This document shows, piece by piece, positions 1 to 64,000 of a DNA stretch of 64,000 nucleotides. The position numbers and the translations under genes are program-made. Location of the stretch: contig CM061142.1 in assembly GCA_030789695.1 (NCBI GenBank), positions 276,017,043 through 276,081,042 on the forward strand, written 5' to 3'. Origin of the DNA: Scilla litardierei. Its lineage: Eukaryota > Streptophyta > Magnoliopsida > Asparagales > Asparagaceae. Every line of letters begins with the position of its first letter. Positions within the stretch are counted from its first letter, which is position 1. The notes under the pieces were generated by a model. It was not told where the DNA came from. It saw only the letters and a list, made by a program, of their open reading frames with translations, and did no database searches.

Positions 1-57
1 AGTACGAAGACATCTTCTTCATTCTCCTTGATTTAGATCTTCCTTCCCTCGAAAGAA

Positions 58-1450
58 ATGGCTTCGTCCTCTAACCCTACCTCTGAAGGGAGCTTGGTCA
101 CAGTTATGTAGAAGAATAAGGATGGGGTTATGGAGCCGGGTTTGCTCGTGAATTTGAGGTCCAACGTCAAGGCTGGCCAGATCCCCGAGCTTCAGAGGAG
201 TTACGTCCGTCTTGATTACCAAATCCGGGTACCTGGGAGGGATGAGAGGGCCCATCGTCCTGATGACCAGGAAGCAGGGGTATACGTCAAAGCCTTCGAA
301 CGAGGCCTTCGATTGCCCATGCATCCCTTCATACGGTACTTCTTGTGTACCCTGAATATTTCCCTCTACCAGTTGATATCGAATGCCATTGGCATGCTGA
401 CGGGCTTTATAGCTTTGTGTGTGATGAAAGGAATTGAACCGTCTCTGAGATTGTTCAATTATTTTTTCTCGATCCCTCTCCTCAAGACCCTGGGCTGGTA
501 TTCGATAATGGCTCGTCGAGGTAGGAAGCCGATCGAAGACCTTCCCACCTCTAATCCCAAATGGAAAGACGAGTTTGTGTTTGTGATTTTCTAAGGGGAG
601 GCCAGCTTTTGCACTGCTTGGAGTGCCCCTGACTTGGGCCCCGTCGAGGATAAGCCGCTGACTAGCGAGGAGAAGAAAGATGCCCACACATTAACGAGTC
701 TGCCAGAGGATATGAGGTCGGTCAAGTGGATGTGGTCCGATGACGTGTTGTGTCAGACCGTGTGGACGAAAGGTTGGTTCGATCGTGCCTACCAACTGTT
801 CGACCTTCGTTCTTCACCTTAACTTGTTCGTTACTTCTACAGGCATGGCCGGTGTAGATTATCAGGTGGATCTTGCACTGAGGGAAGCAGTCGAGGCTTC
901 CATCAGAGAGGCAGAGGTAATCATGTTGTCTCCTCGGGTGCCGACTGTGGTGGAAGGGGTGGCCCAACCGTCGGAGGATTGACCCATTGTTGTTGAGAGG
1001 GCTGCTCAAGTGGCCCGCCTTTAGAAGAAGAAGAAAGAAAAGCCCTCCTTCAAATTTGAAGTGGTTGCGCTCGACGGGAATAAAAGGAGGCGGCGACTTC
1101 TTCTCAGTGACTCTGAGCCATCTGGGTCGAATGAATTTGCGGAGCATGTCTCCCAGCTGAGGAGGGGTACTCCCCAAGAGGGAGATTCGTGGATGACCCA
1201 GGTCCCACTGGAGCTTCTCTTGCACAAGGACTCATGGCCATGGGTGGTCTGTTCCCTCTTGTAGGATTGTCTGAAAACATCCCTGACGAATTTAGGACGA
1301 TTTTGCTGGAGAGCCGATCACCTCATGCCCCATTCGACTGCTCCAAGGAGGAGCTTGTTCGGGCGAAATTTCCAATGAGGCATGAAGATTCTGCTCTTCT
1401 TGATTGCGGGGCTGCCTCCTGCATTGCTGAGAATGCAACCCTCTCATGGG
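58..1450 (+). pseudogene. Antisense additional ORF of T, piece 1 (putative gypsy-type transposon domain)
   Basis: The reading frame starts at ATG 58 with a Met-Ala then Ser-rich opening and meets an in-frame TAG at 109-111. It resumes with the plant domain once annotated as Transposase_28 / putative gypsy type transposon: a GLRLPMHPF stretch, then ISLYQLISNAIG, ending in WKDEFVF. A second in-frame stop is TAA 592-594. A plausible intron ends at a TTCTACAG acceptor just before 844. The remaining piece is charged, with a basic KRRRR tract near 1085-1100. The frame runs into ATGGG at 1446-1450, the duplicated target site of L1. It continues in frame at 15901. It is antisense to T's gag, as some Tat additional ORFs are. 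The function of this domain is not known. Confidence 0.65.
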
Positions 1451-2037
1451 TGTAACGACCACTTTTCGTCGTACGTTGTTCGTGCACGTGCTTTTGGCCG
1501 TGCACGTGTTTGTTTTAGACTTTAATTGTTTGTGAACACTTTCGTGTGATATGCCATTGTGAACGTCTCTGAGAGTATTAAATAGTGGCACTATCTTGGA
1601 ACGACATTTCTCGAGTCGTTTTCCCACAATTTAATCTTACTCGATGAGACGTGACGATTTTCACTTTTGACGGGAGACGTTTCTATTTTTAGTTTCGTCG
1701 TCCGACGTCGAAATTGAGATCCGTTTTCTTAGTTAGCTCAACTTCATCATCACGATCACCCCGATATTTATTTTATAATTTTTGGAGTTTATTTGACCAC
1801 GTTTATATTTTTAACAAGGTTTATAATATTTTTAATAATTTATTTTTAAATTAATTTCGGCCAAATAAAATTTATTTGAGTTTTAAACGTTTTAAAGAAT
1901 TTTTGAGCCAATTTCCAGCTCATTTGGACCAGGTCAAATCCTTGGGTGAGTTGGAGAAGTTGAATTTCAAATTTTAAATTATTTTTAACTTCTAATCCTA
2001 TTAGATTTAGCCCTAGACCAAGTCCACCCATCTATAC

Positions 2038-2044
2038 TATATAA
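2038..2044 (+). promoter_or_regulatory. TATA box of L1 5' LTR (copy in 3' LTR at 13636-13642)
   Basis: TATATAAG stands in an AT-rich U3 about 590 bp into the LTR and is followed by pyrimidine-rich leader sequence. The same site occurs in both LTRs. The start of transcription is expected near 2070, which would leave a leader of more than 2 kb inside the LTR. Confidence 0.6.
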
Positions 2045-2104
2045 GAAACCCCTAGGAAGACCTATTTTCGCAAGAAATTAGCCCTAGCCTCTTCCAAAAC
2101 CCAA

Positions 2105-2720
2105 ATTGGACGTTGCGACGATTCGTCGCAACGTTGCGACGTTCAGCCACCGCACCGACCGAGAAAACCAACCAAAATCTCCCGCTCCGACCGCTAGCCG
2201 CTCCGCACCCAACCCCGCTCCGCATCGCAGCGCATCGCCCCGCTCCGTTCCCTCGGTCTGACCGAGGGCTTGGCCGCACCCCGCTCGCATCCCCGCTCCG
2301 CACAGCGCTCCGCATCGACCCCGCCCCGTTCACTTGCCTCCGCTCGCGCCTGACCGATCGGGCCGCCCGCACCGACCGACGATTGCAATGCTGCAACGCT
2401 GCAACGTTACAACGTCGCAGCCCTCGCATCCAAGCGCACGACCGACCCGATCCCCCGCTCTGACCGAAGGAAGCCGCCGCACCCGCCTAGCGCCCGCACC
2501 CCGCAGCTGCACAGCCCCGTTCCCCCGCAGCGACCGAGAGAATCTCCCGCATTGGCTGGGTACGACCGAGAGCCATTCGTCGCAACCCCGCATCCGTCGC
2601 ACCACTTGCCTCCGTGGGCCCCCCAAGTTCTCCAGAGGTATTGTGGGTCCCACAAAGGTCCCTAGGACTACTGTGGGCCCCACCTAGGTGCGTTCTCTTC
2701 GACGACTTGCCGCGTACGAC
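2105..2720 (+). other. GC-rich leader segment of L1 (copy at 13703-14320)
   Basis: About 600 bp of CpG-rich sequence begins some 60 bp after the TATA box, in strong contrast to its AT-rich surroundings. It opens with palindromic words built from GTTGCGAC and GTCGCAAC. It gives long open frames on both strands in several phases, but their arginine- and proline-rich composition follows from base content. I see no supported protein. Confidence 0.6.
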
Positions 2721-3100
2721 GTTGCGACACATCATCGCCCGTCGTCGCACGTGCTAGCTTTGGAATCTGGAATCGTCGCCCGGTTGATTGCTCTGAAATT
2801 TTCAGCGAGGAATCTAATTGGAATCTGGACTTGGAGCGCGATATATTATTCCAACCCCCGGCGTCGCTACCCGACGCCGGTGTAGCTTTCGCGTCGTGTT
2901 GAGGTAACGCTTTGCACCCCTAGGACCCCCAACCCAATTGCATGTTAACCAAGACTAAAAATCAGTATTTTAAAGTATTTTAAATGTTTTAGCAATCACT
3001 AATCAAGATTAATAAAACGGATGTAGGCCGGTGGACTTGTGCACGTAGGAATTGTGCCTTTGGACTCGTTGGACGGTGTTTCCCTGACGTGATAATTGCA

Positions 3101-3491
3101 GGCAAGTGAAACTTGCCAAATCTTGTTTAGGGCCATGTTTTTAGGCCACTTCCTTGTTTTTAGCGTAAAAGAGACTAGTCAGTGAAATGATAGCTGGCTA
3201 GACGCCTACTTGATCTAGTTTGACAACGAAACTAGATCCGTCACCTAATTGATCTAGCTTGACAACGAAGCTAGATCCAACCCTTAAACTTGTTGTTCAT
3301 GCATACTAAACTGTCACGTTTACTTTCCTTACTTGTACGCCTTACTACTTGTCTTGTCATGTCATCCATGCATTGAATGTCGCATTCGTAGCACACGCTA
3401 CAATACTTGTACTTGTACTCCCTTGTCTGGCTAGGTGCACCCCTAGACCAACAAGATAAAACACTTCCTGGCTCGTGTTCCAGAAGCGAGC
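3101..3491 (+). ncRNA. Candidate structured leader RNA of L1 (copy starting at 14692)
   Basis: Consecutive hairpins are visible. A: GGCAAGT 3101-3107 with ACTTGCC 3111-3117. B: CTAGTCAG 3175-3182 with CTGGCTAG 3194-3201, loop TGAAATGATAG. C1: GATCTAGTTT 3212-3221 with AAACTAGATC 3229-3238, loop GACAACG. C2: GATCTAGCTT 3251-3260 with AAGCTAGATC 3268-3277, same loop. Later: GTAGC/GCTAC (3388-3401), CTAGG/CCTAG (3431-3446), GCTCG/CGAGC (3471-3491). C1 and C2 differ by a T-A to C-G exchange in the stem. S and L2 LTRs hold the same loops on different stems. The role is unknown; packaging, dimerisation or translation control are possible. Confidence 0.7.
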
Positions 3492-3940
3492 ATTCCCGTT
3501 CGGGGGTAAGGCCCTGGCTCAACACACGTGGAGGGGTAGGGATAAACGATCACTTGAGCTTAGGAGTTGGCCCGCGCAGCCACTCTAGCCAAAAGGCGGA
3601 ATCTCTGTGCACGAGGTGCTTACTTTCCTTGTCTTGTACTTGTCTTGTTGTAACGACTGGTTTTCATGTATCTGGATTTATTATAATATAATATATGTTT
3701 TGGTGGATTTTCTCCTCATGTGTGGTTTTCGTCTCCGTAGCTTTCATTTTCGATCGATTCGTCGTAGTTTCTCGTTTCTTCCTTAGGATTGTCGATTTCG
3801 AAGTATGTCATTCATGACGGACTTCATAACGGTCGTATCTTACTGTTAGATCAAGCCTAGGAGTCTTAGGAATCGATCCCGAAGCTCCGCGCTCCGTATC
3901 GGAACTTTTGGTGCACGTTAGCCAGTATAAGAAGGGGCAC

Positions 3941-4333
3941 CGACCGACTAGATGACGATCCAGTCGGTCGGCAATCCTTCTTGGACCGACTAGTTGGCTT
4001 TCTAAATTATTCAGGAGTTACTGTTTATCGTTAGTCGGTCTAAGAACGTTGGTTGACCGACTAGGTTGCAAACTAGTCGGTCAGCAATGCTTCTTTAACC
4101 GACTAACTCTTCAACTTATTTTTGGTATCAATACTGTTCACTTTTAGTCGGTCTAAGAACGTTCATCGACCGACTAGATGTTAAACTAGTCGGTCAGTAT
4201 TTGTTCATGGACCGACTAAATCTAAATCCTATTTTCGTTCAGAAGTTAATGTTTACACTTAGTCGGTCTGCGTTGGTCGACCGACCGACTAGTTGCCAAA
4301 CTAGTCGGTCAGTGGTTGCTCTTTGACCGACTA
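3941..4333 (+). repeat. S1 promoter-proximal palindrome array (CTAGTCGGTC / GACCGACTAG)
   Basis: Alternating copies of AGTCGGTC and its reverse complement GACCGACT recur with a period of about 113-115 bp (TTAGTCGGTC at 4031, 4144 and 4259). The array ends about 44 bp before the TATA box. S2 has the same array at 7796-8190. Nearly the same unit occurs upstream of the TATA box in C1, a copia element. Confidence 0.9.
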
Positions 4334-4376
4334 ATCTGTGTTAAAACCCTAATTTCTGGGCAGCCGCCAGCCCAAC

Positions 4377-4387
4377 CTATTTATACC
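4377..4387 (+). promoter_or_regulatory. TATA box of S1 (S2 copy at 8234-8241)
   Basis: CTATTTATACC directly follows the palindrome array and precedes a C-rich, AAACCCTAA-containing leader. Position and context agree in S1 and S2. Confidence 0.6.
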
Positions 4388-4653
4388 CTCCCAAACGTTT
4401 TCTTCTTCCTCCACTCGACCTAAAACCCTAAAATCTCCCCCATTGAGCCCCCTTCCACCTCCAACCCTTATTCCTTCATCCCAAGCCCTAGATCCATCAT
4501 CTAAACCCTCCATCAACTCATTCTACCTCTCATCTTCCCCAAAATCTCCCCAAATACCCAAAATCCCCCAAAACCCCTAACTCTCCAAACTTCTCCATTT
4601 GTTTCCAGATCTGGTCCTAGGGTTCTCCGGAGTGTTTCTTCCGCCTCCTCTCG

Positions 4654-4750
4654 GTAAGAAATCGATCTCTCGATGTTTTCATAACCTATTTGTATTTTTA
4701 TAAACCCTAATGAAATTTCATGTTGTTTGATGATTGTTTCCCCATAACAG
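4654..4750 (+). other. Candidate leader intron in S1 (S2 copy 8511-8608)
   Basis: The donor CTCTCG then GTAAGAAAT, a T-rich body and the acceptor CCATAACAG then CGATTTC lie between TATA box and hairpins. The signals are kept in both copies, although S1 and S2 differ elsewhere. Introns in 5' leaders are common in plant genes. Splicing is inferred from signals only. Confidence 0.4.
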
Positions 4751-4812
4751 CGATTTCCCCCGTAGATTAGCATCCGCGAGGCGAACCTTTGTGATCATCA
4801 TCCCCGGTGCTA

Positions 4813-5100
4813 GGCAAGTGAAACTTGCCACTTAGGGTTGGGCCATGTTTTAGGCCATCTTGCTTGTTGTAGGCGTAAAAGAGGCTAGGCGACGAAATGA
4901 TACTCGCCTAGGCGCAATTTGGGGAACTAGCTTGATAACGAAGCTAGTTCCGACATATATCATGTTGCACAATTACCATGTCATGTTTACTTTCCATTAA
5001 CGGTACACGAATTAATTGTCATGTCATTGCATTCCTTAAGTGTTTCTGTGATTGCGTAGCTTCGCTACAATGCTTGTGTTCCTGGCTCGTGTTCCAGAAG
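4813..5100 (+). ncRNA. Candidate structured leader RNA of S1 (S2 copy from 8671)
   Basis: The hairpin series parallels L1. A: GGCAAGT/ACTTGCC at 4813-4829. B: CTAGGCGA 4885-4892 with TCGCCTAG 4904-4911 around a loop containing GAAATGATA. C: GGAACTAGCTT 4923-4933 with AAGCTAGTTCC 4941-4951, loop GATAACG. Then GTAGC/GCTAC (5056-5068). Stem B differs from L1 at several paired positions yet stays fully paired. In S2 the inner part of hairpin C is damaged (8783-8810), so that copy may no longer be under selection. Confidence 0.7.
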
Positions 5101-5666
5101 CGGGCCATGTGTTGGTTGATAGCCAATGCCCGAATTGCTTGTTTCCGGCTAGGTGCACCCCTACGCCAATTGTTTATGAATCGTGATATAGAATGCGAGC
5201 TCCTGTGCGGGGCAACCCCGGCTCACTTGCTGAGCTCATGTGCGGGGACCCTGGCTCGATTACGTGTGGGTATTGGGGGTAAGAGTTAAGCGGCCAATCA
5301 ACTGGGAGTCTGCCCAATCAGCAACTGCAGTGGTAAGGCGTAAACTCTGGGTTTGGGGTAGTTGTTAAGCGGCCAATCAGCGTGAATGTGAAACCATTCA
5401 GCTGTAAGGCGTAAACATCTACAAACAACAGTGAAACGTGAATAGTGAATTGATTGAGATTGTTAGTAGCTTGGCTACTCTTGTCTTGTCCCGATGATTG
5501 TTCTCTTGTACAAATTGTCTCGCCATGTCTTGATTGTGCACTCATGTTATAACTGCCATGTCATGCATACTATAACTGCTAGGTTGCTAGTTGCCTTACT
5601 TTCAGTTTCCTTGCCCAAGTCTTTTAGACTTGCTGACATGTGCCCCTTTACTCTTTTGGGTGACAC

Positions 5667-5774
5667 ATGTTAGATCCTGAGCCTGAGTACCTTGTTGAGG
5701 ACGAGGTGTTTGCTGACGCCGAGCCCGAGCTTGTGTTTGACGGGGAGTACGTGGACACTGGGGACCAGTCCTAG
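5667..5774 (+). CDS. Conserved acidic mini-ORF in the S1 leader (35 aa)
   Basis: ATG 5667 opens a 35-codon frame beginning MLDPEPEYLVEDEV and ending EYVDTGDQS before TAG 5772-5774, strongly acidic. The L1 LTRs have a matching ORF with the same start MLDPEPE and ending FVDTGDQ; the L2 LTRs have a longer acidic relative. The AUG lies in the right arm (CACATGT 5664-5670) of a hairpin whose left arm is ACATGTG 5636-5642. In S2 a 1-base deletion shifts the frame. It may be an upstream ORF that sets translation of gag, or a real small peptide. No known family was recognised. Confidence 0.55.
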   Translation: MLDPEPEYLVEDEVFADAEPELVFDGEYVDTGDQS

Positions 5775-6339
5775 TGTCTTCGTTGTGTTTTCCTTTTGTT
5801 TAGACTGCTTTTTTGTTGTCGGTGCGTGGCACCTATACTTTGTTATGTCGTTGCTTTTGTTGGCCTTGTTCTGAGCCTTTAGACTCTTTCTTTTAGCCTG
5901 GTGGCTTTTCTGGATGTTGGACTTATTTTCATGTTGGACAATTTATGAGATATGAGATTTTATTTCAGTCTCTCCTTGTGTTATTATTGTTATTCAGTTG
6001 TGGTTACAGGGACCTGCTTATGTTTTATTGACGCTTATCGGGTTTGGGGCTTCACAGCTCCACTCTCGTGCGGACCTTTTCACGTCTCGCCTCCATTTTA
6101 GGGAAGCGGGGCGTGACACTTGTGAATGATTCATGTAATACTTGTCATCCATGCCATGTTTAAATACCATGCGCGTACTTTACTTTACTTTACTTTACCT
6201 GCTGCACTCATACTTTAACTGCCATGTCATTGCATCATGCTAGAACTGCTAGGTTGCTTTACTTCCACCTACTTCCAGTTTCCTTGCACAAGTCTTCCAG
6301 ACTTGCTGACATGTGCCCCTTTGCTCTTTTGGGTGTCAC

Positions 6340-6441
6340 ATGTTAGACCCTGAGCCAGAGACAGTTGTTGAGGACGAGGTGGTTGCTGACACTGAGCCTA
6401 CGTTCGTCGAGGAGTTCGTGGACACCGGAGACCAGTTTTAG
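6340..6441 (+). CDS. Conserved acidic mini-ORF in the L1 5' LTR (33 aa)
   Basis: The frame starts MLDPEPE, is rich in Asp and Glu, and ends VDTGDQF before TAG 6439-6441. The 3' LTR copy (15456-15557) is also open; a visible change there replaces Asp by Glu, a conservative exchange. Like S1, the start codon sits in the right arm of a hairpin (ACATGTG/CACATGT) preceded by a stem CAAGTCT/AGACTTG. It lies about 340 bp before the LTR end, so it would be an upstream ORF relative to any gag after the primer site. Confidence 0.5.
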   Translation: MLDPEPETVVEDEVVADTEPTFVEEFVDTGDQF

Positions 6442-6784
6442 AGACTGTTGGCGTTGCTTTTGCTTTAGGTTGCTGTTAGATGTCGGTGCTTGCACCATTA
6501 CTTGTTTCTGTACTTTGTGCTTTTGTTGGCCACGCTCGGCCTCTTTTAGACTCTTTTCTTTTAGCCTGGTGGCTTTTTTTGCGATGTTGGAATTTATTAT
6601 TATGGATATTCTGATATGTTTCTTTTGTCTCTTTTCGTTATTATTATCTTTGTTTCGTTTCGCGTTGCAAGGACCTGCAGTTTAAATTTGATCGACGCTT
6701 ATCGGACTTGCAGCTTTGTAGCTTCAAGTCTGAGCGGACCTTCTCACGCTTCACCTCCACGTTTTTGGGAAGCGGGGCGTGACA

Positions 6785-6931
6785 GGTTTTGTTGGTGGCC
6801 CATGCAGGTCCAATCTTGCAATTGCGAATTAACAAAACAACGATAATAACGGAATGTCCATTAAATAAATTACAACATCTAAGTCATTAAGCTATGGAGT
6901 CTAAATTTTTGTCCGTTTCCTATGTCGTTAG
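6785..6931 (+). other. L1 sequence after 5' LTR (primer-site region)
   Basis: The LTR is followed by GGTTTTGTTGGTGGCCCATG. L2 has GGTTTTAGTGGTGGCCCATG at the same place, so the stretch is conserved. It does not contain the initiator-Met complement TGGTATCAGAGC. A TGG-starting primer site may be offset a few bases into it, but I cannot name the tRNA. Confidence 0.45.
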
Positions 6932-7489
6932 ATGGCGAGAAGACGACAGACTCGAGTTGGTGGCGAACCTACTCTGAAGACTTGCTATTTCTGTGGTAAG
7001 ACCGGGCACATCAAGGAGAAGTGCAGAAGCTTTCTAGGCCGGTGTTTGAGTTATGGTGCTGCTACTCATTCAGCGAAGGATTGTCGGCATGTAAATCAAT
7101 TGCGGAAAGCATCGGAGGGAATTCCGCAGCAGGAAGCACCAGTAACTGGGCCAAGTCGGAAGGTGTGCCATCATTGTAGCAAGATTGGTCATGAGAAGAA
7201 ACAGTGCAGGAAGAGGCTGGGCCAGTGCCTGATTTGTGGAGATCCTACTCATACTATGAAGGAGTGTCTGAAGTCTAACCAACCTTGGAAGGAACCCATC
7301 GCTGCACAGCCGTTACAGAAGAAAGCACCTGTACCTACCAGTCGTGGACCAGCCCTCGCTCCACAGAGGCAGGCTTTTCAGCAGGCCATGCAGCCAAAGG
7401 AGCAGGCTTATCCGATGACGGCAGTGGAGAGCGAGACTGAGGATGAGGTTATCGCAGGTAACTCTCGACCTAGTTGTTTCTTCCCTTAG
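6932..7489 (+). CDS. L1 zinc-knuckle protein (gag remnant, 185 aa)
   Basis: The protein has a basic start (MARRRQTR) and two pairs of retroviral-type zinc knuckles. Knuckle 1 is CYFCGKTGHIKEKC (residues 18-31). Knuckle 2 at 38-51 has Tyr in place of the second Cys. Knuckle 3 is CHHCSKIGHEKKQC (79-92) and knuckle 4 is CLICGDPTHTMKEC (99-112). A Pro/Gln-rich tail follows. Such CX2CX4HX4C modules bind RNA in gag nucleocapsid. The capsid part of gag and all of pol are absent, so this is a trimmed gag or a stand-alone RNA-binding product. The ORF ends just 15 bp before S2. Confidence 0.75.
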   Translation: MARRRQTRVGGEPTLKTCYFCGKTGHIKEKCRSFLGRCLSYGAATHSAKDCRHVNQLRKASEGIPQQEAPVTGPSRKVCHHCSKIGHEKKQCRKRLGQCLICGDPTHTMKECLKSNQPWKEPIAAQPLQKKAPVPTSRGPALAPQRQAFQQAMQPKEQAYPMTAVESETEDEVIAGNSRPSCFFP

Positions 7490-7504
7490 TTAGTCCTGAC
7501 TTGT

Positions 7505-9927
7505 TGTAATGACTGGTTTTCATGTATCTGGATTTATTATAATATAATATATGTTTTGGTGGATTTTCTCCTCATGTGTGGTTTTCGTCTCCGTAGCTTT
7601 CATTTTCGATCGATTCGTCGTATTTTCTCGTTTCTTCCTTAGGATTGTCGATTTCGAAGTATGTCATTCGTGACGGACTTCATAACGGTCGTATCTTACT
7701 GTTAGATTAAGCCTAGGAGTCTTAGGAATCGATCCCGGAGCTCCGAGCTCCGTATCGGAACTTTTGGTGCACGTTAGCCGGTATAAGAAGGGGCACCGAC
7801 CGACTAGATGACGATCCAGTCGGTCGGCAATCCTTCTTGGACCGACTAGTTGGCTTTCTAAATTATTTAGAAGTTACTGTTTATCGTTAGTCGGTCTAAG
7901 AACGTTGGTTGACCGACTAGGTTGCAAACTAGTCGGTCAGCAATGCTTCTTTAACCGACTAACTCTTCAACTAAATTTTAGTATCAATACTGTTCACTCT
8001 TAGTCGGTCTAAGTTCATCTCTCGACCGACTAGATGTAAAACTAGTCGGTCAGTAGTTGTTCATTGATCGACTAAATCTAAAACCTATTTTCGTTCAGAA
8101 GTTACTGTTTACACTTAGTCGGTCTGTGTTGGTCGACCGACCGACTAGTTGCCAAACTAGTCGGTCGGTGGTTGCTCTTTGACCGACTAATCTGTGTTAA
8201 AACCCTAATTTCTGGGCAGCCGCCAGCCCATCCTATTTATACCCCTCCCAAACGTTTTCTTCTTCCTCCACTCGACCCAAAACCCTAGTTTCTCCCCCAT
8301 TGAGCCCTCATCTTCCTCCAAGCCTTATTCCTTCATCCCAAGCCCTAGATCCATCATCTAAATCCTCCATCCACTCATTCTACCTCTCATTTTCCCCAAA
8401 ATCTCACCAAATCCCCAAAATCCCCCAAAAACCCTAATTCTCCAAACTTCTCCATTTGTTTCCAGATCTGGTCCCTAGGTTCTCTGGAGTGTTTCTTCCA
8501 CCTCCTCTCGGTAAGAAATTGATCTCTTGATGTTTTCATAACCTATTTGTATTTTTATGAAACCCTAATGAAATTTCATGTTGTTTGATGATTGTTTCCC
8601 CATAACAGCGATTTCCCCCGTAGATTAGCATCCGCGAGACGAACCTTCGTGATCGTCATCCCCGGTGCTAGGCAAGTGAAACTTGCCACTTAGGGTTAGG
8701 GCCATGTTTTAGGCCATCTTGCTTGTTGTAGGCGTAAAAGAGGCTAGGCGACGAAATGATACTCGCCTAGGCGCAAATTGGGGAACTAGCTGGACAACGA
8801 AACTAGTTCCGACATATATCATGTTGCACAATTACCATGTCATGTTTAAATTCCATTAACGATACGCGAATTAATTGTCATGTCATTGCATTCTTTAAGT
8901 GATCCCGTGATTGCGTAGCATCGCTACAATACTTGTGTTCCTGGCTCGTGACCAGAAGCGAGCATAATGAGTTGCTAACCCCAACGCTCGATATTGAATT
9001 GTGAACTAAGAAAAAATCTCCCGTGCGGGGCAACCCTGGCTCACTTGCTGGGCTCATGTACAGGGACCCTGGCTTGTTTACGTGTGGGATGGCGTAAGGG
9101 TTAAGCGGCCATTCAACTGGGAGTCTGCCCGATCAGCAACTGCAGTTGTAAGGTGTAAACTCTGGGGTGGGGTAGTGTTTAGTGCCGATCGGCGTGAATG
9201 TTGTACCATTCAGCTGAAGGGCGTAAACATCTACAAACAACGTGAAACGTGAATAGTGAATTGATTGAGATTGTTAGTAGCTTGGCTACTCTTGTCTTGT
9301 CCCGTTAATTGTTCTCTTGTACTTATTGTTCACCATGTCTTGCTTGTGCACTCATGTTATAACTGCCATGTCATGCATACTATAACTGCTAGGTTGTTAG
9401 TTGCCTTACTTTCAGTTTCCTTGCCCAAGTCTTTTAGACTTGCTGACATGTGCCCCTTTACTCTTTTGGGTGACACATGTTAGATCCTGAGCCTGAGTCC
9501 TTGTTGAGGACGAGGTGTTTGCTGACGCCGAGCCCGAGCTTGTGTTTGACGGGGAGTACGTGGACACTGGGGACCAGTCCTAGTGTCTTCGTTGTGTTTT
9601 CCTTTTGTTTAGACCGCTGTTTTGTTGTCGGTGCGTGGCACCTATACTTTGTTATGTCGTTGCTTTTGTTGGCCTTGTTCTGGGCCTTTAGACTCCTTCT
9701 TTTAGCCTGGTGGCTTTTCGGGATGTTGGACTTATTTTCATGTTGGACAATTTATGAGATATGAGATTTTATTTCAGTCTCTCCTTGTGTTATTATTGTT
9801 ATTCCGTTGTGGTTACAGGGACCTGCTTATGTTTTATTGACGCTTATCGGGTTTGGGGCTTCACAGCTCCACTCTCGTGCGGACCTTTTCACGTCTCGCC
9901 TCCATTTTAGGGAAGCGGGGCGTGACA
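7505..9927 (+). mobile_element. S2: second solo LTR of the S family
   Basis: It is 2423 bp from TGTAATGACTGG to GGGGCGTGACA, with flanking CTTGT at 7500-7504 and 9928-9932. It is collinear with S1 across palindrome array (7796-8190), TATA, candidate intron and hairpins, with scattered small differences. It sits in the internal region of L1 right after the zinc-knuckle ORF. Its mini-ORF (ATG 9477) is shifted by a 1-base deletion relative to S1. Confidence 0.92.
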
Positions 9928-12900
9928 CTTGTTAAATTATGCTTGCATATGATTGTTTGCAAAATAGGGTTGATTGTTAGACTGTTAATTAGATTCCTTG
10001 CTGAGAATTGATTTAATCGTCATAAGAGTTACCTTAGTGGTCCTTGTCTACCCCTGACCACATTAGACTTCTAGAATTTCCTTCAGTCATTCGTTTGGGT
10101 TCATCGATTCCGGACCGAGCTGAGCGCATTTCATTACCACCTAGCTCCCTTAGAAAGACCTAGCGCTAAGTTTCTTAAGCTTTAGTTGGGCGACCGTAGG
10201 AGTTTTCCCGTAGGTATCATGGGCCATATCCTAGGCGTATGTATGTTTTGAACATCTGACCGTTTTCCTTGCCTCGATTCTCGAGATCGCCTCATGACGA
10301 TCGTCGTCAATTTTCAAATCTCTCCATCACAAATCTTGAATCTTCTGAAAGTATTTTCTTTTTGATTTCCTCTTTCCCTAAGTTTTAAATTTGTTCAAAT
10401 TTTAATATGTATATATACTTATACTTCATGCTCCTCGTTGATTTAAATTTTTAAAACTTTTGTCGAAATTTTTGAAAATTAGTTTATAATGCTTTTTCAG
10501 CCTACACTTTCGTACCTATGAAAATACATTTTCCTTTCATATACTAATTTTATTCTAAACCGTACTTGCATTCAACTTGTAATTTTACCTTCTAATTTAT
10601 GCCATTCATATACCTTCCAATCACATGGGATTTCAGATTTCAGCAAGTCGATTTTATGCTCATCGTTTTCCCTATTTCAGACTTTTGTAAAAATTACTAT
10701 TTCATAACCACTTCCTGATTTAGACCCCACACGAATTGATTTTAAAGCTTTACTATCAATTTTGATAATTCTACTACCAAGTTATTAATATTATCTTTCC
10801 ACTTCCCCTACGTGCTTTTAGAAAAATTTCGAGACTTAATAGAATTTCAATTATTTTTATATAACTGTATCAGGTTCGTTGTGCTCGTATGCTAAGGACC
10901 TTGTGTAAATCAGTTTTTCATTTTTGCAAATCCTGGTTCCTTTGAAAAGCAGCTTCAATATTGATTATTTTAAAAAATTTCATAACCTAAAAGTTTTGAA
11001 AGCATTTAACATGAGTTTAAATCCTTCCGTTACTTGATTTCCTTCTTTGACTTTCACAAACATTATATTAAATTACTGCCGTATAATATTTTCTAAACTA
11101 CGTCTTCAATGTTCGTGTAAACGAATCACTTCCTTTTATAATGATTCTATATAAACCAATAGACCACTTTCTCTTATATGTACACTCGACTCAAACTTAT
11201 TTTGAAACAACACGTTTTATCGATCCCCAAATATTTCTTTCCAGACGAGGATTTCAACTTTTGAAGTACGACCGTTTTCAAATTTTGCGTATTCCAGCTT
11301 ATGACATTCTATTTCTCCATCCCACATAAGTATCGCTACATCTCCCTTTCCCCTACCCAAGCTGTCTTTCTTTTTAGTCGTCCCATCGGAATTCGTGCTT
11401 ACCGATCCTTCCCTCGTCACGCTTTCGACCTCCCCCTACTGCTTAGGCTTTAGTGGCCGTCAATGTCTGTGACGACCCTAAGTGGTTAGTAGGCCCTTGG
11501 ACCTTGTGATGTTGTCGTAGTGCACGTACCTAAGTGGTGTACGTGGGCTTGAATGAGTGTACTCTCCCATGGTATAATAATGGTTGCTTATTGTGTGTTA
11601 TATATACTCGGAGTTATTCATGATGTGTGAAGTTGTTTGCATGTTAGTAGTTATAGTTTGGTGTGTGGGTAGCTATACCATACTAGAGATGCCTGTGTAT
11701 ATGAGATTTAGTGTGGGAGTACCTAATAGGGTGTATGCATTTAGGAGATACTTATAGTGGTTGAAGCAATATGCTGGTAAAACTATGTGTATGCTAGGTG
11801 TGATAATAATAATAGGTGTTGGTACACTAGTTATAGGTAGTAGGCTATGGTGAATATATATGTTCCACGTGGGTGACTATACGGTGAATGTTTGTACTAG
11901 GGAGGGTATTATAAATATGTGGGTGTTGATGGCTGTAATGTTATTATTATGATTTAACTATGTGGGTGTTATCTGACTAAATATTAAGTGTGATTGACTT
12001 AAGGTATGGATATGGTTGTATTAGTAGGTGTATAAATATTGGAGTGGTATTGGTATATGTATAAATGCCGCGTTACGTATATAGAATATTCTGATATGTG
12101 TATTGAGTCCCACTCAAGCTTGAGTGGGTATACTCTAAGTATATTGATGTGTATGTCTGAAGTTTGAATATAGCGATGTTTGATGTATGTATAGTGATAG
12201 AAGTGTTTGTGCCTGGTTGTGTTACACACATGATTGTGGGTCGCTACACCAGTATATAGTTATAGGTGTTGGTCTTGTGGTATAGTTAACTACTAAGGAC
12301 TTGCTCGTGTGAACGTATGTGTACTAGCTAAAACTAGGTGTGCAAGTGTGCTAGTTATATAATGATATGATTGGTATACGTGAATGAAAAGTTAGCGTGT
12401 ATAGGTGTGCACCATACACGGGTAAGTATGTGCTTAGTTATAGGTATTGATGACTATGGCATATATGGCGTGTCGTAAATACAGTTATAGGACCGTACGT
12501 AATGTGAATGTATGGTGAAATATTTGAATACAATTGAATGACTATATATATTATGAAATTATAGTAGTGGTGAATTTATATAAGATATAGTGCACTTGAT
12601 TTAATAATGGTATGGTGTGACTATATGTTTTGAGATGTTTGGTATTGGATGAATATTAGAGGGTAGTATACCCTTGATGTTTGTGTATAGGTAGCTATCT
12701 ATATGTAGAGCAATGATTGTATTTGCTAAGTGTGACACTATCCTTATATGAGTATCTGAAATATTGTTTTGTGTTTAGGTAAGTAGTAGTTATATAAGGG
12801 ATGCATGTTTATATATATGATTGAAATACATGTATGAATTTGACTGGCTATAATAGGTATAAGTATATGACGTACGTGAATATATATACGTGTTGGTAGT

Positions 12901-13033
12901 GTTAATGTTTGACTACCTAATGCATATGTAAGCACTTGCAATAGCTATACCTGGTTTGAAATATAATGTGACTTGATTGGGGTAGTTATTAGAGCGACTA
13001 GATATATTAGAAAGTCCAAGGACGGACTTTATT
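9928..13033 (+). other. L1 3' internal region, non-coding
   Basis: About 3.1 kb between S2 and the polypurine tract. The first half is mixed and T-rich. The second half (from about 11466) is rich in TATGTG and GTGTG words. No domain, zinc knuckle or pol motif was found on either strand; the few short frames look accidental. Confidence 0.6.
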
Positions 13034-13048
13034 CTAAGGTGGGGAGGA
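13034..13048 (+). other. L1 polypurine tract
   Basis: CTAAGGTGGGGAGGA directly abuts the 3' LTR start at 13049, as expected for the plus-strand primer. L2 has the same tract with one change at 26997-27011 on the other strand. Confidence 0.85.
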
Positions 13049-15900
13049 TGTAACGACCACTTTTCGTCGTACGTTGTTCGTGCACGTGCTTTTGGCCGTG
13101 CACGTGTTTGTTTTAGACTTTAATTGTTTGTGAACACTTTCGTGTGATATGCCGTTGTGAACGTCTCTGAGAGTATTAAATAGTGGCACTATCTTGGAAC
13201 GACATTTCTCGAGTCGTTTTCCCACAATTTAATCTTACTCGATGAGACGTGACGATTTTCACTTTTGACGGGAGACGTTTCTATTTTTAGTTTCGTCGTC
13301 CGACGTCGAAATTGAGATCCGTCTTCTTAGTTAGCTCAAATTCGTCATCACGATCACCCCGATATTTATTTTATAATTTTTGGAGTTTATTTGACCACTT
13401 TTATATTTTTAACAAGGTTTATAATATTTTTAATAATTTATTTTTAAATTAATTTCGGCCAAATAAAATTTATTTGAGTTTTAAACGTTTTAAAGAATTT
13501 TTGAGCCAATTTCCAGGTCATTTGGACCAGGTCAAATCCTTGGGTGAGTTGGAGAAGTTGAATTTCAAATTTTAAATTATTTTAAACTTCTAATCCTATT
13601 AGATTTAGCCCTAGACCAAGTCCACCCATCTATACTATATAAGCAACCCCTAGGAAGACCTATTTTCGCAAGAAATTAGCCCTAGCCTCTTCCAAAACCC
13701 AAATTGGACGTTGCGACGATTCGTCGCAACGTTGCGACGTTCAGCCACCGCACCGACCGAGAAAACCAACCAAAATCTCCCGCTCCGATCGCTAGCCACT
13801 CCGCACCCAACCCCGCTCCGCATCGCAGCGCATCGCCCCGCTCCGTTCCCTCGGTCTGACCGAGGGCTTGGCCGAACCCCGCTCGCATCCCCGCTCCGCA
13901 CAGCGCTCCACATCGACCCCGCCCCGTTCACTTGCCTCCGCTCACGCCTGACCGATCGGGCCGCCCGCACCGACCGACGATTGCAACGCTGCAACGTTGC
14001 AACGTCGCAGCCCTCGCATCCAAGCGCACGACCGACCCGATCCCCCGCTCTGACCGAAGGAAGCCCCCGCACCCGCCTAGCGCCCGCACCCCGCAGCTGC
14101 ACAACCTAGTTCCCCCGCAGCGACCGAGAGAATCTCCCGCATTGGCTGGGTACGACCGAGAGCCATTCGTCGCAACCCCGCATCCGTCGCACCACTTGCC
14201 TCCGTGGGCCCCCCAAGTTCTCCAGAGGTATTGTGGATCCCCCAAAGGTCCCTAGGACTACTGTGGGCCCCACCTAGGTGCGTTCTCTTCGACGACTTGC
14301 CGCGTACGACGTTGCGACACGTCGTCGCCCGTCGTCGCACATGCTAGCTTTGGAATCTGGAATCGTCGCCCGGTTGATTGCTCTGAAATTTTCAGCGAGG
14401 AATCTAATTTGAATCTGGACTTGGAGCGCGATATTATTATTCCAACCCCCGGCGTCGCTACCCGACGCCGGTGTAGCTTTCGCGTCGTGTTAAGGTAACG
14501 CTTTGCACCCCTAGAACCCCCAACCCAATTGCATGTTAACCAAGACTAAAAATCAGTATTTTAAAGTATTTTAAATGTTTTAGCAATCACTAATCAAGAT
14601 TAATAAAACGGATGTAGGCCGGTGGACTTGTGCACGTAGGAATTGTGCCTTTGGACTCGTTGGACGGTGTTTCCCTGACGTGATAATTGCAGGCAAGTGA
14701 AACTTGCCAAATCTTGTTTAGGGCCATGTTTTTAGGCCACTTCCTTGTTTTTAGCGTAAAAGAGACTAGTCAGTGAAATGATAGCTGGCTAGACGCCTAC
14801 TTGATCTAGTTTGACAACGAAACTAGATCCGTCACCTAATTGATCTAGCTTGACAACGAAGCTAGATCCAACCCTTAAACTTGTTGTTCATGCATACTAA
14901 ACTGTCACGTTTACTTTCCTTACTTGTACGCCTTACTACTTGTCTTGTCATGTCATCCATGCATTGAATGTCGCATTCGTAGCACACGCTACAATACTTG
15001 TACTTGTACTCCCTTGTCTGGCTAGGTGCACCCCTAGACCAACAAGATAAAACACTTCCTGGCTCGTGTTCCAGAAGCGAGCATTCCCGTTCGGGGGTAA
15101 GGCCCTGGCTCGACACACGTGGAGGGGTAGGGATAAACGATCACTTGAGCTTAGGAGTTGGCCCGCGCAGCCACTCTAGCCAAAAGGCGGAATCTCTGTG
15201 CACGAGGTGCTTACTTTCCTTGTCTTGTACTTGTCTTGTGAATGATTCATGTAATACTTGTCATCCATGCCATGTTTAAATACCATGCTCGTACTTTACT
15301 TTACTTTACTTTACCTGCTGCACTCATACTTTAACTGCCATGTCATTGCATCATGCTAGAACTGCTAGGTTGATTTACTTCCACCAACTTCCAGTTTCCT
15401 TGCACAAGTCTTCCAGACTTGCTGACATGTGCCTCTTTGCTCTTTTGGGTGTCACATGTTAGACCCTGAGCCAGAGACAGTTGTTGAGGACGAGGTGGTT
15501 GCTGAAACTGAGCCTACGTTCGTCGAGGAGTTCGTGGACACCGGAGACCAGTTTTAGAGACTGTTGGCGTTGCTTTTGCTTTAGGTTGCTGTTAGATGTC
15601 GGTGCTTGCACCATTACTTGTTTCTGTACTTTGTGCTTTTGTTGGCCACGCTCGGCCTCTTTTAGACTCTTTTCTTTTAGCCTGGTGGCTTTTTTTGCGA
15701 TGTTGGAATTTATTATTATGGATATTCTGAGATGTTTCTTTTGTCTCTTTTCGTTATTATTATCTTTGTTTCGTTTCGCGTTGCAAGGACCTGCAGTTTA
15801 AATTTGATCGACGCTTATCGGACTTGCAGCTTTGTAGCTTCAAGTCTGAGCGAACCTTCTCACGCTTTGCCTCCACGTTTTTGGGAAGCGGGGCGTGACA
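13049..15900 (+). repeat. L1 3' LTR
   Basis: This is an uninterrupted 2852-bp copy of the L1 LTR from TGTAACGACC to CGTGACA. It keeps TATA box (13636), GC-rich leader, hairpins (14692-14868 and on), mini-ORF (15456-15557) and conserved terminus. It is the reference for the pre-insertion site of S1. Divergence from the 5' LTR is low by eye. Confidence 0.93.
15456..15557 (+). CDS. Acidic mini-ORF in the L1 3' LTR (33 aa)
   Basis: This copy of the ORF at 6340-6441 has the same length. One change turns an Asp codon into Glu; the frame, start and stop are kept. See the S1 and L2 counterparts. Confidence 0.5.
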   Translation: MLDPEPETVVEDEVVAETEPTFVEEFVDTGDQF

Positions 15901-15973
15901 ATGGGACAAGGCTGTCATGGAGAGGATCGACTATGAGCAGCTTGCGTCGATAGCTGTTCATACCAGTGTCCAG
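15901..15973 (+). pseudogene. Antisense additional ORF of T, piece 2 (end of an exon)
   Basis: After the L1 target duplication ATGGG (15901-15905) the coding frame interrupted at 1450 continues without a stop to CAG at 15973. It is followed by the splice donor GTAATT at 15974. The two sides join in frame when L1 and one copy of the duplication are ignored. The intron then contains the whole of L2 (15991-33634); without L2 it would be about 70 nt and end at TTTGCAG (33686-33692). The piece is too short to assign a domain by itself. Confidence 0.6.
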
Positions 15974-16223
15974 GTAATTATTGCTTCGGCTGTCACGTCC
16001 CGCTTCCCAAAAATACGGAGGCGAAGCGTGACTAAGGCCCGCTTAGGCCGGAGCTGTGAAGCTCGGACCCAATAAGCGTCTGTAGGGGTACCATTTTAAA
16101 AAATTTCAGGTTCTTGCATTTATAAAGTTCGAAACAACAGGAAGTACAGAAGAAAAGTTGCATTCATTAATATAATTAATATCCAACGAGTACAAAGTCT
16201 AAGAGAGGAAAGCCTAAGCATGG

Positions 16224-16391
16224 CTACAAACTATCGAAAAAGCAACTAAAGTAGTAACCTCTGAAAGTGGCGATCGAAAAGTCCTCAAAGTCTGAATCCT
16301 CATCAGGCACGTACTCTGGATCGACGTCCTCGGGCTCCACGTACTCCGATAAGTCTGTCGTGTCCTCGAACTCTGGCTTGACACCTGACAT
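16224..16391 (-). CDS. Acidic mini-ORF in the L2 3' LTR (55 aa)
   Basis: The frame starts MSGVKPEFEDTTDLSEYVEP, is rich in Asp, Glu and Tyr, and ends in an aromatic tail before the stop 16224-16226. The L2 5' LTR copy (29791-29958) is open too, with a few amino-acid changes. The AUG is in the arm of a 13-bp hairpin (16383-16395 with 16414-16426). It is the positional and compositional counterpart of the S and L1 mini-ORFs, though sequence identity is modest. Confidence 0.5.
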   Translation of the reverse strand: MSGVKPEFEDTTDLSEYVEPEDVDPEYVPDEDSDFEDFSIATFRGYYFSCFFDSL

Positions 16392-16800
16392 ACAGTACCC
16401 AAGAGAAAAGAAACTGTACGTCAGGTAAAGTCTACAAGAAGGGTTAGACTCTACTGCAAGTGCACCAACTATTAAACAATGGTTTACTGGTTGATTAGCA
16501 TGCTGGGGTTATAACAGATGTTTTACTGGTTGTTTAGCATGCTGAGGTTATAACAGGATGACAACAGAAAGTAAACGCAGCAGGGAAGTAAAACACGACA
16601 AGTAGTAGTCGTAGCGTGTGCTACCAACTACGGGACTAACCTACAGGTGTCAAGACAAGTCGGGACGTGACGGGACAAGACAAGACAAGTGAGACACGAA
16701 AGGGTTCACGCCTTACGGTTAGAGGGGGATCAGACCCTCTTGCCGTGCGCACGCTCAACCCAACCCCAAACCCCAAGGATGACAAGACAAGACAATCACG

Positions 16801-17040
16801 ACAAGGGATCACTCTCTCTAGCTTGGCGAGTGCCCTATTGCCCTCTGGGATGTGTATCAGTACAAGGGATCACTCACTCTAGCTTGGTGAGTGCCCTATT
16901 GCCCGCAGGCTGTGAATCAGTACAAGGGATCACTCTCTCTAGCTTGGAGAGTGCCATATTGCCCGCAGGCTGTGAATCAGTACAAGGGATCACTCTCTCT
17001 AGCTTGGAGAGTGCCCTATTGCCCGCAGGCTGTACAAGAT
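16801..17040 (-). repeat. Four 60-bp tandem repeats in the L2 LTR (copy 30373-30612)
   Basis: Units start at 16801, 16862, 16922 and 16982, each with ACAAGGGATCACTC and a hairpin around TCTAGCTTG. Stem arms are CACTCTC/GAGAGTG in two units and CACTCAC/GTGAGTG in another, a paired change. The first unit (arm ending GCGAGTG) pairs less well. They lie in the leader between the mini-ORF and the shared hairpins. Confidence 0.85.
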
Positions 17041-17136
17041 GAGACGGGACGTGACAAGACGGGAAGGGTTATTCTAGGGTGTCCACACACATGCACACAC
17101 ATGATAGCCCTACGATGTCAAAAGTTGTTGTTGTCA

Positions 17137-17279
17137 GGCTCAGACTTCGTCGTCAAGTCCGAGCCGTCAGGGGTCGTCCCGGACGCTATCATTTCACGTC
17201 CGGTTCTCTTGTTCACAGTTAACAGTTCTAACAAACTAAGGCCTAAACACGGCCAAAAGTGCAAGTGGATACACTTGCC
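17137..17279 (-). ncRNA. Candidate structured leader RNA of L2 (5' LTR copy 30709-30851)
   Basis: On the minus strand the order is the same as in L1. Hairpin A: GGCAAGTG with CACTTGC (17261-17279). Hairpin B: CCGGACG with CGTCCGG (17179-17185, 17197-17203), loop TGAAATGATAG, identical to the L1 loop. Hairpin C: GGCTCGGACTT with AAGTCTGAGCC (17137-17165), loop GACGACG. Stems B and C share almost no sequence with those of L1 and S, yet pair fully, with one G-U in the sense RNA. Confidence 0.7.
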
Positions 17280-18436
17280 TGCGATGGCGAGTGTGTCGTC
17301 CTCTCGAAGCGTCTCGTCCAAGCATCTCGTCCGCGGTAGTCCGTCTGAAACAAGGGGGTCACGGCGACGTTGTCAGGTCGTGATTTTCAATAAACCTATT
17401 TAGGTTCATTTCTAGGTTAAGCGTGGCTACCCTAACAGTCACATATCAAAATGTCCATTTAGCCTATTCGACGATTCTATCCTATGTGCACAGTTAAAAC
17501 AGTCCGATCGTCGATCTACGGTTCCACATCATTTTAAAGAAGCAGAAAGTAAATTTAATGATTAAGTTGCCAATTTTAATTAGGTTTTCTATACTACGAT
17601 GTGGGTTGTAAGATGACGATGGGGGACTAACCGTTGATGTAACGAATGTGGGTAGCGACGACGTGTACGTTCCCAAACAGCGACACGTGCCTCGGTGTTT
17701 ATTGTCACAACCTTAAGAATTCCGGCGTGGTCGGACGGAAGGCGTGACCATCTCTGCGTCATAAGATTTAATTATTAGGTTAAACGAATTTACTTGATTA
17801 AGGTCATAACCACACATCTTACGTTACATGCAAGTTATTAAACTTAACTTGTATATTATACATGTATATACTAATATGTTAACTACATATGTAAATATTT
17901 ACTAACAGTTCATGAACTACAAGTTATCAGCCCCACTGTACCAATATTATTGAAACTTGATATAGCAACTAGGTTATCGTTAATGGCTCATACCAACTTC
18001 TCATATAAACAGCTACCACTAAACTTATATGCATTAACATATAGGGCTGTTAGAACTATTACACTTATAAAGTAAATATCAACTCATGCTTAACAGTGTG
18101 TACAAACATATAATGAGTACAACCTACTGAATTAGTAATCATCTGACATCAAAAAAATGGGTTAACAACTAACAGCAGCTTAACTTTTATTATAAAACTT
18201 AATATTATATTGAAGCTAATACACTGATGTAGTAAACCTAACATCCTCGTCATTATAAATACCCCATTTCCAATAATAAACTCACAAAGGTCCATAACAT
18301 AACAATTATAAAACTAACACTATAAAAATGACACCAATGAACCGATATAAACCATTATCATTTAATAACCAACTACTACTCTGCCATTAACATTTGCCAT
18401 TCTAACTTAATAAGGCATGCCTGGAAAAAGGCTTAC

Positions 18437-19170
18437 GTGTGGGAGCTTAAGTGCTTGCAGCAGAAACGGCGGGTGGAGCGCTGCTGGGTTGCGCGCGGTG
18501 GAGGAGGAGGCTTAGGAGGAGAAGATCGGAGCGGCGCGGTGGCGACGAGATCAGCGGGGCGTGGGGCGGCTGCTCGAGGAAGGAGGCGACGGCATGGCGA
18601 TGGGGAGAGAATCGCGAGCTCGACGGCAGGTCAGAGAGCTGGAAATCGACAGGGATGCGCGTGACTGGGGCTGCCAGATGACGGTTAACAGGCAGAGGGT
18701 AAGCGCGGCCGGGCGATGAACGGATCGGGGAGATCGAAGGACGGCGAGGATGAAGGCGTAGGCCGCTCGGCGGCGGGGTGAGGCGAGGTTGGCGCGGTCT
18801 GGGAAACCGAAACAGTGTGCAATGGAGGTAGAACGTCGAAACGATCTCGCTGGAGCGTTGGACGTTGTGATGGCCGGCCTGGGAGAGTTGTCGAAGGGCG
18901 GTGTCGCCGGCCTGAGGGTGATCGGAGCAGTGGGGGTTTTGGCTGAGTGGAGGTGTGACGGCGGAGGCTTGGGCATTTGATAGATGGCGCGGCTGAAGGG
19001 CGACTCGCACGGCCTGTGCGAGAGGGAGGGAGTCGATGGCGGATGGGTTTCGACGAAAATGCCGGAGGTGCTCGCGGAGGGGATGAAGGTGGCGGCCTGG
19101 GTTTCGGTTTTGAAAAGAAAAGCCTAGGGCTTGCTCTCATACTGGCTTTTGTAGGGGAGAGTATCACGTG
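18437..19170 (-). other. GC-rich segment of the L2 LTR (copy 32009-32742)
   Basis: About 730 bp of GC-rich DNA inside an otherwise AT-rich LTR. It gives overlapping open frames on both strands with Pro/Ser/Arg-rich or Gly/Arg-rich composition, which is explained by base content. No domain was recognised. Its position in the LTR resembles the GC-rich leader of L1, though the sequences differ. Confidence 0.55.
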
Positions 19171-19714
19171 GGGTGAGGGAGCGTGGAGGAGATCATGGTC
19201 TGTTAGGATTAATAACAGGTTAGTTTTTAAAAAAATTAGATTTTATAAACAGGCTTGATTTGATTGCTGTTAGGATATTATAATTTGTGGATTAGATTCG
19301 GGGAGTGGGGTGATTTCGTGAGATAGGGGAAAAGATATGGGTACGGTTGTAGGTCAAGATATTTAGGGGATTTATTTAAAGATTTGATATGAGAAAATTT
19401 ACTTTCAGTTTGAATTTGAATTGAAAAACTTATGGTTAAAATAATATTTAAAAAAATGTCCAATCCACTCTCTACCTTTGCTGATCCTAATCGTCCATAT
19501 CATCCTACTATCTCGTGCTTAATCTAACTTAGACATGTAGTGCCCTGTGGTAGCTACTGCACACGTACTAGAGGGGGGTGAATAGTACTTAAAATAATCA
19601 AGATAGTTATTCCTAATTATTGTGCAAGAAACAAACGACAATGCGGAATTAAACAACTATCAACAAGAATTAAAACATACGCAAACAAACAATATTACTG
19701 GGTTCGGATCCACC

Positions 19715-19911
19715 CAAGTCTCCCCGACTTGTTCCCGGTGATCCTACGTCCCAACCACCCGGATCCCCTCCGGATACTTGAGTTAGCAACCCTAACTCAA
19801 GATTTCCACTATGAAGTACTTGTGAACAACCTTCACAAGTCAAATCATACACAAAGTAATTTGTGACTCCCACAACCCGGGATCACAACCACACTCTCAC
19901 AACCGAGAGTG
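19715..19911 (-). ncRNA. C1 leader hairpin array with constant loops (copy 24912-25108)
   Basis: Six hairpins with unrelated stems use two loops. In the sense RNA, loop GGGGA closes CAAGUC/GACUUG (19715-19731) and CCGGA/UCCGG (19759-19773). Loop GGUUG closes a 10-bp stem CUUGAGUUAG/CUAACUCAAG (19777-19801), a 9-bp stem ACUUGUGAA/UUCACAAGU (19818-19840), a short stem UCCCG/UGGGA with one G-U pair (about 19868-19882) and a 7-bp stem CACUCUC/GAGAGUG (19892-19911, loop GGUUGU). In the 5' LTR this array lies just upstream of the primer site. Confidence 0.75.
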
Positions 19912-20272
19912 AAACTTACAATTCAAATATGAAATGAAATAAACTCTTACCTTACAAAATCCTATGCCTTGAGTATACTTACCAAATTAGGGCAATGATG
20001 GATTTTGAGGAAGAGGATGTCACCAAACCCTAGCTTCAAGAAGATGACCAGCAAAGGAAGCCTAGGGTGGAGTATGGTGACTAGGATCAAGCTCTTGGCT
20101 TGAGAAGCTCACAATGGAGAGAATCTCTCTTGAGGAATTAGGGCTCAAGGTGTTGAGGGAGAGATTCTTGTGAGGGAGAGAGAGCTTTGAATTAGCTTGG
20201 GAGAGCTCTTCTCTTAGGTCTGAAATTGCTTGGAAATAGGACCTCTAACCCCTCTTCAAACGAATCAGGATT

Positions 20273-20281
20273 CTATTTAAA
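20273..20281 (-). promoter_or_regulatory. TATA-like box of C1 (5' LTR copy about 25468-25476)
   Basis: On the minus strand CCTTTAAATAGAATC lies about 55 bp downstream of the palindrome array and just upstream of a CT-rich leader, the usual arrangement in LTR promoters. Confidence 0.55.
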
Positions 20282-20335
20282 GGGGCAAGAGAAATCGAGT
20301 TTGAAAGAATCCCAACGGCTCTATTCTGAAGCAGA

Positions 20336-20864
20336 CTAGTCGGTCAAAGAAGGATCACTGACCGACTAGTTCATCAACTAGTCGGTCGGTGAAACAACGT
20401 AGACCAACTAACGGTAGAACAGCCAAGAAGTCGAAGTACATGCAAAGACAACTAGTCGGTCTAAGAAGACTTGCCGACCGACTAGTTTCACAACTAGTCG
20501 GTCGGTGAATGATCTTTGACCGACTGACGTTGAAATAGAATAGGTAGACTTCAAGTTGACTTAGTCGGTTTAAGAAAAAATGCTGACCGACTAGTTTCTC
20601 AACTAGTCGGTCGGTAAATGTTCTTTGACCGACTAACTCGAAACAGTAGCTCAGGCTGAAAATGACTGTACACAACTAGTCGGTCTGAGAAGGACTCCTG
20701 ACCGACTAGATTGTCATCTAGTCGGTCGGTGACTCTTCTTTGACCGACTAACTGTAGTCATGGAAAGAGCTGAATATAGAGAAGGCAAACTAGTCGGTTC
20801 ATGTAGAGTTACCGACCGACTAGATCGTCATCTAGTCGGTTGGTGACTCTTCTTGAACCAACTA
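20336..20864 (-). repeat. C1 promoter-proximal palindrome array (copy 25531-26060)
   Basis: Five units with CTAGTCGG-type starts at 20336, 20452, 20561, 20677 and 20790 (period 109-116 bp), each holding direct and inverted copies of AGTCGGTC. Read toward its own TATA box, a 32-base stretch (20452-20483) matches S1 3962-3993 at 29 positions. Confidence 0.9.
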
Positions 20865-21267
20865 ACATGCACTCGAAGCCGAGGGAAGAAGCGATAGGCT
20901 TCGGGAAAGTTTCTAATGGCTTCTATGATAATCCTAGCTCTAAGATATGAGCGAAATGAAGATTATAAAGTAAGTCCTACTCAAGGCTTAACATTCTAAT
21001 CTATGAAGCTAGAAGACTATAAAAATCAACCTTACGAGCCGTCTTCAAAGCTTCAATCTTCATTCCTCTTGACTTCAATATTGCTCCTTGAGCTTCAACG
21101 AAGCTCCAGGCACACGATCACGCGTATTGAGAAGTCTTGAGACGTCGCTTTTGTTGTACGTGGTATTTTGGCGACGATCTCCATAACTGCGCTCACAAAT
21201 AAGTTAGTATCCATTATTTATGTTTGCTCATCATCCAAAACCAAATCCGGGGAACCATATCACAACA

Positions 21268-22485
21268 TTCTCCCCCTTTTTGGTGATGACAAACCAATCA
21301 TAAATAATAAGCAATAATAATGATTCAATTGAAATTTACTTACTCCCCCTGCATTGATGACACGTTAGTTCCATATTCAATAATATTCATATGCATCAAG
21401 CAGCGAGGGAAGATATGAAATATGAACCACATATTGACATATAGGATCTAAATCCATTTTATATCTTTACTCCCCCTGAATCTAACACATCAAATTAGAT
21501 TCATGGTAAATTCATTTGAATTATTAATTAGCACATTGTCATTATTATATCTCTCCCCCTTTGGCATTAGCAAAAAGAGCGGGAGGAGACAAAAGCAATG
21601 GCTAAAAAATAACGCATGGGAGTCGAAGAATACGACCAAGGTCCAAAATACCACCAATTCAAAATATCAAATGTAAAATACCGAATAAAAGCAAAGCGTG
21701 TCAAGGAGACCAAAGTCGAAAATCGGAAACCGAAATCATCAAACCATAGGCGAAATACGAAAACCGAAATCATAAAATCATCGGCGAAAATCGGAAAACG
21801 AAATCACCAAGCCATAAGCGAAAATCGAAATACGAAATCATCAAGCCATAGGCGAAAAACGAAATCCGAAATCATCAAAACTCAAATCAATTTTACTTAT
21901 TGAGTTTTGGAACATACTCTCCAAAATCAATAGAATGCATGGAAAACAATTCTATGTTTCCATAGAAAGAATTCTATTAAATCCATAAAATCGTCGAATG
22001 ACGAAATCAACATCAGAGACAAAAATAATCCGATGTGCATACCAAATGTAGCATGCAAGAATGTTATGCCAAAAATAGATAGAACATCATATACCAATGG
22101 CATACACTAATCTAGCATACCAAATGAAGCAAAATGATACCAATCGTAATATATTCTACCAATGGATACCAATATGAATCAAAAGTATGAACATACTTAC
22201 AACATTAAGCTCCCCCTACTTTGGTGCATCATTCAAGCACCATCAACTCCAATCGAATGAAAATCCTTGCAAATCACGGAGTTGGTAGGGTTGGTATCTC
22301 ATGGTGGATTTAACCTAGAGAATATCATTTTGGTATCCAAAAATCCTTTTGGATCCTATGGGTTAGGCAATAAATTTATCTAACTAAATTCAAATTAAAT
22401 GTAACACATACATACCACAATTGCTTTGGTACCCATAAAAATGAAATTAAACTTATGGTACCAAGCAATGAAGGGTCAAAGGAAA
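21268..22485 (-). other. C1 3' non-coding region with several polypurine-like tracts
   Basis: No ORF. On the minus strand AGGGGGAG-type tracts occur next to the LTR (21268-21282) and again near 21341, 21470, 21551 and 22210. A 34-bp tandem repeat lies at 21732-21890. Several polypurine tracts ahead of the 3' LTR are a reported Sirevirus feature. Confidence 0.7.
21732..21890 (-). repeat. 34-bp tandem repeat in C1
   Basis: Units beginning GAAATCATC or close variants start at 21732, 21766, 21800, 21834 and 21868. They give an accidental open frame on the plus strand. Confidence 0.85.
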
Positions 22486-24690
22486 CTAACCCTTCGGAAA
22501 CCAAGTCCAAGAGGAACTTGATTTCCCAACATAATTATCATTCAAAATAACATCATTAATAAACGATTTTACATATAAATTCTTATTATGCATGCTTGTG
22601 TTCTTCGGACCCCAAATAGTGTATGTATTGGGAGTCCTAATCCTATTGGGAACATGCATATGTTGTTGATTTCTATGTGATGCATGTCGTGGGTAAGCAT
22701 ATGGCATGCGATGCAATGGTGCATGACGATAATTATTCATATGAGAATGAGGATGAACATATGGATGTGGAGGAACACGTGCATGAGTGTGTCTCATAAG
22801 GTGTGCACGTGCTCGTGGGTGCGGAGCATAAAAATCATCATTTGTGCTAACATGTGGGGTAGGATGTGTGTTCCTACGTGGCATGGTATACATGTAAGCA
22901 TGACCCTTCTTTGGAGGTCCACCCAAAGTGGGTTTCTTTCCAAATGGGGGCGTGTTCCTAGCGGAAGCACCATTGGTAGAAGATCTACCCATGACGTGTT
23001 TACTTCCACTAGTAGAAGCATCGGTAGATGGCCTAACAAAGGTGGCGGACGATTTGGATGACTCTCCCATCTTATACCCCAAACCAATGTGATGATTGGC
23101 CGGAGGTAAGTCATTTAGGATATCATCCAACTTGCCCTTACCTTTGTTGAATTCATGAATTCGGCCTAATGTGCTCTCATGCTTCTCGGTGAGAGAATGC
23201 AAAGAAGCATCCAAAGTGGACACTTGCGATGCGAGTGCACAAACACGTGACTTGAGATTTTTATTCTCAATACTCAAAGTTGAGATTTGAGACGTCAAAT
23301 CCGCTATCACATGTTCATCCGAATCCTCGATATGAACATGCTCAAGTTGAGACTTGAGATTTTCAATCTCATTTCTCAACCCATCAACAACGGTGTCGTT
23401 GTTGACGATGAAAGGCTTAGGCGAGTTTTTAAGACTATCTAATTCATTTTTAGTCTTCATAAATTTAGTAGCCATATTAGAAAACTTATTCCATAGTTGT
23501 TCATTGGCTATTCTAAGTTCATCATTGGTTACCTCTTCGCCTTCATCCTCGCTTCCATCCTCGCTTTCATCGGAGGAAGTCTCTTCATCACAATCCCCTT
23601 TTCCCATGAAGCACGTGTGTGCATTCTCCATTCTTTCATCGTCCGACTCTCCACTTGAGGAGTCGGAGTCGGTGAAAGTGCCGACAAGCCCTTTCTTGTG
23701 CTTTCTTGACTTGTCGTGCTTGGATCCCTTCCATTTTCCCTTGTGTTTGTAGAGAGGACAATCCGGCTTGATATGTCCTGGCTTGTTGCATTTGTAACAC
23801 ACGGGAGTAGAAACATTAGTCGAAATAAATTTAGATTTATGATTCAACTTACCTTGTCGGAAAAATCGGATGAATTTCTTTGCCATATTGGCCAATGTTT
23901 CCATGTCCAATTCTTCGTCCGATTCTTCTTCCGATTCTTCATCATCGGTAGAAGGAGCGGCCTTGAATGCAATTGCCTTTTTCTTTGGCTCGTCTTGCTT
24001 CAAGTACGCCTTCATCTTTTCCTTCATCCGGATCTTACTATCCTTGCGTACCTCGTAAGACAACAAGGTACCCATTAGTTGTACGACGGTATATTTATTC
24101 ATGTCATTACATTCCTCGATGGCGAAGGTACGCTTTTCCCAACATGATGGAAGACCGTCGATAATCTTTGCGACTTTCTCCTTTTGGGTATAGGTCTTTC
24201 CAAGAGCTTCCAAGTCGTTTGATATATCCACGAAGCGAGCGTAATAATCCTTCATGGTTTCGCCCTGCTCCATATGAAACAACTCAAATTCTTTATTAGC
24301 AACGACGAGTTTAGAATCTTTTACCGTACTCGATCCTTCGTGCAATATGAGGAGTTGGTTCCATATTTGATATGCACTCTTACATGTGCATATCTTGTTG
24401 AAGTCCTCGGGCTCCAACGCACAATTCAAGGCATTCATTGCCTTGGCATTGGCAACTTCCGCGGCGACCTCCGCGGGAGTCCACTTCGCGAAATCTTCTT
24501 GGGAAGGCTCGACATACTCCGTCATGGTGGCTCTCCATAGTGAAGCGCTCCGGAGGAAAATTTGCATCCGGCATTTCCAGTACCCATAGTTGGTACCGTT
24601 GAAGTGTGGAGGCCTGACGGAGGATAGTCCTTCCATAACTGAAGAAGCTCCATCGCGGTTCTTGAAGACGTTGTAGTCGTTGTTCGTCAT
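22486..24690 (-). CDS. C1 gag polyprotein (copia type, 734 aa, intact)
   Basis: The start is set at the Met 24690 (MTNNDYNVF), because an upstream in-frame extension would run through the primer site. An N-terminal motif RPPHFNGTNYGYWK is followed by the gag-polypeptide region of copia elements (UBN2-like) to about residue 230. The zinc knuckle CYKCNKPGHIKPDC (about 298-311; DNA 23758-23799) binds RNA. A Ser/Asp/Glu-rich stretch, a coiled coil (about 400-530) and a His-rich tail follow. The ORF ends SSWTWFPKG, where related polyproteins would pass into protease. It is expected to form particles in the cytoplasm with pol from another element. Confidence 0.88.
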   Translation of the reverse strand: MTNNDYNVFKNRDGASSVMEGLSSVRPPHFNGTNYGYWKCRMQIFLRSASLWRATMTEYVEPSQEDFAKWTPAEVAAEVANAKAMNALNCALEPEDFNKICTCKSAYQIWNQLLILHEGSSTVKDSKLVVANKEFELFHMEQGETMKDYYARFVDISNDLEALGKTYTQKEKVAKIIDGLPSCWEKRTFAIEECNDMNKYTVVQLMGTLLSYEVRKDSKIRMKEKMKAYLKQDEPKKKAIAFKAAPSTDDEESEEESDEELDMETLANMAKKFIRFFRQGKLNHKSKFISTNVSTPVCYKCNKPGHIKPDCPLYKHKGKWKGSKHDKSRKHKKGLVGTFTDSDSSSGESDDERMENAHTCFMGKGDCDEETSSDESEDGSEDEGEEVTNDELRIANEQLWNKFSNMATKFMKTKNELDSLKNSPKPFIVNNDTVVDGLRNEIENLKSQLEHVHIEDSDEHVIADLTSQISTLSIENKNLKSRVCALASQVSTLDASLHSLTEKHESTLGRIHEFNKGKGKLDDILNDLPPANHHIGLGYKMGESSKSSATFVRPSTDASTSGSKHVMGRSSTNGASARNTPPFGKKPTLGGPPKKGHAYMYTMPRRNTHPTPHVSTNDDFYAPHPRARAHLMRHTHARVPPHPYVHPHSHMNNYRHAPLHRMPYAYPRHASHRNQQHMHVPNRIRTPNTYTIWGPKNTSMHNKNLYVKSFINDVILNDNYVGKSSSSWTWFPKG

Positions 24691-24717
24691 AGCTTGAACT
24701 TGTAGCTTTAACCTTGG

Positions 24718-24729
24718 CTCTGATACCAG
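24718..24729 (-). other. C1 primer binding site (initiator Met tRNA type)
   Basis: On the minus strand TGGTATCAGAGC lies one base after the 5' LTR end. It is the complement of the plant initiator-Met tRNA 3' end, the common primer of copia elements. Confidence 0.9.
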
Positions 24730-24730
24730 T

Positions 24731-26462
24731 TGTAGTGCCCTGTGGTAGCTACTGCACACGTACTAGAGGGGGGGGTGAATAGTACTTAAAATAATCAAGA
24801 TAGTTATTCCTTATTATTGTGCAAGAAACAAACGACAATGCGGAATTAAACAACTATCAACAAGAATTAAAACATACGCAAACAAACAATATTACTGGGT
24901 TCGGATCCACCCAAGTCTCCCCGACTTGTTCCCGGTGATCCTACGTCCCAACCACCCGGATCCCCTCCGGATACTTGAGTTAGCAACCCTAACTCAAGAT
25001 TTCCACTATGAAGTACTTGTGAACAACCTTCACAAGTCAAATCATACACAAAGTAATTTGTGACTCCCACAACCCGGGATCACAACCACACTCTCACAAC
25101 CGAGAGTGAAACTTACAATTCAAATATGAAATGAAATAAACTCTTACCTTACAAAATCCTATGCCTTGAGTATACTTACCAAATTAGGGCAATGATGGAT
25201 TTTGAGGAAGAGGATGTCACCAAACCCTAGCTTCAAGAAGATGACCAGCAAAGGAAGCCTAGGGTGGAGTATGGTGACCAGGATCAAGCTCTTGGCTTGA
25301 GAAGCTCACAATGGAGAGAATCTCTCTTGAGGAATTAGGGCTCAAGGTGTTGAGGGAGAGATTCTTGTGAGGGAGAGAGCTTTGAATTAGCTTGGGAGAG
25401 CTCTTCTCTTAGGTCTGAAATTGCTTGGAAATAGGACCTCTAACCCCTCTTCAAACGAATCAGGATTCTATTTAAAGGGGCAAGAGAAATCGAGTTTGAA
25501 AGAATCCCAACGGCTCTATTCTGAAGCAGACTAGTCGGTCAAAGAAGGATCACTGACCGACTAGTTCATCAACTAGTCGGTCGGTGATACAACGTAGACC
25601 GACTAACGGTAGAACAGCCAAGAAGTCGAAGTACATGCAAAGATAACTAGTCGGTCTAAGAAGACTTGCCGACCGACTAGTTTCACAACTAGTCGGTCGG
25701 TGAATGATCTTTGACCGACTGACGTTGAAATAGAATAGGTAGACTTCAAGTTGACTTAGTCGGTTTAAGAAAAAATGCTGACCGACTAGTTTCTCAACTA
25801 GTCGGTCGGTAAATGTTCTTTGACCGACTAACTCGAAACAGTAGCTCAGGCTGAAAATGACTGTACACAACTAGTCGGTCTGAGAAGGACTCCTGACCGA
25901 CTAGATTGTCATCTAGTCGGTCGGTGACTCTTCTTTGACCGACTAACTGTAGTCATGGAAAGAGCTGAATATATAGAAGGCAAACTAGTCGGTTCATGTA
26001 GAGTTGCCGACCGACTAGATCGTCATCTAGTCGGTTGGTGACTCTTCTTGAACCAACTAACATGCATTCGAAGCCGAGGGAAGAAGCGATAGGCTTCGGG
26101 AAAGTTTCTAATGGCTTCTATGATAATCCTAGCTCTAAGATATGAGCAAAATGAAGATTATAAAGTAAGTCCTACTCAAGGCTTAACATTCTAATCTATG
26201 AAGCTAGAAGACTATAAAAATCAACCTTACGAGCCGTCTTCAAAGCTTCAATCTTCATTCCTCTTGACTTCAATATTGCTCCTTGAGCTTCAACGAAGCT
26301 CCAGGCACACGATCACGCGTATTGAGAAGTCTTGAGACGTCGCTTTTGTTGTACGTGGTATTTTGGCGACGATCTCCATAACTGCGCTCACAAATAAGTT
26401 AGTATCCATTATTTATGTTTGCTCATCATCCAAAACCAAATCCGGGGAACCATATCACAACA
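24731..26462 (-). repeat. C1 5' LTR
   Basis: 1732 bp, matching 19536-21267 with about a dozen differences, many of them transitions. It carries the palindrome array (25531-26060), TATA-like box and leader hairpins (24912-25108). Confidence 0.92.
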
Positions 26463-26996
26463 AGACATTCTTATTGCATAATTTATGGTTAAAAGTTTTA
26501 TTATTATGTATCTTATTTCCTATTTCTTTTTTTTTGATTGCATTAACCCTTCTTATTGTCAGTTTGCATTGTCTTTGTCCACCGAGTCTGTACACGAATT
26601 TTATTATCCAAATCTTATTATGAAACCTTGAGGTTTAAAGAGAAAAAGGATTTGATTAAGATTATATAAAGAGTTAAGATTTGAGTTAATCCATAGGTTA
26701 GAGTTTAAAGTATATAATAATTAATGGTTGGCATAAAAGAGACGCACAGACCTCTCTGAGTAAAAATAAATAAATGAATGTTATAAAATGATCAATATGG
26801 AATATGCAACTAGGTCCCTTGACGTCCAAAAATAACAACGAAAATACCAGGATGATCGTGCCTCCGAGAGGATTGAGGAAACGGGATCCGGTCACGCGTC
26901 TGAGCTACGGAAAATAACAATAAAGCCAAATACGAATATTCCCACACGAAACAAGACACTCACAAAAATGCGTACAACCGGAAAGTGGTCGTTACA

Positions 26997-29557
26997 TCCT
27001 ACCCACCTTAGAAATGATTCCGCCCTCGGAATCAATTATACTAACAATAATAATATCTATAAACACTATGGCTGCAACTCCCATATCTACACATAATGTT
27101 CGCTAATCCTATAACTTCGAATATCATTCTTCAAATAATTCTTCGTTACTTGTCTCTCCATTGGATAACGCCACAACTAGAATCTCATCCTAGCACTTAA
27201 CTATAAATCCACATTACCATCAACAAATCAACAATCATCATGTTCTCAATACATTTTTCGTCATATCTTCCCATAAATTTATCCGCCAAATAATTTTACT
27301 ATCAAAATCACATCTTATCCTTACTCACTATAACTAATCCAAACCAATTTAAGTCCGACTACCTAACCATCCATTTATCTCAACGTGTCGTATCATTCTC
27401 AAAGCATTCTCACGTCAACTCGACAACCAAGTCTTGATGCTAATAATGTTCTACTCATTCTCATGATCATCCTAACTCATACTATACTCCTCAGTTACTC
27501 CTATCTACCAACCGTCTAAGCCTCAAGTCTGATAAGTTATCATCTCCCCGCATATAATTTCATCCGACCAGAATTCTCCTTTGAGTCAATCACACATTTG
27601 TAGACAAGTCTTGGACAGCTCATTCTTTTCATCCAAAAGATTCTAATCTCCCATCTTTGCGTCTCCAAATTAATTAATCATCGCTATTACATATCCCACC
27701 ACACGCTATACCTACCCGCACACAAGATCCTAAAATAACATTAGCTAGTCCCAATAATATAACAACAATACGCATAGCATTTCGAAGGGAGAAAGAAGAG
27801 AGAAGAGAAAGGAAAACTTAAGACCAATAACATATTTTAAAACATTTGGAAAACCGTGTGGAGTTGTGGTAATGGATGAGGAAGGATAATTGATTTGTGA
27901 TCTTGTGAGCTAATTTCAAAAAAAAACTTTAAAGGGTTGGTTTAAAAGAAAAAAACAAAGTTTTGATACAATCACATGCAGTTAAAGATAAGCTATTCTA
28001 TAATCGCGAAAAACTACGTCTAAGGAAATTTCCTGCTATGACCCTATTCATATACGTATGAATACCGTCATTCAGACAACTTCAATCATATCTTGGTTAA
28101 CACTGAGTACACATTCAAGACACAAAAGGCAATTATCAGGATCCTAAAGATGACACACTCATACAGGTCTACACACTCTACCCATACTCATGTATCACGA
28201 CAACATCACCTACCAAGGGCCTACTCCTATACTGGAGAAAGCTTGGACAACTACAAGGACTAATGTCTACACCAAATAAAGGAAACAGAAACCAAAAGTG
28301 TAACGAAATAAATCGGAAAGAATGAGTTCAAATAAGGCGGGGTAAGAAAGATGGTTGGTTGGATGGAACTAAATTATTATTATTATTATTATTATTTTAA
28401 TTAAAAACAATTAGATAGATGAAAGAAGAATTACGTGTAAAATATGGTATCAAATACTTTTATACTTATAAAAATATGTAGGGAAAAGTAAGCAGGTGAT
28501 AGAAATTTTTTTTTTATGGTTTGGAAAAAAATTAGATGAAGAAATAAAAGTAGGATGAGATAGCGATCGTTTTGCAAATGAAAGTAAGTTTAAACAAGGA
28601 TTCTTGAAGTATAGGCACGATGAACATGGGGCTGTTTATACATATACGAGAAGAAATTTAAAGTTCTCTTTGGTTTAGAAATATTCTAAAAGTACGTGCG
28701 GTAAGTGATTAGCAATAAAATTTTGTAGTTTAGAAAAGTAATATATATATTGGATTATAGAATTTATAACAAGGTTTAAAACTGAAACACGAAAGATGCC
28801 GATTTGAAAATAGGTACGAGATAGTAAAATAATTTTACGACCAGGGAGGTTTCAAGATCCGTGAAAGAATTTTAACTCAACCGAAAAACAAGAACTTTTG
28901 AAATATATAATATAGGGGTTTTCAAAGAAGTTAAGCTGAGCGAAAAACTTAATAAGGAATTTCGAAAATACTTTTAGAGGCAGCAGACTTGGCAAGGGAA
29001 AAGACTCGAGGATCAACGATACTCGTCAGGAACGATTACGTGAATTGGAAGAAAGGAAAAGATCGCATGATGGATACACTTAGGATACGATTCACGAAGT
29101 TACGATGGAACTCTACGGTCGATAACACGAAAAGGGTAATGATCAGGGAGACGCTAGAAGTCAGGGATTCTAATTATCGGGTTGTCTAAAGATCAGGAGA
29201 GCTCGGCACTAAGATTTTCTAATGAGCTAGACTGTAACCAGGATCTAATGGGGAGGTTCCTAAGAGAATCAAGGTTAGTTCTGCTGGGCCCGAAGTCGAT
29301 GAGCCCGATCGAACGACTAAAAGAAGGGCTCTAGAAATCTAACACGGTCAGATTCAGGTGCGGCCACTAAGGTGTCCTAGGACGAGGATGACTAATTCCT
29401 AACCAAGGCGTCAGACTGTCAACCTGAGTGTCTATCTAAGTCTTCCTACCATTTAAGACTGGGAACCTAATTTAGACATGTACATGGATATTAAATGAAT
29501 GCGGTACTCTTATTGTTCTGAACTTTTGCATGACCTGCATGGGCCACCACTAAAACC
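26997..29557 (-). other. L2 internal region, non-coding, with polypurine tract
   Basis: The polypurine tract CTAAGGTGGGTAGGA is at 26997-27011 on the minus strand. The rest is AT-rich with an (ATT)n run at 28373-28396 and no protein domain on either strand. At the other end GGTTTTAGTGGTGGCCCATG follows the 5' LTR, as in L1. L2 therefore encodes nothing recognisable outside its LTR mini-ORF. Confidence 0.7.
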
Positions 29558-32500
29558 TGTCACGCCCCGCTTCCCAAAAATACGGAGGCGAAGCGTGACT
29601 AAGGCCCGCTTAGGCAGGAGCTGTGAAGCTCGGACCCAATAAGCGTCTGTAGGGTTACCATTTTAAAAAATTTCAGGTTCTTGCATTTATAAAGTTCGAA
29701 ACAACAGGAAGTACAGAAGAAAAGTTGCATTCATTAATATAATTAATATCTAACGAGTACAAAGTCTAAGAGAGGAAAGCCTAAGCATGGCTACAAACTA
29801 TCGAAAAAGCAACTAAAGTAGTAACCTCTGAAAGTGGCGACCGAATAGTCCTCAAAGTCTGAATCCTCGTCAGGCACGTACTCTAGATCGACGTCCTCGG
29901 GCTCCACGTACTCCGATAAGTCTGTCGTGTCCTCGAACTCTGGCTCGACACCTGACATACAGTACCCAAGAGAAAAGAAACTGTACGTCAGGTAAAGTCT
30001 ACAAGAAGGGTTAGACTCTACTGCAAGTGCACCAACTATTAAACAATGGTTTACTGTTTGATTAGCATGCTGGGGTTATAACAGATGTTTTACTGGTTGT
30101 TTAGCATGCTGAGGTTATAACAGGATGACAACAGAAAGTAAACGCAGCAGGGAAGTAAAACACGACAAGTAGTAGTCGTAGCGTGTGCTACCAACTACGG
30201 GACTAACCTACAGGTGTCAAGACAAGTCGGGACGTGACGGGACAAGACAAGACAAGACAAGTGAGACACGAAAGGGTTCACGCCTTACGGTTAGAGGGGG
30301 ATCAGACCCTCTTGCCGTGCGCACGCTCAACCCAACCCCAAACCCCAAGGATGACAAGACAAGACAATCACGACAAGGGATCACTCTCTCTAGCTTGGCG
30401 AGTGCACTATTGCCCTCTGGGATGTGTATCAGTACAAGGGATCACTCACTCTAGCTTGGTGGGTGCCCTATTGCCCGCAGGCTGTGAATCAGTACAAGGG
30501 ATCACTCTCTCTAGCTTGGAGAGTGCCATATTGCCCGCAGGCTGTGAATCAGTACAAGGGATCACTCTCTCTAGCTTGGAGAGTGCCCTATTGCCCGCAG
30601 GCTGTACAAGATGAGACGGGACGTGACAAGACGGGAAGGGTTATTCTAGGGTGTCCACACACATGCACACACATGATAGCCCTACGATGTCAAAAGTTGT
30701 TGTTGTCAGGCTCAGACTTCGTCGTCAAGTCCGAGCCGTCAGGGGTCGTCCCGGACGCTATCATTTCACGTCCGGTTCTCTTGTTCACAGTTAACAGTTC
30801 TAACAAACTAAGGCCTAAACACGGCCAAAAGTGCAAGTGGATACACTTGCCTGCGATGGCGAGTGTGTCGTCCTCTCGAAGCGTCTCGTCCAAGCATCTC
30901 GTCCGCGGTAGTCCGTCTGAAACAAGGGGGTCACGGCGACGTTGTCAGGTCGTGATTTTCAATAAACCTATTTAGGTTCATTTCTAGGTTAAGCGTGGCT
31001 ACCCTAACAGTCACATATCAAAATGTCCATTTAGCCTATTCGACGATTCTATCCTATGTGCACAGTTAAAACAGTCCGATCGTCGATCTACGGTTCCACA
31101 TCATTTTAAAGAAGCAGAAAGTAAATTTAATGATTAAGTTGCCAATTTTAATTAGGTTTTCTATACTACGATGTGGGTTGTAAGATGACGATGGGGGACT
31201 AACCGTTGATGTAACGAATGTGGGTAGCGACGACGTGTACGTTCCCAAACAGCGACACGTGCCTCGGTGTTTATTGTCACAACCTTAAGAATTCCGGCGT
31301 GGTCGGACGGAAGGCGTGACCATCTCTGCGTCATAAGATTTAATTATTAGGTTAAACGAATTTACTTGATTAAGGTCATAACCACACATCTTACGTTACA
31401 TGCAAGTTATTAAACTTAACTTGTATATTATACATGTATATACTAATATGTTAACTACATATGTAAATATTTACTAACAGTTCATGAACTACAAGTTATC
31501 AGCCACACTGTACCAATATTATTGAAACTTGATATAGCAACTAGGTTATCGTTAATGGCTCATACCAACTTCTCATATAAACAGCTACCACTAAACTTAT
31601 ATGCATTAACATATAGGGCTGTTAGAACTATTACACTTATAAAGTAAATATCAACTCATGCTTAACAGTGTGTACAAACATATAATGAGTACAACCTACT
31701 GAATTAGTAATCATCTGACATCAAAAAAATGGGTTAACAACTAACAGCAGCTTAACTTTTATTATAAAACTTAATATTATATTGAAGCTAATACACTGAT
31801 GTAGTAAACCTAACATCCTCGTCATTATAAATACCCCATTTCCAATAATAAACTCACAAAGGTCCATAACATAACAATTATAAAACTAACACTATAAAAA
31901 TGACACCAATGAACCGATATAAACCATTATCATTTAATAACCAACTACTACTCTGCCATTAACATTTGCCATTCTAACTTAATAAGGCATGCCTGGAAAA
32001 AGGCTTACGTGTGGGAGCTTAAGTGCTTGCAGCAGAAACGGCGGGTGGAGCGCTGCTGGGTTGCGCGCGGTGGAGGAGGAGGCTTAGGAGGAGAAGATCG
32101 GAGCGGCGCGGTGGCGACGAGATCAGCGGGGCGTGGGGCGGCTGCTCGAGGAAGGAGGCGACGGCATGGCGATGGGGAGAGAATCGCGAGCTCGACGGCA
32201 GGTCAGAGAGCTGGAAATCGACAGGGATGCGCGTGACTGGGGCTGCCAGATGACGGTTAACAGGCAGAGGGTAAGCGCGGCCGGGCGATGAACGGATCGG
32301 GGAGATCGAAGGACGGCGAGGATGAAGGCGTAGGCCGCTCGGCGGCGGGGTGAGGCGAGGTTGGCGCGGTCTGGGAAACCGAAACAGTGTGCAATGGAGG
32401 TAGAACGTCGAAACGATCTCGCTGGAGCGTTGGACGTTGTGATGGCCGGCCTGGGAGAGTTGTCGAAGGGCGGTGTCGCCGGCCTGAGGGTGATCGGAGC

Positions 32501-33634
32501 AGTGGGGGTTTTGGCTGAGTGGAGGTGTGACGGCGGAGGCTTGGGCATTTGATAGATGGCGCGGCTGAAGGGCGACTCGCACGGCCTGTGCGAGAGGGAG
32601 GGAGTCGATGGCGGATGGGTTTCGACGAAAATGCCGGAGGTGCTCGCGGAGGGGATGAAGGTGGCGGCCTGGGTTTCGGTTTTGAAAAGAAAAGCCTAGG
32701 GCTTGCTCTCATACTGGCTTTTGTAGGGGAGAGTATCACGTGGGGTGAGGGAGCGTGGAGGAGATCATGGTCTGTTAGGATTAATAACAGGTTAGTTTTT
32801 AAAAAAATTAGATTTTATAAACAGGCTTGATTTGATTGCTGTTAGGATATTATAATTTGTGGATTAGATTCGGGGAGTGGGGTGATTTCGTGAGATAGGG
32901 GAAAAGATATGGGTACGGTTGTAGGTCAAGATATTTAGGGGATTTATTTAAAGATTTGATATGAGAAAATTTACTTTCAGTTTGAATTTGAATTGAAAAA
33001 CTTATGGTTAAAATAATATTTAAAAAAATGTCCAATCCACTCTCTACCTTTGCTGATCCTAATCGTCCATATCATCCTACTATCTCGTGCTTAATCTAAC
33101 TTAGACATTCTTATTGCACAATTTATGGTTAAAAGTTTTATTATTATGTATCTTATTTCCTATTTCTTTTTTTTGATTGCATTAACCCTTCTTATTGTCA
33201 GTTTGCATTGTCTTTGTCCACCGAGTCTGTACACGAATTTTATTATCCAAATCTTATTATGAAACCTTGAGGTTTAAAGAGAAAAAGGATTTGATTAAGA
33301 TTATATAAAGAGTTAAGATTTGAGTTAATCCATAGGTTAGAGTTTAAAGTATATAATAATTAATGGTTGGCATAAAAGAGACGCACAGACCTCTCTGAGT
33401 AAAAATAAATAAATGAATGTTATAAAATGATCAATATGGAATATGCAACTAGGCCCCTTGACGTCCAAAAATAACAACGAAAATACCGGGACGATCGCGC
33501 CTCCGAGAGGATCGAGGAAACGGGATCCGGTCACGCGTCTGAGCTACGAAAATAACAATAAAGCCAAATACGAATATTCCCACACGAAACATGACACTCA
33601 CAAAAATGCGTACAACCAGAAAGTGGTCGTTACA
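29558..33634 (-). repeat. L2 5' LTR
   Basis: 4077 bp, uninterrupted. It has the same order of parts as the 3' LTR: mini-ORF, 60-bp repeats (30373-30612), hairpins (30709-30851), AT-rich part and GC-rich segment (32009-32742). It preserves the empty target site of C1 (TTAGACATTC near 33105). Confidence 0.93.
29791..29958 (-). CDS. Acidic mini-ORF in the L2 5' LTR (55 aa)
   Basis: This is the copy of 16224-16391 that would lie in the leader of the genomic RNA. The frame is open with the same length and stop. Compared with the 3' LTR it has changes such as Lys to Glu near the start and Pro to Leu in the middle. It begins MSGVEPEFEDTTDLSEYVEP. Confidence 0.5.
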   Translation of the reverse strand: MSGVEPEFEDTTDLSEYVEPEDVDLEYVPDEDSDFEDYSVATFRGYYFSCFFDSL

Positions 33635-33692
33635 TCGGCCTCCCTCGTAGGGGATACCTGTATGGATGTTGACCATCGTGTGTTGTTTGCAG

Positions 33693-34256
33693 GCTCTCGT
33701 GGCCACCGCGGCATTGCGTCGTCGTGCTCCGGTGGTGGCCAATCATGAGGTCAACCTAGAGGCCATTAGGTCGGCCATGGAAAGATCTCAAGTTGAGCTG
33801 ACTAGACTCGGCCTTCTCTCCGAGACGAGATTGAATCTCCTTCAGAAACTTGAGCATGAGTTACATGAGTCTCATAGGAAGGAGGCTGAATAAATCGCCT
33901 TGAGAGAGCGAGCGGAGGACGCTCTATTGGAGGAGAGAGTTGAAGCCGAGGTTGTAGTAGATAGGACTGTTCAATAGTTCAAGGATTCATTTCCCGACTT
34001 CGACAAGCTATACAAGGAAGGCTACGAGCGATGTCGATTGGAGATCAAGAACCGATTCCCTGACCTCTCCACTGAGATCAACAAGATCTCGGTGGTGTTT
34101 CCAGACACGGCGATGACAAATCGAGCCAAGGCACGGAGGAGTCAGCTCCAGTTGACGAAGTTGTCACCATGGCTGGCGACGATCCAGGAGCGGATGATAC
34201 GAGGGACCCAGAGTCCACCGCCGTATTGGATGGAGACTAAGGGCCTAGCCAGCTGA
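33693..34256 (+). pseudogene. Antisense additional ORF of T, piece 3 (coiled-coil C-terminus)
   Basis: The exon starts after the acceptor GCAG at 33692 with a frame reading ALVATAALRRR. It has a long charged helix (about 33740-33970) consistent with a coiled coil. It then has the motif FPDFDKLYKEGYERC and ends at TGA 34254-34256. Two in-frame stops (TAA 33891-33893, TAG 33975-33977) show that it is dead. Coiled-coil tails of this kind are usual in the plant putative gypsy-type transposon proteins. It lies directly upstream of the tandem repeat array of T. Function unknown. Confidence 0.6.
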
Positions 34257-34589
34257 TATAGGATCTCGGTGCTCTTTTTACGCATGCTCTAGAAATTTTT
34301 GAATATATAGGGGGTGATGTAAATGTAAATGAAGACAATGCTTTGCAATAGGAAGTGGTAGAAAAATTGGTCCGTATAATATCCTTGTTTATCATTGCAT
34401 CTCTTTGTTTGTTGTTACTTACGTCATGTGGTGGTCGCAATGCCTGATAGCCTCTTTCGATGGCTTAGGCACTGCTTCAGGATGATCAAGGATAAACCAT
34501 CGAACCATGCTTAGAAGTTGACCACTACGTTCCATGATGAGGGAGATATTTACTCGACTCACGGTTGATGGTACGGGAGTCACTCAGTG
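34257..34589 (+). other. T spacer between antisense ORF and tandem array
   Basis: About 330 bp with no gene, repeat or signal that I can support. It grades into the first tandem unit. Confidence 0.5.
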
Positions 34590-35189
34590 ATGAATGGGTG
34601 GCCCTTCAACATATAGTTGACGACATTTTGGGAGAGTCGTTCAGTAGAGAAGGGGTAGCCCTTCGACTTACAGCTGGTGACGTCTTGGGAGAGTCGTTCA
34701 GTAGTGAAGGGGTGGCCCGTCGACTTACAGCTGACAACGACTTGGGAGAGTCATTCTATAGAGAAGGGGTGGCCCTTCGACTAACAGCTGACAACATTTT
34801 GGGAGAGTCGTTCAGTAGCAGAGGGGTGGTCCTTCGACTTACAGCTGACGGCATTCTGGGAAAGTCGTTCAGTGGCAAAGTGGTGGCCCTTCTACTTACA
34901 TCTGACGATGTTTTCGGAGAGTCATTCAGTGGAGAAGGGATGGCCATTCGACTTACATCTGACGACGTTTTCGAAGAGTCGTTCAGTGGCAGAGGGGTGG
35001 CCCTTCGACTTACATCTGACAACATTCTGGGAGAGTCGTTCAGTGGCGAAGGGATGGCCATTCGACTTACATCTGACGACATTTTTGAAGAGTCGTTCAG
35101 TGGCAAAGGGGTGGCCCTTTGACTTACATCTGACAACGGTTCTGGGAGAGTCGTTCAGAGGGGTGGCCCTTCGACTTACATCTGACAAC
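34590..35189. repeat. 60-bp tandem repeat array of T, left part
   Basis: About ten units of 52-60 bp with GAGAGTCGTTCAGTGG, GGGGTGGCCCTTCGACTTAC and AGCTGACGAC. The array produces long repetitive open frames on both strands that are not genes. C2 interrupts it at 35190 and it resumes at 41819. Tandem arrays near the 3' end are common in Tat/Ogre elements. Confidence 0.9.
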
Positions 35190-35405
35190 GGTCAGGATCG
35201 TCTAACCTTGCAATACTAACAACAAACACTCTAGAGGGGGGTGAATAGAGTAATGGCGATAAATTGTGCAATTAAAATTAAACTTGCAAATGCGGAATAA
35301 TAAGTGCAAGAGGAATTAAACAACACAATCAATCCAAACGCAAACAAAAGATTTTACCCTGGTTCCCCAAACTTGGGTACGTCCAGCCACACCAATATCC
35401 ACTAT

Positions 35406-35656
35406 AATTCTCACACAGAGAAAGTGAATACAATCTCACACAGAGATACCTCACACAGAGGATTTGGATTCTCACACAGAGAAATCCTCACTCCCACACA
35501 GAGTGACCTCACACAGAGGATTTAGGATTCTCACACAGAGAAATCCTTGCTTTCACATAGAAAGACTTAAACTCCCACACACAGAGATCTCAACCAACCC
35601 TCACACAGAAGGTTATACTCTCACACAGAGAGTAACTGGCTCTCACACAGAAAGCT
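35406..35656 (-). ncRNA. C2 leader array of about 12 hairpins with UGUGU loops (copy 40234-40484)
   Basis: The plus strand shows CACACAGA about twelve times, each flanked by arms that pair. Sense-strand stems around loop UGUGU include UACUCUC/GAGAGUA, AACCUUC/GAGGGUU (one U-G), AGCUUUC/GAGAGCU (one U-G), CUUUC/GAAAG, AUCUC/GAGAU, CCUC/GAGG and a 9-bp stem on GGAUUUCUC. Arms differ from unit to unit while the loop stays constant. In the 5' LTR the array lies upstream of the primer site. In the 3' LTR one loop has changed to CACATAGA. Confidence 0.75.
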
Positions 35657-35925
35657 AGGGTTTCAATGAAATAACAAAGTAAAACAAATACTCTTACCTA
35701 TTCCTTGAGCTGAACTTACTCATAAATGAATGCACGTCATGGAAGAGGATTTCCTGGTGATGAGATTTGCAAGAATGCACTTGGATGAATTCCCTTGAGC
35801 TAGACTTCAATGCATGAAGATGAATGAGAGCTCTTGAGAGGGAATTAAGGGAGTTTGTGAGTTGCTTATAGATCTCTTGAGATATTCAATAGCATCAAGA
35901 AGTATAAGAGATATCAGCACACTCA

Positions 35926-35933
35926 TATATATA
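35926..35933 (-). promoter_or_regulatory. TATA box of C2 (5' LTR copy 40752-40761)
   Basis: The TATATATA run lies about 88 bp downstream (minus strand) of the palindrome array and upstream of the leader. Confidence 0.55.
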
Positions 35934-36020
35934 TGAACCCTATATCAAACCCCAAAACCCAAGAAAACAGCCAAAGAATCAATTCTGCAACGGCTAGAAA
36001 CTGGGTGAAAACGACAGGAA

Positions 36021-36550
36021 CAGTCGACTGATGATCATAAGACAGTCGACTGATCAACGGCTAGAAAATATCCAACGGCTATATTCTGAGCCAGGACCGT
36101 CGACTGATGAGGACAATACAGTCGACTGACAAACAGGACATGCGCCTGTTAATCCTTCAGCAGACGACTGCTACAGTGGATGGATCGAAACAGAGAGCTA
36201 CACTCTTTCTCCAGTTTACGCACAGGCGACTGATGTCAGTAATACAGTCGACTGTCTATTAGTCAGGCGACTGTAAAACCTTAATCAGTCATCTGCAGAA
36301 TAAGATGGAGAAAAGACAGAGAGAGATGCATATTTCGCACTTACGCCTTTCAGACGACTGATGCCCATTTCACAGGCGACTGTGAATATACAGGCGACTG
36401 TAAACGCAGCAACAGACGACTATGCGTAAAGCTCAAGTTTGAGTCAATTGAAATGTAGACATGAGCTATGCAAATCAGGGGACTGTAGAAGGATCTACAG
36501 GCGACTGGAAATCACCCAGTCGACTGTGTTTCCCTCATCAGGCGACTGAC
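36021..36550 (-). repeat. C2 promoter-proximal array of CAGTCGACTG / CAGGCGACTG (copy 40848-41377)
   Basis: Many copies of the palindrome CAGTCGACTG and variants CAGGCGACTG and CAGACGACTG are spread over about 530 bp. The motif differs from that of C1, but the position upstream of the TATA box is the same. Confidence 0.9.
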
Positions 36551-36991
36551 GGAAAGCCAGAGACTCCAAGTAAGTCTTTGGACAGAGTGAACCTATTGGG
36601 TTGGATTCTATGATAATCATAAGGTTCACTAAGATGGTTAAATGCATATGCATGAATGAGCAAACCATCTAGCAAGGCATTACATCAACCCTAGACTCAA
36701 AAGAGAGAGAAAGCAATGAAGTAAATTACATGGATTACAATGCTTTCTTAAGAGTCTAAGTCTTCAATCTTGATGCCTTGAAAGCTCTCCATCATCTCCA
36801 AGCTTTGGCACTCCTTGAGTCCAAACTTTGGCCCTTCTTCACATGATGTCCATCCTTACACCAAGTGATTAGTCTCTAAGAAAGATATCCTTGAAATAAA
36901 CTGAGAGACTAAAACATGAGATTCATTAGCAACAACATAATGTTGTGATCATCATCAAAATAAGATTGGTATGAAACACCAATACTCAACA

Positions 36992-37925
36992 ATCTCCCCC
37001 TTTTTGATGATGACACACATTATGTAAATCATAAAGAATTAAAGCACAATGCTAATGATCTCCCCCTAATTATATGCACCAATTAAATAATGAGCTACAC
37101 AAAGGTAAATACTCAAAACCCAATAACAACATGGTGACATATAATAGGCATGGATTACATAAACCAATTGCAAAGAATAAAGACATGCAAACATGAATGG
37201 TTTATCTAATCCCATATATCTCTCCCTATAGAGATATCTCTCCCCATATGCATATGTATATATCTCTCCCCCTATAGATATGATCACATAATGCATATAT
37301 CTCCCCCCCTTGACATCGTCAAAAAGGTGGACATGAAAAATATCCCCCTTTATCATCTTAACCAAGATGTGACAATATGCAAGAAAAGAAAGATATGTAT
37401 GATACCAAATATAAAATTTAGTGGGTATCAATTCACTATCCCATGCTCCCCTTAGATCATAGAAATGGTCAACTTTTGACTTCTAGGATCTAATACCATT
37501 TAATTAATTGAGCCATGGGCCAAAAGTGTATCAAAGCAATAGATGTGAAAAGAATCAAGCTTTGAAGGTACACAAAGATATTGCCAAAACAAATAAAACA
37601 TGAAACATGTTGGCAATAAACAAAAGGTTTGGTTTGAGACCAACAATAACCAATTGTGAATAATGATCTCAAACAACCCCAAAAATGAGAGTCAAAATAT
37701 GTTTTAAAATATTTTAAACATATAACATATTAGCTCCCCTATTGACATACACATGGATCAAAAGTGCATGTATGTCAATAAAATCCCCAAGATTCCCATT
37801 TTCATGAAAAATACATACATTTGAAAGTATTTTCAAAGTCATGAAACACACACACAACCAATGGGTATGCAAGAATATAACATTAAGCACAATACCCATG
37901 CAATATGCAAATGTGTGGGTGGAAC
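36992..37925 (-). other. C2 3' non-coding region with repeated polypurine-like tracts
   Basis: On the minus strand AAAAAGGGGGAGA abuts the 3' LTR. Further AGGGGGAGA-type tracts occur near 37061, 37250-37310, 37343, 37445 and 37732. No ORF. Confidence 0.65.
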
Positions 37926-39980
37926 CTAAACATTAGGGAACCAAACCCAAGAGGAGTTTGATTTCCTAATGTAATCACATGAGGTGATCACATCCCTTAC
38001 TAGAGAGTTGATATAACTATTTCTCTCTTGCACACTAACCTTAGTGGGAATCCATAAACTCAAGGATTTCCTAGGCAAGGGTTTTGCCTTTGCTAGAGGG
38101 GTAGATGTGGCATGCTTAGGTGTAGAAAATATTTTCTTAGCATGCATGAAGTGAGGACTTTGCTTCTTAGCAAAAAATGAAGGATTTTCATTTTTCCTCA
38201 CCACCTCGTGATTTACATGCTTCTTGTTGATGTTCTTGTTGTACAAGAAAGCATGGTGATTCTTCTTAGGTGCTTTAGCAATATTTCTTGTATTTGCACC
38301 ATAAGAGAAATTAGAGGTGGGTTTGGGAACCACATTTTGAATATATGCCAAACCTCCTCTATGATTTTCCGGATGTTGTTGTTCCAACAAATCGTGGAGT
38401 GAATCCCTAGAATACATAAAGCTTTTGAGCTTCCAGGATTCCTCATCACATTTCAACGTAAGTTGTTGAATGCGAGTTTCTAAGCTAAGGTTTTGAGCAA
38501 CAAGATTCTTATTAGTTAAACTCAATTCCTTAACTTGAGAGAGAAGTGTGTCTCTCTCACTAGTGTCACAAACATGCAAAGCATCATTGTCATTTACACT
38601 AGTAGATTCTAAGGCATGCAACCTACTCATAGCATTTTTAAATTTAGCTTTCAATTTAGCATATGAGTCGATGCACTTACTTGCCCCATTGGAGACCACA
38701 TTGAAGCGTTATTCGAGCTCCTCGTAGGATAGCTTCTCCTCGTCAACTTCCTCATCACTTTCCTCCTCGCTAGAGCTTGACGAAGACTCTTCCCCATTAG
38801 CCATGAAGCACATTTCTTCATTGGAGTTGAGCCACGCCTCTACTTCTTCATCGCTAGATCTTGAGGAGATTGATGAAGAATCTTCAAAAGCCGTGAAGCA
38901 CATGTGAGCTCGCTCCTTATCATCCTCTTCTTCATCACTTGAAGTGTCCTCATCGGAGTCATCAAATGTGCCGACAAGTCCCTTCTTTCAATTCTTGAAT
39001 TTGGACTTGTCTTTCCAATGCTTCTTCCCTTTCCCTTTGTAATTTTCTTTGTCGGGTTTGGAAGGGCATTCGGTAGAAAGATGACCTTTTCCTCTACAAT
39101 TGAAACAAATAGAGTTGTTAGACTTGGAGGCAAACTTTGAAGAAGATTTACCTTGCTTGCTTTTGAGGAATGCTCTCAGTTGTGTGGCAAGCTCCATGAC
39201 TTCATCTCCACTAGCCTCTTCTTCTTCTTCTTCATCACTAGGAGCTTCTTGATGGAATTTCTTTCTCCATTTGATTGGCTCCTCCTTGGCATGGAATGCA
39301 ACGCCCTTATGCTTTTCTGGCTTCTCGGGCTTGGTTGATTGAATCTCCTTCTTGTGTTGAAGCTTTACTTCATACGCCATGAGATTCCCAATGCACTCCT
39401 CAACAGTGTATTTGGACATGTCGTAAGACTCCAAAATACCATTGGCCTTTGACTCCCATTGAGATGTGAGCGAGTCAAGGATCTTCTCCACTCGATCCTC
39501 TTGGAAAATCACCTTCCCAAGTCCTTCCAAAGCGTTCACGATTTCTGTGAACCTTGTGAACATCTCCGAGATGTTTTCACCTTCCTGCATCTTAAACAAC
39601 TCATATTTAGATCTAAATACGCATTGTTTAGATCTCTTTACCTTCGAAGTCCCTTCATGAGAAATCTCCAATGTATGCCATATTTTGTTGGCCGATTTGC
39701 ACATGGAGATGCGATTGAACTCATTTGAAGTGAGGGCGCAATAGAATGCATTCATAGCCCTAGCATTAAATTTGATCGAGTCCTTCTCAGCTTTTGTTCT
39801 CGAAGCCGCGGGTGTAGTAGGCTCCTCAAATGGCAACTCTGTGATGTCCCAAAGGTCTTGACCCGTCATGTAGATCATCATCTTGATCTTCCAACATGGA
39901 TAGTTGGTTCCGTTGAAGAGCGGGGGTCGAACGGTTGATATACCTTCTTCATGAGACATGGATGAAGTGTTGTATGCCAT
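37926..39980 (-). pseudogene. C2 gag (copia type) with two premature stops
   Basis: The Met at 39980 (MAYNTSSMSHEEG) is the first usable start after the primer site. The motif RPPLFNGTNYPCWK and the UBN2-like region are clear. The zinc knuckle CFNCRGKGHLSTEC follows, then an acidic Ser/Glu stretch, a coiled coil and the end SSWVWFPNV, homologous to the end of C1 gag. One frame covers all 684 codons but is broken by TGA 38988-38990 and TAA 38709-38711. Length and order match C1, so pol was already absent before the stops arose. Confidence 0.85.
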
Positions 39981-40002
39981 CGTTGTTGTATGCTTCAACC
40001 TC

Positions 40003-40014
40003 GCTTTGATACCA
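40003..40014 (-). other. C2 primer binding site
   Basis: TGGTATCAAAGC on the minus strand lies two bases after the 5' LTR end. It differs by one base from the initiator-Met complement found in C1. Confidence 0.85.
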
Positions 40015-40016
40015 AT

Positions 40017-41818
40017 TGTCAGGATCGTCTAACCTTGCAATACTAACAACAAACACTCTAGAGGGGGGTGAATAGAGTAATGGCAATAAATTGTGCAATT
40101 AAAATTAAACTTACAAATGTGGAATAATAAGTGCAAGAGGAATTAATCAACACAATCAATCCAAACGTAAACAAAAGATTTTACCCTGGTTCCCCAAACT
40201 TGGGTACGTCCAGCCACACCAATATCCACTATAATTCTCACACAGAGAAAGTGAATACAATCTCACACAGAGATACCTCACACAGAGGATTTGGATTCTC
40301 ACACAGAGAAATCCTCACTCCCACACAGAGTGACCTCACACAGAGGATTTAGGATTCTCACACAGAGAAATCCTTGCTTTCACACAGAAAGACTTAAACT
40401 CCCACACACAGAGATCTCAACCAACCCTCACACAGAAGGTTATACTCTCACACAGAGAGTAACTAGCTCTCACACAGAAAGCTAGGGTTTCAATGAAATA
40501 ACAAAGTAAAACAAATACTCTTACCTATTCCTTGAGCTGAACTTACTCATAAATGAATGCAAGTCATGGAAGAGGATTTCCAGGTGATGAGATTTGCAAG
40601 AATGCACTTGGATGAATTCCTTTGAGCTAGACTTCAATGCATGAAGATGAATGAGAGCTCTTGAGAGGGAATTGAGGGAGTTTGTGAGATGCTTATAGAT
40701 CTCTTGAGATATTCAATAGCATCAAGAAGTATAAGAGATATCAGCACACTCATATATATATGAACCCTATATCAAACCCCAAAACCCAAGAAAACAGCCA
40801 AAGAATCAATTCTGCAACGGCTAGAAACTGGGTGAAAACGACAGGAACAGTCGACTGATGATCATAAGACAGTCGACTGATCAACGGCTAGAAAATATCC
40901 AACGGCTATATTCTGAGCCAGGACCGTCGACTGATGAGGACAATACAGTCGACTGACAAACAGGACAGGCGCCTGTTAATCCTTCAGCAGACGACTGCTG
41001 CAGGGGATGGATCGAAACAGAGAGCTGCACTCTTTGTCCAGTTTACGCACAGGCGACTGATGTCAGTAATACAGTCGACTGTCTATTAGTCAGGCGAGTG
41101 TAAAACCTTAATCAGTCGTCTGCAGAATAAGATGGAGAAAAAACAGAGAGAGATGCATATTTCGCACTTACGCCTTTCAGACGACTGATGCCCATTTCAC
41201 AGGCGACTGTAAATATACAGGCGATTGTAAATGCAGCAACAGACGACTGTGCGTAAAGCTCAAGTTTGAGTCAATTGAAATGTAGACTTGAGCTGTGCAA
41301 ATCAGGCGACTGTAGAAGGATCTACAGGCGACTGGAAATCACCCAGTCGACTGTGTTTCCCTCATCAGGCGACTGACGGAAAGCCAAAGACTCCAAGTAA
41401 GTCTTTGGACAGAGTGAACTTATTGGGTTGGATTCTATGATTATCCTAAGGTTCACTAAGATGGTTAAATACATATGCATGAATGAGCAAGCCATCTAGC
41501 AAGGCATTACATCAACCCTAGACTCAAAAGAGAGAGAAAGCAATAAAGTAAATTACATGGATTACAATGCTTTCTTAAGAGTCTAAGTCTTCAATCTTGA
41601 TGCCTTGAAAGCTCTCCATCATCTCCAAGCTTTGGTACTCCTTGAGTCCAAACTTTGGCCCTTCTTCACATGATGTCCATCCTTACACCAAGTGATTAGT
41701 CTCTAAGAAAGATATCCTTGAAATAAACTGAGAGACTAAAACATGAGATTCATTAGCAACAACATAATGTTGTGATCATCATCAAAATAAGATTGGTATG
41801 AAACACCAATACTCAACA
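40017..41818 (-). repeat. C2 5' LTR
   Basis: 1802 bp, starting TGTCAGGATCG on the plus strand and ending ACTCAACA at the junction with the tandem array of T. It carries the same promoter array, TATA box and hairpins as the other LTR. Confidence 0.92.
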
Positions 41819-42800
41819 AAGGGGTGGCCCTTCGACTTACAGCTGACGACGTCTTAGGAGGGAGAGAGAGAGTCGTTCAATGACAAAGGGGTGGCCCCTT
41901 CAGCTTACGGCTGACGACCTTTAGGTGAGTCGTTCAGTGGCGAAGGGGTGGCGCCTTCAGCTTACGGCTGACGACACCTTAGGAGTGTCGTTCAGTGGCG
42001 AATGTGAGGCCTTCGAATTACGGCTGACGACACCTTGTGAGGGTCTCTCAGAGGCGAAGGGGTGGCCCCTTCGACTTACGGCTGACGACACCTTTGGTGT
42101 GTCGTTCAGTGGCGAAGGGGTGGCCCCTTCAACTTACAGCTGACAACACTTTTGGTGTGTCTTTTAGTGGCGAAGGGGTGGCCCCTTCGACGTACGACTG
42201 ACGACACCTTACGAGGGTCGCTCAGTGGTGAAGGGGTGGCCCCTTCGACTTACGGCTGAGAACACCTTAAGAGGGTCGTTCAATGGAGAAGGGGTGGCCC
42301 TTTCAAATTACAACTGACGACATCTTTGGTGAGTCATTCAGTGGCGAAGGGGTGGCCCTTCGACTGACGACACGTTGTAGGAGAGTCGTTCAGTGGCGAA
42401 GGGATGGCCCTTCGTCTTACAGCTGACGATATTTTGGGAGAGTCATTCAGTGGCGAAGGGGTGGCCCTTCAACTTACGGCAGACGGCACCTTGTGAGGGT
42501 CACTCAGTGGCGAAAGGATGGCACATTCGCCTTACGGCTGACGACCTGTAGGAGAGTCGTTCAGTGGCGAAGGGGAGGCCCTTCGACTTACGACTGACGA
42601 CACCTTGTGAGGGTCGCTCAGTGGCAAAAAGGTGGCCCCTTCGGCCTACGGCTGACGACCTTTAGGAGAGTTGTTCAGTTGTAAAGAGGAGACCCTTCGA
42701 CTTACGGCTGATGACACCTTGTGAGGGTCTCTACATGGAGAAAGGGTGGCCCCTTTGGCTTACGGCTGATGACCTTTAGGAGAGTCGTTCGCACGGATTT
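41819..42800. repeat. 60-bp tandem repeat array of T, right part
   Basis: About sixteen units similar to 34590-35189, more diverged, several with GTCGTTCAGTGGCGAAGG and GACGACACCTT. The array ends near 42795, where gag-related sequence of T begins. Taken with the left part it was one array of more than 1.5 kb before C2 inserted. Confidence 0.88.
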
Positions 42801-43149
42801 CATCAATATGAATTCAGTTTATCTAGGTTTTCTGAGGATCGGATCCTTTTAGAGGGGAGTTCTCATGGGATAGTTTTTGTAGAAGTCATGAAGGCTTAAA
42901 GAAGCAAACTTTGTTTTTGATGAAAGAGACATGATTTGTTGAAAGGAAAGATAAAAACAAAAGGCGTACAGGTGTTCCCGAACTTTTTCGGCGCTGATTT
43001 TGCCCCTCACCTCTTTATTCGATCCTGAGCTCAGACAGCTTGCTAGTCTATCATCTTGGTAATAGGTGACCCCGTCATCTTGCCCTTCTGCTTCAAGGAT
43101 CCCTCTTTGCTAGGTTAATCGTTAGCTGGGTTTTTGGGGTGTCCTCACT

Positions 43150-44447
43150 TGACTAGTACATCGATCTATTTTTTGAGAGTCCAACAGTCATTGGTATCAT
43201 GCCCATAGTCGTTGTGGTACTTGCAGAATTTGAGGTCGTCCATCTTCTCATATTTGCCCTTCTTTGCTGTCTCTTGGATCAGATCCTCTCATGGGGGCGT
43301 AAGCGAGGACCTCCGTCTTAGGAGTGTTTGGCTTAACATAGGCAGGGCGCTCCTTGCATCGAGGGCTCCTCTCTTTGGTTCTCTTGTCTCGAGACTACTG
43401 GCGAGGGATTCCCAAAGTTGGTTTCTCCCGCCTTGAGTCTCCACAATGGGCGAGGGTGCCTTTCGCACTAGTTCCGGTGGGTTCCTTCGCCTCTTCAGAA
43501 ATGGTGAACCGATCCATTATGTTGAGCATTTCTACAACGGTGTTAGGGGGAACTGGTGGAGGGCCCTTCGCAGGTGTTTGTTCTGAACTGCTTGCGTGAG
43601 CCTTACTATGATAGTCACGTTCGACGTCTCTTTTACATCAAGCCTCTCGTCGTTGAATCTCTGGACGAAGGCTCAAATCGACTCATTCTCATTCTGTTTG
43701 AGCAAGAAGAAGTGGGATGACTTCTTCATAGGATGTCGGCCCGCGACGAACTGCTTGCAAAACATTTCCGCAAATTCATCGAATGACCCGATGCAGCCGT
43801 GGGGCAACCCTTTGTACCAGCCTTCTGCCCTCTCGAATAGGGTAGTGTGGAACGATCTACAAAGGTATGGCTCATCGACCCTGTGAAGCAGCATTACATT
43901 CAGATACTTATGAATGTGCGACCACGGGTCGCCTCTGCCATCATAAGCTTGTAGGACAGGGAGTTTGAACTTGGGAAAAGGAGGAGCAGAAGTGATATTC
44001 TCCCTCAGCAGGGTCCTCCAAATTGTGGATCAGACGAGTAGAGATCCTCCCTCCTCGACTTGCATGTTATTGGCTCCTGAATATCGGTTTGGGATCTCTT
44101 CCCTCCTTCCAAATCCACCTGTAGGGTTAAGAGGGTTATAACCTAGGGGAGCCTCATACATTACCTGATCCAGGATGTTTCCGCTTGCTTCCTATAATTG
44201 GCGGGTGTTCCCCTTGGAGAACGAATGCCCGATTGTCGACCCCCACTCTGTCGTATTGGTTAGACGCAGGGGTTGCATTATATGGACTGATCTCCAGTTG
44301 ATCTACTCTCGGATGCCCCATATCCTGGAGGAAAGTCGTGCCCCTGGTTGGCGTCAGGTTCGGATTTGGAGGCAAAAACGGCTCATTTAAGAGCGATGAA
44401 TTCCCCATGTTTTGGCGTATCAAGGTCGCCAAAACACCAAGACTCAT
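43150..44447 (-). pseudogene. T gag (Tat-type, decayed)
   Basis: Minus-strand fragments in more than one frame add up to a Tat-lineage gag. There is an N-terminal Asn/Pro-rich part. The capsid-type retrotransposon gag domain has FPKFKLPVLQAYDG near 43960, LFERAEGWYKGLPHGCIGSF near 43800 and FFLLKQNENES near 43680. A single degenerate knuckle FCKYHNDYGHDTNDC lies near 43184-43231. Stops and frameshifts occur between the parts. The region 42800-43150 continues as gag-like sequence without a clear motif. No protease or RT follows. Confidence 0.75.
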
Positions 44448-44666
44448 GTCGACCTACTCGGTGAACTGGGTGAATTCCTTCCGAGTCACATCAGGCTCCT
44501 TCGTGGCCCCTGTTGGTTATTGTGTCAGTGATGTGGAGTCTATGGCATCCTCCACCAGGACGATGTTCGCTTTCTGCTTCTCCTTCGGACCTTCGATTAG
44601 TCCGATGTTGCTGGGTCCAGTTGTCATAGCTTTTTGATTGCTTTGGGATGTCGACCTTGTTAACGT

Positions 44667-44686
44667 TTTCCACAGATGGTGCCAAA
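44667..44686 (-). other. T primer-site leader
   Basis: On the minus strand TTTGGCACCATCTGTGGAAA corresponds to the well-known leader of Tat/Athila elements (TTTGGCGCCRTCTGTGGGAA type) with a few changes. It marks the end of the 5' LTR. Confidence 0.75.
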
Positions 44687-44687
44687 C

Positions 44688-45427
44688 AATTAAGGCCAAA
44701 ATTGACCAAGACAGTTGTCAAGCTGCCGTAGGCTCTTCGTGCCAAGTCGAAGCCTCGTTAGCAGATGAAGTTGGACCCTAGGTTGGAAGAACCTGGGTCG
44801 AGTGCTGGAGGTAGATAATTATGCGGTACTTGATCGACCCTCGATCAGTTTGTAAGTCGATCGCTCGAGGTTGGGAAGCTTGGGAACAACCATTGCGGGA
44901 GATGGAGACTCGTTGATCTACACCACAGAGACACATTAGAGGGTTTGGATCTGGGTTCCAACCCAAATCCCCTCTGATGCTTAAGTTAGTATGGGAACTT
45001 AAGGAAGAGAGGGAGCTTGGTGCAGCTGAGATCGACCCACGGAGGTTCGTCTCAGGTCTAGTGGCACAAGCTCAAAAGTGTAAGAAATATCAGCTGAGAA
45101 AAGTAGAGTTCTATGTCTTAGACCCGTACCTTGAAGATGGGACCCTTCATCCTATTTATAGGCATTCTGGGTCCTTTTAGTGACATTGGAGAGATAACGG
45201 CCATCCATAATGGGGCCATGATCTTTTCCCTTTAATAGGAGTAAATGTTGTACACGTTCCTGCGAATCACGAGCCCGCATTTAATCTCACATTCGCATGA
45301 GGTGAACGCAATGGTCGACTGCCCAATGGGCTTTGACTGAGTCGATATCAGGCTTCTCTTGTGGGCCCCGTGGGCCTTAGTTATCTGTCGGTCGAGTTAT
45401 CTCGAATGCCGACCCAATGATTCAACA
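44688..45427 (-). repeat. T 5' LTR
   Basis: About 740 bp on the minus strand from TGTTGAATCATTGGG (45427) to just before the primer leader. A palindromic TATA box CCTATTTATAGG lies at 45151-45162. The inner edge is uncertain by a few bases because the terminal CA is not clear. The partner LTR is outside the window. Confidence 0.7.
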
Positions 45428-46405
45428 GTATCCCTATGACAAAATGCGACTAAGAATGTCATTTCAGTTGAGGTAAGACCAACAATCTCCAAGAAATGAA
45501 GACGATATATGTTTTTCTTATAAGAGCAGTCTTGATCAAACTATTTATATCTTGTGACGTAGGATGTGCCCAAAACAAACTCCTAACACACACGAAGTCT
45601 CTTCATCAAAAGGATGATATCCAATGTACTTCTTCTCACTTAAGCTATTTATTAGTTGTTGTATTTGAGATCTTCTAGCCATCTCCACAACTTTTAACCT
45701 CGTGCATTGTATGTGATTTTACTTATGGTAACATTATGCACATGTTGTTGTTTTAGTAATCTTAAAATTTCTCTTGGACTCACCAGACTATGAGACATGC
45801 ATATCACCGTTTCTATCTCCAAACTTTTGTAACATCACTACATAGGAGTGTCACTCGAGGAACGTAATGGCTCGATGGTTGTGCATGTAACATAAGACTG
45901 TTAATATCCACTCATCTTTAGTGCCCATCATCTTAGCCTTCAAAGAGAATGGACATCCACACTTCTTGCTTCCGGTCATCTTATTGGTCTTTTTCTCATT
46001 ATTCTTGAACTTGTGACCACGATATTTCCAACTTCTTTCAGAAACAAAGTACATATGTAGGAGTCTACCATCATTGGTCCTTAAATTCATAGCCATTTTC
46101 ACAATCACAAGCCCATTTTCACTTCTGATGTCCTTTATCCAATTAAAAAGGCATCTCTCCTTTGAAATATAGTTGTGATTGTGACCTCCTTTGTAAAATC
46201 TATAGGAAATCTGACCCAACGCTGATGGATACAATATCTACTGAATTTTACAATTAACATCAATTATTAGACCATGCCATAAATTTATAAAGGTCTGTTA
46301 CATAAAAATAAATAGTAACTATTTCATACCTTTATTCGTTGTTCATCATCCATATATGGAGATATATTACCCTCCATATTATAAATTTCCTTCTTCATTT
46401 AAGTA
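45428..46405 (-). pseudogene. FAR1/MULE-type transposase relic, cut by T
   Basis: The minus strand shows a short exon (about 46403-46336, donor GTATGA), then the FAR1-like DNA-binding region: RTNDGRLLHMYFVSERS, KKCGCPFSLKAK and the HNH at 45865-45873. Downstream come QIQQLINSLSEKKYIGYHP, DCSYKKNIYR and LEIVGLTSTE, typical of FAR1-related/MULE transposases. The frame is broken by several stops. The homology runs exactly up to 45428, where the LTR of T begins, so T inserted into this gene. The rest lies left of the window. Confidence 0.7.
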
Positions 46406-46972
46406 ATGTCGTTCGTCAAACTTTAGCAACGACTTCAAAACTTTCACTCAACACCTACTTGACTTGCATCAATGTTAAAGACCAATTTCATGTTAAACAT
46501 TCCCATAATTTAAACTCACATAATTATTTCTCTCTAATTTAAACATGCATCAATGTCATCGAAATTCATTTTTAATGTCGCCTAATTCAATGTTATCAAA
46601 ATTTAATGTATCAATGTTATCAAAATTTAAACATGCATCTAAAAATGTCATCCAATTCACTTTTAATTTCAAAAAATTTGAAACATTACTTATTAACTTT
46701 ACGAACTGCATGGCTAACCAATGTGCTTTCCGTTTCCTTTTGACAATTTTAGGTCAAAATTTGCCTAAATCTTTAGATTTCTCTTTACAACTTCAGTTGA
46801 TTTCTCAAGAAATCCTTCAATCTCTCTTGATTCATGTATAAATTCGTTTGATTTTCTCAAAAAAAAATCGAAGTTAACGGTGGTTGTATGTGCGCACTTA
46901 GCAAGTAGGTCTGCGCGTTGAGCAAATTTCCCCCACTTTTGATGTTTGTGCATGTTGAACATAAAAGTCTGT
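46406..46972. other. AT-rich spacer
   Basis: About 570 bp with short duplications of AAATTTAATGTATCAATG type. Nothing else supported. Confidence 0.5.
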
Positions 46973-46989
46973 GAATTAAGCAATTTTTT

Positions 46990-47102
46990 GATCCATCAGA
47001 ATTCACGGCTAGGTGCACGTGAGGCCCGCATCTACCAAGGTTCGAACCCTTGTGGCCCCTGGGGGAAGCGGGGAGATGCCAACTGAGCTAGTGCTCATCG
47101 AC
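46990..47102 (-). mobile_element. SINE-like tRNA-derived insertion
   Basis: The minus strand has a pol III A box TAGCTCAGTTGG (47079-47090) and B box GGGTTCGAAC (47040-47049) about 30 bp apart. A short body ends in AAAAAA. Near-identical flanks GAATTAAGCAATTTTT (46973-46989) and GAATTGAGCAATTTTT (47103-47118) look like a target duplication. A third, weaker GAATTAAACAATTT at about 47159 weakens that argument. It is too degenerate and has no cloverleaf, so it is not a working tRNA gene. Confidence 0.55.
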
Positions 47103-47118
47103 GAATTGAGCAATTTTT

Positions 47119-48328
47119 AGGGTCTCCAGTGTGTGCACGAAGAGTAAAAAGGTTTGTGAATTAAACAATTTGGAGGGTGGTTCGAGGGGGGTTTAAATGA
47201 CATTTTTGGTATTTTTTAGAATTAATCGGTCCATGAACTGATCAAAAAGGTCTGTTCACATATAATTCCCAATACATATTCCATCATTTACTAAAATTTC
47301 ATTTTTTTACCCCTTTCTATCCTCATATCCATACACTCATTACCGCCATACATAGTCTCCTCCACATCGTCATCCCATAATCCTCATCATCCTTTCCCGG
47401 TGAAGGCCACCCCATGAGGCAGAGAGTTCATGGATTTTGATTTTTGTTTGAAATTGTTGGAGAAGTTGGTGAAGATGAAGAATGGAGTTTTTGTGATGAA
47501 GATGATGAAAATGAACAAGATGGAGTTTTTAAAACGATGCAGATGATGAAGATGAATGTGACGAAGTTTTTGATTTTATATGTGAAATTGGAATAATGAA
47601 GTTGAAGAATGAATTAATGAAGTTGAAGAAGTCTGTGGAGAAGTTTGAATTTTTGGTTAAATTTTTGTATGAAATTAAATTTTTGTTTAAATTTTTATGA
47701 AATTAAGAAGACGAAGATGGTGCATTGTAAAATAACAAATCATATAAAGGGGGTCAAGAATTAGCGTCGCTGTTGTGAGAGAGGAGAGTGACAGGGTAGC
47801 GATGATGATCGACGAACAGATATGGGTGGTGGAAGGGAGAGGAGATGGCTCGGAGATGAAAGAGAAAGAGTTGTGAAGTGTAGTTTGAGTTTTATTTTTT
47901 GTTTTTTTAGATTTTTTTCGAAGGAGGGGGGTTGTGTAAACCAATATGGGTTATTCACAAAAAATTACCCTAACGTTGGGGTATCTTTCACCTTAATACC
48001 CTGAACTTTTAAATTGCACATATTTAAACCCTAAAGTTAGTAAGCATGTTAAACATGATACCTTTTTTACATTTTCCATCTATCTAAGACCTCACGTGTA
48101 CGGAAGTAGACGAATTTACCCTATCTTCTCCTTTATAAAGCGCGCCAACTTCCCACCAAGCATCTCTCCAATTTCCCACCAATTTCAGGTTTTTAGGGCT
48201 GGAGAGGTATCCTCGACAGGCTGAAGATCTGAACGGGTATCAGGTTATCCCTTATATCATATTCACAAGTTTATTTTTTTCTTAAGTTCAGAAAATTGAA
48301 TACTAATGTTATTTTTGTTTTCATTGAA
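47119..48328. other. Spacer and probable 5' region of the GRF relic
   Basis: It holds a GAAGATGA-rich stretch (47455-47640) and, from about 47950, sequence (AAATTACCCTAACG, then TTTCACCTTAATACCC) like the upstream region of plant GRF-type genes or a MULE end. No partner terminal repeat is visible in the window. Confidence 0.35.
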
Positions 48329-48831
48329 ATGAAGAAAATGAGTTATGGAGATAGCTCTACTAGTAGATCTCGCCCTAGAGATGACATCGGTGGTGAATTG
48401 GAAACTGATATAGAGGATTTCAAGATCTGCAATTATGGATTGCAGACACCGAGGAAGACTTAATGGACCCGATCAAACCCGGGAAGGATATTTTGGAATT
48501 GTAGTGCTCGAGAGAATAGATGCTCATTCTTTCTATGAAAGGATCCACCGCACTCAGAATGGTCAAGACATGTGGTATTGCACTTAATGGATGAGAATGA
48601 GAGAAAGAGCAGGCTTGACAGGTCTTCCCTTGCGTTGTCAAAGAGAAGGTTGTTTGAGAGAGAGAGAGAGAGAGAGAGAATCGATTGGAGAAGTCAATAA
48701 GGATGTTAGAGAAAAGCACTGTAAAAATTATGAGCATCCTAACTGAGCACAAATCCATTAAGTGGGGATTGTTCTCACTCATCGATCTTATGTTTTTGAT
48801 GATATTGTTGATTAATAACAAGATCAAGTGA
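48329..48831 (+). pseudogene. GRF-type zinc-finger protein, broken
   Basis: ATG 48329 opens a Ser-rich start. Then comes a GRF-like zinc finger with CNYGLQTPRKT, NPGRIFWNC and CSFFL; the second Cys of the usual CxCG is Tyr. An Arg/Glu run encoded by a GA microsatellite and a hydrophobic C-terminal segment (LIDLMFLMILLI) follow, as in small plant GRF proteins with a membrane tail. Stops at 48461-48463 (TAA) and 48536-48538 (TGA), and a frame slip at the GA run, make it a pseudogene. The last frame ends TGA 48829-48831. Its link to the adjoining MULE is possible but unproven. Confidence 0.65.
48656..48679 (+). repeat. (GA)n microsatellite inside the GRF relic
   Basis: An uninterrupted GA run. 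Its length puts the C-terminal part of the GRF relic out of frame with the N-terminal part. Confidence 0.9.
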
Positions 48832-49028
48832 TGTTGAAAAGAAATTGTTTAAGACGTCATGCTTCTTAAACCTTGTATCCAAGTATCGATGGTGAAGAAA
48901 AAATGTTAAGACATCTTTTAGTTATTTGTCTCCAAATCTCTGTTTTTATAAGATGCGTAATGAGGTTATTTTTATTGATGACATAGACAGATTCTTATTA
49001 AGGAAAAGCTTGCATAACCCATAATACA

Positions 49029-49810
49029 TAACACAGAAAACAACACATAATATATCTCACTCCAACAATCTGGCTTAAGGAATTTACAAACAGCCAGTGT
49101 CATATATTATAAACATTGTGTCATATACTACATATTCCCAAAAATATTATACTACAAACACATTGGACTGAAATTATACAATGAAAATTGATTCAGCTTG
49201 CAAACACATTGGACTGCGAACACAGTGGTCACATTGGAAGAATGTTGATAAACTGATTCAGCTGGAGAACAATTATAAGCTACAGTACACTGCCAATGAA
49301 CTGTGTTACATATATGCCAGAACACTACCAATTGCATAACATATTGCACAAAACCCACATACGTATTGCACTAAAACAACACATAATATATCTCACTCCA
49401 ACAATCTTACTTAGGGAATTTACAAACAGCATGTGTCATTTATTACAAACACTGTGTTATATACAATGTTGCTCCATACATATTATAAACAACCAATGAA
49501 TCCTACATATTATAAACAGATGAGCTTGAAAATGAAATTTGATGAGCTTGAAAATGAATCCTACATATTCCCAAACATATTATACTGCAAACACATTGGA
49601 CTGAAATTATATAATGAAAATTGATTTAACTTGCAAACACATTGGACTGCAAACACAGTGGACACATTGGAAGAATTTTGATAAATTGATTCAGCTGGAG
49701 AACAATTATAAGCTCCAATACACTGCTAATGAACTGTGTTACATATATGCCAGAACACTGCCAATTGCATAACATATTGCACAAAACACACATCACATAT
49801 TGCACTAAAG
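49029..49810. repeat. Imperfect tandem duplication of about 350-430 bp
   Basis: The block with AACACATAATATATCTCACT (49029) recurs at 49378. The block with ATTGGACTGCGAACACAG (49210) recurs at about 49641, and both end with CAATTGCATAACATATTGC. The second copy has extra sequence. No coding content. The flanks 48832-49028 and 49811-50141 are AT-rich without a recognised feature. Confidence 0.75.
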
Positions 49811-50141
49811 CAATACCACATACTGAAATTCAAATTATAGCATAGAAATGGATACACAAGAGCATTGAACTGGAAATACCTTTCCAGAGCTTGATAATGC
49901 ATGTTTATGCATTAGCAATGAGCTACAGAACACTTCTAAGCATGGCGATACATTGCCAATGGGCTCCAGAACATTTATCATAGTAAAACATATGTTGATA
50001 AAGCATGTGGATAAATTGGTTCAGCTCTAGAAATGATACATATATAACTGACAGCTCCAGTTGATATGTTGATATGTTGATAAAGTGAAGTGATACACAT
50101 ATATCTCATAGTGTAAAGTGAACGGTTATCTCTAGAACTTA

Positions 50142-51261
50142 TCTATATATTAAAACACAATTGTTTTTGAATCATAGGGCTGACTAGGACAAGCTGACTA
50201 GGACAAGCAGGTTGATAAAGGATGTTTGAGATTTAATCTTGGTAATCAACGGTTGAAATGAGAGTTTGTGAAAATTTTGGGAGGGAAAAACATTTCTTGG
50301 AAAATGAAAGTTTATGGGAAAATGAAAATTTTTGGGGAATGAAATTTTCTGGGGAATAGCAGAGTGCAATTAATGCATTTGGGGAAAAAACTTTAACTTG
50401 CACTTAATGCTACAGATCGAATGTTGTGTAGATCGAATGATCTCTCCCTCAACACGGGTCTCACTGTCTCTTCGACGCATGGGGCAATTTAATCCGTACC
50501 CGCGGGCACGGTTCATTTAATATTTTCCCTCGCAAAATCTTGATTCCCAAAAAATTATTTGCGTAAAAATATTTAGCGGCACAGGCGCATTCAGAAAAAT
50601 ATAAAAGAACAATAAATTCGGTGCGGAACAATAAATTAGCGTAAAAGCGTGCGCCTTCGGTGCGGGACAACAAATTCGGTACATGCACCTTCGACACAGA
50701 ACAACAAATTTGGCGCGTGAGCCTTCGAGGCGGAACAACAAATTCGGCGCGGAAAAACAAATTAGCATAGAACAACAAATTTGGCGTAGGCGCCTCCAGC
50801 GTAATTTCCCGCGTCGAAGGCGCCTTCTTTAACGCCAATTTGTTGTTCCGTGCCGAATTTGTTGTTCTGCATCGAAGGCGCCTTTGCCAAATTTGTTGTT
50901 CCACGTCGAAAGCGCCCGCTTTTACTCTAATTTGTTGTTCCGCGCTGGAGGCGCCCGCGCCGAATTTGTTGTTCTACGCTAATTTGTTTTTCCGCGCCGA
51001 ATTTGTTATTCTGCCTCGAAGGCTCACGTGCCGAATTTGTTGTTCTGTATCGAAGGCGCATGTATCGAATTTGTTGTTCCGTGCCGAAGGCGCACGCCTT
51101 TACGCTAATTTGTTGTTCCACACCGAATTTGTTGTTCTTTTATATTTTTCTGAATGCGCTTGTGCCGCTAAATATTTTTAGGCAAATAATTTTTTGGGGA
51201 ACCAAGATTTCGCGAGGAAAATCTTAAATGAACCGTGCCCGCGGGCACGGATTATGACTAG
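50142..51261 (+). mobile_element. Non-autonomous Helitron (1120 bp)
   Basis: The start TCTATATATTAAAAC follows an A (50141). The end has the hairpin CCGTGCCC/GGGCACGG (51233-51250), seven bases later CTAG (51258-51261), then T (51262). This is the full Helitron signature: A^TC...hairpin...CTRR^T. There is no Rep/helicase. Most of the interior is a large inverted repeat (50491-51253) whose left arm carries a near-copy of the terminal hairpin (50494-50511). Between the arms, words such as GAATTTGTTGTTC repeat every 30 bp or so. Confidence 0.8.
50491..51253. repeat. Large inverted repeat inside the Helitron
   Basis: The left arm from AATCCGTACCCGCGGGCACG (50491) pairs with the right arm ending GGGCACGGATT (51253) over about 340 bp, with roughly 85-90 percent agreement by eye and a short centre near 50835. 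Transcription through it would give a long hairpin RNA. Confidence 0.8.
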
Positions 51262-51367
51262 TACACATATAAAGTGAACTGATACATATATATCACACAT
51301 ATATATTGAAAACTACAATGAACTGATACACAGTGATCTGATAGCTCCAGAACTGATCAAGCACACG

Positions 51368-51376
<9 letters not shown>

Positions 51377-51402
<26 letters not shown>
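51377..51402. repeat. (AC)n microsatellite
   Basis: About 13 AC units. Confidence 0.9.
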
Positions 51403-51403
<1 letters not shown>

Positions 51404-51584
51404 TCACATTCATGTACAAACTGTCTATTGAATACATAATCACTTCCATGAAGAACAAAGTGTCATCTATTACAAACTTCTGGCTGCTTGTCACTACAAA
51501 AAAGTCATTGTTACGTGCTACAAAATGACAAAATGCAGGATTCATTGCTCCCTTAACTTCTTCTAACTTGCACATGTCCTGTAC

Positions 51585-51586
<2 letters not shown>

Positions 51587-51634
<48 letters not shown>

Positions 51635-51644
51635 TACATACATG
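51587..51644. repeat. (CA)n(TACA)n compound microsatellite
   Basis: About 21 CA units followed by TACA repeats. Confidence 0.9.
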
Positions 51645-51770
51645 AACATATTTATTGCCTAAAACCAAAATATGTACTGAAGCTGTTTTAGTCTGTACTT
51701 CTTCTCTGAGTGGCATATGAACTTCTAGATTCCGCCCTTCTTCTCTGCTCCCCCTATGAACTTCTGTAGA

Positions 51771-53285
51771 CTACACTTCTTCCATGAGTGGCCTCTGAAT
51801 GTCTGGAGTCTGCACTGGATGAGATTCCTTTTTCTTCTTCTTATTCACATGTCTGCTTGCTGATGCAGACCAATGTTGTTGAGTGTGATGTACATAGATA
51901 ACAGAAATTCAGATATAAGAATAAACTATAATGTTGAGAGGGGTGATGTTCAGATATAAAATGAAATGAGCATTAATTGGTGCTTACAGAGTCAAATTGA
52001 GCATTTCTTGGAGCTTCATAATGTGGCACTCTGCTAGCACTGCCTGCTTGTGAATTTCCTGGAGCAGTTCTTGGAGCATGATGTTGTGGCAATTTGCTAG
52101 CAAATGGACTTTGAAAATTGCTTGGATAGTGATGCATACTTGGCTATATAAATATAAACATAAATAAACATATATAAACATAATAGATACTAATTGCATC
52201 ATAATACTGAGCTTCCTACATTCATATCATTAGCATATCTGGGAACTTGATGATGTGGCAAACCACTAGCACTGCCTGCTTGGAAATTTCTTGGAGCATT
52301 TCTTGGAGTATGATATTGTGGCACTCTGCTAGAAATTGGACTTTGAAAATTGCTTTCACCTTGATGGATATCTGGCTGTACAAATATATAAATAAATTAA
52401 CATAAACATATTAGATACAAATTGCATCATAATATTGAGCTTATACATTCAATACAGGAGAATTTCTAGGATCTTGTTAATGTGGCAAACTGCTAGATTT
52501 GGCTGCTTATAAATTTCCTGGTGCATTTCTTGGTGCATGTTGATGTGGCACTCTGCTAGCAATTGGACTTTGAAAATTGCTTGGACCTTGATGCATACTT
52601 TGTTATATAAACATTAACATACTAGATACTAATTGCATCAGCTTAATAAGCTTATTACATTCAATACATGAGGATTTCTGGGATCTTGTTGAGGTGGCAA
52701 ACTGCTAGAACTGGCTGCTTGTAAATTTCCTGGAGCATTTCTTGTTGCATATTGATGTGGCACTCTGCTAGCAATTGTACTGTGGAAATTTCTTGGCCCT
52801 TGATGCATACTTGTTTATACAAACATATACATAAATAATCATAAACATATTAGATACCAATTAGATGAAAATAAAGAACTTACAACATTCAATACAGGAG
52901 GATTTCTGGGATCATGTTAAGCTGGCACACTACTTGGCACTAAATTTTTAATTCTGATATTGATACCAGCTCCCTTCAATAAAGACTCAAATTCTAGTTG
53001 TTCTAATTGGCTGAACTCCATTTGGTGATGTGGTGGCCTTCCTCTAGGATTTCCAGTCTTGGTACTTGGCATTGGCACCATAGCATGCTAACAACTCCTT
53101 TTGTTGTGTCCATCTTCTTGACACCTTTGACATTTTTGAATCTGGCCCTTTCTAGAACCTTGACTAGACCAGCTTCAAACTCTCATCTTCTCCTCTTCTT
53201 AGGTGGCCTTCCTGACTGCTTCTTATAAGATGGGGGCATTAATGCTGAATATTGCATCTTCGGCCAAAATCTTGAATCTGGAATG
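51771..53285 (-). pseudogene. MULE transposase, C-terminal part with repeated exons
   Basis: Continuing the reading from 60130, the minus strand encodes PPSYKKQSGRPPKKRRR (about 53190-53240), then a knuckle CQRCQEDGHNKRSC (about 53090-53135), then GRPPHHQMEF, all usual at the C-terminus of MuDR-like transposases. Four similar exons follow (52635-52815, 52470-52605, 52240-52380, 51985-52145), each with donor-like GTAAG signals. The last exon ends KKKKKESHPVQTP...MEEV with stop 51771-51773. Stops and a frameshift mark it as inactive. It is separated from its catalytic part by A1. Confidence 0.75.
51985..52815 (-). repeat. Tandem exon duplication in the MULE tail
   Basis: Four units of about 200-240 bp, each an exon encoding a variant of HQGPSNFQSPIASRVPHQ and NAPGNL...SSSLPH plus an AT-rich intron containing TATATAAA words. 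Confidence 0.7.
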
Positions 53286-54343
53286 TGACCGGCGCCCCGT
53301 TTACGGTATGGGCGCGGTGTCGTTTTACCGCAAGTGCACGGTTAGTGTAGGGTGCTGGTTTATCGAACTCAGGGAGGTGGATGGCTTGAGTGGCTACTAG
53401 CCTCGCCTAGGTCGTGTGCTAGCTACGCGGATGATACGGGTGGAAGCGTAGAAATAAAAGAAAGAAATAAAAAGACACAAAATGAATCCCCGCTAACACG
53501 GGCTAGAGCACTCATGACACTTGGCATTTGACTTGACCCAGGGTGAGACATTGCCCCAAAAGGTGGTACCTAGCGTCCATGGCCCGATATTCCGGTCGAT
53601 GCCAAGCACGCTAGGCCTACCCGGTTCCGGACGGTGGGCATTCCCATGTCCATTAACACCTTTCGCAATCGGGAGCATTAAGGCCACAATGATATCTCCC
53701 AACACTTCGTCCAAGCCGCTCCCGCGCGCGAGGACTCGATGTCAACGCTCGGGGCGTGAGCTATGGCTAGGGAGTCAACCGCCAAGTTTATTCCCCCTTG
53801 GCCTGACGGTCAGAGGCGGTCTTTCTCCCGCCAATGACAATGAAACACCCCCGCGTAACCCTAATGGCCAAATAGGTCATATGTGATTTCTAGCAATACA
53901 TCGAAGCGGATCTTGACAGGACAAGCACCGGACCCCAATCCCCAACACATCTAGTGTGTTGCCATACGAATTGGACCCAGATTGTTAGAAATCCCCATTG
54001 ATGCATTTCATCGAACACGCGCCATGCAACAAAGTCAAATGAAACAACCAAGCATCAATCCTACCCTAACCCGTATTAGGGTTCATCAATACTACTCCAT
54101 GATGAAAGACATGTAAACAAACAACACAAAAGACATATAAACTTTCACCATCATGCAAAATAAGCACAATACAAACAATGGAGAAAAAGAGAGGAAAATA
54201 CTTATCTCCGTTTGAATCCAACGATCCAATACAAGACTTATTGAACAAAAGACCTAATCTAAACTAACCTAGAACTCACAAGAGAAGGGGGGCAAAAAGC
54301 CCTAAAAACTCCAGGAGATCCCCCTCAAGTCGGCCAGCCTTGT

Positions 54344-54354
54344 GTATTTATAGC
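54344..54354 (-). promoter_or_regulatory. TATA box of A1 (5' LTR copy 59460-59470)
   Basis: GGCTATAAATACACAAGG on the minus strand is a near-consensus plant TATA box, 50 bp downstream of the palindrome array. Confidence 0.75.
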
Positions 54355-54403
54355 CCCACTTCGAAACCCTAATGGTTCGGGTCCAAACCCGCAGAAAAAA
54401 CGC

Positions 54404-54773
54404 CACCCGATCAGTTGACAAGTCAACCGATCGGGTGATCTGTTACAAATAATAAACAGAAAACGGCGGAGCTTCACCCGGTCAGATGAACCGGTCGGTT
54501 GAGTTCTTGGGGTGACCGGTTGGATCATGGAGCCGTCGGGTGAAGCGATCGGTTTGGTGCCCGTGTCTTCAGCTCTTCATCTTCAGCTACAGATGAACCG
54601 ATCGGGTGAGAGTCACCTGATCGGTTGGCATTTTTCTCGAGAAAACAGAGAACAGGCCCCCGCTGAACCGGTCTGTGAACCGGTCGGGCGACTTCCATGT
54701 GAGCTCCGGCTGAGACCGGGTGGTGCACGCGTGCATCACCCGATCGGTTGGAGATGACCAACCGACCGGGTGA
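54404..54773 (-). repeat. A1 promoter-proximal palindrome array (copy 59522-59880)
   Basis: Copies of ACCCGATCGGTTGA, its complement and ACCGGTCGG variants. In the 5' LTR the pair CACCCGATCGGTTGAC and GTCAACCGATCGGGTG (59522-59555) forms a perfect 16-bp stem with a 2-base loop. A second perfect pair is AACCGATCGGGTGA with TCACCCGATCGGTT near 59700-59730. Confidence 0.9.
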
Positions 54774-55018
54774 GGGGCTGAAAGATGTATTCTTTGGCGT
54801 ATGACCCCCTGGATCAGCATGACTCCTCCCGTTGCTCCGGGGACTTGGGATATCATAGTTAAACGTCCCCTACGTGGTCAATCCCCTGCAATCATGGATA
54901 AACAAAGAAAAGTGAAAGAAAACGAGAAAATACAAGAAAACGAATAAAAGACGGCGGAAAAACACGGAGAAACACAAAAGAAAACGTGCGTGAATATATG
55001 AAATATAAACGCACGTCA

Positions 55019-56802
55019 AAATCCCCCAAGCTGAACTCTTCCTCGTCCTCGAGGAAGACGAGTGAGAGTAGGAGCTCGGAGAGGAAAAATAGAGAAAAAG
55101 AGAGAAAAAGAGTACTCAATATCCTAGATCGCCCGTCAGGGCCAACAACATCAAAAACAACACACCAAGCAAGCAAACACCAAATCACATCACTAAACCA
55201 AGGAGTACGAGTCCAGACAAGTGCCGTGGGCCCACGCGGTGAAGTGCGAGTGAGTGCGGTCGTGTGCTAGCAGACGGTGTCACTATCTACGATGTGCAAT
55301 AAAGCTCCATATACACATACCCAAAGAAAGACCCAAATATCGATTTGATTCGAATAAAGCGGTGAATATATAGCTCAAGCATGCATGAGAATAGAGCAAG
55401 AATCGAAACATATCATGCGTCATGGACTCCACAACTAGGGTTAAGGAAATCACACCACTATAGCCGAGATACTAGCTAAAAAGTTCCCACGCCAAGTGTT
55501 TTCGAAAACGATGGGGGTTGAGATGATGTGGAGTAGAACACTCGGTGCAAATTCTCGCCTTCCCTTTATTCTCGGCAAGTAGAAAAAAATATTCACACTG
55601 GAATTTTTTTTTTGGGTTTTGGGTATTTGTAATTTTTTTTGGATTTTGGGCTATACAAAATTTTTCTTTTCTTTTCTTTTTGGGTTTTTCTTTTCTTTTC
55701 TCTTTTTTTTGGATTTTTGGGTTTTTTGCTATACACATGTGTACTCTCCCAAGTGGGAGAACGGTACACGACGAGGGGATTTGCACCAAGTAAAACAAAA
55801 AGGAAGTCAGAATCTAAACACTTGGGCAAAGGAAACTATTCTCGCTAATTAGAGCATGGGCTAAATGGGTTATCCTAGTCCTTGTTTGTGGAATCCCGAC
55901 ACATGCGAATTGAAATATACGATATAAATATAGCATGCATATAGAAGCAGATAGTAGAAGCAAATACCGCATATTCAAATCGAAGCATGATAATCTAGGG
56001 GTCAACCAAGAATAGGTATATAAAACATAATCACAAGGTAGAAGCACACCAAATGCTAGTCACGACACACGACTCACAAGAAAGCTAAATGGACCCACGA
56101 TGCATGAAATGCAAGAGGACTCGGCTTCCTGAGGTTAGTGACTGTGATTATCGAAGCCGTGCTAGGTGTGTGTGTGATTTTGTGGCAATTCATCATATGG
56201 GGTCATCTCTAGGAGAGAGAGAACAAAATAAGAAAAGAAAAAGAAAAAGACGGAGAAAAACGACTCAAATAACGAAGAAAAAGAGACAAATGACGCACGA
56301 AGTGCGACTCCCCCAAGCTGAAACTTGCATTGTCCTCAATGTAATAGTAGTGAATACGGGAGGGCAATGAAAATGGGGGGGAGTTACGCACCGACACAAA
56401 AAATGAAAAACACGAAAAATACACGAACGAAACTGGAAAATAATACAGAATAAAAGATATAAAACGCAACGAAGGACTCAAAGACACAAACACGCGACAA
56501 CGACACACGAAAACAAGCACACAAAAGTCGATTTCCCCCAAGCTGAACATGACAATGCTAGCAAAATGATATGATCAATGAGATGCAGAAATATGCTAGG
56601 GGAAAATCGGAAAAGAAAGAAATTAGAATGCAGGAGAGACAGTCTGCTCGTTCTCCTCGGAAGAGGATGTGGGGTGAAATGATAGAAGGGCACGACATGA
56701 AGGGTTATTAAGATGCAAAAGCAAATCCTAGATACGCTCCCTTCGCTAATGAGAGGAGACGAGATTATTCAAATCTAAACTAGAAAGCGGTAAATTTTTA
56801 CA
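55019..56802 (-). other. A1 3' non-coding region
   Basis: Low-complexity sequence with long T-rich and A-rich runs (55590-55735, 56220-56300). On the minus strand the tract TTCAGCTTGGGGGA occurs three times: at the LTR (55021-55035), near 56309 and near 56530. Open frames here are phenylalanine- or lysine-rich artefacts. Confidence 0.65.
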
Positions 56803-58162
56803 CTACTGGATTAGGATACACCTGAGCATAGGCGGATCCAAGATCTGAAGTGGGGCAGGTAGCTGCTCTAACTGCTCCTTCTGTGGCTCTGCCAGAAGCG
56901 CTGTGCCACGTGTGCCAATGGACCCAAGCAATGCACCTCCAAGCATCCCTCGTAGGTGTCCACCTGTGACCTGCAAAGGACGAGGTGCATTAGTCCATGG
57001 AAAGAAATTATTTCCAGAAATAAATGCATCCCAGAGATAATCGTCAACATAAGATGGAAAAATAATAAACGGGTGACGAATACTCCCTGAGAATGGGTCG
57101 CTATCCTCTGTACTAGTGACGACCGAATTCTCGCTCTCCATGAGAAGTGGCTCTCCAGGTAGTGACGCACCGCAGCATACCTCAAGGGAAGTAGATCCTG
57201 TGTCCTGTGAGAGATATGGCGTGTCAAAAATATATGAGTCTAAAGAAATAGGACGTGAAAAGCGAGACTCAAATGTGGAGTGAGAGTGAGTATGAAAATC
57301 TCCCTGAATAGGGGCAATATGCTCAAGTAGATGCTCAACCGCAGAAGAAGTGGAGCGTGACGGTGAGGTAGATGTGGCTCGGGCTCCATGAAGTGGATGA
57401 TTGTATCCAAGCCCTCATGCACATCCTCCTCGACGATATGCTCATGCTCCTCCATTTGCCCGATGTCCTGAATGACATTCTCATGGTTGACCACTGACCA
57501 AGGAGGAAGCTGTGACAGAGATGGCTGTGGAGGTGGATGTGGAGCGGACCCCTCGTATGTGGTCGTGGTGTCCTCGTCCTCACGCACATCCTCCTCGCCT
57601 GTATGCATAATCTCTGTAAACTCCTCAGTGCTCTCATAGGACTCATGTGGGGTATCTAAATCAAGACAAGAAATCTCTCCCATAGATCCTAGATAAATCT
57701 CCCCATCCTCACTATCATCATCAAAAAATGCTTCGTCATCCAAGTGGTACTGATGGAAAAATGGGGTATCGGCTTGAGATGTGTCTATGGTGGCCGATGG
57801 CATGGTGGTCTCAACCATGAAAGTGGGTATATCCTCTCCTTCATCCCCTCTCCTCGACGTCGGCTCGGTGATTGGTATCATTAAGTTTTGTAATATTTGG
57901 CCTTGGTTAAACATGGCACTTTCAAGGAGAGACACGAGGCTTGATTCTTCTTGTGTTTGTGGAGGGGTATAGGGTTGAGGAAATGGATGGGAAGCGTTTG
58001 GGCTATGGTTGTGGGAAAATGTTTGGCCTTGGAGTGGGGGAGGCTCTCAAGTGTAAAAGGGCAATCATAATACACGTGCCCCACCATCCCACAAGTCTCA
58101 CAAACCACAACTGGGTAAGGATCGTATCCTCCCATCTGAGCATCGAAATTTGATCTCCACAT
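56803..58162 (-). pseudogene. A1 gag-like ORF, frameshifted
   Basis: It begins at Met 58162 soon after the primer site, with a knuckle CETCGMVGHVYYDC at about residues 21-34, so the capsid part of gag is missing. The frame shifts near 57960 into MSLLESAMFNQGQ and an acidic Asp/Glu/Thr-rich region. It shifts again near 57390 and runs through SFIIFPSYVDDYL-like sequence to the stop at 56803. The C-terminal part is not recognised. Acidic, low-complexity tails after the knuckle occur in gag-like ORFs of non-autonomous Athila/Tat elements. Confidence 0.55.
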
Positions 58163-58380
58163 GGTAATATCAAAGATACCTGGACAACAAAAATAAGAAA
58201 ACTAGAGAGGAGCGTCAATAGTACAAGAGAATAACAAAGAGATAATATAATGGTGGGGGGAAAATTTCTTGGTTATTGAATATATTTTTTTTAAAAAAAA
58301 AGAAATAGAAAAAGAAATTTTTTGTGTTTTTATGCGTAGTCTAACGAACCCAAGCTAAGCTAATATCAAACCGAACGCCT

Positions 58381-58397
58381 CCCCGGCAACGGCGCCA
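58381..58397 (-). other. A1 primer binding site
   Basis: TGGCGCCGTTGCCGGGG on the minus strand lies six bases after the 5' LTR end and is the standard Athila-type leader. Confidence 0.88.
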
Positions 58398-58403
58398 AAA
58401 ACT

Positions 58404-60124
58404 TGACCGGCGCCCCGTTTACGGTATGGGCGCGGTGTCGTTTTACCGCAAGTGCACGGTTAGTGTAGGGTGCGGGTTTATCGAACTCAGGGAGGTGGAT
58501 GGCTTGAGTGGCTACTAGCCTCGCCTAGGTCGTGTGCTAGCTACGCGGATGATACGGGTGGAAGCGTAGAAATAAAAGAAAGAAATAAAAAGACACAAAA
58601 TGAATCCCCGCTAACACGGGCTAGAGCACTCATGACACTTGGCATTTGACTTGACCCAGGGTGAGACATTGCCCCAAAAGGTGGTACCTAGCGACCATGG
58701 CCCGATATTCCGGTCGATACCAAGCACGCTAGGCCTACCCGGTTCCGGACGGTGGGCATTCCCATGTCCATTAACACCTTTCGCAACCGGGAGCATTAAG
58801 GCCACAATGATATCTCCCAACACTTCGTCCAATCCGCTCCCGCGCGCGAGGACTCGATGTCAATGCTCGGGGCGTGAGCTATGGCTAGGGAGTCAACCGC
58901 CAAGTTTATTCCCCCTTGGCCCGACGGTCAGAGGCGGTCTTTCTCCCGCCAATGACAATGAAACACCCCCGCGTAACCCTAATGGCCAAATAGGTCATAT
59001 GTGATTTCAGGCAATACATCGAAGCGGATCTTGACAGGACAAGCACCGGACCCCAATCCCCAACACATCTAGTGTGTTGCCATACGAATTGGACCCAGAT
59101 TGCTAGAAATCCCCATTGACGCATTTCATCGAACACGTGACATGCAACCAAGTCAAATGAAACAACCAAGCATCAATCCTGCCCTAACCCGTATTAGGGT
59201 TCATCAATACTACTCCATGATGAAAGACATGTAAACAAACAACACAAAAGACATATAAACTTTCACCATCAAGCAAAATAAACACAATACAAACAATGGA
59301 GAAAAAGAGAGGAAAATACTTATCTCCGTTTGAATCCAACGATCCAATACAAGACTTATTGAACAAAAGACCTAATCTAAACTAACCTAGAACTCACAAG
59401 AGAAGGGGGGCAAAAAGCCCTAAAAACTCCAGGAGATCCCCCTCAAGTCGGCCAGCCTCGTGTATTTATAGCCCCACTTCAAAACCCTAATGGTTCGGGT
59501 CCAAACCCGCAGAAAAAACGCCACCCGATCGGTTGACAAGTCAACCGATCGGGTGATCTGTTACAAATAATAAGCAGAAAACGACAGAGCTTCACCCGGT
59601 CGGTTGAGTTCTTGGGGTGACCGGTTGGATCATGGAGCCGTCGGGTGAAGCGATCGGTTTGGTGCCCGTGTCTTCAGCTCTTCATCTTCAGCTACAGATG
59701 AACCGATCGGGTGAGAGTCACCCGATCGGTTGGCATTTTTCTCGAGAAAACAGAGAACAGGCCCCCGCTGAACCGGTCTGTGAACCGGTCGGGCGACTTC
59801 CATGTGAGCTCCGGCTGAGACCGGGTGGTGCACGCGTGCATCACCCGATCGGTTGGAGATGACCAACCGACCGGGTGAGGGGCTGAAAGATGTATTCTTT
59901 GGCGTATGACCCCCTGGATCACGCGTGACTCCTCCCGTTGCTCCGGGGACTTGGGATATCATCGTTAAACGTCCCCTACGTGGTCAATCCCCTGCAATCA
60001 TGAATAAACAAAGAAAAGTGAAAGAAAATGAGAAAATACAAGAAAACGAATAAAAGACGGCGGAAAAACACGGAGAAACACAAAAGAAAACGTGCGTGAA
60101 TATATGAAATATAAACGTACGTCA
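58404..60124 (-). repeat. A1 5' LTR
   Basis: 1721 bp, matching 53286-55018 with scattered changes and a 12-bp indel. It carries the same TATA box and palindrome array. Confidence 0.92.
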
Positions 60125-60129
60125 GAATG

Positions 60130-62924
60130 TGACATATCATTTCTGTATAAGCTAACAAGTATGTTTCCTTACTGTAAAACATGTTCTTCTGGCTACTTGT
60201 TATCTGATATCAAAGCAGCACATGTATGAGTGCAAGGAATCTCTGTCATGCCTCAATATCTACAATCACATTTTCTTATTTCAATATTTACTGTATATAT
60301 TCCATTCTCATCTCTGATTTCAAATTTTCCTCCTCCAGCATAAACAACGAGAAGACTTATACTTGTTCACTTTAACTTCATTAATTTCTCAATAATCCTG
60401 GGGCAAATGTCTGACGTCTAATTGGCGGTATTTGTTTTTTCTTCTGAAACCGTATCATTAGTTGCCTCCTTCACATTTCTAGGCATGTAATGATAGGTTT
60501 ATCCCTAGCTTCCAAGATGAAACCGTTAAATGATTCCGATATGTTGTTTAAAAGCAAGTCACAGAAACTGTATCTGTGAAAAAACATCTTCACCATGCTT
60601 CAAGCTTCACATTATATAGCCATTTCATAGCAGCAGGAGAAATCTTGTATACGTCTTCAATTGAAGATAACCAATCCTCCTCCACATATGATTTAGCAAT
60701 TTTTCATAAATTTTTCTTAAAAATAAGTGGCATGAATTCCTTTCTAAAATTTCATACATATGCCTAACACAGAACCTATGATGTGTATTAGGCATTATAT
60801 CTTTGAAGATCTCCAGAAGCCCCTACATAAAGCATACAAATTGAGTAGAACTATACATAAAGCATATAAATGAAGATGAACTATATATAAAGCAAACATG
60901 AATCATATTTAACTAAAAGCATACATAAAGCATATTTAACTAAAATCATTCAATTTGATTATTATACCTTCTGTCTATCTGATATGAATGTGAATTGGTG
61001 CTCATGGCTCATATCCAATGCTTCTAGCAAACACCGTAAAAACTAACTCCAAGTATCCTTTGATTCATTTGTTACTATAGCATCTGCCAATTGAAACATT
61101 TCATTGTTTCCTTCTCTACTGGTAGCACTTAACAACACTCCCCCAATTTCAGTCTTCAGAAAAGTCCCATCTAAGCCAATGAAAGGCATGCATCTTGCCT
61201 TGAACCCATTAACTAGACATGGATATGTGATGAATATGCCATCAAAAAAGGTGCATCCTACTTGTCACTTGTCCTAGTTCTTATCTGGCAGTAAGTCCTA
61301 GGATTCCTCTCCAACACCACATGTAAATAGTTTCAAAGCTCTCAGAACTGCTTCTTATGACATGCTTCAATATATTTGCTTGCAAATCTCCTATCCCTCT
61401 ATAACTTTGAATCTTGCTTCACATCAACTCCAAAGTCCCTACTTAATAAGTTTCTTATCGCTGAGATTGGTAATTGGGGTTGCTCTCTAAAATGCTCCAA
61501 ATAATTCTTAGCAATCCAATGAGAGGTCACTTAATTATTACATCTAACAACATGACAATTTATATGTGGTGTTAGCTTCTTCAATACCTACTTCTCTTTG
61601 TTCCTATCCCATGAACATGTACATACCCAACCACACTTATTAATGCAATGTACCATAATTCTTCCTCCTTCATTCTTCTTAAATTTAAATAATATCCATT
61701 CCTATTGGCATGCTCTCTCAACAACTCCCTATATTCTGCAAGAGTTGCAAACTTCATTCCTTCTGCCAGGTGAGGATTGTCCATATCAAACTTAGGATAA
61801 GGTTGTCCCCCTCTCTGGCATTGCTCATCATTATTGCAATGCAAACTCCTAATCATTTCTGAATCATCAGAATCTGTTGTCCATTCATTCAGAGGTTCAC
61901 ATTCAGGACCAGCAAACACATGCATGCCATCAGGCCGTATCACTCTGCGTGTCATTCTGTATGTATGCATAGAGGTGTCATCCTTATCATTGTCACCCCC
62001 ATCATTGTCATTCTCATCTGCACTGTTGCTTTCCTCACCATCTGCATCATTAGAACTCAGGATCAGAATCACCATCACTATTGTTTTGTACTGCATGGTC
62101 AGGAGCTTGATGTTGTTGCTCATCCTCCTTAGTTTTTTATTCTGTCTGCTCATATTACTGCAGTATCATTGAGGACTACTCATGTTACTGCTCTGTCTGC
62201 TCAATTGGATCCTCTGTGTGCTCAATTCGCTGCTCTGTCTGTTCATGTTGCTGCATTCTTAGTGATGACTGCTTATATTTCTGTTCTGTCTGCTCAATTG
62301 GATTCTTTGTATGCTCAATTAATTGTTGTCTATTTATGTTGTTGCACGATGAATGAGGACTGCTCATGTTGTTGCTCTGGCTGATCAATTGGTTTCTCTG
62401 TAGGCTCAATTGGCTCCCATGTCTGCTCCTCATTTGGATCCTCATGTGTCTCATATGTTTCCTTCTGAGTTGGCTCCTCCATAGGCTCCTAAGTTGGCAC
62501 TGATGATGGATAGCTAGGATTTACTTCAACAGACTCAACATCTTCATTAACTGTGTCTTCCTCTACTAAATCACATAAGTTTATGATGTCACGTTCAGAA
62601 GGATATATGTCTTCTAACGACATCTCATCACATTCATGAGTATCTTACAAATCCACAATCCTACTCCCCTGCATGTTCAATTTTGTTGATGCCTTCTCAT
62701 CATTATCTATTTCATTCACCAATTAAACTGTTTTCTCCATGGTTTGTAGTACATGAAGAAACATCCTTCATGACCTAGATCCTTGATAAGCATGCGTAAA
62801 TTTTACATGTTTAATAAGCCTGCAACATAATTTTTGTCAACAGTCTCCTCACCACCAACATAATACCCATCAGCCCATATTTTCAGCAAGCCCCCATGAC
62901 GAACCATCAACGTTACTCTGTCGC
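60130..62924 (-). pseudogene. MULE (MuDR-like) transposase, N-terminal and catalytic parts
   Basis: Minus strand, several exons and stops. The N-terminal GYYVGGEETV region (about 62820-62900) is followed by a Gln/Ser-rich spacer. The MuDR DNA-binding motif has AEGMKFATLAEYRELLREHA, then after a frameshift CINKCGW (61610-61770). HWIAKNYLEHFREQP lies at about 61480-61540. The DDE-type catalytic core has GLDGTFLKTEIGGVLLSA (first Asp, near 61160) and FTFISDRQK (second Asp, near 60975). HHRFCVRHMY follows. A SWIM zinc finger CDCRY...GMTEIPCTHTCAAL lies near 60190-60270. A1 cuts it directly after this and A2 cuts it upstream, so the 5' end is beyond the window. Confidence 0.8.
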
Positions 62925-64000
62925 TGACCGGCGCCCCGTTTACAGTTTGGGCGCGGTGTCGTTTTGTGCACGGTTAGTGTAGGGTGCGGGTTTATCGAAC
63001 TCAGGGAGGTGGATGGCTTGAATGGCTACTAGCCTCGCCTAGGTTGTGTGCTAGCTACGCGGACAATGTGGGTGGAAGTGTGGAAATAAAAGAAAGAAAT
63101 AAAAAAGACATGAAATGAATCCCCGCTAACACGGGCTAGAGCATTCATGACACTTGGCATTTGACTTGACCCAGGGTGAGACATTGCCCCAAAAGGTGGT
63201 ACCTAGCGTCCATGGCCCGATATTCCGGTCGGTGCCTAGTACGCTAGGCCTACCCGGTTTCGGACGGTGGGCATTCCCATGTCCATTAACACCTTCCGCA
63301 GCCGGAAGCATTAAGGCCACAATCATAACTCCCAACATTTCATCCAAGCCGTTCCCACGCACGAGGACTTGATGTCTACGCTAGGGGCGTGAGCTATGAT
63401 TAGGGGGTCAACCGCCAAGTTTATTCCCCCTTGGCCCAACGGTCAGAGGCGGTCTTTCTCCCGCCAATGACAATGAAACACCCCCGCGTAACCCTAATGG
63501 CCAAATGGGTCGAATGTGATTTCTAGCCATACATCGAAGCGGATCTTGACTGGACAAGACACCGGACCCCAATCCCCAACACAACTAGTGTGTTACCATA
63601 CGAATTAGACTCAGATTACTAGAAATCCCCATTGACACATTTCATCGAACACATGCCATGCAACCAAGCCAAATGAAACAACCCAAGCATCAATCCTACT
63701 CTAACCCGTATTAGGGTTCATCAAGAGCTACTCAATGATGAAGAACATAAAAGAAAGCAATAAAAATGACAAACACACATTCACCATTGAGCAAAATGAA
63801 AACAATACAAAACAATGGAAAATAAGAGAAAGAAATACTTATCTTGAGTTTGAATCTTCAATCCATGACAAGACTTATTGATCAAAAGACCTAATCTAAA
63901 CTAATCTAAGTCTCACAAGAGAAAGGGGAAAAAAGCCCTAAAAACTGAAGAAGATCTCCTTTCAGTCAGTGTAACGGCCTGTTTCTATCGTACCTTCTTC
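62925..64000 (-). mobile_element. A2: second Athila-type LTR, truncated at window end
   Basis: It starts TGACCGGCGCCCCG exactly as the A1 LTRs do and stays collinear with them to about 63979, more diverged, with a deletion near 62967. At 63980 the match stops and TGTAACGGCC begins, which looks like the terminus of yet another LTR insertion. Whether A2 is a solo LTR or part of a full element cannot be decided here. Confidence 0.75.

Follow-up and report, generated by a model that had tools for sequence, protein, structure and literature searches.

A candidate leader RNA element with constant loops on exchangeable stems in LTR retrotransposons of Scilla litardierei, and its possible role as a mark of unspliced RNA

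LTR families of the window and their gag-bearing relative

The window, that is, the whole 64-kb stretch of Scilla litardierei nuclear DNA analysed here, carries three families of long terminal repeats (LTRs), L1, S1 and L2, which have their termini in common, starting with TGTAA(C/T)GAC and ending with GGG(G/A)CGTGACA, a pattern of LTR ends that gave 0 matches in viral contigs. The L1 element lies on the forward strand; its 5′ LTR begins with TGTAACGAC and is broken into two parts (1451-3644 and 6119-6784, the latter ending in GGGGCGTGACA), and its 3′ LTR (13049-15900, +) is an unbroken copy, which gives an LTR length of about 2.85 kb. The two S1 copies, a (3649-6118, +) and b (7505-9927, +), of about 2.4-2.5 kb each, are both nested in L1 with the identical 5-bp flank CTTGT on each side, and would fit either a pair of independent solo LTRs with a preferred target or one rearranged element. 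On the minus strand, L2 has a 5′ LTR of about 4.1 kb (29558-33634) and a 3′ LTR that is split by a nested element (15991-19536 plus about 26463-26998).

As to coding capacity, the L1 interior holds a zinc-knuckle (CCHC) open reading frame (ORF) of 185 aa (6932-7489, +), for which no protein relative was found at E<=0.001 among 38 candidates, and the L2 interior, about 2.56 kb long, is overlapped by no stop-to-stop frame longer than 86 aa. With its LTRs of about 4.1 kb and an interior without coding capacity, L2 has the form of a LARD; L1 is not one, as its 185-aa CCHC ORF gives it a protein-coding interior, and we take it to stand nearer to the gag-only derivatives of the TR-GAG type. Between the interiors of L1 (6785-13048) and L2 (26999-29557), similarity reaches 62-67% over blocks of 132-207 aligned bp, so that further cis signals may persist outside the LTR.

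A gag-bearing relative, locus L042, connects these elements with a known superfamily. It carries the leader block described below in an L2-type LTR, upstream of a Ty3-type Gag ORF (PF03732, E 5.8e-19; PF19259, E 7.5e-14), and both its leader and the end of its LTR run colinear with the L2 LTR (71-74% identity), an insertion of about 1.66 kb separating the two. The LTR is followed by the same primer-site-like stretch and the Gag ORF, then by stops in frame, with a zinc-knuckle start beyond. L042 is the one member in which a Ty3-type Gag was found just after the LTR and primer-site region of an element with the leader, and its gag piece begins with the same MARRR as the L1 zinc-knuckle ORF; therefore, the block occurs in a Ty3/gypsy element as well as in elements that look derived, and it is not restricted to coding-poor ones. 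The best reading, from one gag-bearing copy, is that the leader RNA element would belong to a single Ty3/gypsy lineage with tens of thousands of matches.

Several further repeats were observed in the window. Tandem repeats of about 113 bp with GACCGACTAG/CTAGTCGGTC hairpins occur upstream of the S1 TATA-like box (3906-4350 and 7762-8206) and in a nested copia-type LTR pair (about 20329-20866 and 25519-26066), and thus appear to be promoter-like repeats common to different elements. Arrays of 57-58-bp tandem repeats (34520-35203 and 41868-42807) adjoin a copia-type LTR pair, the first of them being open as a 193-aa frame (34541-35122); a copia-type gag ORF in the window has 11 protein matches, some of them from Acer negundo, Trifolium and Tanacetum; and a long inverted repeat (50490-51254) has arms of 312 nt that are 89% complementary around a spacer of 141 nt.

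A leader block with constant loops and changing stems

The leader block occurs twice in each family. In the L1 5′ LTR it spans 3101-3277 (+) and consists of hairpin A (3101-3117), a GGCC hairpin (3131-3147), the stretch AAAAGAG, hairpin B (3175-3201) and two hairpins of type C, C1 (3212-3238) and C2 (3251-3277); its second copy lies in the L1 3′ LTR (14692-14868, +). S1 copy a has the block at 4813-4951 (+), with A at 4813-4829, B at 4885-4911 and C at 4923-4951, and S1 copy b at 8671-8810 (+); in L2 it lies at 30709-30851 in the 5′ LTR and at 17137-17279 in the 3′ LTR, both on the minus strand. Hairpins A, B and C are thus located in the LTRs of the three families where a previous sequence-only reading had placed them, and its claim of constant loops holds as well: loop B is GAAATGATA in all six window copies (3183-3193 in L1), and loop C occurs in three GAYRACG variants, GACAACG, GATAACG and GACGACG. 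The loops and the flanking AAGAG are constant across L1, S1 and L2 while the stems vary, and hairpin A and the GGCC hairpin are largely conserved in sequence. An outer GCGT/ACGC stem around B, present in L1 and S1, is absent from L2 when compared by eye and was dropped.

In the alignment of the three LTR families, the block is 46-50% identical in all three, compared with 45% for the LTR start and up to 59% for parts of the tail; most windows of the alignment upstream of the block reach 14-36%, and a few short ones more. By blastn, the block was matched between L1 and S1, and L2 was joined to them by the tail only, not by the block. TATA-like boxes lie upstream of the block in L1 (TATATAAG, 2038-2045, +, LTR position 588-590) and S1 (TATTTATA, 4378-4385, +, LTR position 730), which makes the proposed place of the block downstream of a TATA box plausible by sequence for these two families; in L2 the many TATA-like sites make it ambiguous. 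Judged by sequence, the block would sit in a transcript leader.

The predicted folds are stable: the leaders of L1, S1 and L2 fold 4.1-5.1 SD below their dinucleotide shuffles (z of -5.1, -4.3 and -4.1, respectively), and for each of them 0 of 200 shuffles was as stable. Covariation in the window was assessed on the four distinct rows (L1, S1a, S1b and L2) over the 19 pairs of stems B and C. Of 76 cells, 72 are paired, and 12 of the 19 pairs have changed on both sides and still pair (6 of 8 in B and 6 of 11 in C), a number that none of 500 shuffles reached and that fell to 0-1 when the partner was slid by 1-3 columns. The compensatory stems that had been claimed are therefore present overall, with the exception of stem C in S1 copy b, where two pairs are broken. 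Seven of the 12 pairs with double changes in the pair table of L1, S1 and L2 show a transversion on each side, which cytosine deamination alone is insufficient to explain. A covariance model trained without L2 recovered both L2 copies (52.4 bits, E 7e-13). Column shuffles can be beaten by related sequences, and a tree-aware test, which allows for relatedness, is given in the next section. Outside the plant, the loop pattern matched in viral (10) and prokaryotic (19) contigs, and none of these 29 matches had both stems, the longest B stem and the longest C stem being 5 pairs each, in different records.

The block resembles no named element in the sources covered, as had been supposed. Rfam gave 0 families at the gathering cutoff in the 64-kb window; below the cutoff, L1 had two hits, both on the other strand and the best of them at 21.9 bits against a cutoff of 77, and L2 had none up to E 10. 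A hammerhead retrozyme was considered and rejected, no match to it being found at Rfam gathering scores in the window. Among the open-access papers listed, judged by title and the start of the abstract, none describes the element, and neither 'packaging signal' nor 'secondary structure' is used (0 occurrences each) in the main text of a review from 2025 on the host factors of LTR retrotransposons in plants (PMC12786077).

Downstream of the hairpins, two other features of the LTRs were observed. A small acidic ORF lies at 15456-15557 (+) in the L1 3′ LTR, with the product MLDPEPETVVEDEVVAETEPTFVEEFVDTGDQF, at 5667-5774 (+) in S1 copy a, where the product ends in DTGDQS, and at about 29791-29958 (-) in L2, with a product of 55 aa. 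It was found in three of eight leaders scanned (L038, L057 and, on the minus strand, L047) and not in L046, L051 or L042, the other two lying too near the end of the stretch. Rough dN/dS values of 0.21-0.74 in 14 of 15 pairs among six such ORFs, the remaining pair being undefined by saturation, hint at a conserved LTR-encoded microprotein, against which stand the shifted frame of S1 copy b and the number of scanned leaders without the ORF. The L2 LTRs also carry, on the minus strand at 16848-17093 and 30420-30665, a tandem array of four units, about 60 bp long and with a hairpin around CAAGCTA in each; in the 3′ LTR, one unit has matching changes in its arms (CACTCTC/GAGAGTG vs CACTCAC/GTGAGTG) and another an unmatched change, and the units are possibly further structured RNA downstream of hairpin C.

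Copies across the genome and tree-aware covariation

The search of the 3.68-Gb assembly (7,266 contigs) returned 39,788 exact matches to the loop pattern, compared with 10 for the reversed pattern. With the L1 leader as a DNA query, 791 candidates were obtained, and 39 of the 40 that were scored match the full 177 nt at 100%. The covariance model, run on 20 stretches of 10 kb, found eight leaders in seven of the stretches; one stretch, L046, borders on the window and was not drawn at random, and two further weak matches (E 0.9 and 4.9) were dropped. Loop B is GAAATGATA in six of these eight leaders and GAAAGGATA in two (L051 and L057), which probably represent a sister family, the model itself favouring loops that resemble these two.

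The rows for the alignment were picked by eye among the matches listed, about 100 per pattern, and comprise 54 distinct rows of 39,788 matches, 86 of 2,099 and 11 of 1,077, so that a few distinct rows may be missing. Rows selected by a pattern, including the 60 loci L058-L117 taken from the 2,099-match pattern, had to carry the fixed loop letters, and their loop conservation is therefore partly by construction. The 2,099-match pattern forced one arm position to be other than G and thus favours decayed copies: 65 of its 86 rows are unpaired at that position, the change being mostly G to A, which we read as the decay of dead copies. The hairpins are perfect or nearly so in many copies, and pairing is kept between families, as selection on active founders predicts.

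For the tree-aware null, the substitutions of each branch were dropped on other columns with the same base, using a FastTree tree and Fitch states, in a re-implementation of the R-scape type of test, not R-scape itself. The final set combined 72 rows from the window and the loci, 11 from the 1,077-match pattern and those rows of the 39,788-match pattern that passed a motif filter, giving 135 rows, of which 124 are unique and 78 remain after thinning. In the sets of 124 and 78 rows, 16 and 17 branches are compensated, respectively, compared with null means of 1.0-1.9 overall (1.1-1.7 for the 124 rows) and with null maxima of 5-7 and 4-8; 88% and 86% of the cells are paired, compared with null means of 45-50%; and the helix pairs account for 7 and 8 of the 19 column pairs with the best scores. 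The summed helix score of the 78 thinned rows is 388, against a null maximum of 107. Taken singly, one of the 19 pairs, in hairpin C, has E<0.05 in these sets, and no off-helix pair does. Three compensated branches involve a transversion, compared with a null maximum of 2-3, which is no clear excess, and the transversion argument therefore depends on the deep divergence of L1, S1 and L2 from one another.

For single pairs, other row sets weigh against the result. Fifty-six rows dominated by close relatives had no significant pair; 31 diverse rows had one, with 23 compensated branches (null mean 2.3, maximum 7); and 75 mixed rows had none, with 21 compensated branches (null mean 2.6, maximum 6). 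In the tests of 31 and 75 rows, hairpin C of row L058 was misaligned, and the rows were extracted anew for the test of 124. A further alignment had been fitted to the structure of the model, so that the test on it is biased towards that structure and carries no weight here. As the excess is helix-wide and 18 of the 19 pairs are non-significant alone, it is the whole helices that are supported and not their individual pairs. The covariation expected by the sequence-only reading was thus obtained for the helices and for one single pair, and its main proposal, selection on an RNA structure common to several LTR families, is borne out helix-wide. The structure of hairpins B and C is well supported.

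A possible mark of unspliced RNA and its relation to known systems

At the foot of hairpin A stands the sequence YAG/GCAAGTG (the slash marks the putative splice point), which pairs with a downstream ACTTGC-like arm and the first part of which, YAG/GCAAGT, we take to be the consensus of GC-type splice donors. In L1, CAG/GCAAGT (3099-3107, +) is a putative GC-type 5′ splice donor, and a putative 3′ splice acceptor is the TAG at 6929-6931 (+), which is preceded by a T-rich stretch and immediately adjoins the ATG at 6932; L042 likewise has a TAG after a T-rich stretch, one base before the gag ATG. YAG/GCAAGT is exact in 53 of 72 rows, altered in 18 (CAG/GTAAGT in one of them) and absent from one, and its YAG lies mostly outside the stem and is conserved while the letters further upstream differ between families. 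Two unspliced copies, L119 and L122, also have YAG at the gag start, the ATG being altered in L122; they make up two of the four acceptor-like sites, but were retrieved by a pattern that contains CAG there and thus give no independent support for the acceptor, which lowers the odds of the reading slightly. A search for a retro-copied L1 splice junction returned nine matches, each with two mismatches (four for the reversed control), and among the five loci read, three were unrelated, two were the unspliced copies just named and none was a copy of the junction.

The distribution of ATGs bears on the same question. Upstream of the donor, L1 has one ATG where 7.1 are expected (833 nt) or, over the whole 1,033 nt, four where 11.2 are expected, and in each case 0.2% of shuffles are as low. 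The putative exon of S1 (304 nt) has none (2.1 expected; the shortage in S1 is not significant, at 0 against 1.0 and 0 against 1.1), and its intron-like piece of 99 nt has four, with 2.6 expected. Downstream of the donor, ATGs are as frequent as expected in L1 and S1; L2 has two upstream, with 2.5 expected and so no shortage, and five downstream, with 9.3 expected, which is few, if anything. For the L1-like families, YAG/GCAAGT and the shortage of ATGs would fit a spliced gag mRNA, which is not proof of one. In the S1 group, the T at position -3 suits an acceptor (YAG/G) better than a donor, and several other rows have a purine-rich stretch before the YAG, which is poor for an acceptor.

Based on these findings, we tentatively propose that the block is a cis-acting leader RNA element with a splice donor masked in hairpin A and with hairpins B and C as marks of the unspliced RNA for its packaging or dimerisation, a reading to which we give a probability of roughly 0.43. 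The block would stand in the 5′ leader of one Ty3/gypsy lineage and in that of the coding-poor elements dependent on it, and hairpin A would hide the GC-type donor at the end of a leader that, in L1, has few ATGs. In some transcripts the donor could be joined to the acceptor at the gag ATG, producing a gag mRNA with a short leader and without hairpins B and C, and unspliced transcripts would retain B, C, the LTR tail and the presumed primer site. The near-fixed single-stranded AAGAG, loop GAAATGATA and loop GAYRACG, carried on exchangeable stems, would then constitute the mark of the genomic RNA, read for packaging by Gag, for dimerisation, or for both; a protein or a partner RNA would be expected to recognise just such near-fixed unpaired letters on free stems. 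As L2 keeps the block without an interior protein gene, the block is probably a cis-acting signal for a function that is provided in trans, for which packaging or dimerisation by the Gag of the lineage is the likeliest candidate and export the next. We infer in this way that the block is transcribed, takes part in splicing and serves packaging or dimerisation. The more specific proposal, a retrovirus-like switch in which the GC-type donor hidden in hairpin A would determine whether a transcript becomes gag mRNA or genomic RNA, and in which B and C are a packaging signal that coding-poor elements have retained and that has aided their spread to very high copy number, is doubtful, with the odds leaning against it.

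Among the other explanations, it is unlikely that hairpins B and C form a nuclear export element that recruits export factors for unspliced RNA, as do the RTE of mouse IAP and the MTE of musD; the same anatomy would be expected, namely a structured element confined to unspliced RNA and needed by coding-poor copies, and these two elements are a precedent treated in the 2025 review (PMC12786077), but no Rfam family was found at the cutoff in the window. We also think it improbable that the YAG is the acceptor of an upstream leader intron, by which A, B and C would be the exon start of every mature mRNA and an element of translation or stability. The YAG/G with a pyrimidine at -3, the T- or C-containing stretch upstream of it in L1 and many L2-type rows, and an intron-like segment GTAAG...ACAG upstream in S1 would agree with such an acceptor; however, the S1 segment ends at 4750, 62 nt before the YAG, the stretch before the YAG is purine-rich in several rows (L038 and L077), and no depletion of ATGs is seen downstream of the block in L1 and S1.

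A role in translation control, wherein the AUG of loop B opens a short upstream ORF and the hairpins guide ribosome shunting or reinitiation, appears very unlikely. The four-codon frames of L1 and S1 (MIAG and MILA) do stop within the 3′ arm, but the corresponding frame of L2 has 24 codons, L2 offers no interior frame above 86 aa to be served, and the two of eight model-found leaders with GAAAGGATA are without an AUG in the loop, which counts against a start-codon role. Least probable of all are two further explanations. Template switching or deamination might keep the arms of palindromes complementary without selection, as the many perfect or near-perfect hairpins, the forced-position changes of mostly G to A and the few transversional compensated branches would allow, but the loops and AAGAG are fixed across L1, S1 and L2 while the stems differ, the majority of the double changes in the window are transversional on both sides, and the frequent loss of pairing at the forced position means that no such upkeep is visible on single copies. 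A role at the level of DNA or small RNA, as a cruciform, a protein site or an siRNA precursor, has in its favour the palindromic DNA and the fact that the best sub-threshold Rfam hit at L1 is a miRNA model, but constant unpaired loops on exchangeable stems suit a single-stranded fold, and Dicer substrates generally have stems longer than the 8-11 bp found here.

If the packaging or dimerisation reading is true, it would provide a simple molecular reason for coding-poor elements living off a gag-bearing lineage, the block being a candidate tag that marks element RNA for copying. The candidate is compact and defined by sequence, and a single genome supplies natural variants of its stems, so that packaging, dimerisation, export and splicing are all testable by stem exchange.

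Among known systems, the proposed layout resembles the psi and major splice donor region of retroviruses, wherein the donor lies in a hairpin and the packaging hairpins downstream of it are carried by unspliced RNA only. The same arrangement of donor and hairpins is proposed here in a plant element, likened by layout and not by sequence kinship, and to our knowledge the loops GAAATGATA and GAYRACG are not among the known retroviral motifs. The mouse RTE and MTE, cis elements of LTR elements that the review describes as acting on unspliced or full-length RNA (PMC12786077), are likened to the block by role, not by structure. In plants, a report on barley notes that fairly little is known of packaged RNA outside BARE, and describes for BARE1 a spliced gag-only RNA beside a separate packaged pool of unspliced RNA, the packaging in trans of the Gag-less BARE2, and, in a mention, conserved dimerisation and packaging signals (PMC3735527). 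BARE1 and BARE2 are Ty1/copia elements, whereas the lineage of the leader block is placed in Ty3/gypsy, a different superfamily; and the BARE1 intron, as given in that report, has 104 nt, lies at the end of gag and uses a GT donor, whereas the putative donor here is of the GC type and lies in the LTR leader, within a hairpin. The retrozymes, with hammerhead ribozymes in the LTRs of about 350 bp of non-autonomous plant elements, as their report describes (PMC4918200), are likewise structured RNA in LTRs, whereas the LTRs here measure 2.5-4.1 kb and match no Rfam family at the cutoff. Finally, with regard to LARDs and TRIMs, L2 shares the LARD form, and the fold reported here lies in the LTR and is carried by a gag-bearing element as well.

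What the first reader, a model, noticed from the sequence alone, without database searches (positions are those of the whole stretch)
3101..3277. Structured leader RNA with constant loops and compensatory stems shared by three LTR families
Hairpin B has loop TGAAATGATAG in L1 (3183-3193) and in L2 (minus strand, within 17179-17203) and CGAAATGATAC in S1 (4893-4903). Its stems are CTAGTCAG/CTGGCTAG, CCGGACG/CGTCCGG and CTAGGCGA/TCGCCTAG. Hairpin C has loop GACAACG, GACGACG or GATAACG on stems GATCTAGTTT, GATCTAGCTT, GGCTCGGACTT and GGAACTAGCTT, each with its pairing partner. Loops are kept while stems change on both sides, which is the signature of selection on RNA structure. All copies lie in the LTR downstream of the TATA box, so in the transcript leader. 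I know of no named plant retrotransposon RNA element like this.
Basis: partly seen in the sequence, partly recalled or inferred. Interest (0 to 1): 0.92.

Follow-up and report, generated by a model that had tools for sequence, protein, structure and literature searches.

The report
Shared RNA hairpins of plant retrotransposons
A large clan of apparently plant jumping genes, both elements that carry copying genes and relatives without them, keeps one short stretch predicted to fold into RNA hairpins, with constant loops and stems that change in step, and it likely marks their RNA for packaging and copying.

Summary
Three related LTR families in the window (L1, S1, L2) share a 139-177-nt island in their LTRs with hairpins B (loop GAAATGATA) and C (loop GAYRACG). 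Loops stay; stems change on both sides. In 4 distinct window copies 12 of 19 pairs carry double changes. A model built without L2 finds L2 at 50.3 bits; the same model without base pairs gives 8.6. The window's 3.68-Gb genome holds 3,873 plus 564 exact matches to two loop patterns, 0 for the reversed patterns. In 88 distinct rows 89.8% of cells pair; compensatory branch events number 14 against 0.77 expected, though only 3 of 19 single pairs pass. One S1-type element encodes Ty3/gypsy gag-pol domains; L1 and L2 interiors lack an RT motif. What L2 was found to share with S1 is LTR ends, putative primer site, purine tract and this island. I infer a cis-acting replication signal, most likely for Gag packaging or dimerization. 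Function and transcription are untested; a translation role is a rival. No Rfam family and no paper I found matches it.

The parts
3101..3277 (+). structured island, L1 5' LTR copy
3101..3117 (+). hairpin A1 GGCAAGTGAAACTTGCC (constant stem)
3131..3147 (+). hairpin A2 GGCC...GGCC (constant stem, loop length varies)
3167..3173 (+). AAAAGAG before hairpin B (AAGAG constant in all three families)
3175..3201 (+). hairpin B, stem CTAGTCAG/CTGGCTAG, loop TGAAATGATAG
3212..3238 (+). hairpin C1, stem GATCTAGTTT/AAACTAGATC, loop GACAACG
3251..3277 (+). hairpin C2 (second copy of C, in L1), stem GATCTAGCTT/AAGCTAGATC
14692..14868 (+). island, L1 3' LTR copy, identical to the 5' copy
4813..4951 (+). island, S1a solo LTR; B stem CTAGGCGA/TCGCCTAG at 4885-4911, C at 4923-4951
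8671..8810 (+). island, S1b solo LTR; hairpin C damaged (two mismatches)
17137..17279 (-). island, L2 3' LTR copy; B stem CCGGACG/CGTCCGG, C stem GGCTCGGACTT/AAGTCTGAGCC
30709..30851 (-). island, L2 5' LTR copy, identical to 17137-17279
1451..6784 (+). L1 5' LTR (TGTAAC...GTGACA), interrupted by S1a at 3649-6118
13049..15900 (+). L1 3' LTR, 2852 bp
3649..6118 (+). S1a solo LTR, flanked by CTTGT
7505..9927 (+). S1b solo LTR inside the L1 interior, flanked by CTTGT
29558..33634 (-). L2 5' LTR, 4077 bp
15991..26996 (-). L2 3' LTR, split by a copia-type element at about 19536-26462
6932..7489 (+). 185-aa zinc-knuckle ORF of L1, two copies of the nucleocapsid part of an S1-type gag
26997..29557 (-). 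L2 interior, 2561 bp: no RT motif, no zinc knuckle, no ORF of 70 aa or more on its sense strand

Best explanation
The island is a conserved element of an apparently plant Ty3/gypsy (chromovirus-type) retrotransposon clan, predicted to fold as RNA into hairpins with constant loops, that most likely acts in cis as the signal by which the clan's Gag proteins select and pair genomic RNAs for packaging, so that relatives without copying genes could ride on those that have them. Shown: the island with its constant loops and co-varying stems, its presence in LTRs of families with coding members (S1 type) and families without an RT motif (L1, L2), and thousands of pattern matches in one genome. Inferred: that the host is a plant, that the island is transcribed as part of the leader, that Gag or its nucleocapsid binds the loops, and that it serves packaging or dimerization rather than translation, export or stability. 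Proposed working: the stems hold the GAAAUGAUA and GAYRACG loops and the AAGAG strand in a fixed arrangement; Gag zinc knuckles read the unpaired bases; an RNA lacking gag and pol but keeping this island, the primer site, the purine tract and the LTR ends is copied in trans.
For: Structure: searches (94.7% of cells paired against 74.5% shuffled; 12 of 19 pairs with double changes; slid controls 0 or 1; 88 distinct rows: 89.8% against 68.8%; 424 double-change cells against 174; 14 compensatory branch events against 0.77), hold-out (50.3 against 8.6 bits). Sharing: between LTRs of L1 and S1 the island aligns at 77%, flanked by stretches with almost no match at E 0.01. L2's interior shares with an S1-type interior only 26 nt after the 5' LTR (putative primer site) and 36 nt at the purine tract, and by sequence search its LTR shares only the last ~90 nt with S1 plus the first bases. 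S1-type interior L227 has gag, protease, RT, RNase H and integrase domains and a sub-threshold chromo match. A CCGG-type locus, L229, has gag and RT. L1 has no RT motif and keeps two copies of the nucleocapsid part of gag; L2 has no RT motif, zinc knuckle or sense ORF of 70 aa. Constraint: in 30 L1 copies picked by neighbouring DNA (two are the window's own), loops B and C1 show no change, and hairpins B+C have 0.9% mismatches, the lowest bins outside the query. Precedent by analogy: packaging signals retained in gag-less BARE2 (PMC3735527, passages); minimal Ty1/Ty3 elements mobilised in trans need only terminal cis sequences (PMC4974528, passages).
Against: No binding, packaging or expression data. 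Transcription start and poly(A) site are unknown, so the leader position is unproven. An LTR signal would also occur near the RNA's 3' end if it lies in R. The tree-null test passes for only 3 of 19 pairs (1 of 19 on the narrower set; 0 of 19 on L2-like copies alone), and only 8 of the 25 top-scoring pairs belong to the structure. In A5 the count of pairs with double changes (17) is reached by 17 of 500 shuffles. In most L1/S1-type copies the loop AUG opens a four-codon uORF (39 of 42), which fits a translation role.
Confidence: 0.5

Rival explanations
1. Translation control: a short upstream ORF starting in the loop of hairpin B and ending just before the stable hairpin C makes ribosomes bypass or reinitiate, as in the shunt of plant pararetroviruses.
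For: In 39 of 42 L1/S1-type copies the loop AUG opens a 4-codon ORF (MIxx stop) ending in the 3' stem of B; in L1, S1 and L140 hairpin C starts about 10-12 nt later. In CaMV the short ORF ends six nucleotides before the stem (PMC2241666, passages).
Against: In L2-like copies the same loop AUG opens frames of 4 to 26 codons (34 copies) or runs off the fetched stretch (5 of 39), although the hairpins are kept. L2's interior has no sense ORF of 70 aa to translate. The UAG comes automatically from the CTAG stem.
Confidence: 0.2
2. RNA stability, nuclear export or 3'-end formation element, for example juxtaposing a poly(A) signal and its site, as some structured retroviral R regions do (recalled).
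For: It lies in the LTR and could be present at both RNA ends. RNA-structure elements that raise plant retrotransposon RNA levels exist (ENE in Evade, PMC12501189, passages). It would also be needed by non-coding families.
Against: No U-rich internal loops as in ENE in the folds, no Rfam match, and no AATAAA in the S1 LTR (plant signals vary, so this is weak).
Confidence: 0.2
3. A DNA-level feature (cruciform or paired binding sites of a host protein) rather than RNA.
For: Stems of 7-11 bp are also inverted repeats in DNA; the antisense strand of the S1 island also scores weakly with the models (18.6 and 20.7 bits).
Against: Constant AAGAG and loops with changing stems fit RNA better. G-U pairs occur on the sense strand. 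But one sense mismatch would be G-U on the other strand, so strand evidence is weak.
Confidence: 0.06
4. Shared ancestry without selection on pairing; the apparent covariation is an artefact of few families.
For: On 45 rows only 1 of 19 pairs passes; L2-like copies alone 0 of 19.
Against: 14 against 0.77 compensatory events with slid controls 0 to 1; the hold-out gain of about 42 bits from pairing; several alternative matched stems, e.g. CTAGATCG/CGATCTAG and CTAGACCG/CGGTCTAG.
Confidence: 0.03

Closest known systems
Retroviral packaging/dimerization signals with GACG-tetraloop hairpins (gamma- and alpharetroviruses, Maedi-visna)
   Same: Hairpins with a constant GAC-type loop near the RNA 5' end; one loop variant here reads GACGACG. 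Source: PMC516450, passages.
   Different: Here the loop is 7 nt, GAYRACG, not a GACG tetraloop; the element is inside the LTR; a second constant loop GAAAUGAUA has no counterpart that I know of.
LARDs (large retrotransposon derivatives, e.g. Sukkula)
   Same: L2: ~4-kb LTRs and a 2.6-kb interior without recognisable coding; LARDs are said to encode no protein and to specify well-conserved RNA structures (PMC7215508, passages).
   Different: That RNA structure was placed in the interior domain (recalled); here it is in the LTR and is shared with coding families. L1 keeps a small zinc-knuckle ORF.
BARE1/BARE2 (plant copia) packaging and dimerization signals
   Same: A gag-less family keeps signals of its coding partner and is packaged (PMC3735527, passages).
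   Different: Different superfamily (recalled); no sequence or structural resemblance was tested.
ENE triple-helix element of Evade and other plant elements
   Same: RNA structure with a role in plant LTR retrotransposons (PMC12501189, passages).
   Different: ENE has U-rich internal loops and lies in the 3' UTR; not seen here.
Retrozymes
   Same: Structured RNA motif inside plant LTRs (PMC4918200, search listing only).
   Different: Hammerhead ribozyme; no Rfam match here.

Membership tests
Ty3/gypsy chromovirus (element that carries the island, S1 type) | gag, protease, RT, RNase H, integrase order with chromodomain | tested here: met
   One element, L227: Retrotrans_gag 1.1e-16, RVP_2, RVT_1 3.5e-35, RNase H, H2C2, SH3_Tf2-1; rve 5.8e-4 and chromo 8.5e-4 are below their cut-offs, so the chromodomain is weakly supported. 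The copy's pol frame is interrupted. Clade (e.g. Tekay) not tested by tree.
LARD | long LTRs and a non-coding interior with primer site and purine tract (definition partly recalled) | tested here: met
   L2: LTR 4077 bp, interior 2561 bp, no RT motif, zinc knuckle or sense ORF of 70 aa; primer site and purine tract by position only. L1 only in part (zinc-knuckle ORF).
LARD | conserved RNA structure in the interior | tested here: inconclusive
   Three L1/L2 interior islands (63-68% identity) gave weak consensus folds.
GACG-tetraloop packaging hairpins | GACG tetraloop | tested here: not met
   7-nt loops GACAACG, GATAACG, GACGACG.
Retroelement packaging signal (psi) | binds Gag/nucleocapsid and directs RNA into particles | not testable with these tools
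   needs an experiment
Retrozyme / hammerhead | hammerhead ribozyme in LTR | tested here: not met
   no Rfam family at gathering score in the window; nothing near threshold over 3080-3320
ENE | U-rich internal loop in a stem | tested here: not met
   no such loop in the predicted folds, no Rfam match
Pararetroviral ribosome shunt | short ORF ending a few nt before a stable stem | tested here: inconclusive
   39 of 42 L1/S1-type copies have the 4-codon ORF; frame lengths vary in 39 L2-like copies
any Rfam RNA family | score above gathering threshold | tested here: not met
   0 matches in 64 kb

The most novel reading that the evidence does not exclude
This is the packaging/dimerization signal of a plant chromovirus clan: a modular RNA code (constant read-out loops on freely changing stems) carried in the LTR, which coding-less parasites keep as their ticket to be copied and which therefore lets a whole plant genome be scanned for RNAs mobilisable in trans.
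Probability: 0.4. Interest if true: 0.82.

Novelty: new variant of a known kind. Interest (0 to 1): 0.66.

Why it matters
How plant LTR-retrotransposon RNAs are chosen for packaging is little known (one paper says so for elements other than BARE: PMC3735527, passages), and LARD-type families are assumed to depend on trans-complementation (PMC7215508, passages). A short element that a covariance model recognises, shared by coding and non-coding families and matched thousands of times in one genome, gives a concrete candidate whose loops and stems can be exchanged one by one. It would also help to group LTR families by RNA signal and to pair non-coding families with coding helpers.

Tried and rejected
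IMG/VR scans for relatives: 67 hits for GTAAAAGAG..GAAATGATA, longest stem 6 bp, none with the hairpin A or C words tested; 4 hits for the A1 hairpin, no B loop, 2 with a chance C-loop word; 0 for a combined pattern. Rfam at relaxed threshold: best 21.9 bits to mir-303 on the other strand, against a gathering score of 77: chance. Protein search with the zinc-knuckle ORF: 38 candidates, none at E <= 0.001. Hammerhead, ENE and GACG tetraloop considered and rejected (see membership). A UUGUU to loop-C pseudoknot was considered by eye and not tested. Conserved RNA structure in the L1/L2 interiors: weak. A further C-like hairpin at 48633(-) lacks hairpin B and is taken as chance. Weak model hits in the window besides the copies lie mainly on the antisense strand of the S1 islands and in the 113-bp repeats of S1 and the copia-type element (up to 18.6 bits with R1, 20.7 with R2, E about 0.001); I take them as chance or self-complementarity. 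Own tree-null covariation test on A4: only 1 of 19 pairs. It is my own script (G-test with APC, Fitch-based substitution reshuffling), not R-scape. Diversity within 30 loci picked by the island itself was discarded as ascertainment bias and redone with neighbouring DNA. In A4/A5 the fetched copies' loops were fixed by the search pattern, so those sets say nothing about loop conservation. One of the 80 fetched stretches (L157) fell below the score cut and is not in A4 or A5. The zinc-knuckle ORF as evidence of protein selection: dropped, because dN/dS is 0.54-0.60 over the full ORF but 0.78-1.01 over its first ~335 nt. The pattern search meant to test loop B without fixing it did not complete.

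Full report
What is there. The window is a stretch of an unnamed 3.68-Gb genome, which I take for a plant from its size and element types, and it is made largely of nested LTR retrotransposons. L1 lies on the + strand (5' LTR from 1451, 3' LTR 13049-15900, 2852 bp). S1 is present as two solo LTRs (3649-6118 and 7505-9927, both flanked by CTTGT). L2 lies on the - strand (5' LTR 29558-33634, 4077 bp; 3' LTR 15991-26996, split by a copia-type element). L1 and L2 share LTR ends, the sequence after the 5' LTR (putative primer site) and a purine-rich stretch before the 3' LTR.

The island. Each LTR holds a block that begins after an AG with GGCAAGTG and ends with hairpin C. L1 and S1 align there at 77% (L1 LTR 1643-1783, S1 1163-1303), and again in the last ~580 bp at 75%; the stretches between and before give no match at E 0.01 apart from one 52-column piece. 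The parts are two small hairpins with constant stems (A1, A2), a constant AAGAG strand, hairpin B and hairpin C (twice in L1).

More than chance. GAAATGATA: 9 found, 0.88 expected. Loop C core: 5 found, 0.00 expected. Fold z-scores are -4.4, -3.9 and -4.0. In a scan of 306 windows of 90 nt (40 shuffles each) the island holds the best z in L1 (-7.4) and in L2 (-5.3), and ranks fourth of 80 in S1.

Selection on pairing. With the four distinct window copies, 94.7% of cells pair (shuffled 74.5%), 12 of 19 pairs have a change on both sides (shuffled 4.6), and slid structures give 0 or 1. For hairpin C alone (five copies) the figures are 92.7% and 6 of 11. Hold-out: a covariance model from L1 and S1 only finds both L2 copies at 50.3 bits, E 2.4e-11; the same alignment modelled without pairs gives 8.6 bits, E 0.14 (E-values are rough). 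The next-best hits of the paired models, apart from the second C hairpins, are 18.6 and 20.7 bits, on the antisense strand of S1a. The window contains no further full copies by this test.

Genome-wide. The pattern AAGAG-N-GAAATGATA-N-GACGACGAA has 3,873 exact matches and the GATAACGAA form 564; the reversed-pattern controls have 0. The GACAACGAA form did not complete. The L1 island itself gives 791 first-look candidates, of which the 40 scored are 99-100% identical over the full query. The printed rows (about 100 of each list) show many matched stems for hairpin B: CTAGTCAG/CTGGCTAG, CTAGACAG/CTGTCTAG (L140), CTAGGCAG/CTGCCTAG, CTAGGCGA/TCGCCTAG, CTAGATCG/CGATCTAG, CTAGACCG/CGGTCTAG, CCGGACG/CGTCCGG, CCAGACG/CGTCTGG. 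They also show decayed ones. I fetched 80 stretches chosen by eye for diversity from those rows, which lie on contigs C1-C4. One (L157) did not reach the score cut. The alignment A5 (90 matches, 88 distinct: 79 fetched stretches, 6 window copies, L140, L142, L186, L120 and L134) has 89.8% of 1,653 cells paired against 68.8% shuffled, and 424 double-change cells against 174; slid controls give at most 30. The number of pairs with any double change (17) is less telling: shuffles average 14.8 and 17 of 500 reach it. This alignment is fitted to the model, and the loops of the fetched stretches are fixed by the search pattern.

Relatedness. My own tree-based null (FastTree, parsimony, 300 reshuffled alignments; not R-scape) gives 14 compensatory branch events at the 19 pairs against a mean of 0.77 (maximum 4); slid controls 0, 1, 0, 0. 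Three of 19 pairs pass E<0.05, one in B and two in C; the three top-scoring of all 2,775 pairs belong to the structure, but only 8 of the top 25 do. In the L1/S1-like subset (50 rows) it is 11 against 0.56, with 2 of 19 pairs. In the L2-like subset (38 rows) it is 5 against 0.57 (null maximum 5), with 0 of 19 pairs. On the earlier 45-row set only 1 of 19 passed and no pair passed a test over all pairs. So the structure is well supported as a whole, while few single pairs reach significance. Columns 19 and 29, which flank loop B (U and G, or C and C), also score high and may form a non-standard pair.

Loops. Thirty L1 copies found through neighbouring DNA (3400-3640), two of them the window's own, have no change in loop B or loop C1 and three changes in loop C2. 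Hairpins B and C have 0.9% mismatches and no gaps, the lowest of all 60-nt bins outside the query; adjacent downstream bins have 1.4-2.1%, the A1/A2 bin 3.4%, and more distant ones 1.8-19%. Proximity to the query may account for part of this.

Who carries it. Pairs of islands 7.2-7.3 kb apart on contig C1 mark S1-type elements. The stretch between one pair (L227) has S1 LTR ends (100% over 89 bp and 94% over 84 bp) and encodes gag, protease, RT, RNase H and integrase domains and a sub-threshold chromo match; its pol frame is interrupted, so no claim is made that this copy works. A second (L228) shows similar ORFs in the listing, not profile-searched. A locus between two L2-like islands 7.9 kb apart (L229) also has gag and RT; its LTR ends were not in the fetched stretch. 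The L1 interior of the window has no RT motif. Some L1 copies keep a 185-aa ORF that consists of two copies of the nucleocapsid part of the S1-type gag (62-66% identity). It is open in the window copy and in two other copies, and over the part fetched in a third; dN/dS against the window copy is 0.54-0.60 over the full ORF and 0.78-1.01 over the first ~335 nt, so selection on the protein is not shown. Of the eight other L1 interiors fetched, two showed it. L2's interior has no RT motif, zinc knuckle or sense ORF of 70 aa and shares with L227 only 26 nt at the putative primer site and 36 nt at the purine tract.

Mechanism. What L2 shares with coding S1 (as far as my comparisons reach: LTR ends, primer site, purine tract, island) is the list of parts an RNA needs in cis to be copied by another element's proteins. 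Ends, primer site and purine tract have known jobs; the job left over is recognition of the RNA by Gag. Hence the packaging/dimerization reading, at about 0.5. The main rivals are translation (a loop AUG with a 4-codon uORF in 39 of 42 L1/S1-type copies, but with varying frames in 39 L2-like copies) and RNA fate (stability, export, 3' end). Transcription of the island, protein binding and function are untested.

Known or new. No Rfam family matches. Papers seen: PMC12218528 outline and passages (its main text does not contain 'transpos'); passages of PMC516450, PMC3735527, PMC11381356, PMC12501189, PMC7215508, PMC2241666 and PMC4974528; others by search listing only. The ten paper searches (listings capped) showed no described element of this kind; most subscription papers and preprints were not searched. 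I file it as a new variant of a known kind: a cis-acting structured RNA of LTR retroelements, with a position, loops and stem behaviour not described for plants in what I could search.

Noticed in passing
3906-4350, 7762-8206 (+) and 20332-20866, 25527-26061 (-): S1 (gypsy-type) and the nested copia-type element share tandem ~113-bp units (ACTAGTCGGTC...) at ~75% identity in their LTRs, upstream of the likely S1 TATA box; possible shared enhancer repeats.
   Followed up: no
3649-6118 and 7505-9927: Two S1 solo LTRs inside L1 both sit at the same 5-bp target CTTGT; CTTGT is frequent in this LTR sequence by eye.
   Followed up: partly
6932-7489; L106:115-672; L105 2826-3383 (-): L1 ORF made of two nucleocapsid (zinc-knuckle) copies with the capsid part gone; second knuckle of the window copy has lost a cysteine.
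   Followed up: partly
3187-3201 and other L1/S1-type copies: AUG inside the constant loop B opens a 4-codon uORF ending in the 3' stem, in 39 of 42 copies.
   Followed up: partly
A5 columns 19 and 29: Bases flanking loop B covary as U/G or C/C: a possible non-standard closing pair.
   Followed up: no
16848-17093 and 30420-30665 (-): 60-bp tandem repeats directly downstream of the island in L2.
   Followed up: no
34520-35203 and 41868-42807: 57-58-bp tandem repeat arrays; an ORF of 193 aa runs through the first.
   Followed up: no
50490-51254: 312-nt inverted repeat, 89% complementary, 141-nt spacer.
   Followed up: no
4652-4750: S1 leader has GTAAG...AACAG bounds and T-rich content like a plant intron, upstream of the island; the island itself starts after an AG in all three families (read by eye).
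   Followed up: no
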